From assembly GCA_007571365.1 (NCBI GenBank), contig RKRN01000109.1:34102-98101 (forward strand): a stretch of DNA of 64,000 bases, read 5' to 3'. A program made the position numbers and the translations under genes. This DNA is from Candidatus Latescibacterota bacterium (GTDB taxonomy: Bacteria > Latescibacterota > UBA2968 > UBA8231). Below, piece by piece: positions 1-64,000 of this stretch. The notes beneath the pieces were generated by a model. That model did not search any database and had not been told where the DNA came from. It saw nothing but the letters and a program-made list of their open reading frames with translations. Position 1 is the first letter of the stretch. Each line of letters opens with the position of its first letter.

Positions 1-637
1 CAATTTGCTCGCGCAAGCCGTTTTCGGTGAGAAATCCTCCTTGATAGAGAACAACGGGACGATCATCGGACAAGCCCAGTGTTTCGCGTATCAGGTTGCT
101 TTGGACCTTGTGGCGGAATAGCGGCAAATTGCGCAGAACGACGACCTCGTCAAGGCGGTAACGCTCCCTGAGCGATTGGGCAATAGACCCGCTGACGGTT
201 ATGACGCGATCTACTCGTCTTATCAGCCGCTGCTCCAGCAAACGCCAGCAGGACCGCATCAGCGGCCGGTTGACCAGTGAAGATTGTTCGGTCCAAAATT
301 CGTGTGCGTCATAGACGATGGGCAGATCTAGTCGCTGTGCAGCTCGCACTGCTGGCCAGAGTGAGTCTAAGTCGTGTGCGTGATAGGCATCCGGCTGGGT
401 CTTGACGAGCAGAGGATAGGCCCGTTGCCAAAAAAAAGGATAGAGGCGGCGCAGCGAGCGGCTCCGGTCTAGCGGAATCGGGTAGATTTCAAAATCGTCC
501 CATCCCTTGAGTGGGGCTAAGTTAAAAGAGGAGGCGACAATGACGACTTGGTGACCAGCGCGGCGCAGCGAAGTAGCCTCTCGGTAGATGCGGTAGTCGA
601 AATTCAGGTCGGTGAAAGCGACCATACAGATACGCAT
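1..637 (-). CDS. Glycosyltransferase (GT4-like), C-terminus truncated by window edge
   Basis: Reverse-strand reading from ATG at 637 gives MRICMVAFTDLNFDYRIYREATSLRRAGHQVVIVASSFNL...YHAHDLDSLWPAVRAA...VITVSGSIAQSLRERY..., typical GT4 N-terminal Rossmann half; open to the window edge, so absent from the ORF track. Confidence 0.85.
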   Translation of the reverse strand, partial: MRICMVAFTDLNFDYRIYREATSLRRAGHQVVIVASSFNLAPLKGWDDFEIYPIPLDRSRSLRRLYPFFWQRAYPLLVKTQPDAYHAHDLDSLWPAVRAAQRLDLPIVYDAHEFWTEQSSLVNRPLMRSCWRLLEQRLIRRVDRVITVSGSIAQSLRERYRLDEVVVLRNLPLFRHKVQSNLIRETLGLSDDRPVVLYQGGFLTENGLREQI

Positions 638-670
638 GATGTATAAGGAATCGGCGTAAAGGCTAAAAAT

Positions 671-702
671 AAAAAAGCAGCCTATCTAAAAATGGGCTGC
701 TT
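671..702 (-). terminator. Rho-independent terminator
   Basis: Minus strand AAGCAGCC-CATTTTTAGAT-GGCTGCTT followed by TTTTATTTTTA; the U-tract is only on the minus strand. Confidence 0.8.
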
Positions 703-870
703 ATAAAATAAAGAGTATGGCGGCCGGAAGGGGTAATCTTGAAACGCAAGTGAGATCCTCAAACGAGGCGGTGTGGGGAGGTAATTTTGAAGATCCCAAC
801 GGCCCGAAAAGGGAAATCCGAGCTTCTCGTATCAAGACTTTGACCGCGTAGCGGACCGCCACACTCTGTT
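671..870 (-). ncRNA. Putative structured RNA (6S-like sRNA or cis-regulatory leader; family unassigned)
   Basis: Closing stem of 12 bp: minus AGAGTGTGGCGG (867-856) pairs with CCGCCATACTCT (723-712), one G-U; internal stems CCGC-TAC-GCGG, CCTC-GTTT-GAGG and TCTTGA/TCAAGA; strong promoter upstream and terminator downstream; no convincing ORF. Confidence 0.6.
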
Positions 871-876
871 TAGAAA

Positions 877-905
877 AAAATACACACGCTAGATTGTGTT
901 GTCAA
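877..905 (-). promoter_or_regulatory. Sigma70-type promoter for the structured RNA
   Basis: Minus strand TTGACA (905-900), 17-nt spacer, TATTTT (882-877). Confidence 0.65.
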
Positions 906-942
906 GCGGAAAAATGGATCTAAAGAAAATGCCAACAGAGTC

Positions 943-971
943 TTGCACACTTACAAGTGTGTGCGTATCTT
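943..971 (+). promoter_or_regulatory. Promoter with overlapping palindromic operator upstream of the XRE gene
   Basis: TTGCAC (943-948), 17 nt, TATCTT (966-971); perfect inverted repeat CACACTT-AC-AAGTGTG at 946-961 overlaps the -35 box and spacer. Confidence 0.5.
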
Positions 972-1010
972 TTGGCAGAGAATGGTTAAAATAATTCAGA
1001 GGGACCGCAC

Positions 1011-1544
1011 ATGCAGTTTGCAGAAATGATCAAGAAGGCCCGACGACAAGCCCACCTGAGCCAGCAGGGATTGGCCGGACAACTCGTGACGGCGCGAAGG
1101 CCCAAGGGCGTATGGGCAACCTATATAGGACAAATTGAGAAAGGGGAGAAGGTCCCTTCCGACGAAGTGTGTCTCAAGTTGGCCGAGGTTTTGGAACTTG
1201 ACTCTAATAGATTGTTGATTGCTGCTTATGAGGCCAAGGCCAGTTCGGAGGAAGGACGTGCGCTCTATGGCAAGATGATGCGCTCGCTGTCGGATCCAGT
1301 CGTCAACAAGCTCCTGTCTAGCGAAGAGCCGTTGGACCCAGCCCTCTTGGGGATACTATCGAATCCAGAAATTTTGGCTCTGCTCGGGGATCAACCGTGG
1401 TTAGAGGCCGTTGCTCGGGCGCGCAAGAAGCAGAAGGAGCGCGATGTGTTACGCCTGCTCGCTCTGGTAGAGGCGATGGACGACAAACAGTGGGATATGA
1501 TAATGGGTATCATAGGGACTTGGAACCTAGAGTCGCCTAATTAG
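1011..1544 (+). CDS. XRE-family helix-turn-helix transcriptional regulator
   Basis: N-terminal HTH MIKKARRQAHLSQQGLAGQL...YIGQIEKGEKVPSDEVCLKLAEVLELD. Confidence 0.8.
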   Translation: MQFAEMIKKARRQAHLSQQGLAGQLVTARRPKGVWATYIGQIEKGEKVPSDEVCLKLAEVLELDSNRLLIAAYEAKASSEEGRALYGKMMRSLSDPVVNKLLSSEEPLDPALLGILSNPEILALLGDQPWLEAVARARKKQKERDVLRLLALVEAMDDKQWDMIMGIIGTWNLESPN

Positions 1545-2023
1545 AAATCGGGTAGTTTGTACTCGCCGCGCTCAATGGCTTGCTCTAATTCTTGGTGGAA
1601 GGTGCTGTCTAGATGGGAAGTGATTTTCCAACCACCGGAATCGCGAAGAAAGTAAAAGAATGGCGACGTGCGCTCGTCGCCTAGCGTAGAGGAATCGAAG
1701 AGTAGGTAACCGATGCGCTCGTTGATGATGCGCTCTTCAGCGATTTCTCGCCGCAGTTGAGCCTTGATCTCTGCTGGCGTCTTTTGTCGCCACCGTTCGA
1801 CAAAGCTCTGACGATCTTCGCTCTCCACTTGCGAAGAACTGAAACATTCCCAAAGCAGGTCAAAGTCGCTGTTTTCTAGCGCGTACTTGTAAGTCTGGAA
1901 GGTCTGGGCCGGGTGTGAGAAGCGTTGGTCTAGGTCTTCGCTATTGCAGCCGAGGAGCAGGGCGAGACAAACAAATAGTTGTAGGGCCATTGTGTGTAGT
2001 GCAAGGATCAGTGTCTTGGGCAA
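1541..2023 (-). CDS. Hypothetical lipoprotein
   Basis: N-terminal hydrophobic stretch with lipobox LLLGC; no recognised domain. Confidence 0.6.
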   Translation of the reverse strand: MPKTLILALHTMALQLFVCLALLLGCNSEDLDQRFSHPAQTFQTYKYALENSDFDLLWECFSSSQVESEDRQSFVERWRQKTPAEIKAQLRREIAEERIINERIGYLLFDSSTLGDERTSPFFYFLRDSGGWKITSHLDSTFHQELEQAIERGEYKLPDF

Positions 2024-2037
2024 CTTCAGCTACTTGG

Positions 2038-2766
2038 TCAGGTGTTACGTCTGCGTCCACCCGGAAGGGATTCAACGCTTGGTTTTTTGACTAGCGATTC
2101 GATGGCGTCGCGCAGACGAGCAGCTTCTTCGTATTCTTCGCATACGACGGCCTGCTGTAGCCGATGCCGAAGCAGGCTGAGTTCGTCTTTCTCTTTTTGG
2201 GGAGGGCGTTGAGCGTCGGCCTCTTCGGCATTCCGCTTCGGTGAGCGGACCTTGGCCGAACCGGCTTCTGCATTGAGTGCCGTGGAAATCTGCACTTCAA
2301 ACTCGTAGAAGCGGTTCAGAGTGTGTTCAACATCCAAGTCGGTTTCCAAGGGCTCCAAGCCAACCTCGTCAAGCAACGCAGGAGCAACGTAGATTGGCGA
2401 ACCTGTGCGCAAGGCCAAAGCGATGACATCGCTGGGGCGTGCGTCGATGTCCTTTATCGTGTGATTCTTCTCAATGACGATCCTCGCGTAGTAAATGGAG
2501 CGGCGCACGTTGTGGATGACAACTTGGCGTACGCGTATCGCAAGGGAACTGACCATAGAAGAGAGTAAGTCGTAAGAGATTGGGCGTATAGGTTCATCGT
2601 TTTCTAGCTGCATCCGAATGGCGGCCGCTTCAAATTCGCCAATGGGAATGGGCAGGAGCCGCGGGAGGTTACCGTTCTTCTCGCTCAACCATACCAAGGG
2701 CCTGTCCTCGTGCAAGTAGGGGCTAACCTTGACCACGGTCATCTCAACTAAAGAAGTAGTACTCAT
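2038..2766 (-). CDS. Bifunctional nuclease (BFN/DUF151) domain protein with UVR motif
   Basis: BFN-like core IGEFEAAAI...RPISYDLL...DARPSDVIALALRTGSPIYVA; C-terminal UVR motif RLQQAVVCEEYEEAARLRDAI. Confidence 0.85.
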   Translation of the reverse strand: MSTTSLVEMTVVKVSPYLHEDRPLVWLSEKNGNLPRLLPIPIGEFEAAAIRMQLENDEPIRPISYDLLSSMVSSLAIRVRQVVIHNVRRSIYYARIVIEKNHTIKDIDARPSDVIALALRTGSPIYVAPALLDEVGLEPLETDLDVEHTLNRFYEFEVQISTALNAEAGSAKVRSPKRNAEEADAQRPPQKEKDELSLLRHRLQQAVVCEEYEEAARLRDAIESLVKKPSVESLPGGRRRNT

Positions 2767-3383
2767 TAGTCATCCCCATTAAGACGACTAATCTCGTCGC
2801 GAAGCCGTGCGGCCTCCTCGTAGATTTCTTCGGCAACCGCTTGATGCAGGCGTCTTTTGAGTTGTTCTAGCTGATTGACGGCTGATGTAGTGATGGTCGA
2901 GTACTCTTCTCGCGGTGCGGCCACGGATTTGGTGATGGCATTAACTTCAGCCGTAACCCATTCATCGTCGTCAGAAAGAACGCATCCCACGTCTTTGAGT
3001 ACCTTGACGGCAGCGTAGATCGGTGCGTCAAAGCGCAAGGCTAGGGCAATTGCATCGCTGGGACGTGCGTCGAATGTATGAGCCTTGCCCTCGTCGTCAA
3101 CGAGGTGAATATCAGCGTAGTACGTTCTTTCGCGTGAGTTAAAGTCCGTAATTTCGACCCGGATTATCCGGGCGTCGACGTGGGCGAGAATCTGATGGGC
3201 TAGATCGTAGCTGATGGGGCGTACAGGTTGACGCCTGCTGTGGGCTGTGGAAATGGCGGCCGCTTCAAAGCGGCCGATGACAATGCGCAGATAAGAGTTG
3301 CCTTCGACTTCTTTGAGTACTACTTCGGGGTATAAAGATAGAGATTTGTTGCTTAAAACCCCCTTGACGTCCATCAGGACCAT
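2766..3383 (-). CDS. Bifunctional nuclease (BFN/DUF151) domain protein with UVR motif, tandem paralog
   Basis: IGRFEAAAI...RPISYDLAHQIL...FDARPSDAIALALRFDAPIYA; UVR motif RLHQAVAEEIYEEAARLRDEI. Confidence 0.85.
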   Translation of the reverse strand: MVLMDVKGVLSNKSLSLYPEVVLKEVEGNSYLRIVIGRFEAAAISTAHSRRQPVRPISYDLAHQILAHVDARIIRVEITDFNSRERTYYADIHLVDDEGKAHTFDARPSDAIALALRFDAPIYAAVKVLKDVGCVLSDDDEWVTAEVNAITKSVAAPREEYSTITTSAVNQLEQLKRRLHQAVAEEIYEEAARLRDEISRLNGDD

Positions 3384-3472
3384 AGCATTACACTACAATT
3401 TAATAGGCATTTATCAATAGATGTATAAAATATAATACGACGTAAAAGCGGGTGTCAACCAACTCGCGCCTC

Positions 3473-3634
3473 TTACCCATCTGGCAAATCCCCCTCTTTG
3501 TTTTTTAGCTTCAACTCGAGTCCGGCGAGTTGGCGGCCCAGTTCCCCAATGCGCCGGTTTAGGTGCGCCAAATAGGCAAAAAGCACGATCCACACGGCCG
3601 CGAAGGCAGCAAATAAGTAGTGGAGATTGTCCAT
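3473..3634 (-). CDS. ccmD: CcmD-like small membrane protein (not in ORF track, 53 aa)
   Basis: Manual translation MDNLHYLFAAFAAVWIVLFAYLAHLNRRIGELGRQLAGLELKLKNKEGDLPDG*; directly after ccmC; single TM followed by a charged helix, as in CcmD. Confidence 0.8.
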   Translation of the reverse strand: MDNLHYLFAAFAAVWIVLFAYLAHLNRRIGELGRQLAGLELKLKNKEGDLPDG

Positions 3635-3640
3635 AGTCTC

Positions 3641-4312
3641 TTACGTTTCGTCAATTAGTTTTTGCTGCAGGAGCACCACGGCTTTTTCGATGCGGGCTAG
3701 CTCGATGCGTTGCGCTATGAGGCGAAAGAGCAGCAGGAAGAAAGCCACGCAACAGATCCACTTGGTGTATTGCATCGTCGGCTCAAGTTCTATATTGCGC
3801 GGCGGGTGTAGCTGTTGGTCGGCGGCCCACAGATCGACAGCATAGTACACCAAAGGAACGTTGGCGAAGGCGAGAATGCCCAATACAGCACTGATGCGCT
3901 GTACCGGAGTAGAGTTAGCCCCGTATCCCCGCACCATTAGGTAGGCCACGTAGATGGTGAAGGTAATCAGCATGGAGGTCAGACGCGGCTCCCACCGCCA
4001 GTAAACTCCCCAGATGGGCTTGGCCCACAAGGGGCCTGTGATCAGCACGATCAACGCAAAAATCACGCCCAATTCGGCTGAGCACAGTGCTAGGCGATCC
4101 CACTTGTCTGTGCGCGTACGCAGATACTGTACGCTGCCGACGAATACCAGAAAAAAGGCCAAAAACGAAGAAAACGCCGCTGGCACGTGAAAGTAGAAGA
4201 TTCGCTGGACGACTCCCATTTCTTTTTCCGTGGGGACCCACAGAAAAATCGCGCCCAAGGCGACGAGCATGACCACGAAAGTCAAACAGGAAAATGGGAC
4301 TGAACGCATCAC
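3641..4312 (-). CDS. ccmC: Heme exporter/cytochrome c biogenesis protein CcmC
   Basis: Multi-TM protein with HVPAAFSSF and GPLWAKPIWGVYWRWEPRLTSMLI (WWD-type region); next to ccmB. Confidence 0.9.
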   Translation of the reverse strand: MMRSVPFSCLTFVVMLVALGAIFLWVPTEKEMGVVQRIFYFHVPAAFSSFLAFFLVFVGSVQYLRTRTDKWDRLALCSAELGVIFALIVLITGPLWAKPIWGVYWRWEPRLTSMLITFTIYVAYLMVRGYGANSTPVQRISAVLGILAFANVPLVYYAVDLWAADQQLHPPRNIELEPTMQYTKWICCVAFFLLLFRLIAQRIELARIEKAVVLLQQKLIDET

Positions 4313-4986
4313 TCCTCGATTGCGTACTCAAAAAGCATTAACGATAGCACCGTGAAAACCACCGCGTACACCCCCAACATCTGCAGGTGCGCGAAGAGCT
4401 TTTCGCCATAGTCATTGGCCAGCACTAGCCCCGTCGCCTCCACGCAGGAAATCAACGCCGGCAAGAGCATGGGCAAGAGCAAAAGGGGCAGCATCAACTC
4501 GCGCAAACGCATGTTGTTCGACAACGCCGCAAAAAGCGTACCCGCTGACGCCATACAAGCTGATCCCAAGACGAAGACACCCAACAGGGGTAGCAAGAAA
4601 AAGCCTAAAGACAGATTAAAAAAGAGTGCAAAAAAGGGCAAACTTAGAAGTTCGATTATTAAAAGAAAAACAAAATTGCCCAGCATTTTACCTAGGTATA
4701 TGGCCCCGCGATCACCCGGCACTAATAGCAACGCGTCGAGCGCGTCGTTGTCTCGTTCGTCAGTAAAAGAGCGGCTCAGACTGAGTAGGCTGGCGAAGAC
4801 ATAGGACGACCACAGGGTCCCAGGTCCGATCTCGCGTAGAGCACCCCCACCTAAATCGAAGGAAAAGTTGAATACCAGCAACATTAACAATATAAAGAAG
4901 ACCATAGGACTGAGACGCGCCTTAGTGCGCCACTCGGCCTTCAGGTCCTTGTGCAGTATTGCCAGCGTACGCCCTAAAAAGCTCAT
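4309..4986 (-). CDS. ccmB: Heme exporter permease CcmB
   Basis: LHKDLKAEWRTKARLSPMVFF N-terminus typical of CcmB; overlaps ccmA and ccmC. Confidence 0.9.
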   Translation of the reverse strand: MSFLGRTLAILHKDLKAEWRTKARLSPMVFFILLMLLVFNFSFDLGGGALREIGPGTLWSSYVFASLLSLSRSFTDERDNDALDALLLVPGDRGAIYLGKMLGNFVFLLIIELLSLPFFALFFNLSLGFFLLPLLGVFVLGSACMASAGTLFAALSNNMRLRELMLPLLLLPMLLPALISCVEATGLVLANDYGEKLFAHLQMLGVYAVVFTVLSLMLFEYAIEE

Positions 4987-5711
4987 GGGTTGGCGTCGAG
5001 ATAAGGGGCACAGAGTGTGCGCAGCCGATTAGAACCTTCCGTTAGGATTTGGTCCAAGCACCATTGACCGCGTTCGATCACCAGTAGGCGATCTACTAGG
5101 CCTTCGGCTTCACCGAGGTGATGCGTTACCAAGATGCAGGTGCGCCCTTCTTGACGAAAGCGACGCAAGAGGCGGTGCAATGCAGCACTGGCACTTGCGT
5201 CGAGGCCGGTAAACGGCTCGTCAAGCAAGAGAATAGAAGGATCATGCAGGATGGCACGAGCAATGGCCAGACGCTGTTTCATACCGCGGGAGAACGAACC
5301 CACGCGCTGATCGAATCGCTCGTTCAGACCAACAACCGCTAAGGCCGCCGCGAGCCGTTCACTAGGGTTATCCAGGCCGTAGAGTTGGGCGAAGAAACGC
5401 AAATTCTCTCTCGCCGTCAGTTCGTCGTAAAGCAAGGTTTGATGCGAGATCAGGCCGATTTCTGCCCGCGCCTCGGGAATGCGTTGGGGATCGAGACCGT
5501 TGATTTTCACGCTCCCCGCCGAAGGTCGGCAGAGGCCGGCCACCAACCGCAATAGGGTACTCTTGCCCGCACCGTTGGCACCAACGAGCAGTGCCACTTG
5601 CCCACGCGGGATGACCAGATCGATGGGATGCAGGGCTGTGTGGATACCGAAGCGTTTAGCAGTGCCCGCTAGGACGATGGCATCGTCTCCACTCATCTCA
5701 TCACACATCAA
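4983..5711 (-). CDS. ccmA: Heme exporter ATP-binding protein CcmA
   Basis: Walker A GANGAGKST, signature FSRGMKQRLAIARA, Walker B ILLLDEP. Confidence 0.92.
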   Translation of the reverse strand: MMCDEMSGDDAIVLAGTAKRFGIHTALHPIDLVIPRGQVALLVGANGAGKSTLLRLVAGLCRPSAGSVKINGLDPQRIPEARAEIGLISHQTLLYDELTARENLRFFAQLYGLDNPSERLAAALAVVGLNERFDQRVGSFSRGMKQRLAIARAILHDPSILLLDEPFTGLDASASAALHRLLRRFRQEGRTCILVTHHLGEAEGLVDRLLVIERGQWCLDQILTEGSNRLRTLCAPYLDANP

Positions 5712-6774
5712 GCACTTGAGTCAGGGCAACAGCCTCGCGCATCAGACGCGCCCGCTGGTCCATGTAATGCGGATCTTCGGGCTGATCGGCAAAAGAGTCG
5801 TCGAGCCGGGCGAGTTCCTCAATGAGGTGCTGCCGTCGTTTCAGCGCGTAGGTACGATCGGTGCTTGGATGTTGGCGGCTCAATGACAGCGCGACACCAC
5901 CAGTGAGAAATGCGCCAGCCAGTGCGACCCATTTGAGCGACCAACGTAGCGAGGGGACTACGGGTAAGGGGATCGCCACTTGCTGACTGGGCTGTAGGTT
6001 TTCCACGACCACTTTCCGGTACTGACGGCCGTGCTGTTCAACGATACCTAGATCGATAAAAGGCGGTTTGACCTCCGTGGAGGGCGGGTCGAGAAAAACC
6101 TCCAAGCGGTCGGTCGGATATACCACCTGATGCACGTAGGGGCTAGCGAATTTGCGGGTGTCGAGATTAAAAGAAAAACTCCGCTGCGAGCGGCCCGGAG
6201 GCAGGGGCTGATTGTCGAAGAAACGTCCTTCTCCGCCTTGGTGGAGCAGCCCAGAGTGGCTTTGGAGATTGAAGATGCCCGTTGGCAAGGCAAGTTCGGT
6301 CACTTGCCGCTCGCGTCCGTCGCCACGGCCTGCGTATGTGCGCTCGCGGGTGTTGTGAATTTGCAGGAGTTGGACGCACTCAATCGCGTTTTCTCGCAGC
6401 GCGAAAAAGAGGTGATGAGTGCCAATGCGGATTCCGGAGGGGTCATCGGTTTTTTCGTACACTTCAAGGATGACCTGTTGTTGTGCATTGGCCTCAAGAG
6501 TCGAAGAAAAGTAGGGGATGTCGTCGTAGAAGGCCGCTAGCCCGAAGAGAAGGCCGCTCTGTAGAAAAGGGCCGGCAAAAGAGAAGTGCCCCTCGGCGTC
6601 GGTCTCTTTGTGCAGCATCTCGAGGAGCTGTCCATCTTGGCGGATATAGAAAGCCACGGGAATGCCCGGAATTCGCGCTTGGGTGAAGGGGTTGAGTACA
6701 TAACCATTGATCACCGCGCCCCACAGTTCGGAGGCGCAAAGGACGATTACAACACAAAGCGAGCGCAGAACCAT
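5701..6774 (-). CDS. Secreted/membrane protein with carboxypeptidase-regulatory-like N-terminal domain
   Basis: Signal peptide, then VINGYVLNPFTQARIPGIPVAFYIRQ...DAEGHFSF; C-terminal TM segment; inside the ccm cluster. Confidence 0.6.
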   Translation of the reverse strand: MVLRSLCVVIVLCASELWGAVINGYVLNPFTQARIPGIPVAFYIRQDGQLLEMLHKETDAEGHFSFAGPFLQSGLLFGLAAFYDDIPYFSSTLEANAQQQVILEVYEKTDDPSGIRIGTHHLFFALRENAIECVQLLQIHNTRERTYAGRGDGRERQVTELALPTGIFNLQSHSGLLHQGGEGRFFDNQPLPPGRSQRSFSFNLDTRKFASPYVHQVVYPTDRLEVFLDPPSTEVKPPFIDLGIVEQHGRQYRKVVVENLQPSQQVAIPLPVVPSLRWSLKWVALAGAFLTGGVALSLSRQHPSTDRTYALKRRQHLIEELARLDDSFADQPEDPHYMDQRARLMREAVALTQVLDV

Positions 6775-6777
6775 GGC

Positions 6778-7215
6778 TCAGCTAGATTCCACTAGCGAAG
6801 TGCCGCATTGTGGACAGAACCGATCACTCTCGCGCCGCACGGCCCCACAGCCGTGGCAACGAGGAATGGCAGTCTTTTGGCGCAGAGCCGCAACCTCTTC
6901 CTCGATGCGTCGTTCGAGTTGAGAGCTGCTCGCGCCGTTGAGCCGATCCAACTCGCCGATAACCGCCAGCGTCTCGGCTTCCAACGCGGCAAAAAGGCGT
7001 TGAAAATCCTCTGCGGACACTTTCCCAAGCTCGCGGTCGAGCTCTAGTTCGACGAGCTCGCCCAAAAGCTGCTCCTTGCGCTCAAAGAGCTGTCGCGGCG
7101 ATCCACTCGCCGCGCTCGTCCGCTCGCCCGTTAGGAGGGGATGTGCCAGATAGAGCAACAGTCCCAACAGCAGCGCGATAGAACACAGTATAGGTAAAAG
7201 CCCTATCGCGCTCAC
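6778..7215 (-). CDS. CcmI-like membrane-anchored coiled-coil protein with C-terminal zinc ribbon
   Basis: N-terminal TM, ERKEQLLGELVELELDRELGKVSAEDFQRL, then CHGCGAVRRESDRFCPQCG (CxxC...CxxC). Confidence 0.6.
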   Translation of the reverse strand: MSAIGLLPILCSIALLLGLLLYLAHPLLTGERTSAASGSPRQLFERKEQLLGELVELELDRELGKVSAEDFQRLFAALEAETLAVIGELDRLNGASSSQLERRIEEEVAALRQKTAIPRCHGCGAVRRESDRFCPQCGTSLVESS

Positions 7216-7266
7216 TATAATAGTATATAGCCTGTACAGGTGCAGGCTCGCGTCGGTTTGGCCGAA

Positions 7267-9723
7267 CTAGCCATCGTCGTAGCGATCCAATTCGCGTCTC
7301 AGGCGGTCCGCGTCTCGGCTGGGGTTGGCTGGCTGGGGCTTGGTCTGTAGGGGAGCTTGGCCTTGGTCCTTCCAGCGAACTAGCAGAGTGCGTACTAGGG
7401 CAAAGCCAAATAAAAGAGCCAAAAAGGGCGCGACCCAAGCGAGCAAGTTAAAGCCCTCGTGAGGCGGAGTGGCTAAGACCATCGGGCCAAAACGCGCTAC
7501 ATAGCTGTCGATAATCTGCTGCCGAGTTTGGCCTTGGTCTAGGGCTGAGCCAATCGCCTCGCGTTCGGGGACCGCGAAGTCAGTACAAAGACAGGTGGCT
7601 AGGGATTCTCGAGGGCAATTACCGCAGAGACAGACCAACTCCTCAGCCACGGCCTTGATCTCCGCCGTTGTCGCTGCCTCTACTGGCGAGAAGCCTACTG
7701 CCAACGCAACGAGTAAGGGCACGTACATACGCGGCTTCCGGGCGATGGCCGCGTCCATGGCGGTCTCGCGATCGATCCGCGCTAGCCGCCGATCTCGCGG
7801 CGTGGGCCACATCGCCCACATCGCGCCCAGCACTAGGACGACAGCACCGAGCCACACGAAGTTGATTAGCGGGTTGATATAGACTTGGAACTTGGCACTT
7901 TGGTCTTCGGCAGAGCCCACCAGAATTACATAGAAGTCCTCGCGCCAAGTCGAGTAAATGGAGACTTCAGTAGTACCTTGGTCAAAGGCGGGATAGTAGC
8001 GTCGCTCCGGCAGCAGCGTACCGAGGAATTGATCGCCGCGGTGCAGAGCCAGTGCCGCCGCGGTAGTGCTGTGGTTGGCGTTTTCGGCAAAGGCTAGCGA
8101 CGCGAAGGTAAGCCGGTATTCGCCGACTTGACGCGAAGTCCCTTGGTCGAGGACGACTTCGGCTTCTTGGGTAAAGGCTTTGCCAGTAAAGCCAGCAAAG
8201 AGCAATACTAGCCCGAGATGGGTCAAATATCCGCCGTAACGCCGTCGGTTTTTGGCGCAGAGGCGATACAGTGCCACTAGATAGGATTCGTGCGTACTGC
8301 GCCGCCGCGCCCGTGCCCCAGCGTGGAATTCGGCAGAGAGCGCAACGAGTACGAAGATGCACAACCCGAATGACAGCACCACATAAGGATCCCGTATGCC
8401 AACGAAAAAAAAGACCCCGCAAGAAAGTACGCCTGCCGTCACCGGGCGAACGAAGTTTTTGCGCAGACTCTCGCGGGAGGTGCGGTGCCAAGCGAAGAGT
8501 GGACCAGCACCCGTCAACAACAGAAGCACTAGGCCGATGGGAATCGTGACTTGATTAAAAAAAGGAGGTCCGACCGTGATTTGCTCGTCGGTCAAAGCCT
8601 CGGAGACCAGCGGGAAGACCGTGCCCCAGAACACGGCGAAGAGCATTCCCAAGAGAACCCAGTTGTTGAGCAAGAAGGCCGTCTCGCGCGAAGCGAATGA
8701 TTCCAAGCGGTTCTCGGCCTTGAGCAAGGGTAGTCGCAGCCACAAAAGGCCAAAAGAAAAAACCAGCGTCAGGACTAGAAATGTGCCAAAAAAAGGGCCG
8801 ATATTAGATTGGGCAAAGGCGTGAACCGAAGAGATAATACCACTGCGGGTCATAAAGGTGCCGAACAGGCACAGCGCGTACGTAAGGATCGCTAGTGCCA
8901 CATTCCATACCTTGAGCATCCCCTTGCGCTCTTGAATCATAATTGAGTGCAGAAAAGCGGTGGCGATCAGCCAAGGCATCAGCGAGGAGTTCTCCACCGG
9001 ATCCCAAGCCCAGTACCCACCCCACCCTAGTTCGACATAAGCCCACTTGCCGCCTAGCAGGAGGCCGAAGCCGAGAAAGGCCCAAGGGATAAGCATCCAG
9101 CGGCGCACTGCACGCAGCCAAGTAGCGTCCAGTTTGCCGGTCAAGAGCGCGGCGATGGCAAAGGCAAAGGGAACGACCATGCCCACCATCCCCAAGTAAA
9201 GCATCGGCGGGTGAATGGCCATAACGGGGTGTTGTAGGATCGGGTTGAGCCCGCGACCGTCTTCTGGCGTAAAGGGCAGGCGCTGGAACGGGTCAGCGGC
9301 AAAAAGATGCACAATGCAAAAGAAGAAGCTGGTAAGGGATAGGGTCGCTATCGCGTAGGGCATCAATTCGCGGTAGCGCTGGCGGTAGAGTGCCGCCAAG
9401 CCCGCCGAGTAGATGGACAGGATCCAGCCCCAAAACAACAGCGATCCGTTCTGCCCGCCCCACAGTGCCGTTACTAAATAGAACAAAGGCATGGCGCGGT
9501 TGCTGTTTTCGGCCACGTACTCGACTTGGAAGTCGTGGGAGAGGAGAGCGTACCACAGCGAGAGGACCGCCAGCGTCAGCAGGGCACAGGTCGCCAAGAC
9601 CCCGTTCTCGCCCGAGCGCACCAAGCCCAACTGGCCGCGCCGCGCCCCAAAGGCCGACGCTAGAGCCCCATAGCCGGAGGCTAGGAGTGCTAGGCACAAG
9701 GCAAAGTAGCCGATATCAACCAT
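7267..9723 (-). CDS. ccmF: CcmF-CcmH fusion, cytochrome c heme lyase component
   Basis: CcmF WWD motif GWGGYWAWDPVENSSLMPW and multi-TM body; after about residue 690, a CcmH-like domain LVCLCGNCPRESLATCLCTDF...EREAIGSALDQGQTRQQIIDSYVARFGPMVLATPP plus TM. Confidence 0.88.
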   Translation of the reverse strand: MVDIGYFALCLALLASGYGALASAFGARRGQLGLVRSGENGVLATCALLTLAVLSLWYALLSHDFQVEYVAENSNRAMPLFYLVTALWGGQNGSLLFWGWILSIYSAGLAALYRQRYRELMPYAIATLSLTSFFFCIVHLFAADPFQRLPFTPEDGRGLNPILQHPVMAIHPPMLYLGMVGMVVPFAFAIAALLTGKLDATWLRAVRRWMLIPWAFLGFGLLLGGKWAYVELGWGGYWAWDPVENSSLMPWLIATAFLHSIMIQERKGMLKVWNVALAILTYALCLFGTFMTRSGIISSVHAFAQSNIGPFFGTFLVLTLVFSFGLLWLRLPLLKAENRLESFASRETAFLLNNWVLLGMLFAVFWGTVFPLVSEALTDEQITVGPPFFNQVTIPIGLVLLLLTGAGPLFAWHRTSRESLRKNFVRPVTAGVLSCGVFFFVGIRDPYVVLSFGLCIFVLVALSAEFHAGARARRRSTHESYLVALYRLCAKNRRRYGGYLTHLGLVLLFAGFTGKAFTQEAEVVLDQGTSRQVGEYRLTFASLAFAENANHSTTAAALALHRGDQFLGTLLPERRYYPAFDQGTTEVSIYSTWREDFYVILVGSAEDQSAKFQVYINPLINFVWLGAVVLVLGAMWAMWPTPRDRRLARIDRETAMDAAIARKPRMYVPLLVALAVGFSPVEAATTAEIKAVAEELVCLCGNCPRESLATCLCTDFAVPEREAIGSALDQGQTRQQIIDSYVARFGPMVLATPPHEGFNLLAWVAPFLALLFGFALVRTLLVRWKDQGQAPLQTKPQPANPSRDADRLRRELDRYDDG

Positions 9724-9755
9724 AAAATGTTGGGAAAAGCCAAAAGGTGTGCGGG

Positions 9756-10190
9756 CTAGCCATTCGGGCTGTTCATTGCCTGCACGTGGCCTTCATAGCT
9801 TTGTCCCTCGTATTTGGAGGGGCATTTGGCAAAGACGGTATCAGCAGCAAAGACCTGATCGGCTGAATGGTATTCGCCTTCGAGAACTACCAGTGCTTCA
9901 TCTTTGAAGGTATCGGGTAGCACGGCGTGGCCGACGTAGCGCACCCGCAGTGTGTGTTGCCCGTCGGTAATCACAAATTCGGGACGCGAGCGATACCGGT
10001 CCCATTCAATCGAACCGGGCACCACGGTGCTGCCGCCTAGTTGGATGCGCTGGCTCGCGTCTATAGTCCCGTCCATCAGGATTTGCAGCGTCATGTGAGT
10101 CGCCGTTGACTGTTGGACGCCAGCTACAAAAAGGTAAATCAAGCCAGCGGCAATGACTAGAGAGCCGAGGGTAAATTTGTGCCTTCTCAT
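9756..10190 (-). CDS. ccmE: CcmE heme chaperone, CXXXY variant
   Basis: N-terminal TM then OB-like RVRYVGHAVLPDTFKDEALVVLEGEY...AKCPSKYEGQ; Cys in place of the canonical heme-binding His. Confidence 0.85.
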   Translation of the reverse strand: MRRHKFTLGSLVIAAGLIYLFVAGVQQSTATHMTLQILMDGTIDASQRIQLGGSTVVPGSIEWDRYRSRPEFVITDGQHTLRVRYVGHAVLPDTFKDEALVVLEGEYHSADQVFAADTVFAKCPSKYEGQSYEGHVQAMNSPNG

Positions 10191-10255
10191 AAAATAAATC
10201 TGCTCAATTTCCCCTTTTTGTCAACGAGTACACCCGTTGGCGCAAAGGATCGCAT

Positions 10256-11395
10256 TCACACTTCAAGCACCTTGGGCAGGCTGCATAAGTTCTCGTAGCC
10301 ATCGGCGCAAATGACGACCGTATCTTCGATTCGGACGCCCCCCAAGCCTCGGTAGTAAAGCCCCGGTTCCATCGTCACGACATGGCCGGACTCAAGCACA
10401 TCGCCGCACGGGCCGATCCTCGGCCCTTCGTGGATCTCCAGCCCTAGCCCGTGCCCCGTGCCATGGATGTAGCCCTGCATATAGCCGTCTTGCTCTTTTG
10501 TCTCGTAACCAGCGTCGCGGAAAAACTGTTGGATTGCTTGGTGAATAAGGTGGCCTTCGGCACCCGGCCGGATGTGCTCTAAGCCCAGTTGTTGAGCCTC
10601 CAGCACGGTTTCGTACAGGTGCCGCAGCGGCTTGGAAACTGGTCCCTTACACACGGTCCGCGTCAAGTCGCCGTAGTAGCCGCTCGCCTCATCGCGCGGA
10701 AAAATGTCGATGACGACGGCCTCGCCAGCGCGCAAAGGCCCAAAGCCTACTTGGTGCGGGTCGCAGCCTTGGTCGCCTCCAGCGACGATGGTATGTTCGC
10801 CAATGCTGTCGCAGTCCATGAGCGTCTGATGCACCATGCGCCGCAATCTCTCCGAAGTGAGTACGTCGCCGTTGAGGAAGAGGACGCCGTCGCGCACAGC
10901 CGATGTGCGCAGCCCCTCAACCGCCGTTTCCATGCCCGCTTCGGCGGCCCGCATCGCCCGGCGCACATTCTCGATCTCGGTGGAGTCCTTGATTTTGCGC
11001 TGGGGAAAGAGCGGCTCGGTCGCAATGGCTAGTTCGATGCCTTCCCCCCGCAGAAAGTCGGCCGTACCAAGGGGAAAATCAGCGGGCACTTGCAGCTTCG
11101 CCAAGCCGAGATCGCGCAAAAGTTCCAACAACACGGCGTTGCTGTTGGGCCGCTCTTGGCACCTTTTCTTGGCCTGCTTCGCGTACTGGGTATAAGACAA
11201 TACCAGATCGACGCTAGCTTGGTCGCGTGCGCGGTTGCTTTCGAGGCTGTTGGCGAGCATGATTTTTTCGCTAGGGGTCCACAGAAAGACGAAGGGATCG
11301 GGGGCGCGAAAGCGGGTGGCGTAGAACAAGTTGGCGCAGCGTTCGCTGCTGCCGATCATCAGCAGGGCATCGGCCCCTTTTAGGTCGGGCGTCAT
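10256..11395 (-). CDS. M24-family Xaa-Pro aminopeptidase-like protein
   Basis: VVIDIFPRDEASGYYGDLTRT, HGTGHGLGLEIHEGPRI, VTMEPGLYYRGLGGVRIEDT metal-binding motifs. Confidence 0.88.
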   Translation of the reverse strand: MTPDLKGADALLMIGSSERCANLFYATRFRAPDPFVFLWTPSEKIMLANSLESNRARDQASVDLVLSYTQYAKQAKKRCQERPNSNAVLLELLRDLGLAKLQVPADFPLGTADFLRGEGIELAIATEPLFPQRKIKDSTEIENVRRAMRAAEAGMETAVEGLRTSAVRDGVLFLNGDVLTSERLRRMVHQTLMDCDSIGEHTIVAGGDQGCDPHQVGFGPLRAGEAVVIDIFPRDEASGYYGDLTRTVCKGPVSKPLRHLYETVLEAQQLGLEHIRPGAEGHLIHQAIQQFFRDAGYETKEQDGYMQGYIHGTGHGLGLEIHEGPRIGPCGDVLESGHVVTMEPGLYYRGLGGVRIEDTVVICADGYENLCSLPKVLEV

Positions 11396-11397
11396 GT

Positions 11398-12873
11398 TTA
11401 CTCCGGAATTTTTAGTGCCCGGACCTCAATTCCGGTAGCGGGTCGCCAAAACCAGAAAAACGCAAACTGACCTTCCTCCAGTTCGGAAACAGAGCGCACA
11501 AATTGCTCCAACGAAGTAACGCGTTCTTGATCCACCTCGGTAATCACATCGTTCGCTTGAATCCCTTTGTCGGCGGCTAACCCCTCTGGATCTACTTCAA
11601 CTACCATCACCGGCTCCTCGCCTCGTGCAAAATCCAGTTCAGCCGCCAACTCGGTCGCCAATTCGGCGGGCAAGGTTTTAACTGAAATCCCTAGCTTTGC
11701 TAGCCGCTGATGGCCTTGGGAAAGGAGCCGGTCTTCTTCGCGCTCGCCGAGCACCACGGCGACTTGGTGGATCTGATTTTGGCGCATGACTTGCAGGCTG
11801 ACCGTCTCGTTTGGGTCGCGGCTGTAGATCAGCGTCTGCAAGTGGTTGAAGTGGTTCACCTCGATACCATCGAGCGACAGGACGACGTCCCCGATGAGCA
11901 GACCACCGCGTGCGGCCGGGCTGTTGGGCTGCACATCTTTGAGGTAAACGCCGCGTGGCCGGTCAAGGTCGAGGCTGTGTTCGCGGATTAGCTCTGGGGT
12001 CATCTCGGATTCCATGGTCACGCCCAAGTAGCCGCGGACGATCCGCCCGTGGACCAGCAGATCATCCACTACCTCGTACGCTAGGTTGATCGGCACAGCT
12101 AGCCCATAGCCGATATAGTAACCAGTGCGCGTTGAAATGGCCGTGTTGATTCCTACGACTCGGCCCTGTAGGTCGAGTAAAGGGCCGCCGGAGTTGCCGG
12201 GGTTGATCACGGCATTGGTCTGGATAAAACTCTCGATGGCGTAACGGTTTTCTTCGGCGCTTCTGGGGTTGAAAATACCTGCTTGGCGCCCTAGGGCACT
12301 GACGATGCCGTGCGTCAGTGTTGAACCCATGCCCAAGGGGTGGCCAATGGCCAGCACCCAATCGCCGATTTGCAAGCGGTCTGAGTCGGCCAACAGCACA
12401 GTAGGTAACCCCTGCGCCTCAACCTTGAGCAGGGCGATGTCAATCAGTGAATCAAAGCCGATGACCTCAGCCTGATAGGTGCGGCGGTCCGAGAGGGTGA
12501 CTTGGATGGAGTCGGCCTCGGCGACGACGTGGTAGTTGCTCAGAATATAGCCATTGGAGCTAACGATAGTGCCGGAGCCTAGGCCGCGAAAGTCTTCGGG
12601 GATTTCCGGGTGGAAGGGGGGCAGTGTGCGCTTTGGCCGCGATCGGGCCGTCGCCGCTATCAAAACTACGGCTGGCCTCGCTTGTTCGTAGGCGTGGCGG
12701 AAAGCCCTGCTGAGACCCGCGATTGGCTGAGTGCTCTCCTCTGGCACTTGCGCTCCAGCCGGGTGTGCGCCCGCGAGCAACGCGGCGATAAGGGTGCTGC
12801 CCACCCACGGACGACAAATGCTGAACAGGGTGGAGGAGTTGTCGAGCCTGACGGCGCGGTGAAGACGCTTCAT
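11398..12873 (-). CDS. Trypsin-like serine protease with two PDZ domains (HtrA/DegP family)
   Basis: Catalytic triad contexts LSNYHVV, DIALLKV, NPGNSGGPL; PDZ GYLGVTME... and a second C-terminal PDZ. Confidence 0.92.
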   Translation of the reverse strand: MKRLHRAVRLDNSSTLFSICRPWVGSTLIAALLAGAHPAGAQVPEESTQPIAGLSRAFRHAYEQARPAVVLIAATARSRPKRTLPPFHPEIPEDFRGLGSGTIVSSNGYILSNYHVVAEADSIQVTLSDRRTYQAEVIGFDSLIDIALLKVEAQGLPTVLLADSDRLQIGDWVLAIGHPLGMGSTLTHGIVSALGRQAGIFNPRSAEENRYAIESFIQTNAVINPGNSGGPLLDLQGRVVGINTAISTRTGYYIGYGLAVPINLAYEVVDDLLVHGRIVRGYLGVTMESEMTPELIREHSLDLDRPRGVYLKDVQPNSPAARGGLLIGDVVLSLDGIEVNHFNHLQTLIYSRDPNETVSLQVMRQNQIHQVAVVLGEREEDRLLSQGHQRLAKLGISVKTLPAELATELAAELDFARGEEPVMVVEVDPEGLAADKGIQANDVITEVDQERVTSLEQFVRSVSELEEGQFAFFWFWRPATGIEVRALKIPE

Positions 12874-14435
12874 TCGAGGTTGTATTCGTTCAGCTTCCGG
12901 TAGAGTGTGCGAGTGCTGATGCCGAGGATGGCGGCGGCCTTCCGGCGATTGCCGCCGACGCGGTCGAGGGCCTGTTCGATGGCTTCTCGCTCGCGGTCTT
13001 TGAGCGTGGGCAAAGGTTCAATAGCTGCGTTTTCGTGGACGCGTATTGCCGCGGGTTTCTGGGAGTCTGCGGGATGGTAAGGAGCGTCCTCAACCGGATA
13101 GATCGGTTCCTCCGAGGCGACCGGTCGAACGGCCCTTGGCGTTACGGGAGGCGTAGAGGATGGCATCACGGAGGCATTGCCCTCGACCGCAGCTCTTAGC
13201 TCGGCGACCTCGCGCTTGAGATCCAAGAGCGCAAAGTAAATCAACTCGCGCTCGGATTGGTCGGGCGTCTTGTTGGTCGGCACGGGCAAATGGCGCGTGG
13301 GCTGGATCCCGAGATGAGATAATAGGTCTTCGGGTTCGACGAGGGTACGCGGGGCGAGAAATACCAAGTGCTCGATTAAGTTGCGCAACTCGCGCACATT
13401 GCCAGGCCAAGCATAGTTTTGCAAAAGGTCCAGGGCCGCCGCCGAGAACCCTTCTAGACGGCTTTTGTTGTCTTGGGTCAGTTCGCTGATGAAGTGCTCG
13501 ATCAAGAGGGGAATGTCCTCGGCTCGGCGGCGCAGCGGCGGAATGTCGAGCTCGACGACCTTGAGACGGTGGTATAGGTCGAGGCGGAACTCGCGTTGTT
13601 CAACCGCCTTTTGTAGATCGCGGTTGGTCGCGGCGATGACGCGAAGGTCCACTGAGACCGACGCGCTGCCGCCGATGCGGACCACCTCGCGCTGCTCGAG
13701 GACCCGCAAGAGGCGCACTTGCGCCGCCAGCGACATCTCGCCGATTTCGTCTAGAAAGACCGTTCCACTGTTTGCTTGTTCAAAGATACCTCGGTACTGA
13801 GTGCGGGCGTCGGTAAAGGCTCCCTTCTCGTGCCCGAAGAGTTCGTTCTCCAGCAGATTCTCCGGAATGGCACCGCAGTTGAGCGGGCGAAAAGGACGGT
13901 CGCGTCGGCTGCTGTAGCGATGTAGAGCTTCGGCAACTAAGTCCTTGCCCGCGCCGCTTTCGCCCGTCAGAAGAATAGAGGAAACCGGCGTCGGTGCCAC
14001 GATTAAGATGCGTTCGCGCAGTTGGCGCATTAAGGGCGACTGACCTATCAGTTCGGCCCCGTGCAAAAAGTCTCCTCGCTCTAGTAGCTGGTCCAGATGG
14101 CGACGCAGGACTGCGGCCTCAAAGGGCACGGCAATTTGGTCTTTGAGAGGCGAATCCCACAAAAGTCGGTCCCAGTTTTCATCGACGTTGCCCAAGCCCA
14201 GCATGGGCACATCGCGGTACTGGCCGAGCGCGGCGACGCCCTCGGCGAGGACGGCGGGCGCAAGCTCCAGATCAAAGGCGACCAGATCCACGCTGCGCCG
14301 CAGTAGCCGCCCTAGCGCATCGCCGTTAGCCGCGCTGAGTACGCGCAGCCGCACACCGTGGACTGCGGCCTTGAATTCCGCTTCCAACTCTACTCGCTGG
14401 GTCAGTAGTAGAATGTGACGTTGAGTCGGGGGCAC
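12870..14435 (-). CDS. Sigma54-interaction AAA+ regulator (NtrC family), GAFTDA variant
   Basis: Walker A GESGAGKD, FGHEKGAFTDARTQYRGIFEQA, NSGTVFLDEIGEM, R-fingers, C-terminal Fis HTH ALDRVGGNRRKAAAILGISTRTLYRKL; degenerate N-terminal receiver. Confidence 0.9.
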   Translation of the reverse strand: MPPTQRHILLLTQRVELEAEFKAAVHGVRLRVLSAANGDALGRLLRRSVDLVAFDLELAPAVLAEGVAALGQYRDVPMLGLGNVDENWDRLLWDSPLKDQIAVPFEAAVLRRHLDQLLERGDFLHGAELIGQSPLMRQLRERILIVAPTPVSSILLTGESGAGKDLVAEALHRYSSRRDRPFRPLNCGAIPENLLENELFGHEKGAFTDARTQYRGIFEQANSGTVFLDEIGEMSLAAQVRLLRVLEQREVVRIGGSASVSVDLRVIAATNRDLQKAVEQREFRLDLYHRLKVVELDIPPLRRRAEDIPLLIEHFISELTQDNKSRLEGFSAAALDLLQNYAWPGNVRELRNLIEHLVFLAPRTLVEPEDLLSHLGIQPTRHLPVPTNKTPDQSERELIYFALLDLKREVAELRAAVEGNASVMPSSTPPVTPRAVRPVASEEPIYPVEDAPYHPADSQKPAAIRVHENAAIEPLPTLKDREREAIEQALDRVGGNRRKAAAILGISTRTLYRKLNEYNLE

Positions 14436-14457
14436 GATACTCTCCGCGGGCGTGGCT

Positions 14458-17400
14458 TCAGTTGAGGGTTTCTAGCTGGCGGCGCAGGGCATCGATCCGC
14501 TCGCGGGCTAGCCGTCCCTGCGGACTCTGGCCCCCTTCGCGACGTGTGATGCGCTCGTAGATGGTCACGGCCGTGGCGTGTTCGCCCAGCGACTCGTGGC
14601 AGTGGGCGCGCTGGAAATCCGCCGAGGTGATCCACATGCTGAGCCCTTGGCTACCGTGGTAACTGACTTTGTAATAGGCTTGAATCGCCTTGCGGTACTC
14701 GCCCATATTCTGATAGGATTCGCCAATGTAAAACCGGGCTTCTGAGGCACTGTTACCATCAAGTAACTGTTGGGAGAGTAGCTCGTCTAGCTGTTCAATG
14801 GCTTGGGCGTATTGGCCCTTATTCTTGAGGATGATACCCAGTTCGAGTTGGAGCTCGATGGCTTTGGGATGCTCGGGGTATTGGCTCAGTAGCTGATCGG
14901 CTACTTGGTGAGCGGCCTCGTACTCGTGGGCACTTTGGTAGCTTTTGAGCAGTTTCCACATCGCATCTTGGGCCTGATCACTACCGACTTCTGGCGCGTC
15001 CAAGGCGTGTTTGTAGGCCCCTGCCGCTTGCAGGAAGTTGTGCAGCGAAAAGTGGTAGTCCCCCAAGCGCAAGTAGGCGTCGGCTACCTGAGGACTCGCC
15101 GGATACTCTCGTACAAAGCGCGATATGGCCTCCAATGCGAACGCCGCCCCCTCCTCGCTAGGCCTCGCCTTGTTTCGCTTCCACAGGGTTATGGCCATCC
15201 AATAGGCTCCGTCGTCGGCCCATGTGTCTCCTTGCTTTTCTACCTCTCGAAACAACTCGTAAGACTTTTTGTAGTTACCAGCCTGCAAATAGTGTTTCCC
15301 CTCTTCAAGCCGGAAGTGTTGACGCCACTCCGTTTCTTCCTTGAACCGCTTGGCAAATTGCTTGGCTAGCTTGCGTGCTTCCTCGATGCGCTTGAGTTGG
15401 AATAAGGAGAGGACGGCTTGTCCGTGGATCAAGGCGTCCTCGCTTTGCTTCAGCAAGGGCCGATAGAGTCGGTAGGCTTGTTTGTATTGCTTGAGGGCAA
15501 AGGCGATGTGGCCGGCCCGCGCCGAGGCTTCGGTCGCCAATCCGCTGGAGGTAAATTCTTGGCCGACCTTGCGGAAGAGCCGAAAGGCGTCGTCTTCCTG
15601 ACCCAACCTTAGTTGCAGTACTGCTTGGGCGAAGTAGATGCTGTCTAGTCCAGCCGGGTTTGGCTCTTCGGCGAGTATTTGCCGATAGGTCTCCATGGCC
15701 TCGCCATAGCGGTTGAGATGGTGATAAGCGCGGCCAATTCGTCGAAGAATCGGTTCTCTGTCGTCGGAGATTGTCGAGTTGGAGACTAGTGGTCTATATA
15801 GCTCGACGGCGGCGGCGTACTGGCCGAGCTGAAAATAGGTATCGCCCAACAGTTTCTGGGCGGCGCGGCGCTGGGGAAAGGCCGGGTAGCCCCAGCGCAA
15901 TTCTTGCAGTCGGGCAATGGCTTCTTGGGTCCGCTCCTGCGCTAAGCGGATATGGCCCAGTTCAAAGAGCACCGGTGCTGTCAGCGGATTATTGGGATAG
16001 TCTCGCAGAACGCGCTCGAGCAAATCGGCCGCTGCTTTGTGTCGACCTTTTTGCACTAGGCAAAGACTCTTGCCGTATAGAGCGTGGGGTACTAGTGGAC
16101 TGTTGGAAGAGAGCCGACGAAGCTGATCGTAGGCCGCAATGGCTCCGTCGAACCAAGTAGTATCAGTCTCGCCGAGTTGGCGGCGAACATCGCCTAGCTG
16201 TAAAAGGGCTTGGTCTAGATGGACACTGTGCTCTTTGGCAAACTCGGCGACAAAAGCGGCAATCCCCTCTTCGAGCGTCAACAATCGCAGCGGGGCGGGG
16301 CGGTCTTCGGCTTCAAGTTTAATGAGGCTAAGTCGTGTGCGCCGGGCCCAAGTGCCGGCGGTGGGGGCTTGTTCGACGAGAACGCGGTATTCCCGCAGGG
16401 CTAGCTCCCGTAGCGAGTCTGCGCTGGCCGGCTGCGCTTCTAACTGGCGTTGGCGGGCGAGTCGGAGTAGGCTTTCGGCCAGAAAGTACTGTGCCTCATC
16501 CTTGTAGGGGTCGTCTGGATAGGCCCTGGCATAGTGTTTGAAAAATTGGATAGCCGCGACAAAATCGTGGTGCGCGAACAGCTCCCGGGCGACCGCTAGC
16601 TGCACTAGCTGACGCGACTTGCCGCTCAGCTCATCGAGCCAGGCTTTTTGCAAGGCCCGGCTAAGGTCGCCCGGGTCCAAGACGGTAAATTCGCGTAGGT
16701 ATTCGATTCGCTGGCGCACCTTTTCGCTCTGGTGGTCGGCGGGGAAGAGTTCGAGGAAGGCCACGTACTCGCGCAGTGCCGCACGCGGTTGTCCGCTTTG
16801 CTCAAGGGTTTGAGCGAGGGCGAGCTGCGCTTTGGTCGCCACTTCGTCCTGACCCGAAGCTAGTTGGCGATAGAAAGATATGGCTTCTTCGTAGTAGCCG
16901 GTTGAGGCGTAGAGGGCGGCGAGTTCGAAGCGCACGGCGTTGGCATCGGCGGCCGCCTCGGCTTCCTGTAGGTAACGGCGGTACCAAGTTATCGCATGGC
17001 TGTGGAAAGCGGCGATCCCTTCTCCGAAAGTTAATAACCGCAGCGAATCGGAGCTGTCCTCGGCTTCGCTGTCGCCGCGCCGCTTATAGAGGGCTCCTAG
17101 TTCCCTCAGCGCACTAATGGCTTCAGGGCTGTTGCCGGCTTGGATCAATCCTTGAAAAAGGCCTACTGCGCGGGCGAATTGTCCGGTTTGGCCCAGAACG
17201 ATGGCTCGGCCTAGCTGTGCCTTGAGGTAAGCGGGGTGGCCGGGTTGAAGCATGGTGCTCAGCTTGTCGTAATGGGCGATGGCTTCGCGCGTCTGATGAC
17301 TCTGGCGTCGGGCGTCGGCCAGCCCTAGGAGCGCACTTTCTTTGAGAGCGCGGTCGCCGATTTTGTTAAAGGCCCGCTGATAGGCGTCCCCGGCTTGGCT

Positions 17401-18201
17401 AAAAAGGCGCGAGTTATAGAGATAGTCTGCGCGGTCTAGAGAGGCACTGTCGGTCTGCGCCGCCTTGGGAAAGAGCCGCTCCAGCGACTTGAACTGCTTC
17501 TCCGCGTTTTCCCTGTTGCCCATAAAGAGAGCGATGCGTCCTCCGAGGAGTAGGGCACTAGGAGCGAGAGAAGGTGGTGGTTTAGTGGCGGCGATTTGCC
17601 CGAGGAGTTGTTGGGCTTCTGCGGCCCGACCAGCCGCAAAGTGCAACTGGGCCAGCCGATAGCGCGCCAGATGCGCTTGGTCGGACCTCGCGTAATCGGC
17701 CAGCAGACGTCCATAAGCAGCTTCGGCTTGCCGCAAATTTTCGGCGCGGGTATAATTAGCCGCTGCTTCAATCAAGGCACTGGCGGCGAAATCGCTGGTG
17801 CTGAAACGACGCTGCAACTCTTCGTACGATCGGGCAGCCAGCAGGTATTGACCTTGCTCGGCCAAACAAGCCGCGCGCTCGCGCCGTGCGTTGGCGGCGT
17901 TCAACAAGTGATCGGGATGTTCGAGGTAAAACGTCTCGTAGGCTGGTGCCGCTAGGTCACAACGGCCGCTCTGGCGGTACGCACGCGCTAGCATCAGTCG
18001 GGCCTCAGCTAGCTGCGGACTATCGGGATAATTGCGAACAAACTCGGCGAATAGCCCAGCGGCCGTGGCGTAGTCGCCGGCATCCCGGAAGAGATTGCGG
18101 GCTAGTTTGAAGTCGTCCTCTGCGCTCGCTTGCGCCCAACTCTGGGTGCTTAGGCAGAGGAGAAGCACTAATATCAACTTTGGCAACATATCGATCCTCA
18201 A
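14458..18201 (-). CDS. Very large tetratricopeptide-repeat protein (about 1247 aa), secreted
   Basis: Signal peptide MLPKLILVLLLCLSTQSWAQA and many TPR-like units (e.g. AEDDFKLARNLFRDAGDYATAAGLFAEFVRNYPDSPQLAEARLMLARAY). Confidence 0.85.
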   Translation of the reverse strand: MRIDMLPKLILVLLLCLSTQSWAQASAEDDFKLARNLFRDAGDYATAAGLFAEFVRNYPDSPQLAEARLMLARAYRQSGRCDLAAPAYETFYLEHPDHLLNAANARRERAACLAEQGQYLLAARSYEELQRRFSTSDFAASALIEAAANYTRAENLRQAEAAYGRLLADYARSDQAHLARYRLAQLHFAAGRAAEAQQLLGQIAATKPPPSLAPSALLLGGRIALFMGNRENAEKQFKSLERLFPKAAQTDSASLDRADYLYNSRLFSQAGDAYQRAFNKIGDRALKESALLGLADARRQSHQTREAIAHYDKLSTMLQPGHPAYLKAQLGRAIVLGQTGQFARAVGLFQGLIQAGNSPEAISALRELGALYKRRGDSEAEDSSDSLRLLTFGEGIAAFHSHAITWYRRYLQEAEAAADANAVRFELAALYASTGYYEEAISFYRQLASGQDEVATKAQLALAQTLEQSGQPRAALREYVAFLELFPADHQSEKVRQRIEYLREFTVLDPGDLSRALQKAWLDELSGKSRQLVQLAVARELFAHHDFVAAIQFFKHYARAYPDDPYKDEAQYFLAESLLRLARQRQLEAQPASADSLRELALREYRVLVEQAPTAGTWARRTRLSLIKLEAEDRPAPLRLLTLEEGIAAFVAEFAKEHSVHLDQALLQLGDVRRQLGETDTTWFDGAIAAYDQLRRLSSNSPLVPHALYGKSLCLVQKGRHKAAADLLERVLRDYPNNPLTAPVLFELGHIRLAQERTQEAIARLQELRWGYPAFPQRRAAQKLLGDTYFQLGQYAAAVELYRPLVSNSTISDDREPILRRIGRAYHHLNRYGEAMETYRQILAEEPNPAGLDSIYFAQAVLQLRLGQEDDAFRLFRKVGQEFTSSGLATEASARAGHIAFALKQYKQAYRLYRPLLKQSEDALIHGQAVLSLFQLKRIEEARKLAKQFAKRFKEETEWRQHFRLEEGKHYLQAGNYKKSYELFREVEKQGDTWADDGAYWMAITLWKRNKARPSEEGAAFALEAISRFVREYPASPQVADAYLRLGDYHFSLHNFLQAAGAYKHALDAPEVGSDQAQDAMWKLLKSYQSAHEYEAAHQVADQLLSQYPEHPKAIELQLELGIILKNKGQYAQAIEQLDELLSQQLLDGNSASEARFYIGESYQNMGEYRKAIQAYYKVSYHGSQGLSMWITSADFQRAHCHESLGEHATAVTIYERITRREGGQSPQGRLARERIDALRRQLETLN

Positions 18202-18272
18202 GAGTATGTCAATCTGACACTTATATTATCTATAAATGTAAATATAGTAAAATGCGGTCAAGGTGTGCAGCG

Positions 18273-19130
18273 ATGGAGAGTCTATTGGTCGAAAAAGCAT
18301 ACGGAAAAATAAATTTAGGGCTTAAGGTTGTTGGCCGCCGCCCCGATGGCTACCACGAGATTCTCAGTGTGGCTCAATGCGTGGACTTAGCGGATGTCTT
18401 GTATTTTGAATTAGCTTCCTCCGATCAGTTGACCTGTAGCCTCGATAGCCTAGCGACGGGGCCAGACAATTTGGTATGCCGTGCAGTTGACGCCTTTCGT
18501 GCTCAGCTCGACCGCCCGGCTCAGTCTTTCCGCATCCACTTAAAAAAGAATATACCCATAGGCGCGGGTCTAGGCGGGGGTAGTGCCGACGCAGCCGCGA
18601 CCCTGCGAGCACTCAATCGCTTCTATGACCAGCCATTCTCAAACGCAGACCTCTGCCAGATCGCCGCCACCCTTGGCTCAGATATTCCCTTCCTAGTGGA
18701 AGGCGGCACCGCTCTAATGAGAGGCCGAGGCGAGATACTCGAACAGCTTGGTTGGGAGGGCTCGGTTTTTTACGTGTTGGCATACCCCGAAGTCGAGATC
18801 AGCACGGCGTGGGCGTATGGCCAACTTGGCCCCATCTTGACAGAAAATTCTCCCTATTTTAACTTTATTGTTTCCCTGAGCGGCGGGTGCGTTGACCGCG
18901 ATAGGTTATTTGAAGTGCTGGAGAACGACTTCACGCCCGTGGTAGATCGCACCTATCCCATCGTCGCAGAACTTCGTTCTCAACTGGACCGAGTGAGTGC
19001 TCGCGCTACGTCCATGTCGGGCAGCGGCTCCACTGTTTACGGTATCTTCGACGACCGGAAAACCGCCTCTCAGGCGTACAACGCACTGCAAAGGCAAGGT
19101 TGCCGGTCTTTTTTATGTCAGCCGGTCTAA
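18273..19130 (+). CDS. ispE: 4-diphosphocytidyl-2-C-methyl-D-erythritol kinase
   Basis: AYGKINLGLKVVGRRPDGYHEI, IPIGAGLGGGSADAAATLRALN, MSGSGSTVYGIF GHMP motifs; start moved from 18180 to ATG 18273 to avoid overlap with the divergent gene. Confidence 0.92.
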   Translation: MESLLVEKAYGKINLGLKVVGRRPDGYHEILSVAQCVDLADVLYFELASSDQLTCSLDSLATGPDNLVCRAVDAFRAQLDRPAQSFRIHLKKNIPIGAGLGGGSADAAATLRALNRFYDQPFSNADLCQIAATLGSDIPFLVEGGTALMRGRGEILEQLGWEGSVFYVLAYPEVEISTAWAYGQLGPILTENSPYFNFIVSLSGGCVDRDRLFEVLENDFTPVVDRTYPIVAELRSQLDRVSARATSMSGSGSTVYGIFDDRKTASQAYNALQRQGCRSFLCQPV

Positions 19131-19160
19131 TCCAAGGTAGTGCGAGGCACACAGATAGGT

Positions 19161-19235
19161 AGCCCGGTCGTTCAATTGGTAGGACAACGGATTTTGGTTC
19201 CGTTTATCGAGGTTCGAGTCCTCGCCGGGCTGCCA
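19161..19235 (+). tRNA. tRNA-Gln(TTG)
   Basis: AGCCCGG...CCGGGCT acceptor, anticodon loop centred on TTG, T-arm GAGGTTCGAGTCCTC, encoded CCA. Confidence 0.95.
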
Positions 19236-19280
19236 TTATGCCATTGATATTTGAATTAAGTCTTTTGAGGAGATTTTTCG

Positions 19281-19979
19281 ATGCCGCAAGTTCCGCTACA
19301 GATCCAAGCGCGCGAGCAGGTTGTGCTCAAAGTTCAGTCCCGCCAAGAGCAGGGCAAAGGGCCGGTGGGCCAGATGCGTCGCCTACAGGGCCAGTTACCC
19401 GGGGTGATATACGGCCACAATCAGCCTGCTGAGTCCTTCAAGACGGATGCTCATACCTTGGAACGCATCCTGAGCCGGGGCGGGAAAAACGCGATCATCT
19501 TGGTTGAACACGAAGAGTCCGATAAGGCCTCTGAGCAGGCCCTGATTCGCGACATCCAATACCACAAGGTGCGCGGCGATGTGCTGCATTTAGACCTTCT
19601 ACGCATCGATCCAAGCGAGACGCTGCGCGCCAATGTTCCAATCTTGACAGAGGGAGTGCCCGAAGGCGTCCGCAACGAAGGCGGGGCCTTGCAGCAGACG
19701 CTGACCTCAATCGAAATGGAATGCGTTGTGTCGGAAATGCCCTCCCTGGTGGTGATCGACATTTCTTCTTTGGTTATCGGTGATAGTCTGCACGTGGGCG
19801 ATCTCATTGAACAAGAGCCGCGCATTACCACCGAGCTAGATCGCACGATTGTTAATATCTTGACTCCGCGCTTGATCGCTGCCGAGGAAGAAGCCGAAGA
19901 GGCCGAAGCTCCCGAAGGTGAAGAAGAGGCCGTCAGAGATGGCGAGGGCGGCGAAGAAGAGGCAGGCGGCAGGGAGTAG
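19281..19979 (+). CDS. rplY: 50S ribosomal protein L25/Ctc family
   Basis: GQLPGVIYGHNQPAESFKTD, RDIQYHKVRGDVLHLDLLRID; acidic C-terminal tail; next to pth. Confidence 0.9.
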   Translation: MPQVPLQIQAREQVVLKVQSRQEQGKGPVGQMRRLQGQLPGVIYGHNQPAESFKTDAHTLERILSRGGKNAIILVEHEESDKASEQALIRDIQYHKVRGDVLHLDLLRIDPSETLRANVPILTEGVPEGVRNEGGALQQTLTSIEMECVVSEMPSLVVIDISSLVIGDSLHVGDLIEQEPRITTELDRTIVNILTPRLIAAEEEAEEAEAPEGEEEAVRDGEGGEEEAGGRE

Positions 19980-19981
19980 AT

Positions 19982-20539
19982 TTGCAAGTAGCCTTAGGTT
20001 TGGGCAATCCCGGTGTACGCTACGCATCAACGCGGCACAACATAGGATTTATGGTGATAGATCGCCTAGCGGCCCGCTGTGGTGTTGGCTGGCAGTATCA
20101 AGCAGACGTACAGGGCCAAGTGGGCCAAGTGGTGCTGGGCGGTCAGGAAGTGTTATTGGTCAAGCCCCAGACCTATATGAACCGCAGCGGCTGCACCGCC
20201 GCGGCCCTTTGCGCCCAATGGGAGGTCCCCCCCGAAGATGTAGTGGTCGTTTTCGACGATTTCCTTCTTGACTTCGGGCGTCTGCGCTTTCGCCGTGGAG
20301 GCAGTGATGGTGGGCACAACGGTTTGGCTTCGGTTCTCGAAACACTCAACACGGAGGCGGTGCCGCGTCTGCGCCTAGGGATCGGTATCCCACCCGCAGG
20401 TGCGGACATCATCGACTACGTCCTAGCTCCGTTTTCCCCAGCAGACGAGGTAGAATGCTTGATTGAGCGAGGGAATGCGGCGCTTGAAGTGTACTACGCC
20501 GAAGGCATTGAGGTGGCCATGAACCGGTTCAACGGTTAA
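19982..20539 (+). CDS. pth: Peptidyl-tRNA hydrolase (TTG start)
   Basis: [62 protein letters not shown]. Confidence 0.92.
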
Positions 20540-20568
20540 GAGATAAAGTAACCGAGGGAGGGTTACAA

Positions 20569-22617
20569 ATGCATATAGAAATCTGGACAAGCGCAGCACC
20601 GTTCATGGGTCTGGGTGGTTTGCTTTGCTCGCTTTTACTGTACTTTTACATCAAAAGGTCTCCGGCTGGTACTCCAGAGATGGTGGAGATCTCAGAGGCT
20701 ATCCACGAGGGAGCGATGGCCTTTCTCAGACGCGAGTACACCATTCTCGCCGGGTTTATCGTTATCGTCTTTGTCCTCCTTTTTGCTCTCGTGGGAGCCC
20801 ATACCGCGTACGCTTTTTTGTCGGGAGCTGTCTGCTCCATTTTGGCCGGTTACACCGGCATGAAGGCGGCCTGTCACGCCAATGTGCGCACCGCCCAAGC
20901 AGCCAACCAGTACGGCCAAGGGTCGGCACTGAACATCGCTTTTTCAGGGGGCGCAGTGATGGGACTTGCAGTGGCTGGCCTAGGGCTTTTTGGCATTGGA
21001 GTATTGGCTAGTGCCATTGGTGTCTGGGACGATATAAGCCAATCATCCACGATCAATGGCTTCGCTATGGGGGCCTCTTCAATTGCTCTTTTCGCACGCG
21101 TTGGCGGTGGCATCTTCACCAAGACCGCTGATGTGGGGGCCGACTTGGTGGGCAAGGTGGAGGCGGGAATTCCCGAGGACGACCCCCGCAATCCAGCCGT
21201 TATCGCCGACAATGTCGGCGACAATGTCGGCGATGTCGCTGGCATGGGTGCCGATATCTTTGAATCGTACGTCGGATCGGTCATTGCTACCATTGCTATC
21301 GCCGCCACCGCATCCGCGTCACTGCTGGCCACTCTCGCTCCCGGTATCTCCGATCCGACCGAGGCGAAACTTGCGGCGATGAGCTTCCCGCTGATCGTCA
21401 TCACGATCGGTATAGCCGCGTCGCTGCTGGGCGTGTTGATGGTGCGGGTACTGCAGAATTTTGATCCCGGTGCCGCATTGCGCTACTCGACTTGGGTTGC
21501 TGCCGCACTAGTGATTTTGGGTGCTTGGTGGGTCGCCGGGACAATCGGCCTATCCAATCAGCCGGTGTGGGCCCTGTGCGCGGGCTGCTTGGCTGGGATC
21601 GCTATCGGTCTTTTTACCGAGTACTACACCGGCGGCAAGCCCATCCGTACCATCGCTGAGACCTCCAAGACCGGCGTGGCGACCAATATCATTTCCGGCC
21701 TAGCCATAGGCATGGAAAGCGTCGTCCTGCCGACCTTGGGGATCGTCGTCGCCATTGGCTTGGCCTTCCACTTTGCCGGGCTTTTTGGGATCGGCATCGC
21801 CGCTGTCGGTATGCTGGCCACAGTAGGTATCACCATGTCGGTTGACGCCTATGGTCCCATCGCCGACAACGCCGGCGGCATTACCGAAATGGCGGGCTTG
21901 GGCGAAGACACGCGCAAAATTACCGATGGCCTCGACTCGCTCGGCAACACGACCGCGGCCATGGGCAAAGGATTTGCCATTGGCTCGGCGGCGTTGACGG
22001 CGTTGGCGCTTTTTTCCGCCTATTCCTCCGCTATTGAGACCGTAACCGGCGAGCCGATCGTCATTGACGTGACGACGCCAGTTGTCGTTGGCGGGCTTTT
22101 TATTGGCGCGATGATTCCCTACCTCGCGGCCTCCATCACCATGACCTCGGTCGGCAAGGCCGCCTTCAAGATGGTCGAGGAAGTCCGGCGTCAGTTCCGC
22201 GAGATTGAGGGCCTGATGGAAGGCAAAGCCAAACCCGATACGCGACGCTGCGTGGAGATTAGTACGGCCGCGGCTCTGCGCGAAATGATTCTTCCGGGTC
22301 TGTTGGCGGTGTTGGCTCCGGTCGCTGTTGGTTTCGGGCTCGGTCCCATCGCCTTAGGCGGAATGCTCGCCGGGGCGACGGTCAGCGGCGTCCTGTTGGC
22401 TCTGATGATGGCCAACAGCGGCGGAGCTTGGGACAACGCCAAAAAGTGGATCGAAGAGGGCCATTTGGGGGGCAAAGGATCTGACCCCCACAAAGCCGCG
22501 GTCGTCGGCGATACGGTTGGCGACCCATTCAAGGACACCTCGGGGCCGTCTCTCAACATACTCATCAAGCTGATGTCGGTGATATCTCTCGTCCTGGCAC
22601 CGCTTTTTGCCGTCTGA
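20569..22617 (+). CDS. hppA: Membrane-bound ion-pumping pyrophosphatase, likely K+-dependent
   Basis: [46 protein letters not shown] (Ala at the K+-dependence position); [35 protein letters not shown]. Confidence 0.93.
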
Positions 22618-22655
22618 AGGCTGTGCCTCAGACCAGAACTAAGAAAGCGCAAACA

Positions 22656-23174
22656 ATGAGAAACTACGAACTCGTATGTATCTTGGATCCCCAAGTCGGC
22701 GAGGGCCAATACGAACAAGTCGTCGAAAAATACGAGGCGCATCTCGAAGAAAACGGAGGGCAAGTCGCCCGAATCGACAATTGGGGCCTGCGGCGTCTAG
22801 CCTATACTTCGGCTAGCCTGAAGAATCGGCATCAAGGCTACTACGTGCTCTATCAGTTTTCCGCTAAGCCAACGGCGATCGAAGGGCTGGAGCAGACGCT
22901 AAAGCTCGACGAAGCGGTGCTGCGCTATCTCATCACTGCGGTCGAAGGCGAGTTTATCCACGTGCCCCAGCTAGCCGCCGACAACTTCCTCGAAGAAGCC
23001 TTTGCCCGAACGACCCGCGGCCCGAGGGACCGAGGGGGCCCACATCGAGACTCCCGCGGCCCGAGGGACCGCGCCGACAGCCGGCGCAATACTGCCTCTG
23101 AGGACGATGAGCCTAGGGAGGTAGTAGAAGGGGCACCCGAAGAGGCCGTAGTCCAAGAGTCCGACGACTCTTAG
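22656..23174 (+). CDS. rpsF: 30S ribosomal protein S6 with Arg/Asp-rich then acidic C-terminal extension
   Basis: MRNYELVCILDP...IDNWGLRRLAYTSASLKNRHQGYYVLYQF; extension TRGPRDRGGPHRDSRGPRDRADSRR... Confidence 0.9.
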   Translation: MRNYELVCILDPQVGEGQYEQVVEKYEAHLEENGGQVARIDNWGLRRLAYTSASLKNRHQGYYVLYQFSAKPTAIEGLEQTLKLDEAVLRYLITAVEGEFIHVPQLAADNFLEEAFARTTRGPRDRGGPHRDSRGPRDRADSRRNTASEDDEPREVVEGAPEEAVVQESDDS

Positions 23175-23186
23175 CGTCGGCAGCCG

Positions 23187-23999
23187 ATGCTGATCCTGCT
23201 GGGCATAGTGCTGGCGGTCATTTCGCTCTTGACCAGTTTGCGCTACGGCTCGCGCGGAGCCTTGCCCTTGATTGGCTTACTTTGCTTGGGTGCCGTCATG
23301 TTGCTAGGTGTCATGTTGGGGCTGGTGCCCATTATGGGGTTGCTCGCTGTTTTGCAAATAGAGCGTCAGCAGACCTATGGTCGCGTCATGGCCATGGCCT
23401 GTGCGCCGCCGGTCGGCTTGTGTTTCTGGCAGTTAATTCAGGTGCGCGATGGCGCACATCGCCAAGAGCAAGCCGCTGCCATCTTGGAGCAGTTCCAAGC
23501 CTTGGGGATGGCTTTAGAGGAAAGCGGCCAGGCCCTAAGCGCGGTGATTGACGCGGTTCTGCGAGTGCAGCCAGCCATCGAGATGGCCACTCTGCTTTTG
23601 ATTTTTGTCGTGGCGTATCGGTTGAGCCAAGGCTTGGCCTTGCGGTTGGGGCTGTCGCTGCCTGCTCCCCTGCCGCTGGTTTTGTGGCGGCCTTGGGAAG
23701 AGTTGATCTGGGTATTAATCGCGGCCTTGGGTCTAAGCCTTTTGAGCGGTGGGTTGCTGGCCGACTTAGGCCTCAATTTGATCGTGTTGATGGGGATTAT
23801 CTACGCAGTGCAAGGCTTGGCCGTCTTGCGTTTTTTTGCCCAGCGCCAACGGGTGCCGCCATTGGTTGAGTTGTTGTTTTACGTAGGGCTTTTCTTTGTC
23901 GCGGGCTTGGCGTTTCTGCTCTTGGCAGGACTGGGGCTTTTGGATACTTGGTTCGATTGGCGTCGGCTGCGTCCGGCTCCCACAGAGGAAGAAGCGTAA
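23187..23999 (+). CDS. DUF2232/YybS-like integral membrane protein
   Basis: Multi-TM protein between rpsF and rplI, the usual position of DUF2232. Confidence 0.65.
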   Translation: MLILLGIVLAVISLLTSLRYGSRGALPLIGLLCLGAVMLLGVMLGLVPIMGLLAVLQIERQQTYGRVMAMACAPPVGLCFWQLIQVRDGAHRQEQAAAILEQFQALGMALEESGQALSAVIDAVLRVQPAIEMATLLLIFVVAYRLSQGLALRLGLSLPAPLPLVLWRPWEELIWVLIAALGLSLLSGGLLADLGLNLIVLMGIIYAVQGLAVLRFFAQRQRVPPLVELLFYVGLFFVAGLAFLLLAGLGLLDTWFDWRRLRPAPTEEEA

Positions 24000-24043
24000 G
24001 GCTCAAGCAACAGTGCCGTTTTCTATGAAGTGGAGGACAAGTC

Positions 24044-24487
24044 GTGAAAGTGATTCTATTAAAGGACATTGAATCCTTGGGTTTGGCCGGCGAGGTCGTG
24101 GAGGTGAAGAACGGGTATGGTCGCAACTTCCTGATCCCTCGCAGTGAGGCCTTGATCGCCAGCACTGCCAACATGGCTCAATTTGAGTCTAGGCGCAAAC
24201 AGCAAGAGACCTTGGCCGAGCGCGACCTCCGCGCCACCGAGGCTCTCGCCAAAAAGCTGGAAGCGGAGTCTCTCACCGCGCAAGTCAAGGTTGGCGAGGA
24301 GGACCGCCTCTTCGGTTCGGTAACTGCCCAACATATCGCTGAATTGCTGGGTGAAAAGGGCTACCAGATAGATCGCCGCGCTATCCTTCTCGAAGACCCC
24401 ATCCGCGAATTGGGTGTTTACAATGTCGAAGTGCGCCTCCACCCGGAGGTAGCAACAGCGGTCAAGCTCTGGGTCGTCAAGCAGTAG
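24044..24487 (+). CDS. rplI: 50S ribosomal protein L9
   Basis: MKVILLKDIESLGLAGEVVEVKNGYGRNFLIPRSEA. Confidence 0.95.
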   Translation: MKVILLKDIESLGLAGEVVEVKNGYGRNFLIPRSEALIASTANMAQFESRRKQQETLAERDLRATEALAKKLEAESLTAQVKVGEEDRLFGSVTAQHIAELLGEKGYQIDRRAILLEDPIRELGVYNVEVRLHPEVATAVKLWVVKQ

Positions 24488-24515
24488 TGCCCTCCCTCCT
24501 CAGCGGAGGTAATTC

Positions 24516-25445
24516 ATGCTAGGCAGGGTCTTGTTCCTCTGCTGGATGTGCGCGGTGACCGTTGGCTGCGGCCCAGAACGTTCGCAAGGTCCTTTTGCAC
24601 GCGTCGGACAGGAAGTATGGCGCACCGTAAACAGAAGCCATCGGGGCGTCGATGGAATCTTGGTACAGGCGACCTTGCACACCTTCGCCTACGAAGTTGC
24701 CCACGCCTATGCGCGGGCTGAGCGCGAGGACTTGGGACAAGAGCAACTCGAATTCCGCATCAAGCAGCTACTCTACTCCTACGTTGATGGCACCTATCCG
24801 GCCGAAGACGGCACGGACATCAACAGCCTTTACTTTCAGTACCTTATCTACGTAAATCCGTCCTTTGATGTGCGCAATCCCTTGCACAAACGCGCCTTCG
24901 ACATTTGGCGGGCCGAATATATACGCCGGGTCGTTGATGCCATCTACGACCCCAAGTTTCCCATTCTGCGCGACCGGTATGATGACCGTTGGGGCTTGAC
25001 GCTCTATAGTCGTTTGGTCTTTACTGTTTATCTGTCGAGCGGCGAGTCTCAGCTCGAGCCATATATCGCCGATATCGGTGCGCACACGTTCTTGGTCAAT
25101 CAGCGGGGCACGCGCTTTCAGCCCAGCGGGACGTTTGGCTCCTATCCGTACGAGAGCGACCGGCCCGAAGGCGAGGTGCTCGCCGGCAAGACCTACTACC
25201 GAGTCTTTTTCCCCAATCGCAAGAGCGACGACAAGACGCCTATTGTCCGGCGCGACGACGACTATCTCGAGCTGCAGATCGAGAATTTGGGCGAGGTCCC
25301 ATTGCGAACCCTGCGCTGGGAACTGCCGCTTGAGTATCCAGAAATGCCCGCGAGGCGCTTGCCGACAGAAGCCGAGGTGGCCGAGCGCAAGGCGGCCGAG
25401 CGAGCCGAGCGCGAGGCGCGGGCAGCAGCAGCGCGGACAAAGTAG
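24516..25445 (+). CDS. Hypothetical lipoprotein
   Basis: Signal peptide with VTVGCG lipobox; C-terminal charged Ala/Arg/Glu-rich helix. Confidence 0.6.
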   Translation: MLGRVLFLCWMCAVTVGCGPERSQGPFARVGQEVWRTVNRSHRGVDGILVQATLHTFAYEVAHAYARAEREDLGQEQLEFRIKQLLYSYVDGTYPAEDGTDINSLYFQYLIYVNPSFDVRNPLHKRAFDIWRAEYIRRVVDAIYDPKFPILRDRYDDRWGLTLYSRLVFTVYLSSGESQLEPYIADIGAHTFLVNQRGTRFQPSGTFGSYPYESDRPEGEVLAGKTYYRVFFPNRKSDDKTPIVRRDDDYLELQIENLGEVPLRTLRWELPLEYPEMPARRLPTEAEVAERKAAERAEREARAAAARTK

Positions 25446-25470
25446 CACCGTAGGTCTCGTTGGTGCTACT
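25441..25470 (+). terminator. Stem-loop at end of lipoprotein gene, possible terminator/processing hairpin
   Basis: AGTAGCACC-GTAGGTCTCGTT-GGTGCTACT, perfect 9-bp stem; no immediate U-tract. Confidence 0.4.
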
Positions 25471-25514
25471 GGGAAGTCACTCTATATTTTTGCCTACCCA
25501 AACGAAAATTTTGC

Positions 25515-25613
25515 GGGAGCGGATGTGTGCCTGGTGGCTGCCGCGGACTTCAAATCCGTTGCGGCGTAGCGAGAGTTGCGCTGGGTGGGTTCGATTCCCA
25601 CACGTTCCCGCCA
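25515..25613 (+). tRNA. selC: Selenocysteine tRNA, tRNA-Sec(TCA)
   Basis: 99 nt; acceptor GGGAGCG/CGTTCCC, anticodon arm CGGA-CTTCAAA-TCCG, long variable arm GCGTAGC-GAGA-GTTGCGC, T-arm GTGGG-TTCGATT-CCCAC, encoded GCCA. Confidence 0.93.
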
Positions 25614-25648
25614 GATTCTAAATATGTAAATACAGCGAGAGACAAGCG

Positions 25649-28291
25649 ATGAAATGGACTTTGGCAGCGGTGTTGTTGATGGGGAGACTGGCGTGGGCGC
25701 AGGACACGGCGGTAGTGCCAAGTATATCCGGGACAATTCCGACGGAACGTCCAAGTGAGAACATCGCGCTAGGGGCGAGCTACACGATAGAGCCGAGCCC
25801 GAATTACGGGCTTTGCTCGGACCTTGGTGATTACGAGCAGCTGACGGATGGGGTCTATACGGAGGGCTATTTCTGGGCTCAGTTATCGACCGTGGGCTGG
25901 CAGGAAAAGACCCCTGCAATCCTGACGCTAGACTTGGGTACGGTGAAACCGATACGAGGAGTGTCGTTCCACACGGCGGCGGGTTTTGCGGACGTGAGGT
26001 GGCCACTGACGATCCGCATCCTCGTGGCGGGTGAAAACAGAGAATTCCATGAAATCGGGGACTTGGTGCAGTTGAGCGCAGAACAACACGGTCCGTTCGT
26101 ACCGACGAAGGCGAGCGATGCCATGTGGGCCCAAGACGGCGCGAGTTTCAATGAAGCCGAGATACACCATTATTACGATCTCCACCGGGATCGCTACCCA
26201 CCGAAGCTCACCGCCGAAGTGCGTCAGCAGATCCTCCGCGACCTCGACGAAGAGCGCGCCGCTAAGTATGGGACCTATCGGTACTGGACGGACCGGTTGC
26301 GGACGCACGGCCGCTATGTCAGCCTAGTTGTGTGGAACGAGCCGTATACGTTCGTGGACGAGATTGAGGTCTACGCGGGAGAGCCGGAGTGGGTGGATGA
26401 GCCGCTGCCGGGGCCGGCCATTGCAAACGTGAAGGAGTATGTGCGTCGTATCGCCATCCAGAAAGGAATTCGGACGCGCCTTGTGCGGGACATCCAGGCC
26501 CTGAAAGAAGCGGCGGAAGAAGAGGGTGTCCCGGTGCAGACGCAGGGCGATGTGCTAGGCGAGCTGGCGTCTGTGGAAGGGGAGTTGGGGCTGGCCACCG
26601 CGTTCGGGGATGACTTCCAAGCCGTGCTGCCGCTGAATCCGTGGCACGAACGGGTGTTGCGTACGCAGGCGTGGCTCTGGCGCGCCAGAGGATTTGAACC
26701 GCTCACGTTCTGGTGCTCGAATCTATGGGATCCGCTGCCGCTCATCGGCACGCCGGACGAGACGGCGGAATTGGCCGTTGAGGTGCATCTGATGCGCCGG
26801 GAATACCGGGCAGCGGCGTTCAATGTGAGCAACAGCAGTGACGAGCCGACGCAGGTTCTGTTCCGCTTGAGCGGGCTGCCCGGCGGCGACAATCCGGGGT
26901 ATGTGACCGTTCACGAGGTGGCTTGGACGGACACGCGGTCCGGGGTGCCGGTGGCGGCGGCCCTGCCAGAAGTTGTTGCCGAGAACGGTCTGTATGCGGT
27001 GACCGTGCCCTCGGGCATGACGCGGCAGGTGTGGCTGACCTTCCAGCCGACGGACGTGGAGCCGGGCACCTACGAGGGCGAAGTCGTCGTGGAGTCCGCG
27101 TCCGGGGCTAGGAAATTTCCGTTGTGCATGTACCTATATCCCTTGGATTTCCCGGAGCAGCAGTCGCTACATCTGGGCGGATGGGACTATACGGATCGGG
27201 TCGGTCATTTTCGCTTTGTGACAGAGCAGAACCGGTTGGTGCTCATTGAGCACCTGCGCGAACACTTCGTCGATTCGCCGTGGGGCCTCAAACTGGTGCT
27301 GCCGCGGGGCACGCACAATGCACAGGGGGTAATGACGGCACCACCCGCCACCGACTACTTCGATGCGTGGATCGAATTGTGGCCGGATGCAGCCCAGTAC
27401 CTCGTGTTCGCGAAAGTGGGCAGTCATTTCGAGTCGTGGCCCATGGACACGCCAGAATTTACGACCGCGGTGAAGGCATGGGTGACTTTCTGGGCGGAGC
27501 ATATGGTGGCGAAGGGGTTGAAGCCGGAGCAGTTCGCGCTACTGCTGGTGGATGAGCCTGACGAGCCGTGGATGGACGAGCGCATTCTGGCGTGGGCGAA
27601 GGCGATCCGCGAAGCAGACACGGGCGTCCGTATCTGGGAGGATACGAATCACCGGGACATGGACGACGCGAATCAGGAGATGATTGACGCGTGCCACGTG
27701 TTGTGCCCGAACTATTCGGCCTTCTTGAGACAGGGTGAGGACTATCGCGGCTACTATCTGAAGAAGCGAGATCAGGGGATCGGATTGGAATTCTACACGG
27801 CGTGGACGGGCCGGGTCTTCGATCCGTATGCCGGCCGCCTCATGGCGTGGACGAGCTGGCGTTATGGAGCGACGGCCATTTACATGTGGTCGCTGACCGA
27901 CACGGGTGGAGCGTCATCGTGGAACGAGTATCTCACCATCAAGGATGCGTATTCGCCGCTGTTTATCGACGAGGACTCGGTGACGGCCGGGAAACACCTC
28001 GAGGCAGCTCGGGAAGGGGTGCAGGACTACGAGTACTTCGCCATGTTGGACCGGGCGATCCGGAAGGCGTCTGCCCAAGGGAGGACGGGCCCGAAGGTAG
28101 AAGAGGCCCGTCGGTTGCTGGAGAACCTGCCGGCGAGTGTCTGTGATGCGGCGGGCCACGGGGGCGGGATTGACTCCGACCAGCTCTTGGGCGGCTTTCA
28201 CTGGTTGAACGAGAAAGTGGACCGCACGCTGGCGGACGAGGCGCGGATCCAGGTGTTGGCGGTGTTGACGGAGTTGGCCGATCACGAGTGA
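25649..28291 (+). CDS. Secreted DUF4091-like (glycoside hydrolase-like) protein with discoidin-like N-terminal region
   Basis: Signal peptide; LTDGVYTEGYFWAQLSTVGWQ...LDLGTVKPIRGVSFHTAAG; C-terminal LLVDEPDEPWMDERILAWAKAIREA...YAGRLMAWTSWRYGATAIYMWSLTDTGG. Confidence 0.7.
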   Translation: MKWTLAAVLLMGRLAWAQDTAVVPSISGTIPTERPSENIALGASYTIEPSPNYGLCSDLGDYEQLTDGVYTEGYFWAQLSTVGWQEKTPAILTLDLGTVKPIRGVSFHTAAGFADVRWPLTIRILVAGENREFHEIGDLVQLSAEQHGPFVPTKASDAMWAQDGASFNEAEIHHYYDLHRDRYPPKLTAEVRQQILRDLDEERAAKYGTYRYWTDRLRTHGRYVSLVVWNEPYTFVDEIEVYAGEPEWVDEPLPGPAIANVKEYVRRIAIQKGIRTRLVRDIQALKEAAEEEGVPVQTQGDVLGELASVEGELGLATAFGDDFQAVLPLNPWHERVLRTQAWLWRARGFEPLTFWCSNLWDPLPLIGTPDETAELAVEVHLMRREYRAAAFNVSNSSDEPTQVLFRLSGLPGGDNPGYVTVHEVAWTDTRSGVPVAAALPEVVAENGLYAVTVPSGMTRQVWLTFQPTDVEPGTYEGEVVVESASGARKFPLCMYLYPLDFPEQQSLHLGGWDYTDRVGHFRFVTEQNRLVLIEHLREHFVDSPWGLKLVLPRGTHNAQGVMTAPPATDYFDAWIELWPDAAQYLVFAKVGSHFESWPMDTPEFTTAVKAWVTFWAEHMVAKGLKPEQFALLLVDEPDEPWMDERILAWAKAIREADTGVRIWEDTNHRDMDDANQEMIDACHVLCPNYSAFLRQGEDYRGYYLKKRDQGIGLEFYTAWTGRVFDPYAGRLMAWTSWRYGATAIYMWSLTDTGGASSWNEYLTIKDAYSPLFIDEDSVTAGKHLEAAREGVQDYEYFAMLDRAIRKASAQGRTGPKVEEARRLLENLPASVCDAAGHGGGIDSDQLLGGFHWLNEKVDRTLADEARIQVLAVLTELADHE

Positions 28292-29403
28292 AGCCTGCCG
28301 ACCCTGTCATAGGTCGATCTACGGGGGAACAATTGATCAAGCAAACATGCGGAATCGCAGCGGCCGTGCTGCTGAGTATCTCACCGTCTCAGGCCCTACA
28401 GCGAACCGACACGGAATTCAAGATCTTCCAGTTCCCCGCCAACATGATTCCCCGCATTGACGGCCAGACCGACGACTGGACGATGGTACCCGACAGCTAC
28501 GCATACGGAACCGACCAGCTTTCCGACACGGTCATGGGGAACTTCACCAACTACGACCGCGAAGACTTGGACGTCACCGTGCGCGTCGGTTGGGTCAAGG
28601 GCCTGAACCGGCTCTATTTCCTCTACGAGGCGTACGACGACTATTGGAATATGTACTACAAATACGGTGACTTGTTCGAGATCGCCATTGACGCGGACCG
28701 GTCCGGCGGGCCGAACATTGCCAATCCCCAGATTGACGATCCATGGGAAAGCCACTTCCTGTTCAAGGGCGTACATGCCCAGAACTACCATATCTTCACA
28801 CCGTCCGGGGAAGGACGGGATTGGGTGTTCGTCTGGGGGTGTCAGCCGTGGATCGGCAGGTTGCCGTACGCCAATCACGCGTACTCGTACGATTTCGAGG
28901 AAGGGGAAAGCGGCAAGCTCGTGCTGGAGTTCTGGATCACGCCCTTCGACTACGCTCCGTACGATGGCCCGGAGCGGGCAGCCGTGTCAAAGCTGGAGGA
29001 GAATAGTTTGATCGCCCTGTCTTGGGCGGTCCTTGATTTCGACGAGGACCACACGGAATACGAGGGGTTTTGGAACCTTTCCCACGAGACGCGCATGGAC
29101 AGCGACGCCTCGAACCTGTGCGCATTCCGATTGATGCCGCTGGAACCGGAATACCTCAAGCCGCTTGAGGCGGAATACTCCTTTACGGTGGTCAATATGG
29201 ATCGCCGCCTGGTCGCCTTCACGGATCGGTCCCGCGGAGCGATCACGTCGTGGTCGTGGGACTTCGGCGATGGCAGATCGTCCACCGAACAGCACCCGAT
29301 TCACCAGTACGAGGAACCGGGCGAGTTCGTGGTTACGCTGGATGTCGAGGGACCGCAGGGAAAGGCCCGGCGCGTCAAAGTAAACCAAGTGATGGTAAAG
29401 TGA
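28288..29403 (+). CDS. Secreted CBM9-like domain plus PKD domain protein (start codon uncertain)
   Basis: PRIDGQTDDWTMVP...RLYFLYEAYDDYW...IAIDADRSGG; C-terminal PKD AFTDRSRGAITSWSWDFGDGRSSTEQHPIHQYEEPGEFVVTLDVEG. Confidence 0.75.
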   Translation: MKPADPVIGRSTGEQLIKQTCGIAAAVLLSISPSQALQRTDTEFKIFQFPANMIPRIDGQTDDWTMVPDSYAYGTDQLSDTVMGNFTNYDREDLDVTVRVGWVKGLNRLYFLYEAYDDYWNMYYKYGDLFEIAIDADRSGGPNIANPQIDDPWESHFLFKGVHAQNYHIFTPSGEGRDWVFVWGCQPWIGRLPYANHAYSYDFEEGESGKLVLEFWITPFDYAPYDGPERAAVSKLEENSLIALSWAVLDFDEDHTEYEGFWNLSHETRMDSDASNLCAFRLMPLEPEYLKPLEAEYSFTVVNMDRRLVAFTDRSRGAITSWSWDFGDGRSSTEQHPIHQYEEPGEFVVTLDVEGPQGKARRVKVNQVMVK

Positions 29404-29497
29404 AGGGCGCGGATCACCCCCGCATGCTCAGGTCTCGCTACCGTCAATTGGCAGAGCACTAGTGGGCCAACCAGTTTAATTTGAAGGGTCGGGGTTT

Positions 29498-31567
29498 TTG
29501 TCGTATCCTTGCACGGCTTGGTTCAGCCAGCCGCGCCTAGCATTCACAATCCGCCGGGTGCTTGGCATTTCAATGGTAGCAGCTTCCGCCAAATTTTTCT
29601 GCCAGATGACGACGGGAATGTTCCTGCTTGTCTTAATTGCCCTCGTTTTCAATGTGCACGACGCTTCGGGCGTGATCGTCTATCGCATCGGTACGCCCTT
29701 TTCCAAGGCGGAAAAGGATAGCCTAGAGGGGATCGGCATCGACTTCAGGGAGTTCGACTGGTCGGAAAACTCGCAGTTGGAGGATGCCCTCGATCCAGAC
29801 TCGCTACAAGTGGGCGTACTGCAGCCCAATTTCTTCGCAGAAAACGAGGATATCGCCGCAACGCTGTTGAGCAGAGACGGCTGGGTGGCAGTGCAGCGGG
29901 AAGCTGGTAGGAGCAACTTCGACCAGACGATCGGAAACCTGCTGGTCGATCAGGATCCGAGTACGGCGCACACATGGAAGGCCATAGATCAAGCGACCCT
30001 CGACTTTCGCGCCGCCTGTTGTAACGACCCGGGTGCATCGTTGAGAGTGCATTTCGATCTAGGGGGACGGTTCCTCATCCGGGAGGTGAGACTGCGGCCT
30101 CTGGCGGACAGGTCGGATCACTTCTTGGAGCAATTCGTCATCGGTGTCAGCGACGAGAGATATGGTGTAGTTGGACACGTCCCGAATCTCCCAACTGTCG
30201 TGGAGGTAGAGGGCAATACTGAACCCGAAGTCAGCGTGATGCTCGATCGACCCGTGACGACCAACTTTGTGCAGTTGCGGATCCTGCGGCAAACGCCCAA
30301 GGAGATCGGGCTGGCCGCTTTCGAGTTGTACGGGGGGGGGTATGTGAGGAAGGCCTCCTATGAATCCGACATCATCGAATTGGACGACATCGCCAGTCTA
30401 GGCGAGATCCGCTGGTCGGGACGGCAGGATCCTCACGCCCAGGTCGCGATTCGCACCCGGGCCGGTACCGACCCGCAGCCGGTCATTTTCTGGGAGACCC
30501 GCCCCGAGCAGCAGGACATCGTCAGGTTTCTCCAAGGGGGCGGCGATCTGAGTATGACGGAGTACAAGCACCAGTACGACAAACTGGCTGATTTCCTCAA
30601 GCCGGAAGACGAGCAGGACCGGGTGCGTCCCGACACGGAGCACTGGAGCTTCTATTCGAGTCCGTATGCGTTCGGGCATCCCGGGGTCCCCATTGCATCC
30701 CCCGGTCCGCGGAAGTTTGTCCAGATCCGAGTGGATTTTGCCTCTACCACCGTCAAAGAGGGGGGCAAGATCGACTATATAGAGTTCAAGGCGTCGGTCC
30801 CGCCGTCGGTTCGCCGCTTGGTAGGGGAGATTCACCCGACCGAGACCGAAGTGGGCGAAGCGACGCAATTTACGTATTACATCAGTCCGACGATCCGGTC
30901 CATCGACAGCAGTTTTGACGGGGTGGAGATCGCGACACCTTCAGGGGTAGTGTCGGTTGATTTGCTGCGCATAGCCGGCATCGATCAGGAGGATTTCTCG
31001 TGGACTATCCACGAAGACGGTCTGGGGTTTGAGGTTCTGCTCCCGCGCCGGTTGGAGTCGACGGACAGCGGTGCGCTAGTAGAGGTGGTGTTCACCGCTC
31101 CGGTGCTGAGAGAAGTGGGCACCCTGTTTGCAGGCAGGGTGTTCGACACGACTAGGCCGCATGAGGTGCGGCAGCGGGTCGTGCCGGGCAATGCTACCAA
31201 TGAGATCGAAGGCGATCGTTTGTCGGTGAGCACGGCTCTGAGCGAATCGCTGGTATTTTCGCCGCGGATCTCGCCGAATCCGTTCACGCCGAACGGCGAT
31301 GGGGTGAATGAAGTGGTGAACATATCGTACAAGCTGCTGCGGTTGATCTCAGCGGTGCCGGTGTCGCTCGAGATCTACGACCTGTCGGGCCGGTTGGTGA
31401 GGCGGGTGTATGAAGGGGAGGATCCGGTGGGTGAGTACCGCCACGTGTGGAATGGCCGGGATGACTCGAACGGGCTGGTGCCGCCGGGGCTGTATCTGTA
31501 CCGACTGGCGGTGGACGTGCAGCTAGAGAAGGAAACCCGCAGCGGCGTCGTTGCGGTGGCCTATTGA
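29498..31567 (+). CDS. Secreted surface protein with discoidin-like region and FlgD-like C-terminal domain (start uncertain)
   Basis: VHFDLGGRFLIREVRLRPL; C-terminal ISPNPFTPNGDGVNEVVNISYKL...VSLEIYDLSGRLVRRVYEG...HVWNGRDDSNGLVPPGLYLYRLAVDV...VVAVAY. Confidence 0.8.
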   Translation: MSYPCTAWFSQPRLAFTIRRVLGISMVAASAKFFCQMTTGMFLLVLIALVFNVHDASGVIVYRIGTPFSKAEKDSLEGIGIDFREFDWSENSQLEDALDPDSLQVGVLQPNFFAENEDIAATLLSRDGWVAVQREAGRSNFDQTIGNLLVDQDPSTAHTWKAIDQATLDFRAACCNDPGASLRVHFDLGGRFLIREVRLRPLADRSDHFLEQFVIGVSDERYGVVGHVPNLPTVVEVEGNTEPEVSVMLDRPVTTNFVQLRILRQTPKEIGLAAFELYGGGYVRKASYESDIIELDDIASLGEIRWSGRQDPHAQVAIRTRAGTDPQPVIFWETRPEQQDIVRFLQGGGDLSMTEYKHQYDKLADFLKPEDEQDRVRPDTEHWSFYSSPYAFGHPGVPIASPGPRKFVQIRVDFASTTVKEGGKIDYIEFKASVPPSVRRLVGEIHPTETEVGEATQFTYYISPTIRSIDSSFDGVEIATPSGVVSVDLLRIAGIDQEDFSWTIHEDGLGFEVLLPRRLESTDSGALVEVVFTAPVLREVGTLFAGRVFDTTRPHEVRQRVVPGNATNEIEGDRLSVSTALSESLVFSPRISPNPFTPNGDGVNEVVNISYKLLRLISAVPVSLEIYDLSGRLVRRVYEGEDPVGEYRHVWNGRDDSNGLVPPGLYLYRLAVDVQLEKETRSGVVAVAY

Positions 31568-33137
31568 CAGTCGTTTTTTCAGCATGACCAGTGCTAAGTT
31601 GCGTCGCCAATGCTGGTGCTGGCGACGGACAGCGCGCGGTGTCGTCGGCTGCGCGGCATTCGCCGTCTGCTTCTTGGTATGCCCCCAGACGCTTCTCAGC
31701 CAGGAGTCCGACGGACTCTTGGCCCGACAGAGTGAACACCACTACAGACTCGGTCTGCGCCATGTGCAGAGCGGTGACTTCCAGAGTGCCGAGCGGGAAT
31801 ACAGGAAAGCGATCGCGATGGACTCGACCGACATCCGCCCGCGCGACGGCCTCGGTTTCATCTATGCTCTGCAGAACAGATTTCGAGAGGCAGAGGTAGA
31901 ATTCGAGAGAGTACTGGAGATCGACCCCGACTACGCGCCGTCTCTCTACAAGCTGGGAAAGATCTTCCTGATCCGCCAAGATCGCGAAAAAGCGAAGGAT
32001 GCCTACGAAAGAGTGATCGCATCCGAGCCGACATACTTCCCTGCTCATCACGGGCTCGGCATGATCTACTCGCAGGAGGGAGAACCGACAGAGGCGGCGG
32101 AGCACTTCAAGACGGTGCTCCGGCTCAAGCCCGACTACGGCCCCTCTCGCTATCGACTTGGAGCCATCTATCTTCGAGAACAGAAATACGCTAAAGCGAT
32201 AGCAGAACTGCAGCGGGCTGCAAAGCTGGACGAGAATGAACCGTCGATCCACTACGTCTTGGGAAATGCGTACATGGCCATCGGCAGATTGAGCGAAGCG
32301 GCAGACTCATTTGCCGCAACCCTGCGGCTCGACCCCCGTCGTGCAGATGCACACGACAAGCTGGGGCTGGTCTACACCGAACAGTCACACGTGCCCTTGG
32401 GAGCGACAATGGCAGACCAGGACAAACTCGCGGCCGCCGTGGAGGAACACCGCAAGGCGGTTGCGCTGGCCCCCGACAACGGCTGGTTCCAGCACAACCT
32501 CGGCATGGCCTATGAGCGGCAGCGCAAGTACGAAAAAGCCGCGGCGCAGTACGGAAAGACCCTGACGGTGGATCCCGACCTTGGGTACACGCGCTATCGC
32601 CTCGGTATGATTTACTCCAGAAACAGGAAATACGAAGGGGCTATCGACCAGTACAGGCAGGCAATTGAGCGCGAGCCGGACAACACTCTCTTCCACTACG
32701 CCCTAGGATCTGTGTACGACCGGACCGGAAGGGCCGAAGAGGCGATTGCGGAGTATGATAGGGCCATCGCGCTCGACTACTTCAACACAGAAGCGCATTT
32801 CGGTCTTGCCAATGCCTATTTCAAGCAAGGGAATCGCGCAGAGGGCGAGAGGGCGATGCAGATATTCCGGAAGCAGCGCGAAGGCAACATCGCCGAACTC
32901 GAACGCCGCGTCGTCCTAGTCCCCGACAATCCGCAGTTTCACTTCGAGCTCGCTGTGCAGTACTCCAGACAGGGACGGGACATCAGCGCCATCAGTGAGT
33001 ACAAGCTCGCCATTGCTCTCGACCCGGCCAATGCCGAATACCATCGCCGTCTCGGCGACGCCTATCTGAAAACGGGCAGGTACCACGAAGCGGATGAGCA
33101 GTTCGAGATCGCTCGCCGTCTGGAGCCGGGACCATGA
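31551..33137 (+). CDS. TPR-repeat protein
   Basis: Successive 34-residue TPRs, e.g. YRLGLRHVQSGDFQSAEREYRKAIAMDSTDI, VRLGAIYLREQKYAKAIAELQRAAKLDENEP-type units. Confidence 0.85.
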   Translation: MRWPIDSRFFSMTSAKLRRQCWCWRRTARGVVGCAAFAVCFLVCPQTLLSQESDGLLARQSEHHYRLGLRHVQSGDFQSAEREYRKAIAMDSTDIRPRDGLGFIYALQNRFREAEVEFERVLEIDPDYAPSLYKLGKIFLIRQDREKAKDAYERVIASEPTYFPAHHGLGMIYSQEGEPTEAAEHFKTVLRLKPDYGPSRYRLGAIYLREQKYAKAIAELQRAAKLDENEPSIHYVLGNAYMAIGRLSEAADSFAATLRLDPRRADAHDKLGLVYTEQSHVPLGATMADQDKLAAAVEEHRKAVALAPDNGWFQHNLGMAYERQRKYEKAAAQYGKTLTVDPDLGYTRYRLGMIYSRNRKYEGAIDQYRQAIEREPDNTLFHYALGSVYDRTGRAEEAIAEYDRAIALDYFNTEAHFGLANAYFKQGNRAEGERAMQIFRKQREGNIAELERRVVLVPDNPQFHFELAVQYSRQGRDISAISEYKLAIALDPANAEYHRRLGDAYLKTGRYHEADEQFEIARRLEPGP

Positions 33138-34861
33138 GCCGACACCGGATGGCTCGCCGATCTCGCCTCTACACCGCCGGGCTCTATTTTCTAATCTCGA
33201 TTTCCCCCTGTGGCCGCTCGCAGGCCGACGACGGGCTCGCGCTCGGTGCCCGCGTGCAGTTTGTCGATGTCGCGGCAGAGGTTGGCGTCTCCTTGATGAA
33301 CGTCTCCGGTGATGGCGAACAGCAGTACGTGGTTGATGCCTTCATAGGGGGGTCGGCCTTCTTCGACTACGATCGAGACGGGGACCTGGATCTGTACGTG
33401 CTGAACGGGTCGAGAGTGGGCGGCTTTCCCGGCCGGGATCGTCCGCGCAATGCCCTCTACCGCAACGAGGGCGCGACGTTTTCAAACCCCACAGAAGAAT
33501 CGGGCCTCGGGGACACCGGTTGGGGAATGGGCTGCGCCGTCGCCGATTACGACAACGACGGGGATGGAGACCTCTACGTGACCAACTACGGCAGCAATGC
33601 GCTGTACGAAAATCGGGGAGATGGAGCCTTTGCCGACGTCGCGCAGCGTGCCGGAGTCTTAGGAGATGAGGCATTCAGCACCGGATGTGCTTTCTTCGAC
33701 TACGACCGCGATGGCGATCTCGACCTGTACGTGGCGAACTACGTCGATTTCGATCACTTCATGGAAACCACTCCCGACAGGAGACACGAGTGGCGGGGGT
33801 TGACCGTCCATTTCGGACCGCATGGGATGCGGGGGGAGGGGGACGTATTCTACCGCAACGAAGGCGAGGGCGTCTTTTCCGATGCGACTGCCGTAGCCGG
33901 TCTTGTGGATCGCGACCTGCTGTACGGACTCGGTGTCGTGGCGGGAGACTACGACAATGACGGCGATTCGGATATTTACGTGGCCAACGATACGGGGCCC
34001 AACTATCTCTACGAAAACAGGGGCGACGGGACCTTTACCGACGTGGCCTGGATGAAGGGTGCGGCATACGGCGAGGGCGGCCAGTCACAGGGATGCATGG
34101 GTATCGCCTTCGGGGACTACGACAACGACGCGTATCTGGACATACTGGTCACCAACTTCTGGGAAGAGACGAACACCCTGTATCACAACGACGAAGGGCG
34201 GTTTTTCTCGGATCTCACTTTCGATGCGGGAGTGGGGTTGGCCAGCTTCCAGTTCCTCGCCTGGGGCACCGAGTTCTTCGATTACGACAACGACGGCGAC
34301 AAGGATCTCTTCGTCGCCAACGGCCATGTCTATCCGCAGGTCGACAGGGCAAACTTGGGAGTTAGCTATGCCCAGACAAATCAGCTATTCGAGAATATGG
34401 GGGATGGGACCTTTGCCGAAGTGTCCCTGATCTCGGGCGCGGGACTGCAGATCGAGAAGGTAAGCAGGGGTGCTTCTTTCGGGGATTACGATGGGGATGG
34501 CGACCTCGACATATTCGTTCTGGAGCTCAACGATCTCCCGACGCTGCTGCGCAACGACGGGGGCGATAGCAACAACTATCTGATAGTCCAGACGGAAGGC
34601 ACAAAGAGCAACAGGGACGGCATAGGCACTCGGGTAAAACTCCGCTGCGGGGACGTGACTCAAGTGGGTGAGGTGCGGAGTGGCTCGAGCTATCTATCGC
34701 AGAACGACTCGAGGGTCCACTTCGGCTTGGGCGAGTGCATTACTGTAGCCCGGCTGGAGGTATTCTGGCCGAGCGGTCTAGTTGAGTGCTTTGAAGGTCT
34801 GGCCTCCAACAGGGTTCTGGTGATTCGCGAGGGAAGCGGAATCGTTCAGTCGAGCCAGTGA
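33134..34861 (+). CDS. CRTAC1-family FG-GAP/VCBS repeat protein with ASPIC/UnbV C-terminal domain
   Basis: Repeated AVADYDNDGDGDLYVTNYGSNALYENRGDGAFADVA-type Ca-binding units; C-terminal GIGTRVKLRCGDVTQVGEVRSGSSYLSQNDSRVHFGLG. Confidence 0.88.
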   Translation: MSRHRMARRSRLYTAGLYFLISISPCGRSQADDGLALGARVQFVDVAAEVGVSLMNVSGDGEQQYVVDAFIGGSAFFDYDRDGDLDLYVLNGSRVGGFPGRDRPRNALYRNEGATFSNPTEESGLGDTGWGMGCAVADYDNDGDGDLYVTNYGSNALYENRGDGAFADVAQRAGVLGDEAFSTGCAFFDYDRDGDLDLYVANYVDFDHFMETTPDRRHEWRGLTVHFGPHGMRGEGDVFYRNEGEGVFSDATAVAGLVDRDLLYGLGVVAGDYDNDGDSDIYVANDTGPNYLYENRGDGTFTDVAWMKGAAYGEGGQSQGCMGIAFGDYDNDAYLDILVTNFWEETNTLYHNDEGRFFSDLTFDAGVGLASFQFLAWGTEFFDYDNDGDKDLFVANGHVYPQVDRANLGVSYAQTNQLFENMGDGTFAEVSLISGAGLQIEKVSRGASFGDYDGDGDLDIFVLELNDLPTLLRNDGGDSNNYLIVQTEGTKSNRDGIGTRVKLRCGDVTQVGEVRSGSSYLSQNDSRVHFGLGECITVARLEVFWPSGLVECFEGLASNRVLVIREGSGIVQSSQ

Positions 34862-34894
34862 CGCGGGGGCAGACGGGCATTGGGTGCTAGGAGC

Positions 34895-36526
34895 TCACAG
34901 TTTGCTTGAGGGCCATGCAAAAGGGTGCCGGCCGTCGTGCCCGTACGTGAAGAGCGCTGTCCGCCTCGGTGACTCGGCCTCCCAGCGGTACGCCCCGTGA
35001 CAGACCGTCCCTCCCAAAAAGAAGAGAACAGACCCGCGACGCATTGGAATGTGGCGGATCGGCGTGCGCTCGTTGCAGACCCGCACCGAATGCGGCAAGG
35101 GGTAGCACGATTTGTGACTGCCCGGCACTACGACAAATCCGCCATCGTCGGGCCCGACGTCGTTGAGCTGCCAGGCGACGTTGATGCCCGACCTCGTGTG
35201 TACGCGCCCGTTTACCATCTCGTAGTGCTTGCCGATGCCGGTCGGGTTGGCGTTTCCCGAGTGCAGCATTTGCCCGCTTGAGCCTTTGACGTGGCACAAG
35301 GCCGTGTTCTGAGTTACCCTGTACCCTGGTCCAATCATCCAGTTCAGGCGCTGGATGACGGCCGGGTGCGCCAGCATTTTGAGGAAAGGCGCATTGTGCG
35401 GCGCCGGTAGCTGAAACAAGTCCTTCAGGTCCGGCCGGCCCGTGCCCGATATCGTCGGCGCCCCAGGGATGTCGGCAAGCGTCACGTCCCCGTCAAGCTT
35501 GTCGCCTACGCCCCGGTACACTAGGTGATTGAGGTTGGCGTCGATGCCCGCCACGGCCGCATTGACCCAATCGTCGTCCATGACGCCCTCGACCAACAGG
35601 AAGCCCTGGGTGTCAAACGCCCAGCGCTCGGCATGATCATCTCGGCGTTCGAACTTGAGGGCAGAGGAGGCCCTCTGCGCCGCGTCGGCATCGGCGGCCG
35701 AGGTGAGCCAGGTGGTCGTGCCGTCCGATAGGAGCAGGCGACGCGAGTCGCCGCCCGCCAGCACGGTTTGCTCGGCCTCGCCCAGCCCTTCCGCCCATGC
35801 GGGCAGGGGCTGCTTGTCCGGCTGGTCAGGTGGCCCCTGTGGCCGAGCCGTGCGCGAAATGAAATTTACCACGAGTAGCTCGCCTCCGTCGCCCTGCGGG
35901 CAAACCCCGTGCAGTGTGCTGGCGGCGCACAGCAGCACGTCGCCCGCCGCCAGAGCCGGGCGCTCGGCGAAGCGGCTGGAGGATGGAAGCGGTGGGGCCG
36001 GCAGTCCGCTTTTGTGCGAGGAGGGCACGACCACCAGCGGGCACTTGCCTTCTGCGGAGTCCGCGAGGGCGATGGCCACCACCAGCCCTTGGCACTGCCG
36101 GATGCGGACCTCTTCCCAGGCGCCGCCGGCCCGCTGGAGCTGAGTTCCGTCGGCGTTGCGGCCATTCCACCCCGCCAGGTTGATGTACGCCCGGTCCAGC
36201 GTATGCACCCCGCCTTCCAGTCGCAGCGAGGCCTCGTCGTACCCTCCTGCGGCGGCAGAGACATGCCTCGCCGGGCCGTCTTGGCGAAAGCCGTCGCCGC
36301 ACAACTCGCGCACATAGCGTCCGATGGCACCGGCCTCGCTGCAGAGATCGCCCAGCCCATCGCCGCTGTCGCGGCACGCGGACAGCTCGGCTTGGCTGAG
36401 GAGTTGTGGTAGCACGACGAACCCGAGCGCGTCGAAGGTGAAGTCCTGCTCTATGGTGAGGATCGATGGCTGGTGTACGTGCGTCGCCTCGTTCCAGTGG
36501 TTCACGGTGTAAGTGTCAATGCCCAT
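34895..36526 (-). CDS. Tandem phytanoyl-CoA dioxygenase-like (PhyH) protein, possibly degenerate metal sites
   Basis: Two PhyH-like halves: FTFDALGFVVLPQLLSQAEL...VVVPSSHKSG...GDVLLCAASTLHGV and FDTQGFLLVEGVMDDDW...WQLNDVGPDDGGFVVVPGSHKS...VLFFLGGTVCHGA. Confidence 0.75.
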   Translation of the reverse strand: MGIDTYTVNHWNEATHVHQPSILTIEQDFTFDALGFVVLPQLLSQAELSACRDSGDGLGDLCSEAGAIGRYVRELCGDGFRQDGPARHVSAAAGGYDEASLRLEGGVHTLDRAYINLAGWNGRNADGTQLQRAGGAWEEVRIRQCQGLVVAIALADSAEGKCPLVVVPSSHKSGLPAPPLPSSSRFAERPALAAGDVLLCAASTLHGVCPQGDGGELLVVNFISRTARPQGPPDQPDKQPLPAWAEGLGEAEQTVLAGGDSRRLLLSDGTTTWLTSAADADAAQRASSALKFERRDDHAERWAFDTQGFLLVEGVMDDDWVNAAVAGIDANLNHLVYRGVGDKLDGDVTLADIPGAPTISGTGRPDLKDLFQLPAPHNAPFLKMLAHPAVIQRLNWMIGPGYRVTQNTALCHVKGSSGQMLHSGNANPTGIGKHYEMVNGRVHTRSGINVAWQLNDVGPDDGGFVVVPGSHKSCYPLPHSVRVCNERTPIRHIPMRRGSVLFFLGGTVCHGAYRWEAESPRRTALFTYGHDGRHPFAWPSSKL

Positions 36527-36673
36527 AGTTAGACCTCAATGGATTCTGGAAGGTAAACGTTGTTTTTTGGCATCTCTCCGTCCCACTCAACCCATTAACA
36601 TCCGCGGCTATACTATATATCTCAGGCACACAGGCTTTTTAATAGGTTGAGTTGTGGCCAGTACACAGGACCT

Positions 36674-38335
36674 CTACCGCACGGCAAACGCTGCCTCGAG
36701 CCTGTGCTCGTGGATTGACACCTCTGACTCGTAGCGGCTGTGCAGTTCCTCCATGTATTCATTGAACGCGTTCCGGTGCCTCTCGCGTCTGAGCTGAGAT
36801 CGGACCCTCATCTCAGCTTCGGCGAAGGTCTCGCGCTTGCGTTCCCGGGAGAGCACTTTGAAGATGGAGTAGCCCTCCTGCACCTCGACCGGTCCGGTGA
36901 GCTCGCCGATTTGGGCCTCGACCGCAGCTTCCACGAAACCGCCGAACTGGGGCGATTCGTAACGATGCACGTGGAATCGACCCTCGTCATCGCGCACTTC
37001 GAGCGAGCGAATCGAATGTCTCTTCGCCAGATCGCCAAAAGCGGCACCGTCCTCGATCATCCCTTTCAACCGCAGTGCTTCCATTTCTGTTCTTACGAGG
37101 ATCTCCTGTACCTCGGTCTGTTCGGGATGCAGGAATCTCTCGGCGTTGGCCTCGTAGTACTGGCGCAGGTCGTCTTCCGCGATAGTCACTCTCTCCTTTA
37201 ATACCTTGGACCTGAGGCCCCGTACCAGCAACTGCTTTCCCTGCTCTTCGAGCCATCGGGCCACCATCTCTTCGCGATCGATCCCTTGGCGCCTAGCTGC
37301 CTCCTGAATCATCACGTCCGGGACGATGTACTGCTCGGCGAAGGAGATCACCTGCTCGGCGTCGCGGAATGTCTCCAGGATACTGCCCTTGCGGCTTTTG
37401 GTCGCGCCAATGAGGTCGGCGGCTGTGATCTCTCCGCCATCGTACTGGTAGAGTGCGATCGCAGATGGGGCCGGGCCGACGTCCACCGCACCGGTGCGCA
37501 GTGCCTCGACGACAGCGGCTATGGCGTCTCGGACCGGCTCGAGGCGGTATCTATCCCTCAATTCCGCTACCAGTTTGGCCTTCGCGATTCCGCGCTTCTT
37601 TCGTTCGAATTCTTTCGCGATTCTCGTCCGCTGCCGCAGATTGAGTTGAGCGGTCATCTCATCGAGGATCTTGAAGACGATGTATCGGTTGCCGATTCGG
37701 ACAGGGTCTGACACCGATCCTTCCGTGAGCCCGAACAACTTCTCGGCGATGACGGGAATGATGTCGGCCTTGGTGGCGAACCGGCCGGTGTCTCCGCCCC
37801 GGGCAGCGGTCTCTTCGTTCATCGACAGCTTGTGCGCGACGTCGGCGAAGCTCGCCCCGGCCTCGATCTGTTTGGCGGCCTTCTCCGCCGTCTCAAGGTC
37901 GGCGACCACGATTTCTCCCAGTCTGATGGCGCGGGCGAGCCCCTCTTGGTCTATGTACTCTTCTACTTCACCGTCTTCTACCGTAGCCTCGATCGTTCTG
38001 CGCTCGTATTCATCGACGAGCTTGGCCTTCCTGATCCGGTTCATCTTGGTCAGGTAGGCCGAACTCCTATCGAAACCTTGGCTTCGGGCTTCCATCAGCA
38101 GCAGTTCCGTGTCGATCATGGTCTGCAGATGGACCCTCAACTGCTCCTTCCCGGCCTCTTCGCCCTTGGTGTGCTCGGGCAGTTTGGCGAGGAAACCTCG
38201 CACGTCCCGTACAGTAATCGTCTGGTCGCCAACCTCGGCGACCGTGGGATTTTCATCCTGCGGTCCGCAGCCGGTAAAAATTAAAAGGAGTGCTAGACTG
38301 ATTAGCGTTCCGCAGGAAAGAGAAAAAACGCGCAT
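36674..38335 (-). CDS. Lipoprotein PpiC/SurA-type peptidyl-prolyl isomerase
   Basis: Lipobox LLIFTGCG; two parvulin-like segments (ARAIRLGEIVVADLETAEKAAKQIEAGASFADVAHKLSMNEETAARGGDTGRF; EVQEILVRTEMEALRLKGMIEDGAAFGDLAKRHSI). Confidence 0.8.
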   Translation of the reverse strand: MRVFSLSCGTLISLALLLIFTGCGPQDENPTVAEVGDQTITVRDVRGFLAKLPEHTKGEEAGKEQLRVHLQTMIDTELLLMEARSQGFDRSSAYLTKMNRIRKAKLVDEYERRTIEATVEDGEVEEYIDQEGLARAIRLGEIVVADLETAEKAAKQIEAGASFADVAHKLSMNEETAARGGDTGRFATKADIIPVIAEKLFGLTEGSVSDPVRIGNRYIVFKILDEMTAQLNLRQRTRIAKEFERKKRGIAKAKLVAELRDRYRLEPVRDAIAAVVEALRTGAVDVGPAPSAIALYQYDGGEITAADLIGATKSRKGSILETFRDAEQVISFAEQYIVPDVMIQEAARRQGIDREEMVARWLEEQGKQLLVRGLRSKVLKERVTIAEDDLRQYYEANAERFLHPEQTEVQEILVRTEMEALRLKGMIEDGAAFGDLAKRHSIRSLEVRDDEGRFHVHRYESPQFGGFVEAAVEAQIGELTGPVEVQEGYSIFKVLSRERKRETFAEAEMRVRSQLRRERHRNAFNEYMEELHSRYESEVSIHEHRLEAAFAVR

Positions 38336-38367
38336 CGCGTACCTCCACTCAAGCTCGCGTTGGTGCC

Positions 38368-41076
38368 CTAATCTAGACCGGCGTACACCGTGGCAAAGGT
38401 CACTCTGCCCGTCTTGGACTTGTCATCTATCGCTCTTCTCGTCAATCTCATACCCATCTTCGTCTCCAAGCGGTAACCTAGGTAACTGGTGTTGTTCGAG
38501 AACTGTATCGCTCCGACGATTTCACCGAAATCGTCGATCAGTCCCTCCTTGACCGCGGTCTCGGATTGGCGCAGTTGGTTGAAGATCGTGTACTCCACAC
38601 CGGCCTGCATGGAGGAAGAGGAAAACACCGGCCAGCGCGCCAGCAGGGAGAGTTGCACCGCGTTTTCCCGGCGCTTGGGATCGGATCTCAGGGCCGGGGA
38701 CTCGAGCCTAAGCTCATTCTTTATTCTCGGCATGAGATCGACATTGGCGACCTTGCGCTCGAGGTCCACCTTGTTGATGAGACCGAAGAAAGTGTAGTCC
38801 TCGCGCAGATCGGGCTGTCGTTCGTTCTGGTGCCAGCGATCGTATTTGAACTTACTCACGAAATTCACATCCTCGATCTTGGTGTACTTGAAGCTCAGGA
38901 ACGTGGAGTTTATCCACGTGTCCTGAGCCGCCAAAGGATCGATGGTTGGAACGTTCCGCCGCTCGAACTCGCTCCACTGGCGAAGATCGTTCTCGATGGT
39001 GTCCTTGGCGATTCTGAAGTTCTCGTAGATTTTCAACCTGCCAAGACCCGGATAGTCCCGTTCGAGGGTGAAGAGCACGTAGTTCGTCGTGTTCTCCCCG
39101 TCGCCGGCAATCAGTCTCTCATCCGTTCGTCCGACGATCAGCCTGATGCCCGGCAGCAGGTCGACGCCGCCGTAGATGTTGTACCCTCGGTGGTCCCTCG
39201 GATAGGGAAAATCCGGCTCGTCGTCGTTTTCGAACCGATCTACCCAAGTATTGTTGTTCATATCCAATCCGAACAGGTACTCCGGCCGGTCTGTTCCGTA
39301 TCTCAAGAACGGCTCGTCGTAGTCCGGGACGAGATTGGGCAGATCTTCGCTGTCGTTCTGGTTAAAATCGGATATGAAGTCGAGGTTTTCGTCGTACCCG
39401 GGAAACACCTCGGTGTCTATGTTTTGGAATATCCTCTGCCAGTCGGGGAATCGGTCCTGATCGTCGTTGTCGTCGACGAGTTCATAGAAGAACCTCCCCT
39501 TGTCTGCGTAGTCTATGTTGGTCTCGCCCCTGGCCAAGATGGTGCTGGTGTTGTAGTTGTGGGCCATGCTATAGGCTTCGCCGAAGAAGAAGAACGGATG
39601 GGCGATCTTCGACAAGTTCAACATCCAGCCATCGCCTTCGTCGGAGGTCCCTAGGTGCTCGGTATGCGCCCTGTTGGGGTACTTCCTATAACTGATGCTG
39701 CGATCCCATTCCCCATATAGGTTGAATCCCCAGACGCGGGTTGCCTCCAGCGTGAACCCGAATAGCTCGGTAGCCGTCGGCAGACCATACGGGATCTTCA
39801 GGATGGTCAGGTTGGAGCCATCTTTGACGTTTTCAGCGGCCCTAGCAGCCAGCAGATAGACGTTGGCCAACTGCCTGTCGAACTGGCGGTCCGAGGTTAT
39901 CTCGATCCGGTAGTCGTTGGCGACTACCAACTCGAATGTCACCTTTCTTATCTCTGACGGATCCGGGCCCGTGTACGTCCCCACCGAGAAGTCGTAGACC
40001 AATTCGATCTGCTCGGAGCCGTTCGCCTCCCAGAACCCCAGCTTCTGAAAGCCGCCTTGGGGCGCGGGAATCAGCCCGACTTCGCTGGCCCGGACGGTCT
40101 CCCTGTCGAAACGCACATCCCCCCTCGCATCGATCGTTTCGACGTCGGCCTCTATGATCAGGTCCCACGCAAACAGCGCGGCGCCGCCTTCGTTGTCCTC
40201 GGGCGAGTCGTCCGAGAGACGCACGAAGACTTGGGCGACGTTCTCCGCATTCTGACTGGAGACGATCGAACCGCTTCGCGGGCTGCCCTCGAAGGCGTCG
40301 ATGAGTTGGGAGGAGTTGTGGGCGCTCACGTAGTTGGCACCGAGTCTGAGATAATCTCCAATCTGGGTCGTCGCGCGTCCGCCGGTCAGGGTCGTCGTGC
40401 TCGTCGTCTGGTTACTGGGGCTTCGCGGGCCGGCGGCACCCAGCGAGCTGATCCGCGAGAGGAGAGCCGTGGCCTCGTACTTGTCGGACTGATAGTCGAT
40501 CTGGATGCCATCGAACGCCGGCTTGGAGAAGGTCATCGGGGTCAGGGTTGACCGAATCTCGTCCCCTATGGTGATGGCCAGATTGTGCTGTCCCTTCTGA
40601 TCGGAGGCTATGACCAGATTGCTGAACCACTGTTGGAACCGTTCGGTCTTGAACAGGTTGCTTCCCCCCTGCTGGGGCTGGGTCTGGCTCCAGTCGTAGA
40701 TCAGCCATCCTCTGGTGATGTACGAACCGTAGATGTCGTAGAAGTAGTCCCCCTCGAGATTGGTCGTTACATAGCGCTGGTAGTGGTCTCTCGCGTAGTT
40801 GCTGTACTCCCACTGCTTCCACTGATATTCGCGAAACAGCTCCTGTGGAACGTACCACTTCTTGACCGCCGGGTCTAGCGCACCGAATAGGACGCCGGGC
40901 CCGGTCGGTTCGAACGTGAGCTCGCCGCCGCGGCGAAACCCCGTTATCCGATCTCGATCGGGACCTTGGGCTTCCGAGCGAGTACTGTACAGCAGGATTA
41001 CCGAGACGATGATGCACCACGTGGCCAGCGTACCGGCTAGGCGCATCGCACCTCTGACTCTATGACCGGTCACCAT
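38368..41076 (-). CDS. Large secreted, probable outer-membrane/cell-surface protein of unknown family
   Basis: Start placed at MVTGHRVRGAMRLAGTLATWCIIVSVILLYSTRSEA (signal peptide); alternating polar/aromatic strands in the C-terminal half (KFKYDRWHQNERQPDLREDYTFFGLINKV...). Confidence 0.6.
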   Translation of the reverse strand: MVTGHRVRGAMRLAGTLATWCIIVSVILLYSTRSEAQGPDRDRITGFRRGGELTFEPTGPGVLFGALDPAVKKWYVPQELFREYQWKQWEYSNYARDHYQRYVTTNLEGDYFYDIYGSYITRGWLIYDWSQTQPQQGGSNLFKTERFQQWFSNLVIASDQKGQHNLAITIGDEIRSTLTPMTFSKPAFDGIQIDYQSDKYEATALLSRISSLGAAGPRSPSNQTTSTTTLTGGRATTQIGDYLRLGANYVSAHNSSQLIDAFEGSPRSGSIVSSQNAENVAQVFVRLSDDSPEDNEGGAALFAWDLIIEADVETIDARGDVRFDRETVRASEVGLIPAPQGGFQKLGFWEANGSEQIELVYDFSVGTYTGPDPSEIRKVTFELVVANDYRIEITSDRQFDRQLANVYLLAARAAENVKDGSNLTILKIPYGLPTATELFGFTLEATRVWGFNLYGEWDRSISYRKYPNRAHTEHLGTSDEGDGWMLNLSKIAHPFFFFGEAYSMAHNYNTSTILARGETNIDYADKGRFFYELVDDNDDQDRFPDWQRIFQNIDTEVFPGYDENLDFISDFNQNDSEDLPNLVPDYDEPFLRYGTDRPEYLFGLDMNNNTWVDRFENDDEPDFPYPRDHRGYNIYGGVDLLPGIRLIVGRTDERLIAGDGENTTNYVLFTLERDYPGLGRLKIYENFRIAKDTIENDLRQWSEFERRNVPTIDPLAAQDTWINSTFLSFKYTKIEDVNFVSKFKYDRWHQNERQPDLREDYTFFGLINKVDLERKVANVDLMPRIKNELRLESPALRSDPKRRENAVQLSLLARWPVFSSSSMQAGVEYTIFNQLRQSETAVKEGLIDDFGEIVGAIQFSNNTSYLGYRLETKMGMRLTRRAIDDKSKTGRVTFATVYAGLD

Positions 41077-41104
41077 GTGACTCCCCCTTACCTTTCGCGA
41101 AAAA

Positions 41105-42850
41105 TCAATAGACCAAAGGCAAGATCGCAGTCTTGCTTTCCTTACCTGTATCTGCAGCGACTTCCACGCGCACGAGGTAGACTCCCGGCGATAGCATTTG
41201 TCCGTTGTTGTCCGCGCCGTCCCAGATTCTCTGATATCTTCCACTGATGTCGAGGTCGGAGTAGAGCACCCTTTTGCGGTGGCCGGCGAGGTCGTAGACT
41301 TGTACCGACACCAGAGTACTGCTCGTCAGGTTAACGATATCGTAGGTGACAATGGCTTGGTCGTTCACTCCATCGCCATTGGGCGTAAACGGAGCCGGGG
41401 CAGCCTCGAGGAAGTAGATGCGGTTGCCGGCGACCCGGGTGGTGACCGACAGGTCGTCGCCCACGGCGACGGGGTCGGCGTCCACGTCTCCCGGGACGAG
41501 CGTCTGCGGCAGGTTCTGCGGTCTCTGGGTATCGAAGACCCGGCCGACGAAGACGGTGTTGTAGTGCAGCGCGATGCTCTCGAACACGACGCGCAGCAGC
41601 CGGTCGTCGCCGGTGATCCTCGGGAAGCTGATTCGGACGCCGCCGATGTCGCCGTTTTCTTCTTCGATGTCCTCCTTGTCCCACGCCACGTCGGTCCCGT
41701 CGATCTGGACGGATCGGATGACCTCCACTGGTGCCTGCGTCTCGATGTCGAGCCGGTCGAAGCCACTGCTGTTGTAGCAGCGTACCCAGTAGGTCAGCTC
41801 GGTCGTCTGCCCGATCACGGCGTCTTGGGGCCACACCTCCCCTACCACGGAATCGGCCAGTGCTGGCGAGACCTCCACGGCGATCGAATCGACCGTCGCT
41901 GCCGAAAGGATGTCGCTGCTCTGGAACAGAACGCGAAACTGCCAGTACTGGCGAGGTGCAGGTGATGCGATCTGCGTGCGGACGCTGGCCGGATAGGGAC
42001 GAGACCATCCGCTCCACTTTAGGCTATCGCTCGGGTCCGGCGTACTGCCGCTCCGGGTGGATACGGTAGCAGATACTTTGGTAGGCTCTCCTATCGTCTT
42101 CTTTGCCCACATTATACTGCCAAAGACGGCCGGCCGACCTTCGTCGAACACCTTCGAGGTGTACGCAGCAGCCGATACGAACCCTTCGCCGAAGACCTCG
42201 AACTCGTCGATCTCCCATTCCCCCCGAACGAGCTGTTTCACCTCTATAAAACGCACGAACTGCAGCGGCACATCCATGTCGACGACCGGGTCATCATTGC
42301 GCTCGACGGCCCTGAAGAGCCTGAGATCGGGATTACCGGAGAGGGTCTTCTGCGCCTCGCTGCCGTCGTTCAGCGATACCTCGTACCCTTTTAGAAAAAA
42401 CTCCTCGAACCCTTCGCGGGGGTAAAACCTGATCCTGTTGATTCCGAAACGCTCGCCCAGATCAAATCTCAGTATGATCCCTGTGGCCGACGGGATCTTG
42501 ATTTCAAAGGCCGTGTTCCTGCCGTCCACCATGTTGTCCAACAAGTCCTCGAATTCACTCTGGGTGACTTCGAGGACCGTGCGTGCATTTGGCGACGTTA
42601 TTTGCCCCCCCCTTTCGATCAACTTCAGGGAGATATTGTCTTCAGGATCGTTCTGTAAAGGTTGAATGGAACCGGGGTTGGCTGCGAAATCGATGACCGC
42701 TATGTCAGAATGTGCCTGATCCCAGGCGCGGGAACCCGGGCCACCTCCGAAGACGATCGTCTCTCCATTGCCTGCCGCCGCAAGTCCGAGGAGAGCTACG
42801 GACAGAACGGGCAGGGCCACTGTTCTATGAGGTAATGTTCCAGTTATCAC
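41105..42850 (-). CDS. Secreted surface protein with discoidin-like region and FlgD-like C-terminal domain (GTG start proposed)
   Basis: GTG at 42850 gives (M)ITGTLPHRTVALPVLSVALLGLAAAGNG signal peptide and removes overlap with upstream gene; LRFDLGERFGINRIRFYPREGFE; APFTPNGDGVNDQAIVTYDI...VSVQVYDLAGHRKRVLYS...RIWDGADNNGQMLSPGVYLVRVEV...LPLVY. Confidence 0.75.
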   Translation of the reverse strand: MITGTLPHRTVALPVLSVALLGLAAAGNGETIVFGGGPGSRAWDQAHSDIAVIDFAANPGSIQPLQNDPEDNISLKLIERGGQITSPNARTVLEVTQSEFEDLLDNMVDGRNTAFEIKIPSATGIILRFDLGERFGINRIRFYPREGFEEFFLKGYEVSLNDGSEAQKTLSGNPDLRLFRAVERNDDPVVDMDVPLQFVRFIEVKQLVRGEWEIDEFEVFGEGFVSAAAYTSKVFDEGRPAVFGSIMWAKKTIGEPTKVSATVSTRSGSTPDPSDSLKWSGWSRPYPASVRTQIASPAPRQYWQFRVLFQSSDILSAATVDSIAVEVSPALADSVVGEVWPQDAVIGQTTELTYWVRCYNSSGFDRLDIETQAPVEVIRSVQIDGTDVAWDKEDIEEENGDIGGVRISFPRITGDDRLLRVVFESIALHYNTVFVGRVFDTQRPQNLPQTLVPGDVDADPVAVGDDLSVTTRVAGNRIYFLEAAPAPFTPNGDGVNDQAIVTYDIVNLTSSTLVSVQVYDLAGHRKRVLYSDLDISGRYQRIWDGADNNGQMLSPGVYLVRVEVAADTGKESKTAILPLVY

Positions 42851-42888
42851 TTGCTGAACCCAGGCTCCTTGGTGTCCTGTCGCGGAAA

Positions 42889-45606
42889 CTAGTAGGCGAC
42901 GCGCACCAATCGGTGGATCGAGGTTTTCTTTTTCGACGTCGAATCCACTTTTAGGTCGATGTGCATCAGATAGATCCCCGGTGGTACGACCGCTCCCGAT
43001 TGGTCGACGCCCGTCCACGCCACCGTATGACGGCCTGCCGTTATGGTCGTCTCGGCTATACGCGCCACCGGCCGGCCGGCCAGATCGTACACGTCCACTT
43101 GGACCGGCGCTGAACTGAGCACCCGCATCAGCGAAAAACGGACCTCCAGCTCGTCGTTGACGCCGTCGCCATTGGGCGTGAAAACGCGATCGACCTGTAG
43201 ATCCCCTAGCAACTCGCCGCGCTCCAGTGCCAACACCACCGTCGTCTCGCTGTCCACAACCCCGTTGGCATCGCCGTCGTCTACCCGCTGCCACGAGTTC
43301 TCGAACTGCGAGTGCCCCATGGAACCGATGAAAAACGTGTTGAACCCGAATATGGTCGCCTCGAACTGGAGCTCCACCAGCGCGGATCCCCTTATCGTCT
43401 TGATCGGGGCCGGCAGACGCACCCACAGCGAATCCGTCTCCATCACCACCTCGAACCCCTCGCTCTCGGCTGTATACGTTACGGCGTCCTGCCCCGTCAC
43501 GTCGACATGCACCTGTTTCAGCGTCATGTCGACGCCCTCGGGTCCCTCAATGAGGATCTCGTCGAACCCCCCGCTGCCCGCGTCGAAGGTCGGGCGGATG
43601 AAATACGACATTTGCTGCTTCGTGCCGATCTCCTCCAGGCGCGAGGGCAGTATCTCGCCCACGATCGCGCCGGCCACCGGCGTCACGAAGTTCAGCACCA
43701 CCGAACGCAGCGTGGCCGCCGCCTTGGGGTCTTCCGTCAGGAAGATCGCCCTGATGGCGACGAACCGTCTGGGACTGGGCGAGGTAATTTTTGCGCCTGA
43801 ATCGAAGTAGGGCTGACTCCAGCCGCTCCAGTCATTGCCCGGGCGCGTCTCGGTTAAGACCGGCCCTACCGAAGCATCCCCGAAGAACTTTTTGTCCGTC
43901 TCCCAGGCCTCGGCCGCCTCCTCTTCGGTGCCCGGATACAAATCCCCGTTCTTCTTGTAGTAGCGGGTTATGCTCTCGACCGTATCGCCGGTCCGGGTTT
44001 GCAAGATCAGCTCCGTACCCGGCGGCACATCGGCCTCCCACTCGATGGTAGCCAAGTTCTGAGGGGTCCGCGCCACCTCTATGAACGGGGCCTCCCCTCC
44101 GAACTCGGACGAGATCTGCGACTCCGGCAGGAATCCTTCCCCGAAAAACTGGACCTCCGACACCCCGTGGCTCCCTTGCCCGGGCTCGTACGTAGAGCGG
44201 TCGTGGAGCCTATAGGTAAAGGCAAAATGCTCAACCTTCGTGAGCGGGAACTTGAAGTCGTGGAAGTTCTGCCCCCGCACGATGTCGCTGAGCGACCCCA
44301 CCGTCTTCCAGGCTAGTTCGCCGCCGGCATTGGTGGAGCCGTCCGAGAGTTGAATGCGGTAGGCTCTGAACGGAGGTGGGTTGGGGAGGGCGTGGAGTAT
44401 TCTGATATTGTCCACAAAGTAGGAGCCTCCGAGATCTATGAACATCGAGCGCTCCGCATCCCGCGGATCCGCAATCGGCAACCTGTTGGGATCGTAACTC
44501 CCGTTGGCAGACCAGAACACGACCTCGCCGAAGAGGTCCCCATCTACCACGGCCGCCCCCTTGTTGACATTCTCCCGGGCGGTCACCCTGCCGCCCCGCT
44601 CCAGTACGCCCGTGCCGATGTTGTCGCCGATGGTCCAGACCTCGATCTCGGCCAGCCTGGGTATTTCGCGGCGGTAGTAAACCACCGGCCCCTGCCGCTC
44701 GGTGCCCGCCAGAGCTTCCCAATCCTCTTTCCCATCCAGCAACCTCACCGTCCCCGACACTTCTCGCCGGAAGTACTCTATCTCTCCCTGTTGATCGGCT
44801 GGCAAACTATCGTATTCGGACTGAGAAACCTGCCTCGCCCTGCCGAAGTCGCTGTCCGTGATCCCCACCCCGACGTATTGGATGACGTCGCCGGTGAAGT
44901 CGCCCAGTGCATCGGGCCACTTCGTCGGTAGCTGTCCGGTCAGGTCGATCTCGAAAACCCGCTCGTTCTTGTTCGGGCCGTCCGTGGTGAAGCGCGTCCG
45001 GAAAAGGAGCTGACCGAGCGTTTTCTGTCCCTGTGAAGTGATCACCTTGAACTGCAGAAAAGGGTCTCCCAGCTCTTCACCGACAAACTTGAGGACGATC
45101 TTGGTGGCCGATACCGTCCGCCCCAGATCGATCTGCACCCACCAGTCCTGCAACAGGTCGGAGGGGTCCGGTTCCCAGAAGGTGTCCATCCTGCCATCCA
45201 TGAGGTCGATGCCGCCCGAGCGATTAGACCCGGCATTCAACACACCGCCGCCGAAATCGACGGCATTGAGGACGGCGTTGATGCCTGGAACCACGACTTC
45301 TTCATCTTCTATTTGCAGTCCCGTGTGCTTGCGGATGAAGGCGGGTTTCACTCCCTCATCGCCGATCTGGACCGTGTTGGCAGCGGAGTGCCAGTGTTCC
45401 CAATGCGCCCTAGAATCGACGACCACTCTGCCTGAACCCAGGGAGTACCCCTCCTGTCCCCAGCACAGACATGCCGCCGACAACGTCAACGCGGAACAGA
45501 CGAGTGCCGTGCGGAGGGGGGCCGCTAGCCGTTGAGCGCCGACCCATCCCCGCTCGCGGTGCCTACCTACGCTGCGCGGCACTCGGGTTCTTGTCGAGTT
45601 CAGCAA
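42889..45606 (-). CDS. Secreted surface protein with discoidin-like region and FlgD-like C-terminal domain
   Basis: Signal region ALVCSALTLSAACLCWGQ; WWVQIDLGRTVSATKIVLKFVGEE; VFTPNGDGVNDELEVRFSLMRVLSSAPVQVDVYDLAGRPVARI...VAWTGVDQSGAVVPPGIYLMHIDL...LVRVAY. Confidence 0.78.
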   Translation of the reverse strand: MLNSTRTRVPRSVGRHRERGWVGAQRLAAPLRTALVCSALTLSAACLCWGQEGYSLGSGRVVVDSRAHWEHWHSAANTVQIGDEGVKPAFIRKHTGLQIEDEEVVVPGINAVLNAVDFGGGVLNAGSNRSGGIDLMDGRMDTFWEPDPSDLLQDWWVQIDLGRTVSATKIVLKFVGEELGDPFLQFKVITSQGQKTLGQLLFRTRFTTDGPNKNERVFEIDLTGQLPTKWPDALGDFTGDVIQYVGVGITDSDFGRARQVSQSEYDSLPADQQGEIEYFRREVSGTVRLLDGKEDWEALAGTERQGPVVYYRREIPRLAEIEVWTIGDNIGTGVLERGGRVTARENVNKGAAVVDGDLFGEVVFWSANGSYDPNRLPIADPRDAERSMFIDLGGSYFVDNIRILHALPNPPPFRAYRIQLSDGSTNAGGELAWKTVGSLSDIVRGQNFHDFKFPLTKVEHFAFTYRLHDRSTYEPGQGSHGVSEVQFFGEGFLPESQISSEFGGEAPFIEVARTPQNLATIEWEADVPPGTELILQTRTGDTVESITRYYKKNGDLYPGTEEEAAEAWETDKKFFGDASVGPVLTETRPGNDWSGWSQPYFDSGAKITSPSPRRFVAIRAIFLTEDPKAAATLRSVVLNFVTPVAGAIVGEILPSRLEEIGTKQQMSYFIRPTFDAGSGGFDEILIEGPEGVDMTLKQVHVDVTGQDAVTYTAESEGFEVVMETDSLWVRLPAPIKTIRGSALVELQFEATIFGFNTFFIGSMGHSQFENSWQRVDDGDANGVVDSETTVVLALERGELLGDLQVDRVFTPNGDGVNDELEVRFSLMRVLSSAPVQVDVYDLAGRPVARIAETTITAGRHTVAWTGVDQSGAVVPPGIYLMHIDLKVDSTSKKKTSIHRLVRVAY

Positions 45607-45674
45607 TACTTCTTTCTCCTTATCTCGCTCCCGAGCTTGCGCTCCGCTCGTGTCGGAAACGCCGTTGAGTGCCG

Positions 45675-45715
45675 AAAAAAGGGGGGGCGAGGATCAACGA
45701 TCTCGCCCCCCCTTC
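45675..45715 (-). terminator. Strong Rho-independent terminator downstream of the CBM9-like gene
   Basis: Minus strand GGGGGGGCGAG-ATCGTTGATC-CTCGCCCCCCC followed by TTTTTT. Confidence 0.9.
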
Positions 45716-45754
45716 AACAACAGCCGTCCTGGGTCCTTATAGCCGACCTTTCTC

Positions 45755-46672
45755 CTATTTGGAGAAGCCCGCCTTAATGCGGCCCCAGCTATCGTCCTCG
45801 ACCGCTGTGGCGTCGGTGTCGGACACCCAGTTGTTTGCGTCAAAACCAAGTAGCACGTAGTCCACTAGGGAGTCGGCGTGGAAGTACATGTTGATGTCGC
45901 CCGTGGAGACCCAGTAGCCGTTGTACGAATTGCCCGGGCCGTTGTCATCGTCCTGAATGGCCATGCCGATGCCCATGACCTGGCCTTCCTCCAAGTCGTG
46001 GATAATCAGGTCGGGATCGTCGGAACCGGTCGAACTGGCAGGCAGGTCGTCGAAGGTGGTGAACCAACTCTCCTGATAGAGGGTGGCGGGTCCACCGGCC
46101 TCGCCCTCAACGTCCCATCTGATGCCGGCGTAAGGCTCCACGGAAGCCCATACTCCGCCGCCCCACAACCACAGGTTGTTGTCCGCGTTATTGAGCGACT
46201 GCTGCCAGTCCTGCGCGGTGGCCCCGGCCCATCGCGCCGGATCTAGGTCGATAGATTCCACGCCTTGGAACTGTCCGCCGCTGTGGTCGGCATCAAGCAC
46301 GAGCTCGAGTTTGTCGTTAGTGTCGTCGAGGGTGCCGTACCAGACGTCGTCGAACCTTTCCTCCATGACGTACACAAGGTTGGTCTCTGGGTGCCAGCCG
46401 ACGATGATGCGCTCGGCGAGGTTGCCCGGATCCGGGTCGCCTTGGGTGCCCGTGACGACCTCGACCAAGTCATCTTGGGTTACCCAGAAGACAGACGGTA
46501 CGTTGTCCCAATCGCTGAGATCACCGTCCATCACGACGTCCCTGATTCCATCGACGTCGATGGGCACCTGTACCGCCGCCCAGTTCCGGTCTGTCCGCTG
46601 GTGGGCCGAACTCGGGGTAAAGGAGGCGAGAACGAGGCCCAAAACGGTAGCTATAACGATAATCCTCTTCAC
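45755..46672 (-). CDS. Secreted CBM9-like domain protein (GTG start)
   Basis: GTG at 46672 preceded by AAAGGAG 8 nt upstream gives (V)KRIIVIATVLGLVLASFTPSSAH; VMDGDLSDWDNVPSVFWV...TNLVYVMEERFDDVWYG...LELVLDADHSGGQ. Confidence 0.75.
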   Translation of the reverse strand: MKRIIVIATVLGLVLASFTPSSAHQRTDRNWAAVQVPIDVDGIRDVVMDGDLSDWDNVPSVFWVTQDDLVEVVTGTQGDPDPGNLAERIIVGWHPETNLVYVMEERFDDVWYGTLDDTNDKLELVLDADHSGGQFQGVESIDLDPARWAGATAQDWQQSLNNADNNLWLWGGGVWASVEPYAGIRWDVEGEAGGPATLYQESWFTTFDDLPASSTGSDDPDLIIHDLEEGQVMGIGMAIQDDDNGPGNSYNGYWVSTGDINMYFHADSLVDYVLLGFDANNWVSDTDATAVEDDSWGRIKAGFSK

Positions 46673-47405
46673 TGTTGCTTCTCCTTTCATCTGGGAGATG
46701 ATGACTGCTGCTACTGCGTTGATTCCTGAAATGCGGGTTTTGCTTTTAAACACCTCCTTTCAGCGCGCCATTCGCTCAGCGAACGAGAGCAAACGAGAAC
46801 TGGTGGTTTTGTGCAAATTAGCTCTCGCCGCTGTTTTTATTAGTTGCTGTAAATAAATAGCTTACGGTCTTATGGATGAATGACCTGCGTTTATCTATTT
46901 ATTGAAACAATGAAGCAATGAGCGTTAATATGAGGAAATTTGCCCGGAAGTCCAAGAAAAACTTCCAGCATGTTGATGCCCCAAATCCACCCCGCTGACC
47001 GGGCCTGTCCTCACGTCGGACCTCGGCAGCTATGCTTCGTTGGGGTTTACCCCCAGTTTGCCCAGAGTTTGCCTAGGGTCGGTTCCTCGAAGCCGACCGG
47101 GTGATGTCCTCGAAGCGTCCCCTGTAGAGCGTATTGCTACGAGGCGTTATAAACACTATCGGGGTATCCATTTAACCGGACCTAGGGTATCTTACGTAGG
47201 AGCGCAGAACATGAGATGGCGAACCGGGCCTGGGTACTTCTCGTGCAGCATCTCTATCTGCGAGATGGGCGGGGCCTACAATCTCGTCCCGCCCGCCGGC
47301 ACGTTTGGAGACATCACGGGTCGATCTATCCGTCAACACGGCGGTGGAGGGCGAAGCTCGGTCGCTGCTGCCTCCTCACTTGGGTAGTTCCTTAGTAAGG
47401 TGTAG

Positions 47406-48839
47406 ATGATGCAGGCACAAACAGGGCAAACCATTAAGTGGTCTAGAAAAACTACCATATTCATTGACATCCTTTTGGTTATTACCCCCTTTCTACTGCT
47501 TATAGGACTAGAGATCTATTTGCGGCATACTGATTACGGCCTTGATGACAGGCTATTTATCCCTCAAAGCTCTTCTTTCACGTACCAACTTAATCAGGAG
47601 TTGTACCGAAAGTATTATTCAATTAATAATCCCATGCTTAAACAGCTAATTCCCAAGGTAAGCATGAAACAGCAGAAATCCGAAAAGGATTTTCGCATCT
47701 TTTGTCTTGGGGGTTCAACGACAAGAGGGCCGTTTCCTATGCTACTTCACGAATTATTAAAACGTGCCAAAGTGGATAAGACGGTAGAAGTGGTTAACTT
47801 AGGAATAGATACTTTTAATAGTTACCAGGTCCTCGACATTACAAAAAAACTTCCTCAGTACGATCCCGATCTTTTGATCATTTATATGGGACATAACGAA
47901 ATTTATGGACCATACGGTGCAGCATCGAATGTGGCATTGGGCACGTCTCGTAACGCAATCAATCTAATTTTGCGATTACGCGAGATTAAGATATTTCAGC
48001 TAGCAAACAACTTTTACTCAAAGTTAGGAGCACCTTCTAATCAATTTGAAAAGGAACGATCGCCATATAGAATGATGGTAAACAGTTCCCTTGCCCCTCA
48101 TCATCCTCTACGGGAGCAAGCCATTGAGAATTTCAGGGGAAATCTCCGCGAAATTATCTCTATTGCAAAGCGTCATCAAATCCCTGTGGTTTTAGGGACG
48201 ATCGTTGCCAATCTTCGAGATTGGTGCCCATTTGACTCAGAACCGCCGCCATCTTCCCTCGACGTTACCCAATGGCAACAGTTGTTAGAGAATGGCAAGG
48301 CTGCATTTGAACAAAGTCATCTAGAAGAGGCGGAACGCATCTACCAGACAGCAATTGAACTTTTCCCAGATCATGCCCAAACTCATTTTGATCTAGGTCA
48401 TGTTTACCTTGCCCAAGGACATCAAGATAAAGCTAAACGATCCTTCACAATAGCAAGAGACTTGGATATTTTACCGATCAGAGCTTCATCAGAGATAAAC
48501 GAAACGATAAAAAGTGTTGCTAAGGAAACAGACATCATATTAGCAGACCTTGAAACCGTATTCCAAAATTGCGATCCCAAGAGTGTGATTGGCAAACCAA
48601 TGATTGTTGAACACCTGCATCCTTCAAATGAAGGATATTATTTAATCGCAAGCCATCTGACCCACATCATTCTTAAAGAAGGGTTTTTGGCGGCGAGTAA
48701 AAGGTTGAATTTTGACGATCCATCGTTAAAAAGAGAACTGGATATAGGAGAATTGAACAAAGAGGACCTCGTTCGACTCAGACTTATGTTGAAGATCTGG
48801 CCATTTAACATTAACAATGAAGGTTATCAGTATCCTTGA
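47406..48839 (+). CDS. SGNH/GDSL-type hydrolase with N-terminal TM and TPR segment
   Basis: FRIFCLGGSTTRGPFP (GxS block), LLIIYMGHNEIYGPYG, EHLHPSNEGYYLIA (catalytic His block); TPR AFEQSHLEEAERIYQTAIELFPDHAQTHFDLGHVYLAQGH. Confidence 0.8.
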   Translation: MMQAQTGQTIKWSRKTTIFIDILLVITPFLLLIGLEIYLRHTDYGLDDRLFIPQSSSFTYQLNQELYRKYYSINNPMLKQLIPKVSMKQQKSEKDFRIFCLGGSTTRGPFPMLLHELLKRAKVDKTVEVVNLGIDTFNSYQVLDITKKLPQYDPDLLIIYMGHNEIYGPYGAASNVALGTSRNAINLILRLREIKIFQLANNFYSKLGAPSNQFEKERSPYRMMVNSSLAPHHPLREQAIENFRGNLREIISIAKRHQIPVVLGTIVANLRDWCPFDSEPPPSSLDVTQWQQLLENGKAAFEQSHLEEAERIYQTAIELFPDHAQTHFDLGHVYLAQGHQDKAKRSFTIARDLDILPIRASSEINETIKSVAKETDIILADLETVFQNCDPKSVIGKPMIVEHLHPSNEGYYLIASHLTHIILKEGFLAASKRLNFDDPSLKRELDIGELNKEDLVRLRLMLKIWPFNINNEGYQYP

Positions 48840-48913
48840 ATTTAAAAACTGATCTTCCGCTAGAGAGTTCTGGACGCCCGCGGCATCATGCTGGGCATTA
48901 GATTGTCCCTCTC

Positions 48914-50366
48914 TCAGGCGGGCAGGGGCACGAACTGCAGGCTGTACAAGTCAGCGTCGCTGAGGGCGAAGCGCAGGCGGATCGGTTTGCCGGCCAGGCT
49001 GCGGACATCGGCCTGGCCCTTCCAAGTGACCATGAGGTCTAGGTAGTCGCCGTAGATCTCATCGCAGTCGTGCAGGGTGTACCCCTTCAGTGCTTTGCCG
49101 TCGCCATCCTGAATCTCGACGCGCACCGAGCCGGCAGCGGAAGTGCCTACGTTCAGGCTCAGAGTGCCGCCGGCGAAGGTGAAGGGCCGCGTGGTCAGTT
49201 CGCCCCCCTTCAGCGGCGCGTTGGCGGACACGAAGCCGTCCACGCGGAGCGTGAAGCGCCGCAGCCGGGAGACCTCGCCGCCGTAGTATCCCTCGCTGTT
49301 GAAAATCGACAGTTCCTTCGGCGCCGCGGGAAGGTCGTTGGCTGTCTCCAGAATGCCCCAAGCCGTCATGTTGTTGCGGGTTTCCCAGCGCTCCGGCTGC
49401 AGGCCGGGCCGCACGAAGGCCGCGTCCCAGCGCTTGAAGTGCAGGCCGTCGCGGCTGGTCATGTACACGCCGTCCGATACGCCGCTGGCCCGGTTGCTGG
49501 ACAGGCGGCGATCTGGCAACAGGCGCTTTGGGAAGCCCATGTAGATGTGCGGTGCCCGGTAGTAGGGCGTCACCGCGTTCGTGTAGAGGTGCTCAAGGGG
49601 TGCGCCGCCGAAGTCGAGTAATTGCGGCTTCGTCCAGCGGCGGAAGTCCGTTGAGGTACAGGTCATGATCTGGCGAAAGCGCACACCGCCGGGGTAGATG
49701 GAGTCGCGGTGATATGCGACGTAGCAGCCGCGCAGCGGGTCGTAGAAGGCTAGGTTCTGCGAATCGAAAACATTGGCCCCCACGGTGTGGTCCATCACCG
49801 GTTTCTCCGACAGCAGGCTCCAATGCACGCCGTCCGGCGATTTGAAGGCGAAGAGGGCCTGCTCTTCGTGGTTGCGCGCTCGGGCTGCCCAGAGCCTTGT
49901 ACTCCTCGCCCTCCCGGCAATTCGGGTTGCGGTCGCGGAAGGGCGTGAAGTTGAGCGAGCCGGGACCGTCCCAGATGATGTTGTTGCGCGTCGAGCCCTT
50001 GTAGTTGACCAAGCCTAGTTCCGGCCGGTACCACTCGATGCCGTCGCGGCTTTCGGCGTAGCACACGACCGGTGTGTAGGCACCAGACGGGCCGTAGTGC
50101 GAGCCGCGGTAGTAGGCGCGGAACAGATTGTCGTCCTGGAACACCGTGTGGTAGCCGCTGGTGTTGCCCTCCCACGGTGCGTCGTGGTCGATTGCCACGT
50201 TTCGCGGCACTGGCTTCTGCAGGCGTAGTTCGACGCCGTGCAGCCGCTCAATCAGGTAGTCGTCGACGAACAGTTCGCGCCTGTCGCCCAACTCGATGAC
50301 GCCCGCCGGGGTGCTGCTGGCGGTTTTCCTCTTTTTCGTTGGCTTCGCTCTCTTGCTCTTGGCCAT
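48914..50366 (-). pseudogene. Glycosidase-like (GH32/GH43-type beta-propeller-like) protein interrupted by a frameshift near 49885-49900
   Basis: First part in the 49593-51317 frame: MAKSKRAKPTKKRK...ELFVDDYLIERLHGVELRLQKPV...CREGEEYKAL; continuation in another frame: WAARARNHEEQALFAFKSPDGVHWSLLSEKPVMDHTVGANVFDSQNLAFYDPLRGCYVAYHRD...LQFVPLPA. Confidence 0.75.
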
Positions 50367-50521
50367 CTCTGGTTCCCTTTCTGTATTGCGGCTACCCTGC
50401 CGACCATCTGCGCCGGCGTCAACCGAAGCTCGATTTCGCCACGGGCAACGCGCCATGGGAGACGCCTTCCGTCGTCCTGTTCTTGGTCGCTCTGCGCTGC
50501 TTAGCTTGGCCGCGACCGCCT

Positions 50522-52474
50522 TCAGATCTGGGTCAGGAAGCTGCCGGTGTGCCCGGTGGCGTAGTCGACGAGCACAAACACCCCGGCCCCGACGATTTCG
50601 CCTAGGATCAGGCCCAGGAAGAAGGGCCGCAGGTTGCGGTAGAGGCGCACACCACCGTAGCGCAGGATCACCAACTTCAGGAACCAAGCTAGCAGGGCGC
50701 TGCAAAAGATGTGGCCCGTCTTCCAATTGGCGGCGATCGTGAACCCGAGTGGGTTGAGGGGCCACCACAGGAAGTGGTGGCGTGCCCACATGAGTGCCAC
50801 CATCACACCCGCTCCGATGCCCATAAACTGCCAAGCGTCCCAGCGCGGGCCTTCGGGTTCGGCGGCGATGCGCGGGGCCATATCCATGGGGCCGAAATGG
50901 GTGGACTGCCAGGAGAAGAACAGGGGATTGAGGTTGATGCCGCCGTGTTCGTACGCCATGACCAAGGTGACGTAGGAGGAGCCCGCTAGGCTGACTAGGA
51001 TGGCCAAGACAATGGCCCAGAATAGCCGGTGCTTTTGGCTGCGGATCATTTCGCTCATCTTCAGCCCGTTGGCGACCGAGGCCATCACGAAGGAACGGAC
51101 CTCGGCGTGCCAGCCGTAGGAGAAGCCGAGTGCCACCAAGCCTTGGGTGCCGATAGAGGAGGTGCCGACCGCGGAGATCACGAAGGTCGAGGTCATCAGG
51201 GGCGGACGCATGGCCGGGATGCCGCCCTCGGCGACCACCCGCGTCAGTGCCATGAATAGGATCATGGCACCGAAGACGAATAGCAGGGCCACCGGGAAGG
51301 GCAGGCCGATCGTCCACAGCCAGACGGCGACGGCGATCAGGCCGGCGAGCAGCCCGAAAAACGCCTGTCGGTAGGAGAGGATCTCGCCGCCGTCATCGAT
51401 CTCCCGCAGCCCGACGACGGCCTTCGCCACCACATCGCGCAGGTGCCGGCGCGCCACCCACAGCCCGACGACTACGAAGGCGATCATCGCTCCGAGACCT
51501 TGGTGGGCTAGAAAGGGATCTTCGGAGTAGAAGTCAATCCGCTGTGTGCTCTGTACGCCAAGCGTGTTGAAGATGCCCCGCTGCAGCCTGACGAGGACAT
51601 AGAAGACCCAGATCGAAGCCGAAATGTCGAGGTTGACGAAATAGAAGAACCCGGTCCAGGGCGGGCTAAACCAGAAGCTGAGCCAAGTATTGCCAAACAG
51701 GGGTACGCCCGCGGTGCGCTCAAAGCGGGGAAATTCCGGAAAGTAGGAGTGTATGCCGTTGATGCTCAACAGCAGGAAGGAGATGGCGAAGCCCAACCAC
51801 ATGGTCTTGTTGGTGAAGAACGAGCGGCCCACGGTGCCGCCTTCTTCCTGCCGCATCATCTCCATCGGCACCTGCACCAGCGCGTAGCTGAGTTTCTCGT
51901 TGTCGACCCACTGCCTGCGCAGAATGACCATCGTGCAAATCATCGCGAAGGCGAGGGCGAGAAAGAAGCCGAACCACAGGCTCAGCGGTACGACCCAAGC
52001 ACTCCATGGGATTGAGGCTCCCTCGGGCAACCCCTCAAAAAAGTGGCGGGCCACGTTCTCGCCGCGCGGGATCATCCACTGGGGGATGTATTGATTGTAG
52101 AGGGAATCCCAGTTGTTCTCGGGCGTGGCGTAGTAGGTTGACCCGAGGAGGCAGGGGATCATAAACTGGGTGAAACCCATGCCGGGGATGCAGCAGGCCA
52201 CCACCAGCATGATATAGATGGTGATCAGTTCCGCCCGGGTCAGCGCCAGCCATCGGCCGACCATGGCGCTGGCTAAGACGAGGAAGAAAAACAAGAAGAG
52301 GGCGGCCGGAGTGCTGAAGTTGAGGGTTAGGTAGGAACCTTGGATCGCATTGGTCGCGTAGGTATCGCAGATGTTGAGCACCAGTGCCAGCACCGCCCCG
52401 ATAAGGATACCCCGCAGAGGGATCCCCTGCAGATCCCGCGCCTGCTGTGGGTCCCCCTGCGTAAGCACCGTCAT
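50522..52474 (-). CDS. DUF6785/DUF6784-like multi-spanning membrane protein
   Basis: MTVLTQGDPQQARDLQGIPLRGILIGAVLALVLNICDTYATN..., many TM helices; ATGA overlap with upstream gene sets the start at 52474. Confidence 0.65.
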   Translation of the reverse strand: MTVLTQGDPQQARDLQGIPLRGILIGAVLALVLNICDTYATNAIQGSYLTLNFSTPAALFLFFFLVLASAMVGRWLALTRAELITIYIMLVVACCIPGMGFTQFMIPCLLGSTYYATPENNWDSLYNQYIPQWMIPRGENVARHFFEGLPEGASIPWSAWVVPLSLWFGFFLALAFAMICTMVILRRQWVDNEKLSYALVQVPMEMMRQEEGGTVGRSFFTNKTMWLGFAISFLLLSINGIHSYFPEFPRFERTAGVPLFGNTWLSFWFSPPWTGFFYFVNLDISASIWVFYVLVRLQRGIFNTLGVQSTQRIDFYSEDPFLAHQGLGAMIAFVVVGLWVARRHLRDVVAKAVVGLREIDDGGEILSYRQAFFGLLAGLIAVAVWLWTIGLPFPVALLFVFGAMILFMALTRVVAEGGIPAMRPPLMTSTFVISAVGTSSIGTQGLVALGFSYGWHAEVRSFVMASVANGLKMSEMIRSQKHRLFWAIVLAILVSLAGSSYVTLVMAYEHGGINLNPLFFSWQSTHFGPMDMAPRIAAEPEGPRWDAWQFMGIGAGVMVALMWARHHFLWWPLNPLGFTIAANWKTGHIFCSALLAWFLKLVILRYGGVRLYRNLRPFFLGLILGEIVGAGVFVLVDYATGHTGSFLTQI

Positions 52475-53547
52475 CGGGGGCGTGGCTGGTGGTGCGACCA
52501 AGCCTGAGGGTCCAGCCCGAGGCTGTGTGCGGCCTCGACGATGTGGCCCCAAGTCGTGTCGTCGATGGGAATACCCTCTTCTCGACGCTGGCGTCCCGTG
52601 CGGTATTCGGGGTCGCCGGGCAGCAGTATCTCGCCGATGTGCGAATCGACGCGGCTGGTGGATACGTGGCGGACTAGGCTTTCAAGTTCGTCGAAGTAGT
52701 AGTCCATTTCGACGAAGTGCTCGATGTTGTACACCGTCAGGTGCAGCCCGTTGCTCTGCATGACGGTCTCGCCGTTGGCACAGCCCTGACCGCTGAGAGC
52801 CCCGCCTAGAATCTCTACTACCATACTCAGGCAGTACCCCTTATAGGCTACCGGACCCCCAAAAGGCAGAATTGCGCCAGGCGGATCGCCGACAAATGCT
52901 AGCGGGTCGGTAGAGGGATTGCCATCGTGGTCAATGATCCGTCCTTCAGGTAACTGTTCTCCGCGGTTATAGGCGACGCGGACCTTGCCTTCGGCGCAGA
53001 CCGAGGTGGTCATATCGACCAAGATCGGATCGGCACTGCGGCGCGGCGCGGCGCAGGATATGGGGTTGGTGCTGAGCTTGCCGTCGATCCCACCGTAAGG
53101 AGCGATCTGTCGCCCGAGATGACCGGCGTTGCAAAAGGCCAATCCAATCATCCCTTGACGAGCAACCTGTAGCGGATAGGCACCCACCCGACCAACGTGC
53201 CCGCAATTGCGCAGGGTGGCAGTAGCGACTCCGTACTGGGCGGCCTTGTCGATGGCTAGCTGGGTGGCGAAGGTCCCGCCGATTTGGCCCATGGTCCCGC
53301 CGCCATCAACGACCACCGTGCAGGGTTTTTCGCTGACAATAGAGGGCTGACCTTGGGGGTCAAAGATGCCGTCTTGAATCTGTTGGATGTATTCGTAGAG
53401 GCGTAGGCTGCCGTGTGAATCGTGTCCGTAGAGAGACGACTCGACTAAGTGGTCAGTCACGGCGCGGGCGCTTGCGGGAGGGCAGCCAGCCGTCTCGAAA
53501 AGCTGGTAGCCGATCTGGCGCAGGTCGTCGGGTTTGATGTGCGGCAT
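52471..53547 (-). CDS. Malate/L-lactate dehydrogenase (Ldh_2) family oxidoreductase
   Basis: DHLVESSLYGHDSHGSLRLYEYIQQIQDG, VVDGGGTMGQIGGTFATQLAIDKA, FCNAGHLGRQIAPYGG...STNPISCAAPR. Confidence 0.88.
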   Translation of the reverse strand: MPHIKPDDLRQIGYQLFETAGCPPASARAVTDHLVESSLYGHDSHGSLRLYEYIQQIQDGIFDPQGQPSIVSEKPCTVVVDGGGTMGQIGGTFATQLAIDKAAQYGVATATLRNCGHVGRVGAYPLQVARQGMIGLAFCNAGHLGRQIAPYGGIDGKLSTNPISCAAPRRSADPILVDMTTSVCAEGKVRVAYNRGEQLPEGRIIDHDGNPSTDPLAFVGDPPGAILPFGGPVAYKGYCLSMVVEILGGALSGQGCANGETVMQSNGLHLTVYNIEHFVEMDYYFDELESLVRHVSTSRVDSHIGEILLPGDPEYRTGRQRREEGIPIDDTTWGHIVEAAHSLGLDPQAWSHHQPRPR

Positions 53548-54362
53548 TAGTTGATTGCTCCCTTGAGGACGCGCTCGATTTCTCGTTCCCAAGTCCCAAC
53601 GACGCGTACGCCGTATTCGGCTTCACCACCCGTGGCTTCCGGCCCCGCTAAGATGGGCTGACCGCGTCGTTCGCCGATGAGTCTGGCGCGCTCGACACAG
53701 GCGGTGTGTAGGAAGTGAAAGGCAAGTCCGGCGCGCTCGCGATCAGTAGTATTGGCCTTAGTCGCATGGGCCGTGCCGTAGCAGAAGAAAGCGACGCCAC
53801 CGGCCTTTAGCTCAATGGGCACGGCGCGCTCTTCGGGTACTTGGCAGTGAATGTGGTGATCGGAGTAGAGATCGCGCTCGTGCGGGTACTCTTCCTTGAA
53901 GGAGTCGTGCACGACGTGGATGGTGCCGTTTTGGATGGTTGCGTCGTGAACGGCGACCCACATGGCAGTGCCTTTTAATGGATCGTCTATTTTGAAATAG
54001 GCGTTGTCTTGGTGCCAGTCCGTGCCAATGCCGTGGCCAGCCGGCTTGAGAAACATCTGATCGAGGTGCAAGATGAAGGGCGAACCGATGAGCTGTGAGA
54101 CAGCGACGGTGATTTTTTCGTCAAAGGGCAGGGCGCGGATGAGATCGCTTTTGTCGTACAGAGGAATCAGTTGCAGGTTGACCTTGGTGGTGGAGGGGGT
54201 CTGGCCGTCGCCCTCAGTGGCGACATTGCGGACCAAGCCCTCGCGTTTGAAGCGCTCAACTTCGGCTTGTATGGCTTGGACTTCGCGGGAGTTAAAAAAA
54301 TCGGGAACCGCAGTGTAGCCGTGATTTTTGAAGTGGGCTACTTGGGCGTGGGAGAGAGGCAT
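53547..54362 (-). CDS. Phytanoyl-CoA dioxygenase (PhyH) family protein
   Basis: GTDWHQDNAYFKIDDPLKGTAMWVAVHDATIQNGTIHVVHDS (HxD) and AFFCYGTAHATKANTTDRERAGLAFHF (distal His, Arg). Confidence 0.9.
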   Translation of the reverse strand: MPLSHAQVAHFKNHGYTAVPDFFNSREVQAIQAEVERFKREGLVRNVATEGDGQTPSTTKVNLQLIPLYDKSDLIRALPFDEKITVAVSQLIGSPFILHLDQMFLKPAGHGIGTDWHQDNAYFKIDDPLKGTAMWVAVHDATIQNGTIHVVHDSFKEEYPHERDLYSDHHIHCQVPEERAVPIELKAGGVAFFCYGTAHATKANTTDRERAGLAFHFLHTACVERARLIGERRGQPILAGPEATGGEAEYGVRVVGTWEREIERVLKGAIN

Positions 54363-54395
54363 GGGTGGTTCCTTGTCTTGTGCAGAATGGCGGGA

Positions 54396-55808
54396 CTAGG
54401 TCGTGCGCTGAGATGCTCGCGCCAATTCGCATAAGAGCGCAGCCGAAGTGCGGATGCCGCGGTGAAAGTCGCGCATGGAAAAGCGCTCGTTGGGGCCGTG
54501 CCAATTGTCGGTGATTTGCCCTAGGCCGATGAGCAGGACCGGCGCGCCTGTCGCGGCGGCAAAATCGACGACGATGGGGATGGAGCCGCCCTCGCGGGTA
54601 AACACCGGCTCGACCCCGAATCCCTGGCGCATCGCCTCAAGGGCTGGTTCGACTAGTGGATGCTCTAGGTCCAAGTAATAAGCCGGTGAACAATGCTGGT
54701 TTTTGAACTCGACGCGGGTGCCTGCGGGCACCCGAGCGCGGATGTGCTCTTCAAGGGCCGCTTGGATGTGCCCGGGATCTTGGTTGGGCACTAATCGGCA
54801 GGAGATGGCCGCTCGGGCCACAGCCGGAATGACGGTGCGCGGACTGCCGCCGCTGAGGAGGTTGATGTCGAGCGTGGGACGAGTCCAGCGCCTTTCGAGA
54901 ATGGGGTATTCCCGCTCTCCCACTAGCGATTTCACGCCCAGGGTGCGGCAATAGGCTTCCTCGTCCACCGCGAGGGCCGCGTAGAGGCTCTTTTCGCGGG
55001 CCGAGAGCGGCTGCACCTCCTCGTAGAAACCGGGCACAGCAATGCGCCCTTCGGCGTCAATGAGACCAGCTAGGGCGTTGACGAGAAGTTGGTTGGGGTT
55101 GTGGACAATGCCGCCGAAAAGGCCGGAATGCACATCCTGCGTCGGGCCAAAAACCTCGACCTCGGTATAGACAATGCCGCGCAGCCCCAAAGTCAGCGAG
55201 GGCTGGTCCGGCCCGTACATGCTGGTGTCGGAGATCACCGTACAAAGCACCGGGGCAAATTCGTCGAGCCCCCCCTCGGCCACAAACTGGCGCAACGCAG
55301 TGCTGCCGCACTCCTCCTCGCCTTCGATCAGGAAGACTAGGTTGAACGGAAGTTGGTTCCCCTTGGCGAATACTACTTCGGCGGCCTTCAGATGCGCCAA
55401 GCAAGGCCCCTTATTGTCGCTGGCTCCCCGGGCAATGAGAAAGCCGTCCTGTTCTTCGGCGGCAAAGGGGGCCACCTTCCAAGCCGAGCGCGGATTGTCC
55501 ACCCCTTGTACATCGTAGTGGCCATAGATCAAGACGGTGGGTTGGTGCGGCGCGAACGCGGGGCTACGGGCGACGACTAAGGGGTTGGTAGCGGCCCTTA
55601 CTTGGATCTTCTCGACCTCAAACCCCATTTGGTTGAATTGGCCAACGAGAAAATCGGCCGCTTGGACGAGGCTGTCGCCTGTGTCACCGTCGGCACCAGT
55701 GCTGACGCTGGGGATGCGGATAAAGGATTTCAGTTGTTCAATATAGGCCCGCTGCTGCTCATCAATACACAGCAGTGTTTGCTCTAAGGCTATGCCTTCC
55801 CCGCGCAT
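54396..55808 (-). CDS. M20-family peptidase/dipeptidase
   Basis: VLIYGHYDVQGVDNPRSAW, GASDNKGPCLAHLKA, LIEGEEECGSTALRQF, REGGSIPIVVDF. Confidence 0.9.
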   Translation of the reverse strand: MRGEGIALEQTLLCIDEQQRAYIEQLKSFIRIPSVSTGADGDTGDSLVQAADFLVGQFNQMGFEVEKIQVRAATNPLVVARSPAFAPHQPTVLIYGHYDVQGVDNPRSAWKVAPFAAEEQDGFLIARGASDNKGPCLAHLKAAEVVFAKGNQLPFNLVFLIEGEEECGSTALRQFVAEGGLDEFAPVLCTVISDTSMYGPDQPSLTLGLRGIVYTEVEVFGPTQDVHSGLFGGIVHNPNQLLVNALAGLIDAEGRIAVPGFYEEVQPLSAREKSLYAALAVDEEAYCRTLGVKSLVGEREYPILERRWTRPTLDINLLSGGSPRTVIPAVARAAISCRLVPNQDPGHIQAALEEHIRARVPAGTRVEFKNQHCSPAYYLDLEHPLVEPALEAMRQGFGVEPVFTREGGSIPIVVDFAAATGAPVLLIGLGQITDNWHGPNERFSMRDFHRGIRTSAALLCELARASQRTT

Positions 55809-56129
55809 CGCTTCTCTGTTCTTTGATCGTCCGCCCCGCCTCTCAGCCTAGTCCGCCAGAGTGCCTCTCGGCCAGTGGTCGTGCTCTTGCTGAGGTGGGG
55901 TTTATTCGTTAGCTTTTTGCAACGCAAAAAACATAAAAGTTGAGAATCAAGTCCGATTTGCCCGCCTTGCCCGCTTCCCGCGACTGTGCAATATAAGTTT
56001 TTACATCGGGCTGTAAAGTTCCGTTCATCTCTTTTGGTTCTATATCCGTTTGGCTAGTCGCCTAGCCCGCAGGGGTGAGCGATTGACTTTTTTCGATCCC
56101 TATATCTACTGCCGTTTATCGTTCATTAA

Positions 56130-57149
<1,020 letters not shown>

Positions 57150-57218
57150 GCGAGCCGTAGGAGTGGATGACTCAATACAAGGCCCTGAGACTCAGGCGGA
57201 GGCAGAAAGGCGAAACGC

Positions 57219-57764
57219 ATGTTTGAGGAAGTCTGGAGAGCCTACCAAGAAAACGAACTAAGCCACAGCGCGGCGCACCATCTGATGGCAATCCACGAGT
57301 TGCGCGGGGAGTACGGCTACGCCCGCGTCTCGGACATCGCCAAGCACCTGAGCATCACCAAAGGTAGCGTCTCGACAGCCATGAAGCACCTCAAAGAGCG
57401 CGGCTACGTACAAGAGGACCCTAACCGCTTCCTCGAACTTACCGATCAGGGCCTGAAAATTGTCCAGGAAACCGAGGCCACGCGCTTGGTCGTGCAGCGA
57501 TTCCTCAGAGACGCCCTCGGCATGGACGAAGACGACGCCATGATCGACGCCTGCAAGGTTGAGCACCTAATCAGCAATGAGGCGCGGCAGCGGTTGGTCT
57601 GCTTTTTGCGCGTGTTGTTCTCGGAAAAACCTTTGGCCAATGAGTTTCTCCAGATGTTCCGCAATGATGCCCTAGAGTGCCGCGATGGCGATGTGGAATC
57701 GTGTACCGTCTGCGAGGACATCTGCTACGGCTACCGCACCGTTGCCTTGGCCGAGAGCGAGTAG
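57219..57764 (+). CDS. DtxR/MntR-family metal-dependent transcriptional regulator
   Basis: VSDIAKHLSITKGSVSTAMKHLKERGYVQEDPNRFLELTDQGLKIVQET (winged HTH) followed by LRDALGMDEDDAMIDACKVEHLIS metal/dimer region. Confidence 0.8.
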   Translation: MFEEVWRAYQENELSHSAAHHLMAIHELRGEYGYARVSDIAKHLSITKGSVSTAMKHLKERGYVQEDPNRFLELTDQGLKIVQETEATRLVVQRFLRDALGMDEDDAMIDACKVEHLISNEARQRLVCFLRVLFSEKPLANEFLQMFRNDALECRDGDVESCTVCEDICYGYRTVALAESE

Positions 57765-57797
57765 ATCGATCCCAAGCATACGCAGTGTTAGCGATCT

Positions 57798-57822
57798 GGC
57801 CGGGCGGTGTCCGGCCTTTTTT
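57798..57822 (+). terminator. Rho-independent terminator after the DtxR-like gene
   Basis: GGCCGGG-CGGTG-TCCGGCC followed by TTTTTT. Confidence 0.8.
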
Positions 57823-57833
57823 GTGAGCGGACC

Positions 57834-58811
57834 ATGCTAGATTTTCTACAGCGGCAATTTCTGCCTATTGGTCTGTTGGTCGTGGCCGTGGTGGGATTCT
57901 TCTTTCCCCGTCCCGGCCTTTACATGGCCGAACTGCCCACTCAGTACGTTGCGGTCAGTCTTATTTTTTTTCTTTCGGGGCTGATGCTAAAAACCGACGA
58001 AGTCCACGCGGCACTCGCGGCGTGGAAGGCGATGTCTTGGGGATGTGTTTCTATTCTTTTCGCCACGCCTTTTCTCGGTGCGGCACTCGCGTTCCAACTC
58101 CCGATGGAACCCGCCTTCCAATTCGGTCTAGCCCTGTTCTGCTGCATGCCGACGACCCTGACTTCGGGCGTGGCACTGACGGCGCAGGCCCGAGGCAATG
58201 TAGCACTTGCCCTGCTTTTGACCGTGCTGACCAATATCGCCGGCATTTTCACAGTGCCCTTCGTGTTGGCGCATCTGCTGAGTGCTCTAGGCCAAGTCGA
58301 GCTTTCGGCTAGCGATCTGTTTGTCAAACTCTGTCTTTCGATCTTGCTGCCCCTGGGCATCGGCAAGTACCTGCGGTGCTTCGCCGTCGCTTGGATCAAC
58401 GCCCAGCGCTCGCGGTTGACTTTGGCCAGCAACGCGGCGCTGATCTCGATTCCGTGGATGAAATTCAGCGAGTCTTCTGGACAGCTAGCTCAAATAGAGC
58501 CGATGAGTTTGTTGATTCTGGTGGCGTCTGGCTTGGCCATTCACGCGCTCTACCTGCTGCTCAATGGCGGTGCTTGCGCACTTTTGCGGCTCGAAGCGGC
58601 GGTGCGCAAGGCCGTTGTGCTGATGGCGAGCCAGAAGACCTTGCCGGTGGCAATGACAGTGCTGGCGTTTTTGCCGGATTCGGCGGTGTCGCCCGAGCAG
58701 AAGGGGTTAATAGCCATACCTTGTATTGTGTTTCACCTAGGGCAGATTTTCATGGACGCCGTTATCGCAACGCGGTGGGGGAATGTTTCGCCCGGAGATC
58801 GCGTACGCTAG
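57834..58811 (+). CDS. Bile acid:sodium symporter (BASS/SBF) family transporter
   Basis: MLDFLQRQFLPIGLLVVAVVGFFFPRPG, FCCMPTTLTSGVALTAQARGNVALALLLTVLTNIAG; start moved from 57807 because the terminator occupies that position. Confidence 0.85.
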   Translation: MLDFLQRQFLPIGLLVVAVVGFFFPRPGLYMAELPTQYVAVSLIFFLSGLMLKTDEVHAALAAWKAMSWGCVSILFATPFLGAALAFQLPMEPAFQFGLALFCCMPTTLTSGVALTAQARGNVALALLLTVLTNIAGIFTVPFVLAHLLSALGQVELSASDLFVKLCLSILLPLGIGKYLRCFAVAWINAQRSRLTLASNAALISIPWMKFSESSGQLAQIEPMSLLILVASGLAIHALYLLLNGGACALLRLEAAVRKAVVLMASQKTLPVAMTVLAFLPDSAVSPEQKGLIAIPCIVFHLGQIFMDAVIATRWGNVSPGDRVR

Positions 58812-58901
58812 CTCACCGGCCCCGCAGCCACGAGTTCGCTCCGGCTCGGGGAACTTGGGGCTAAGATCAAATTCACTTCGTGGCCTTCCGTTGAAAGGAA
58901 T

Positions 58902-59501
58902 ATGCTCATGTTCCGCCTGACTGCTTTTATAGGAATCCTGCTTTTCATTCTGTCCTGCTCGCAAGATAAGCCTACGGCTCAAGACGCCTTTGATGTGAAG
59001 GCCGGGCCGTGGCAGACCGTTGAAATCAACGGTGCGCTCTACCAGCGCGTGGCCGCCAAGCCAACCTCAACGGCTCAAGGAGACTTGCTTATTACCATTC
59101 CCATTCGCTGGGAGGCGACCGCCTACGGAGCTATCCGCCTTTCGAATACCGTAGAGATCGCCGGGCGTACCTACACAGCCGACTGTGTGCAGACCGAGGA
59201 AGGCGACCAGGCACAGCTAGCGGATATGCGACGGGAAATCGACAAGCTCGTCGGCGACGCTGCGAGCGCGTCAATTGAGGACTGTCGCTATGCGGGCTTG
59301 GGCTCCAAGCCCTGCGGCGGTCCTTGGGAGTACGTAATTTACTCTGCTTCGTCCACTGATTCGACGGCACTAGCCGAGCGGCTGACAGCGTATAACGACT
59401 TTGAAGCTGAGATGAATGAACGCTATGGGTATGCTTCGGACTGCTCAGTGCCCAACGCGCCGGTTTTGGCCTATAGGGATGGGCGGTGCGTCGCTGAGTG
59501 A
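58902..59501 (+). CDS. Hypothetical lipoprotein
   Basis: Lipobox LFILSCSQ; no recognised domain. Confidence 0.55.
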   Translation: MLMFRLTAFIGILLFILSCSQDKPTAQDAFDVKAGPWQTVEINGALYQRVAAKPTSTAQGDLLITIPIRWEATAYGAIRLSNTVEIAGRTYTADCVQTEEGDQAQLADMRREIDKLVGDAASASIEDCRYAGLGSKPCGGPWEYVIYSASSTDSTALAERLTAYNDFEAEMNERYGYASDCSVPNAPVLAYRDGRCVAE

Positions 59502-59524
59502 CGCCTTGCCTTCAAGAGCGTCGC

Positions 59525-60514
59525 TCAAATTTGCGAACTGTAAACCGCGTCGACCAATTCCATGGTCTTGATCGCGTCGTCGAAGTTCGTTTCGGGGTCT
59601 TTTCCCTTTAACATGCAATCCACGAAGTGGCGGTTGATATCGTAGGGGCCGAAGGCTCGGTAGTCCTCTGCGCTGTCGGCCAAGATAAAGGGGTCCAATT
59701 CGTCGACGGGCTTGGTCTTGTTGTCGGCGTAGAGCTGGCCGCCTTCTTCGGGGTCGCCGAAGAAGGAGATGCCCGGGGCATGGACCTCGACGCTAAACAT
59801 CCGTCGACCGGCCATGAAGTTGTTGAGCAGGAGTCCGGTGGCCCCGCTGCTGAAACGAACCAGGGCTAAGTGGACATTCCAGTGGTCGGTGTCGAGGCGG
59901 CGCGAGTCGCTGGCGACGGATTCGACTTCGCCGCCACACAAATAGCGCAGGGTATCCACAGCGTGAATGCCGTCGCAGGTAAGCATGTCTAACGCTCCGC
60001 GATAATAGGGCGTACCGCCGACCCAGTTTTTGTAAAAGCTGGCGTGGGCGGTATGTACGGGCCCGCGTTTTTCGCACAGCATTTTGCCGCGGCGAATGAC
60101 CGGGGCAAAGCGGCGTTGGAAGGCGACGCCGGTCCGCACTTTGTGGCGACGGGCCAAAGCGGCGAGCTGGCGAATTTGCTCGGTGGTAACAGCCGGGGGT
60201 TTTTCGATGATGAGGTGGCAGCCGTGCTCGATAACGGTGGCGCAGATGTCAAAAAGGTGGTGCGGCGGCATAATGGCGTAAATCGCGTCGGGCTTTTCGC
60301 GCTCGAGCATTTGGCGGTAGTCGCGGTAGCGACCTTTGATGTCGTAGAGGTCGCAGGCTTTGTGCAGACGCTGTTGGTCGAGCTCGGCGACGGCGACTAG
60401 TTCGGCCTCGGGGATGGCGCACAGTGAGGGGTAGTGGGCCATCAGGGCGCGTCCACCAGCGCCGATGACAGCGACGCGGAGTTTCTTGTGGGCACAGCTT
60501 TTGGCGTTGGCCAT
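59525..60514 (-). CDS. Gfo/Idh/MocA-family oxidoreductase
   Basis: LRVAVIGAGGRALMAHYPSL, GCHLIIEKPPAVTTEQIRQLAALARRH. Confidence 0.9.
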   Translation of the reverse strand: MANAKSCAHKKLRVAVIGAGGRALMAHYPSLCAIPEAELVAVAELDQQRLHKACDLYDIKGRYRDYRQMLEREKPDAIYAIMPPHHLFDICATVIEHGCHLIIEKPPAVTTEQIRQLAALARRHKVRTGVAFQRRFAPVIRRGKMLCEKRGPVHTAHASFYKNWVGGTPYYRGALDMLTCDGIHAVDTLRYLCGGEVESVASDSRRLDTDHWNVHLALVRFSSGATGLLLNNFMAGRRMFSVEVHAPGISFFGDPEEGGQLYADNKTKPVDELDPFILADSAEDYRAFGPYDINRHFVDCMLKGKDPETNFDDAIKTMELVDAVYSSQI

Positions 60515-60558
60515 ATCTATTCTCCAAACGCGGCTAGCATTAGCTAAGGGATCGGCTC

Positions 60559-60728
60559 TTAGAAGCTGTTTTTAAAATTCTGCTTGGCGTTGCTTGTGCC
60601 CGGCCGCCCCGCTTGCGCGGGAAGGACGGCATAGGCGGGAAACCACTCCCGCGACCACGCCGCCAGTGGATTCCCACACGGCATGGCATCTCGGCTAAGC
60701 CCATTGAGGGCTTTAAAACAGCTTCTAA
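60559..60728 (+). mobile_element. MITE-like non-autonomous element (about 170 bp)
   Basis: Terminal inverted repeats TTAGAAGCTGTTTTTAAA and TTTAAAACAGCTTCTAA (one indel), no internal CDS, between two Gfo/Idh genes; possible TA at each end. Confidence 0.65.
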
Positions 60729-60729
60729 G

Positions 60730-61833
60730 TTACGCTTCTCGCTCCTCAAAATTTCCCGCCTGACGCAACGCTTCGACGCCGGATTCGGCGAGCGAGACGG
60801 GAAAGTGAACCGGGCGATTGCCCGCTAGCTGCGACTGGTAGATAGCCATGACCATTTCCAACGAGCGACGGCCCACCGCACCGTCGCTGCGCAAAGTGCC
60901 GCGGCCTTCAAGAGCGTCGATCAACTCGGACAATGCTGCGACGTACGTAGAAACCGGAGCCGGCCGTTCGACTTCGACTTCTTCGAGGCTGCTCCATTCA
61001 AAGCCGCTGTCCGGCTCAGACAGCGCGACCTTGGACTGAAAGAGGCGGACCTGCTCGGGATCCATGCGGATCAGGCCGGTCGTGCCGCGCAGTTCAAAGG
61101 CGTGGTCGTTATACCGCGTCAGCTCGGCACCGCAGATCAGCCCAGTGACTCCCCCTTTGAACTTGAGCATGGCGGCCGAAAAGTCCTCAACCGCCCAAGG
61201 ACGCATGCGCTGCTCAGCCATGCCGCACAGCCACTCCACCTCGCCGGCATAGAGATCCATCAGGTCAAAATAATGGGTGAAGTCGTGCAGTAAGGGCCCT
61301 TCGTTCTCGCTGCGCCACCAAGGGGCCGGCTTGCCCCCATCCATGTAGCAATAGATGTGGTTGAACTCGCCGATAGCACCTGCGTCGAGGAGCGTTTTGG
61401 CGAGAATCCACTCGGAGTGCCAGCGGCGGTTGTGGTTGATCTGCAAGAGCACGTCCTCGGCTTGGCAGGCCGCGATCATCTGGTCGCATTCTTCCAGCGA
61501 AAGGGCCATTGGCTTTTCGCAGATGATGGCTCGCGTCAAGGCGGCTTGGGCACAGCCGGCGACCATTTCGGCGTGGAGCTCGGGGTGGGTGGCGACGATG
61601 CAGATGTCGGGCTGGACCTCGGCGAGCATTTGCCGATAGTCGTGGTAGAGTGCCTCAACGCCGAAGCGCTCGCCAAAGGCGTCGAGCTTTTCGCGCCCCC
61701 GGTTGACGCCGGCGACCAACTCGCAGGAAGGGTGTTGGGCAACGGCGGCGGCGTGGTTGTCGGGTTGGTCGGAGAAACTGAACTGATAGCCGACGCGACC
61801 CGTGCCGATGATAGCAATGCGATACGTGGACAT
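60730..61833 (-). CDS. Gfo/Idh/MocA-family oxidoreductase
   Basis: Start at ATG 61833: MSTYRIAIIGTGRVGYQFSFS...IICEKPMALSLEECDQMIAAC; upstream part of the listed ORF overlaps ogt out of frame. Confidence 0.9.
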   Translation of the reverse strand: MSTYRIAIIGTGRVGYQFSFSDQPDNHAAAVAQHPSCELVAGVNRGREKLDAFGERFGVEALYHDYRQMLAEVQPDICIVATHPELHAEMVAGCAQAALTRAIICEKPMALSLEECDQMIAACQAEDVLLQINHNRRWHSEWILAKTLLDAGAIGEFNHIYCYMDGGKPAPWWRSENEGPLLHDFTHYFDLMDLYAGEVEWLCGMAEQRMRPWAVEDFSAAMLKFKGGVTGLICGAELTRYNDHAFELRGTTGLIRMDPEQVRLFQSKVALSEPDSGFEWSSLEEVEVERPAPVSTYVAALSELIDALEGRGTLRSDGAVGRRSLEMVMAIYQSQLAGNRPVHFPVSLAESGVEALRQAGNFEEREA

Positions 61834-61853
61834 AAAACCTCCAGCCTTCAGCC

Positions 61854-62378
61854 TTAGAAGAGATCGAGTTGAGGAGCAAGTGCGCCTTCGAGGGCGAGCA
61901 ACGCTTTTTTGATCGGCAGCCCTCCGCCGTAGCCGACTAGTGCGCCGTTGCTGCCAACGACGCGGTGACAAGGCACGACAATCGGCAGGGGGTTCCTGCC
62001 GTTGGCCAAGCCGACAGCGCGGACCGAGCGCGGGTTGCCGATGCGGTGCGCCAGCTCCGAGTAGGAGATCGCCTTGCCGTAGGGGATCTCCGCGAGGGCA
62101 GCCCAGACTTTGCGCTGAAACGCCGTCCCTTGGGGGTTGAGCGGTAGATCGAAGCTGCGTAGCTGACCAGCGAAATAGGAATCGAGCTGTTCGGCGACCG
62201 GATAGGGCAAGGACGCCACGGCCTGCCAATCCGGCGGCGGGATAAAGTCGCGGCTCTTGAACTGGATGTGCCGCAAGCTCGTGTGGTCGCCGGCTAGGAG
62301 CATTTCGCCGATGGAGCTGGACACGGTGATGTAGAGCAAGCGTTCAGCGGGCATAGCGATTCTCGTGCGATTTCCCAA
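61854..62378 (-). CDS. ogt: Methylated-DNA--protein-cysteine S-methyltransferase (start may be 62354)
   Basis: GTAFQRKVWAALAEIPYGKAISYSELAHRIGNPRSVRAVGLANGRNPLPIVVPCHRVVGSNGALVGYGGGL (PCHRV active site). Confidence 0.93.
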   Translation of the reverse strand: MGNRTRIAMPAERLLYITVSSSIGEMLLAGDHTSLRHIQFKSRDFIPPPDWQAVASLPYPVAEQLDSYFAGQLRSFDLPLNPQGTAFQRKVWAALAEIPYGKAISYSELAHRIGNPRSVRAVGLANGRNPLPIVVPCHRVVGSNGALVGYGGGLPIKKALLALEGALAPQLDLF

Positions 62379-62452
62379 CGTAAACGACCGTCAAGACGCC
62401 AATAGCGCGGCTATAGGAAAGCGGGCTTGGGTGCCAGTCGGGTAGGGTCGCG

Positions 62453-62935
62453 TCACTTTGGAACGGCTAGATATGAAGGAAAGTCGGCGAATAGGGCCGA
62501 TTGCTCTTGTTGGCCGCTATAAGAGTAAAAGCTCAAGCGACCTTCTTCGTCAACGAGCCAGAACTCTTGGGCACCCCGAGCCAAGTACAGGTCCTTCTTG
62601 GCCAGCATCTCGCCAATGGAGTTGGAGGGTGAGCGGATTTCGACGCACAGTTCCGGTGCTTGGAGGTAGGGCGTATCCATCCCGTGGCGAGCAAAGAATG
62701 CCTCTGAACCCCAAGCCACATCGGCGACTTTGACGCCTTGGCTGGTCTGGACCGAGCACTCGGTGAGGACGCGCCCCGCTGTCTTCTGCTGCATCAAGGT
62801 GAAGGCGATGAGGACTTGGATATGACCATGTTTGTTTGAGGCCGGCGTCATGGTGACTTGCCCCCATTCGTTTAGTTCGATCTTGAAAGGTAGGTCCTGC
62901 AGAGCCTTGTTTTGGCACGCTTCAAGCCAGTTCAT
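62453..62935 (-). CDS. Uma2/DUF820-family PD-(D/E)XK endonuclease-like protein
   Basis: VKVADVAWGSEAFFARHG...PELCVEIRSPSNSIGEMLAKKDLYLARGAQEFWLVDEEGRLSFY. Confidence 0.88.
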   Translation of the reverse strand: MNWLEACQNKALQDLPFKIELNEWGQVTMTPASNKHGHIQVLIAFTLMQQKTAGRVLTECSVQTSQGVKVADVAWGSEAFFARHGMDTPYLQAPELCVEIRSPSNSIGEMLAKKDLYLARGAQEFWLVDEEGRLSFYSYSGQQEQSALFADFPSYLAVPK

Positions 62936-63144
62936 GGACGCGACGCTCCGATTGAGGTGGTTGACCGCTCAGGTTGGTCATAAAAGGAAGGTAGCCTACT
63001 GCCGAAGCGAACTCAACTTTCTGTTTTGGGCGTTTTGAGGCAGGTTCTAGGGACCAAGCGAGCGACGAGGCATGGGCACTGATTGATCGATGGGAAGCGG
63101 AAGAACAGTAAGCACAACGCTTTTCCAGACCGAGGATTCAAGCC

Positions 63145-63363
63145 ATGAGGCTAAACTACTACCCGGAAACGGACTCCCTGTATATCGACTTGTCCGAGCA
63201 GGCTAGCGCAGAGAGTCGGGAAATCTCGGAAGGTATCATTCACGATTATGATGCCGACGGTAGGCTTGTTGGTATTGACATCGATAATGCCAGCAACAAA
63301 GTCGAAATGAAAAAACTGATGCTCAGTAAACTCCCAGGTAAGATTGAAATGACTAGTGCATAG
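63145..63363 (+). CDS. DUF2283-family small protein
   Basis: MRLNYYPETDSLYIDLSEQASAESREISEGIIHDYDADGRLVGIDIDNAS. Confidence 0.85.
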   Translation: MRLNYYPETDSLYIDLSEQASAESREISEGIIHDYDADGRLVGIDIDNASNKVEMKKLMLSKLPGKIEMTSA

Positions 63364-63929
63364 GGCGGTGTGGGTCGGATCAGGGCAAGCACTTCGGCGA
63401 ACTCAGTCGAGCCGCGACAAAATCAGCGTACCCGGTGCGATCAGGCTCGCAAGCTGCATCCCAACCAGCGGGTTATGGTCTGGCGGCCCTGCTCGGCGAT
63501 GGCTTGCTCGATGCTACCTAGGCGGTGCTCGATAGAGTCCAAGCGCGGCCCGATCTGCTCGGCGATTCCTTCCAGGTGCCCAATGCATCAGTCATAAAGT
63601 ACAGGGACTGCCCGGCAAAGTTCCGGCCGCAAGACCGCGGGGCTAGATCGGCTCGGCTGAGGCGCGGTATAGAAGGCGTCTAAATGGCCGGTGTTCTTGA
63701 GTTTTTATTTTGGACAACGCATAAACATCTGTTACTTTGGCGTCTCTTTGTAAAATCTGCAAGAATTCCCTCAAGGTCCGTGTTGAACACTGTGAATCGG
63801 TCGCGGCGTTTCTCACGGGCCATATTCCCATAGATAAGTAGTTATTCATGAGTTTTTTGTTATAATAGGGCTTGACACATGTGTGTGCCTGTCTGAGCCT
63901 TTATTTTATCGCAATAAGAACTTTTGGGC

Positions 63930-63957
63930 TTGACAGGCGAGGTATAAGCCATACATT
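63930..63957 (+). promoter_or_regulatory. Possible sigma70 promoter reading out of the window
   Basis: TTGACA, 16-nt spacer, TACATT; GGGCTTGACA also occurs about 58 bp upstream. Confidence 0.3.
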
Positions 63958-64000
63958 AAAAGCGTTGCGACAATCTTGACATATCTCATATTCTCCAAAA

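Follow-up and report, generated by a model that had tools for sequence, protein, structure and literature searches.

Why are genes for secreted proteins with a common and unusual C-terminus followed, in a member of the Candidatus Latescibacterota, by the gene for a large predicted outer-membrane protein, and could the one protein serve the delivery of the other? The question is raised by a 64,000-nucleotide stretch of contig RKRN01000109.1 (assembly GCA_007571365.1), referred to here as the window. Its source assembly is a MAG of 5.47 Mb in 344 contigs that is 91.7% complete, with 6% contamination. We refer to the tailed proteins as cargo and to the outer-membrane protein as the barrel.

The operon and its tailed proteins

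Four genes on the minus strand of the window form an operon, with gaps of ~28-38 bp, in which cargo of 905 aa and 581 aa precede the barrel and a PpiC lipoprotein (Table 1). This order, the three cargo reading frames and their endings are as a preliminary description of the window had given them, except that the word giant was an overstatement for proteins of 581-905 aa. The third paralog lies ~5 kb past the end of the operon on the opposite strand. In five related loci (L065, L067, L068, L069 and L071) cargo genes of ~650, ~880 and ~580 aa lead in this order to the barrel and the PpiC lipoprotein, and the closest homologs of the third paralog (~62%) are the first genes of these operons. Given this homology and the displaced position in the window, the third paralog was probably once part of the same operon and moved away later.

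Table 1. Features of the cargo-barrel locus, with positions counted from the first nucleotide of the window.
Feature	Position	Strand	Description
Cargo 1	42889..45606	-	905 aa with a signal peptide, CBM32-like domains of F5/8 type C, a middle domain and a CHU_C/FlgD-like tail (LVRVAY end)
Cargo 1 tail domain	42892..43197	-	residues ~804-905, FTPNGDGVN ... LVRVAY; CHU_C 34.5 bits, FlgD_ig 34.1 bits
Cargo 2	41105..42850	-	581 aa with a CBM32-like domain, beta-sandwich domains and a tail (ILPLVY end)
Cargo 2 tail domain	41108..41392	-	residues ~487-581; CHU_C 32 bits
Predicted outer-membrane beta-barrel, new family	38368..41076	-	902 aa; >20 predicted strands
PpiC-type lipoprotein	36674..38335	-	two rotamase domains; last gene of operon
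Third paralog	29498..31567	+	689 aa; tail ending VVAVAY
Third-paralog tail domain	31274..31555	+	residues ~593-686; CHU_C 39 bits, FlgD_ig 34.4 bits

The three cargo are true paralogs, as had been supposed, with 27-30% identity over ~330-580 residues (E 1e-34 to 1e-60). Their tails, previously described as FlgD-like, exceed the gathering score of PF13585 (CHU_C, the Pfam T9SS signal domain) in all three proteins and the cut-off of PF13860 (FlgD_ig) in two of them; CHU_C is matched by 54 of 55 cargo relatives. Against TIGR04131, the NCBIfam type B model, the window cargo reach 16-20 bits where the cut-off is 35. The Ig-like tail fold does align with that of the hook-cap protein FlgD (3osv, E 1e-9), but only the tail domain takes part in the alignment, and the cargo are multi-domain proteins with signal peptides rather than hook-cap proteins. 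The discoidin-like region noted earlier corresponds to a significant F5/8 type C match in the 905-aa protein (PF22633/PF00754). For the 581-aa protein, a structural model of mean pLDDT 92 comprises, besides the tail, a CBM32-like domain and further beta-sandwiches; in Foldseek it matches CBM32 domains at TM 0.70-0.79 (normalised to the target) and also PorU and PorZ, which are T9SS CTD proteins. Judging from these domain and model matches, the cargo are probably sugar-binding surface proteins.

The shared C-terminus goes well beyond chance, as the preliminary description had implied: a profile of the tail found 272 ORFs in the examined loci, 257 of which carry it at the extreme C-terminus. Genome-wide, the cargo family has at least 130 members, with at least 150 matches to FlgD_ig and at least 137 to a full-length cargo profile (127 of 287 candidates scored). 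Cargo outnumber barrels by ~3:1, and many are orphans with no adjacent barrel. One cargo-only array (L172, G000:C108:1-20000) holds six tandem tailed cargo genes and not a single barrel within 20 kb.

The end of the tail is highly uniform. From 249 tails (protein >300 aa, domain at the very end) 178 were retained as non-redundant, and 170 of these end in Tyr, compared with 17 of 589 other ORFs in the same loci; positions -3 and -5 are both hydrophobic in 174 of the 178. In the predicted structure, this terminal motif lies in the final beta-strand of the Ig-like fold. The position of a FlgD/Ig-like domain at the extreme C-terminus recalls type A CTD cargo, which follow the PorV/PorU route. However, the type A-like tails of this very genome form a second class, with PNPFN-type motifs and mostly K/R or KLP at the end, whereas the barrel-linked class has a PNGDG motif and ends in Tyr.

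The barrel family and its pairing with cargo

The barrel of the window has no relative in Pfam, NCBIfam or among PDB sequences, and in particular matches no Plug or receptor model of Pfam or NCBIfam. TIGR03519, the PorP/SprF model, finds no match in the genome, the window barrel included. The AlphaFold model (pLDDT 76, pTM 0.74) has more than 20 long antiparallel strands, an inserted beta-sandwich (~299-412) and a conserved Asp/Asn-rich loop (~530-628), with a poorly predicted N-terminal region (40-150). Since Foldseek returned many kinds of outer-membrane barrels, all at low TM-score, these matches to a predicted structure establish the general class alone, that of an outer-membrane barrel. 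PorP/SprF, SusC and other catalogued barrels were ruled out as identities for it on the grounds of the missing sequence relatives and the generic, low-scoring fold matches, and searches of the open-licence literature found no description of this barrel.

The genome has ~50 loci with barrel paralogs, as against 16 Plug matches that represent TonB-dependent receptors. About 40 of the paralogs are close to the window barrel (37-75% identity); those of a second group, on contigs C70, C72, C74, C92, C157 and C159, share ~25-33%. A crude scan assigned a signal-peptide-like N-terminus to 144 of 159 barrels. Close relatives occur in MAGs labelled Candidatus Latescibacterota or Gemmatimonadetes and in the single-contig Latescibacteria assemblies OX638377.1 and OY282352.1. 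In a divergent subfamily (L161, L162, L163 and L170) two or three barrels stand in tandem runs, in places beside both K/R-ending, type A-like tails and Tyr-ending ones.

Is the proximity of cargo and barrel in the window a general feature? Neighbourhoods were counted in the window plus 39 stretches of its own genome, chosen for barrels or tails, and in 80 loci of other genomes, chosen for the barrel, a choice that biases upward the share of cargo having a barrel. The immediate same-strand upstream neighbour of a barrel is a tailed cargo gene in 29 of 49 cases in the own genome and in 82 of 109 elsewhere, while the remaining genes of these loci (250 aa or longer) have cargo in that position in 15 of 221 and 14 of 215 cases (Fisher p 2e-15 and 6e-38, both optimistic because neither paralogs nor related genomes count as independent observations). 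When intervening barrels are passed over, cargo is the first gene upstream in 40 of 50 barrel loci here and in 98 of 111 in other genomes. The link that had been suspected from the window is therefore real, general and directional: within 1 kb of barrels, 19 FlgD_ig matches lie upstream, none downstream and none on the opposite strand, and most cargo-barrel gaps are below ~65 bp. A locus consists of a variable number of genes for tailed cargo, followed by one, two or three barrel genes and in some cases by a PpiC lipoprotein. The lipoprotein, which had been regarded as a component of the system, does belong to the operon of the window but is optional elsewhere, following the barrel directly in 7 of 46 cases in this genome and in 28 of 107 in others.

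Distances between barrels correlate with those between their adjacent cargo (Spearman 0.53 over 72 pairs, against a maximum of 0.19 in 500 shuffles), which supports the notion that cargo and barrel are inherited as units. The correlation resides in the N-terminal part of the cargo (0.51). The idea that covariation would reveal a specific match of tail and barrel was not borne out, since the last 105 residues reach 0.13 and stay within the shuffles (maximum 0.20), although short, saturated tails could mask such a signal. The pairing is kept among barrels that share 40-50% identity and in different classes of the phylum, which suggests a functional dependence.

Type IX genes and distribution across the phylum

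As the preliminary description stated, no T9SS gene lies in the window, but the genome carries SprA (606 bits, contig C77) and, next to each other, PorU (617 bits) and PorV (226 bits; G000:C243:7130-11488). An independent sorting system with no T9SS, as it proposed, is not supported and was rejected because these three are present; the CHU_C matches throughout the cargo family speak against it as well. Of the refuting outcome that the description named for itself, one half is seen: T9SS core genes are accompanied by ordinary K/R-ending tails, yet the Tyr-ending tail class is tied to the barrel. For the GldK/L/M/N part of a canonical T9SS, the GldM model gave no match in this or any genome searched and is thus uninformative about an absence of GldM. 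Searches of the open-licence literature found no description of a T9SS in Latescibacterota: a 2024 paper lists other FCB phyla with a possible T9SS but not this one (PMC11285876), and the passages searched of a 2015 analysis of Latescibacteria genomes do not mention the system (PMC4454575).

Across 65 genomes of the phylum, SprA is found in 64, PorP/SprF (TIGR03519) exceeds its cut-off in none, and the barrel occurs in 40, namely in f1 and in f5-f9 (a single f9 genome is without a match), with no match in the genomes of f2, f3, f4 and f10. Sub-threshold matches to PorP/SprF may represent PorV-like barrels. The cargo follow the barrel: in the 10 genomes examined, full-length cargo at E <1e-100 appear solely where the barrel is present, with best E-values of 1e-139 to 1e-228 in five barrel-positive genomes and of 1e-12 to 1e-14 in four barrel-negative ones. 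In G007 the best cargo reaches 5e-23, and its barrels are divergent too. In small samples picked by a PorU-model search, tails ending in Tyr make up 8 of 29 in two genomes with the barrel (G050 and G051) and 0 of 33 in two without it (G038 and G016). These results support an association of the cargo family with the Tyr-ending tail and the barrel across the phylum. PorV-family matches number 10 in the window's genome and 33 in the barrel-less G038, a hint of a possible expansion of PorV-like barrels in genomes that lack the new one.

From gene pairs to possible function

The closest precedent in gene order comes from the Bacteroidota. In F. johnsoniae, porP/sprF lies directly downstream of the gene for a type B cargo, and the barrel is needed for secretion (PMC12618676); type B cargo are anchored by PorP-like barrels, with PorE as a periplasmic lipoprotein (PMC9143113). 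The Latescibacterota loci resemble such systems (SprB-SprF, PG1035-PorP-PorE) in that a cargo gene stands directly upstream of a dedicated barrel gene, a periplasmic lipoprotein gene sometimes comes next, several paralogous pairs occur per genome, the cargo ends in a CHU_C-like domain, and SprA is encoded in the genome. They differ in the barrel, which is unrelated in sequence and, with ~900 aa and its many predicted strands, larger than the PorP model of ~300 positions, in the tail, which ends in Tyr and scores under the TIGR04131 cut-off, and in the lipoprotein, a PpiC isomerase unlike PorE. Moreover, there is one conserved multi-domain cargo architecture, and ~50 barrels instead of a handful. 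Since the barrel is not PorP/SprF and the tail falls below the type B cut-off, we liken the system to type B without counting it as a member.

By this analogy it is appealing to propose, with about even confidence, that the window is one of ~50 cargo/barrel loci of a lineage-specific surface system in which the barrel acts as a dedicated shuttle or anchor of T9SS-linked cargo, following the gene logic of SprF with an unrelated and larger barrel. The cargo would cross the inner membrane via Sec and leave through the SprA translocon by means of the CHU_C-like domain, a route that we infer from the tail family and from the presence of SprA, PorU and PorV. It would then be passed to, or held by, the neighbouring barrel, which would take the place of PorP/SprF. 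Perhaps cargo are marked for the barrel by their conserved, Tyr-terminated last strand, as opposed to the PorV/PorU route of K/R-ending tails, while the CBM32-like domains could bind glycans at the surface and the PpiC lipoprotein could assist the periplasmic folding of barrel or cargo. More tentatively, and with some doubt on our part, the Tyr-ending proteins would constitute a third class of T9SS cargo that is delivered to and held by the ~50 barrels, such that the cell displays tens of barrel-anchored glycan-binding proteins. Several points weigh against a shuttle or anchor: the tail does not covary with the barrel, cargo are in roughly threefold excess, the barrel is unlike PorP, TIGR04131 stays below its cut-off and GldM was not detected.

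The main rival is a pair for glycan uptake or capture in the manner of SusC/SusD, with the barrel as channel, the CBM32-like cargo as surface capture subunits, and the tail serving T9SS export only. It is favoured by the covariation result, in that the N-terminal binding region of the cargo, and not the tail, varies together with the barrel, and by the CBM32-like fold. Likewise, many paralogous pairs of barrel and surface-binding protein, co-encoded, co-evolving and with a probable carbohydrate-binding domain, are what SusC/SusD present in Bacteroidota, where dozens occur per genome, and the barrels outnumber the TonB-dependent receptors here. However, SusC combines a Plug with a 22-stranded barrel, whereas no plug domain or receptor-model match was detected in the window barrel, and no energy-coupling part was identified. 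The cargo, too, are unlike SusD-type lipoproteins, as they carry a C-terminal T9SS-like tail, and a crude scan found a lipobox-like signal in just 10 of 251 of them. On balance we consider an uptake pair rather unlikely; it would share with the shuttle or anchor the export of cargo via the SprA translocon.

It is also conceivable that the cargo are ordinary type B-like T9SS substrates beside a structural outer-membrane protein, for example, a scaffold for adhesion or for a surface layer, which has no part in transport, anchoring or uptake, and that their pairing merely reflects duplication of whole operons. Operons have clearly been duplicated as a whole, some cargo are orphans or stand in arrays of cargo alone, and the best fold matches include the surface-layer barrel SlpA of Deinococcus, at a generic level only. 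But the persistence of the pairing in divergent barrels and across classes makes this improbable. More doubtful still is the earlier proposal of an export independent of the T9SS, in which the Tyr-ending cargo would be secreted or threaded by the barrel itself. The tight gene pairing and co-occurrence, an aromatic end that sets these tails apart from K/R-ending ones and a barrel of more than 20 strands could all be read in this way, yet SprA is nearly universal in the phylum and accompanied by PorU and PorV in this genome, the tail scores as the Pfam T9SS signal, and many cargo have no barrel next to them.

The rule that type B T9SS cargo depend on PorP/SprF shuttles derives from the Bacteroidota. 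The present lineage possesses SprA but nothing recognisable as PorP/SprF, and the corresponding gene position, next to a distinct class of tails, is taken by an unrelated barrel family of ~50 copies. This may represent a new way to deliver or hold surface proteins alongside a known secretion machine. Should the barrels indeed carry or anchor the cargo, the T9SS can take different outer-membrane partners, and dozens of natural cognate pairs would be at hand for studies of recognition. Either way, the barrels constitute a previously unannotated family of outer-membrane proteins that outnumbers the TonB-dependent receptors of this genome.

Around the cargo genes, the window holds several further genes. 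The third paralog is followed at 31551-34861 (plus strand) by a TPR-repeat protein and an FG-GAP/ASPIC-UnbV protein, and homologs of the latter lie just past the operon, on the opposite strand, in several relatives. An 880-aa protein at 25649-28291 (plus strand) has a sub-threshold match only to the GH123 N-terminal model and is possibly a glycoside hydrolase. Two secreted proteins flank the cargo genes, one of 371 aa with a C-terminal PKD domain (28288-29403, plus strand), the other of 332 aa and no family (45755-46753, minus strand); by eye they have the short motifs QRTD, after the signal peptide, and DADxSGG in common.
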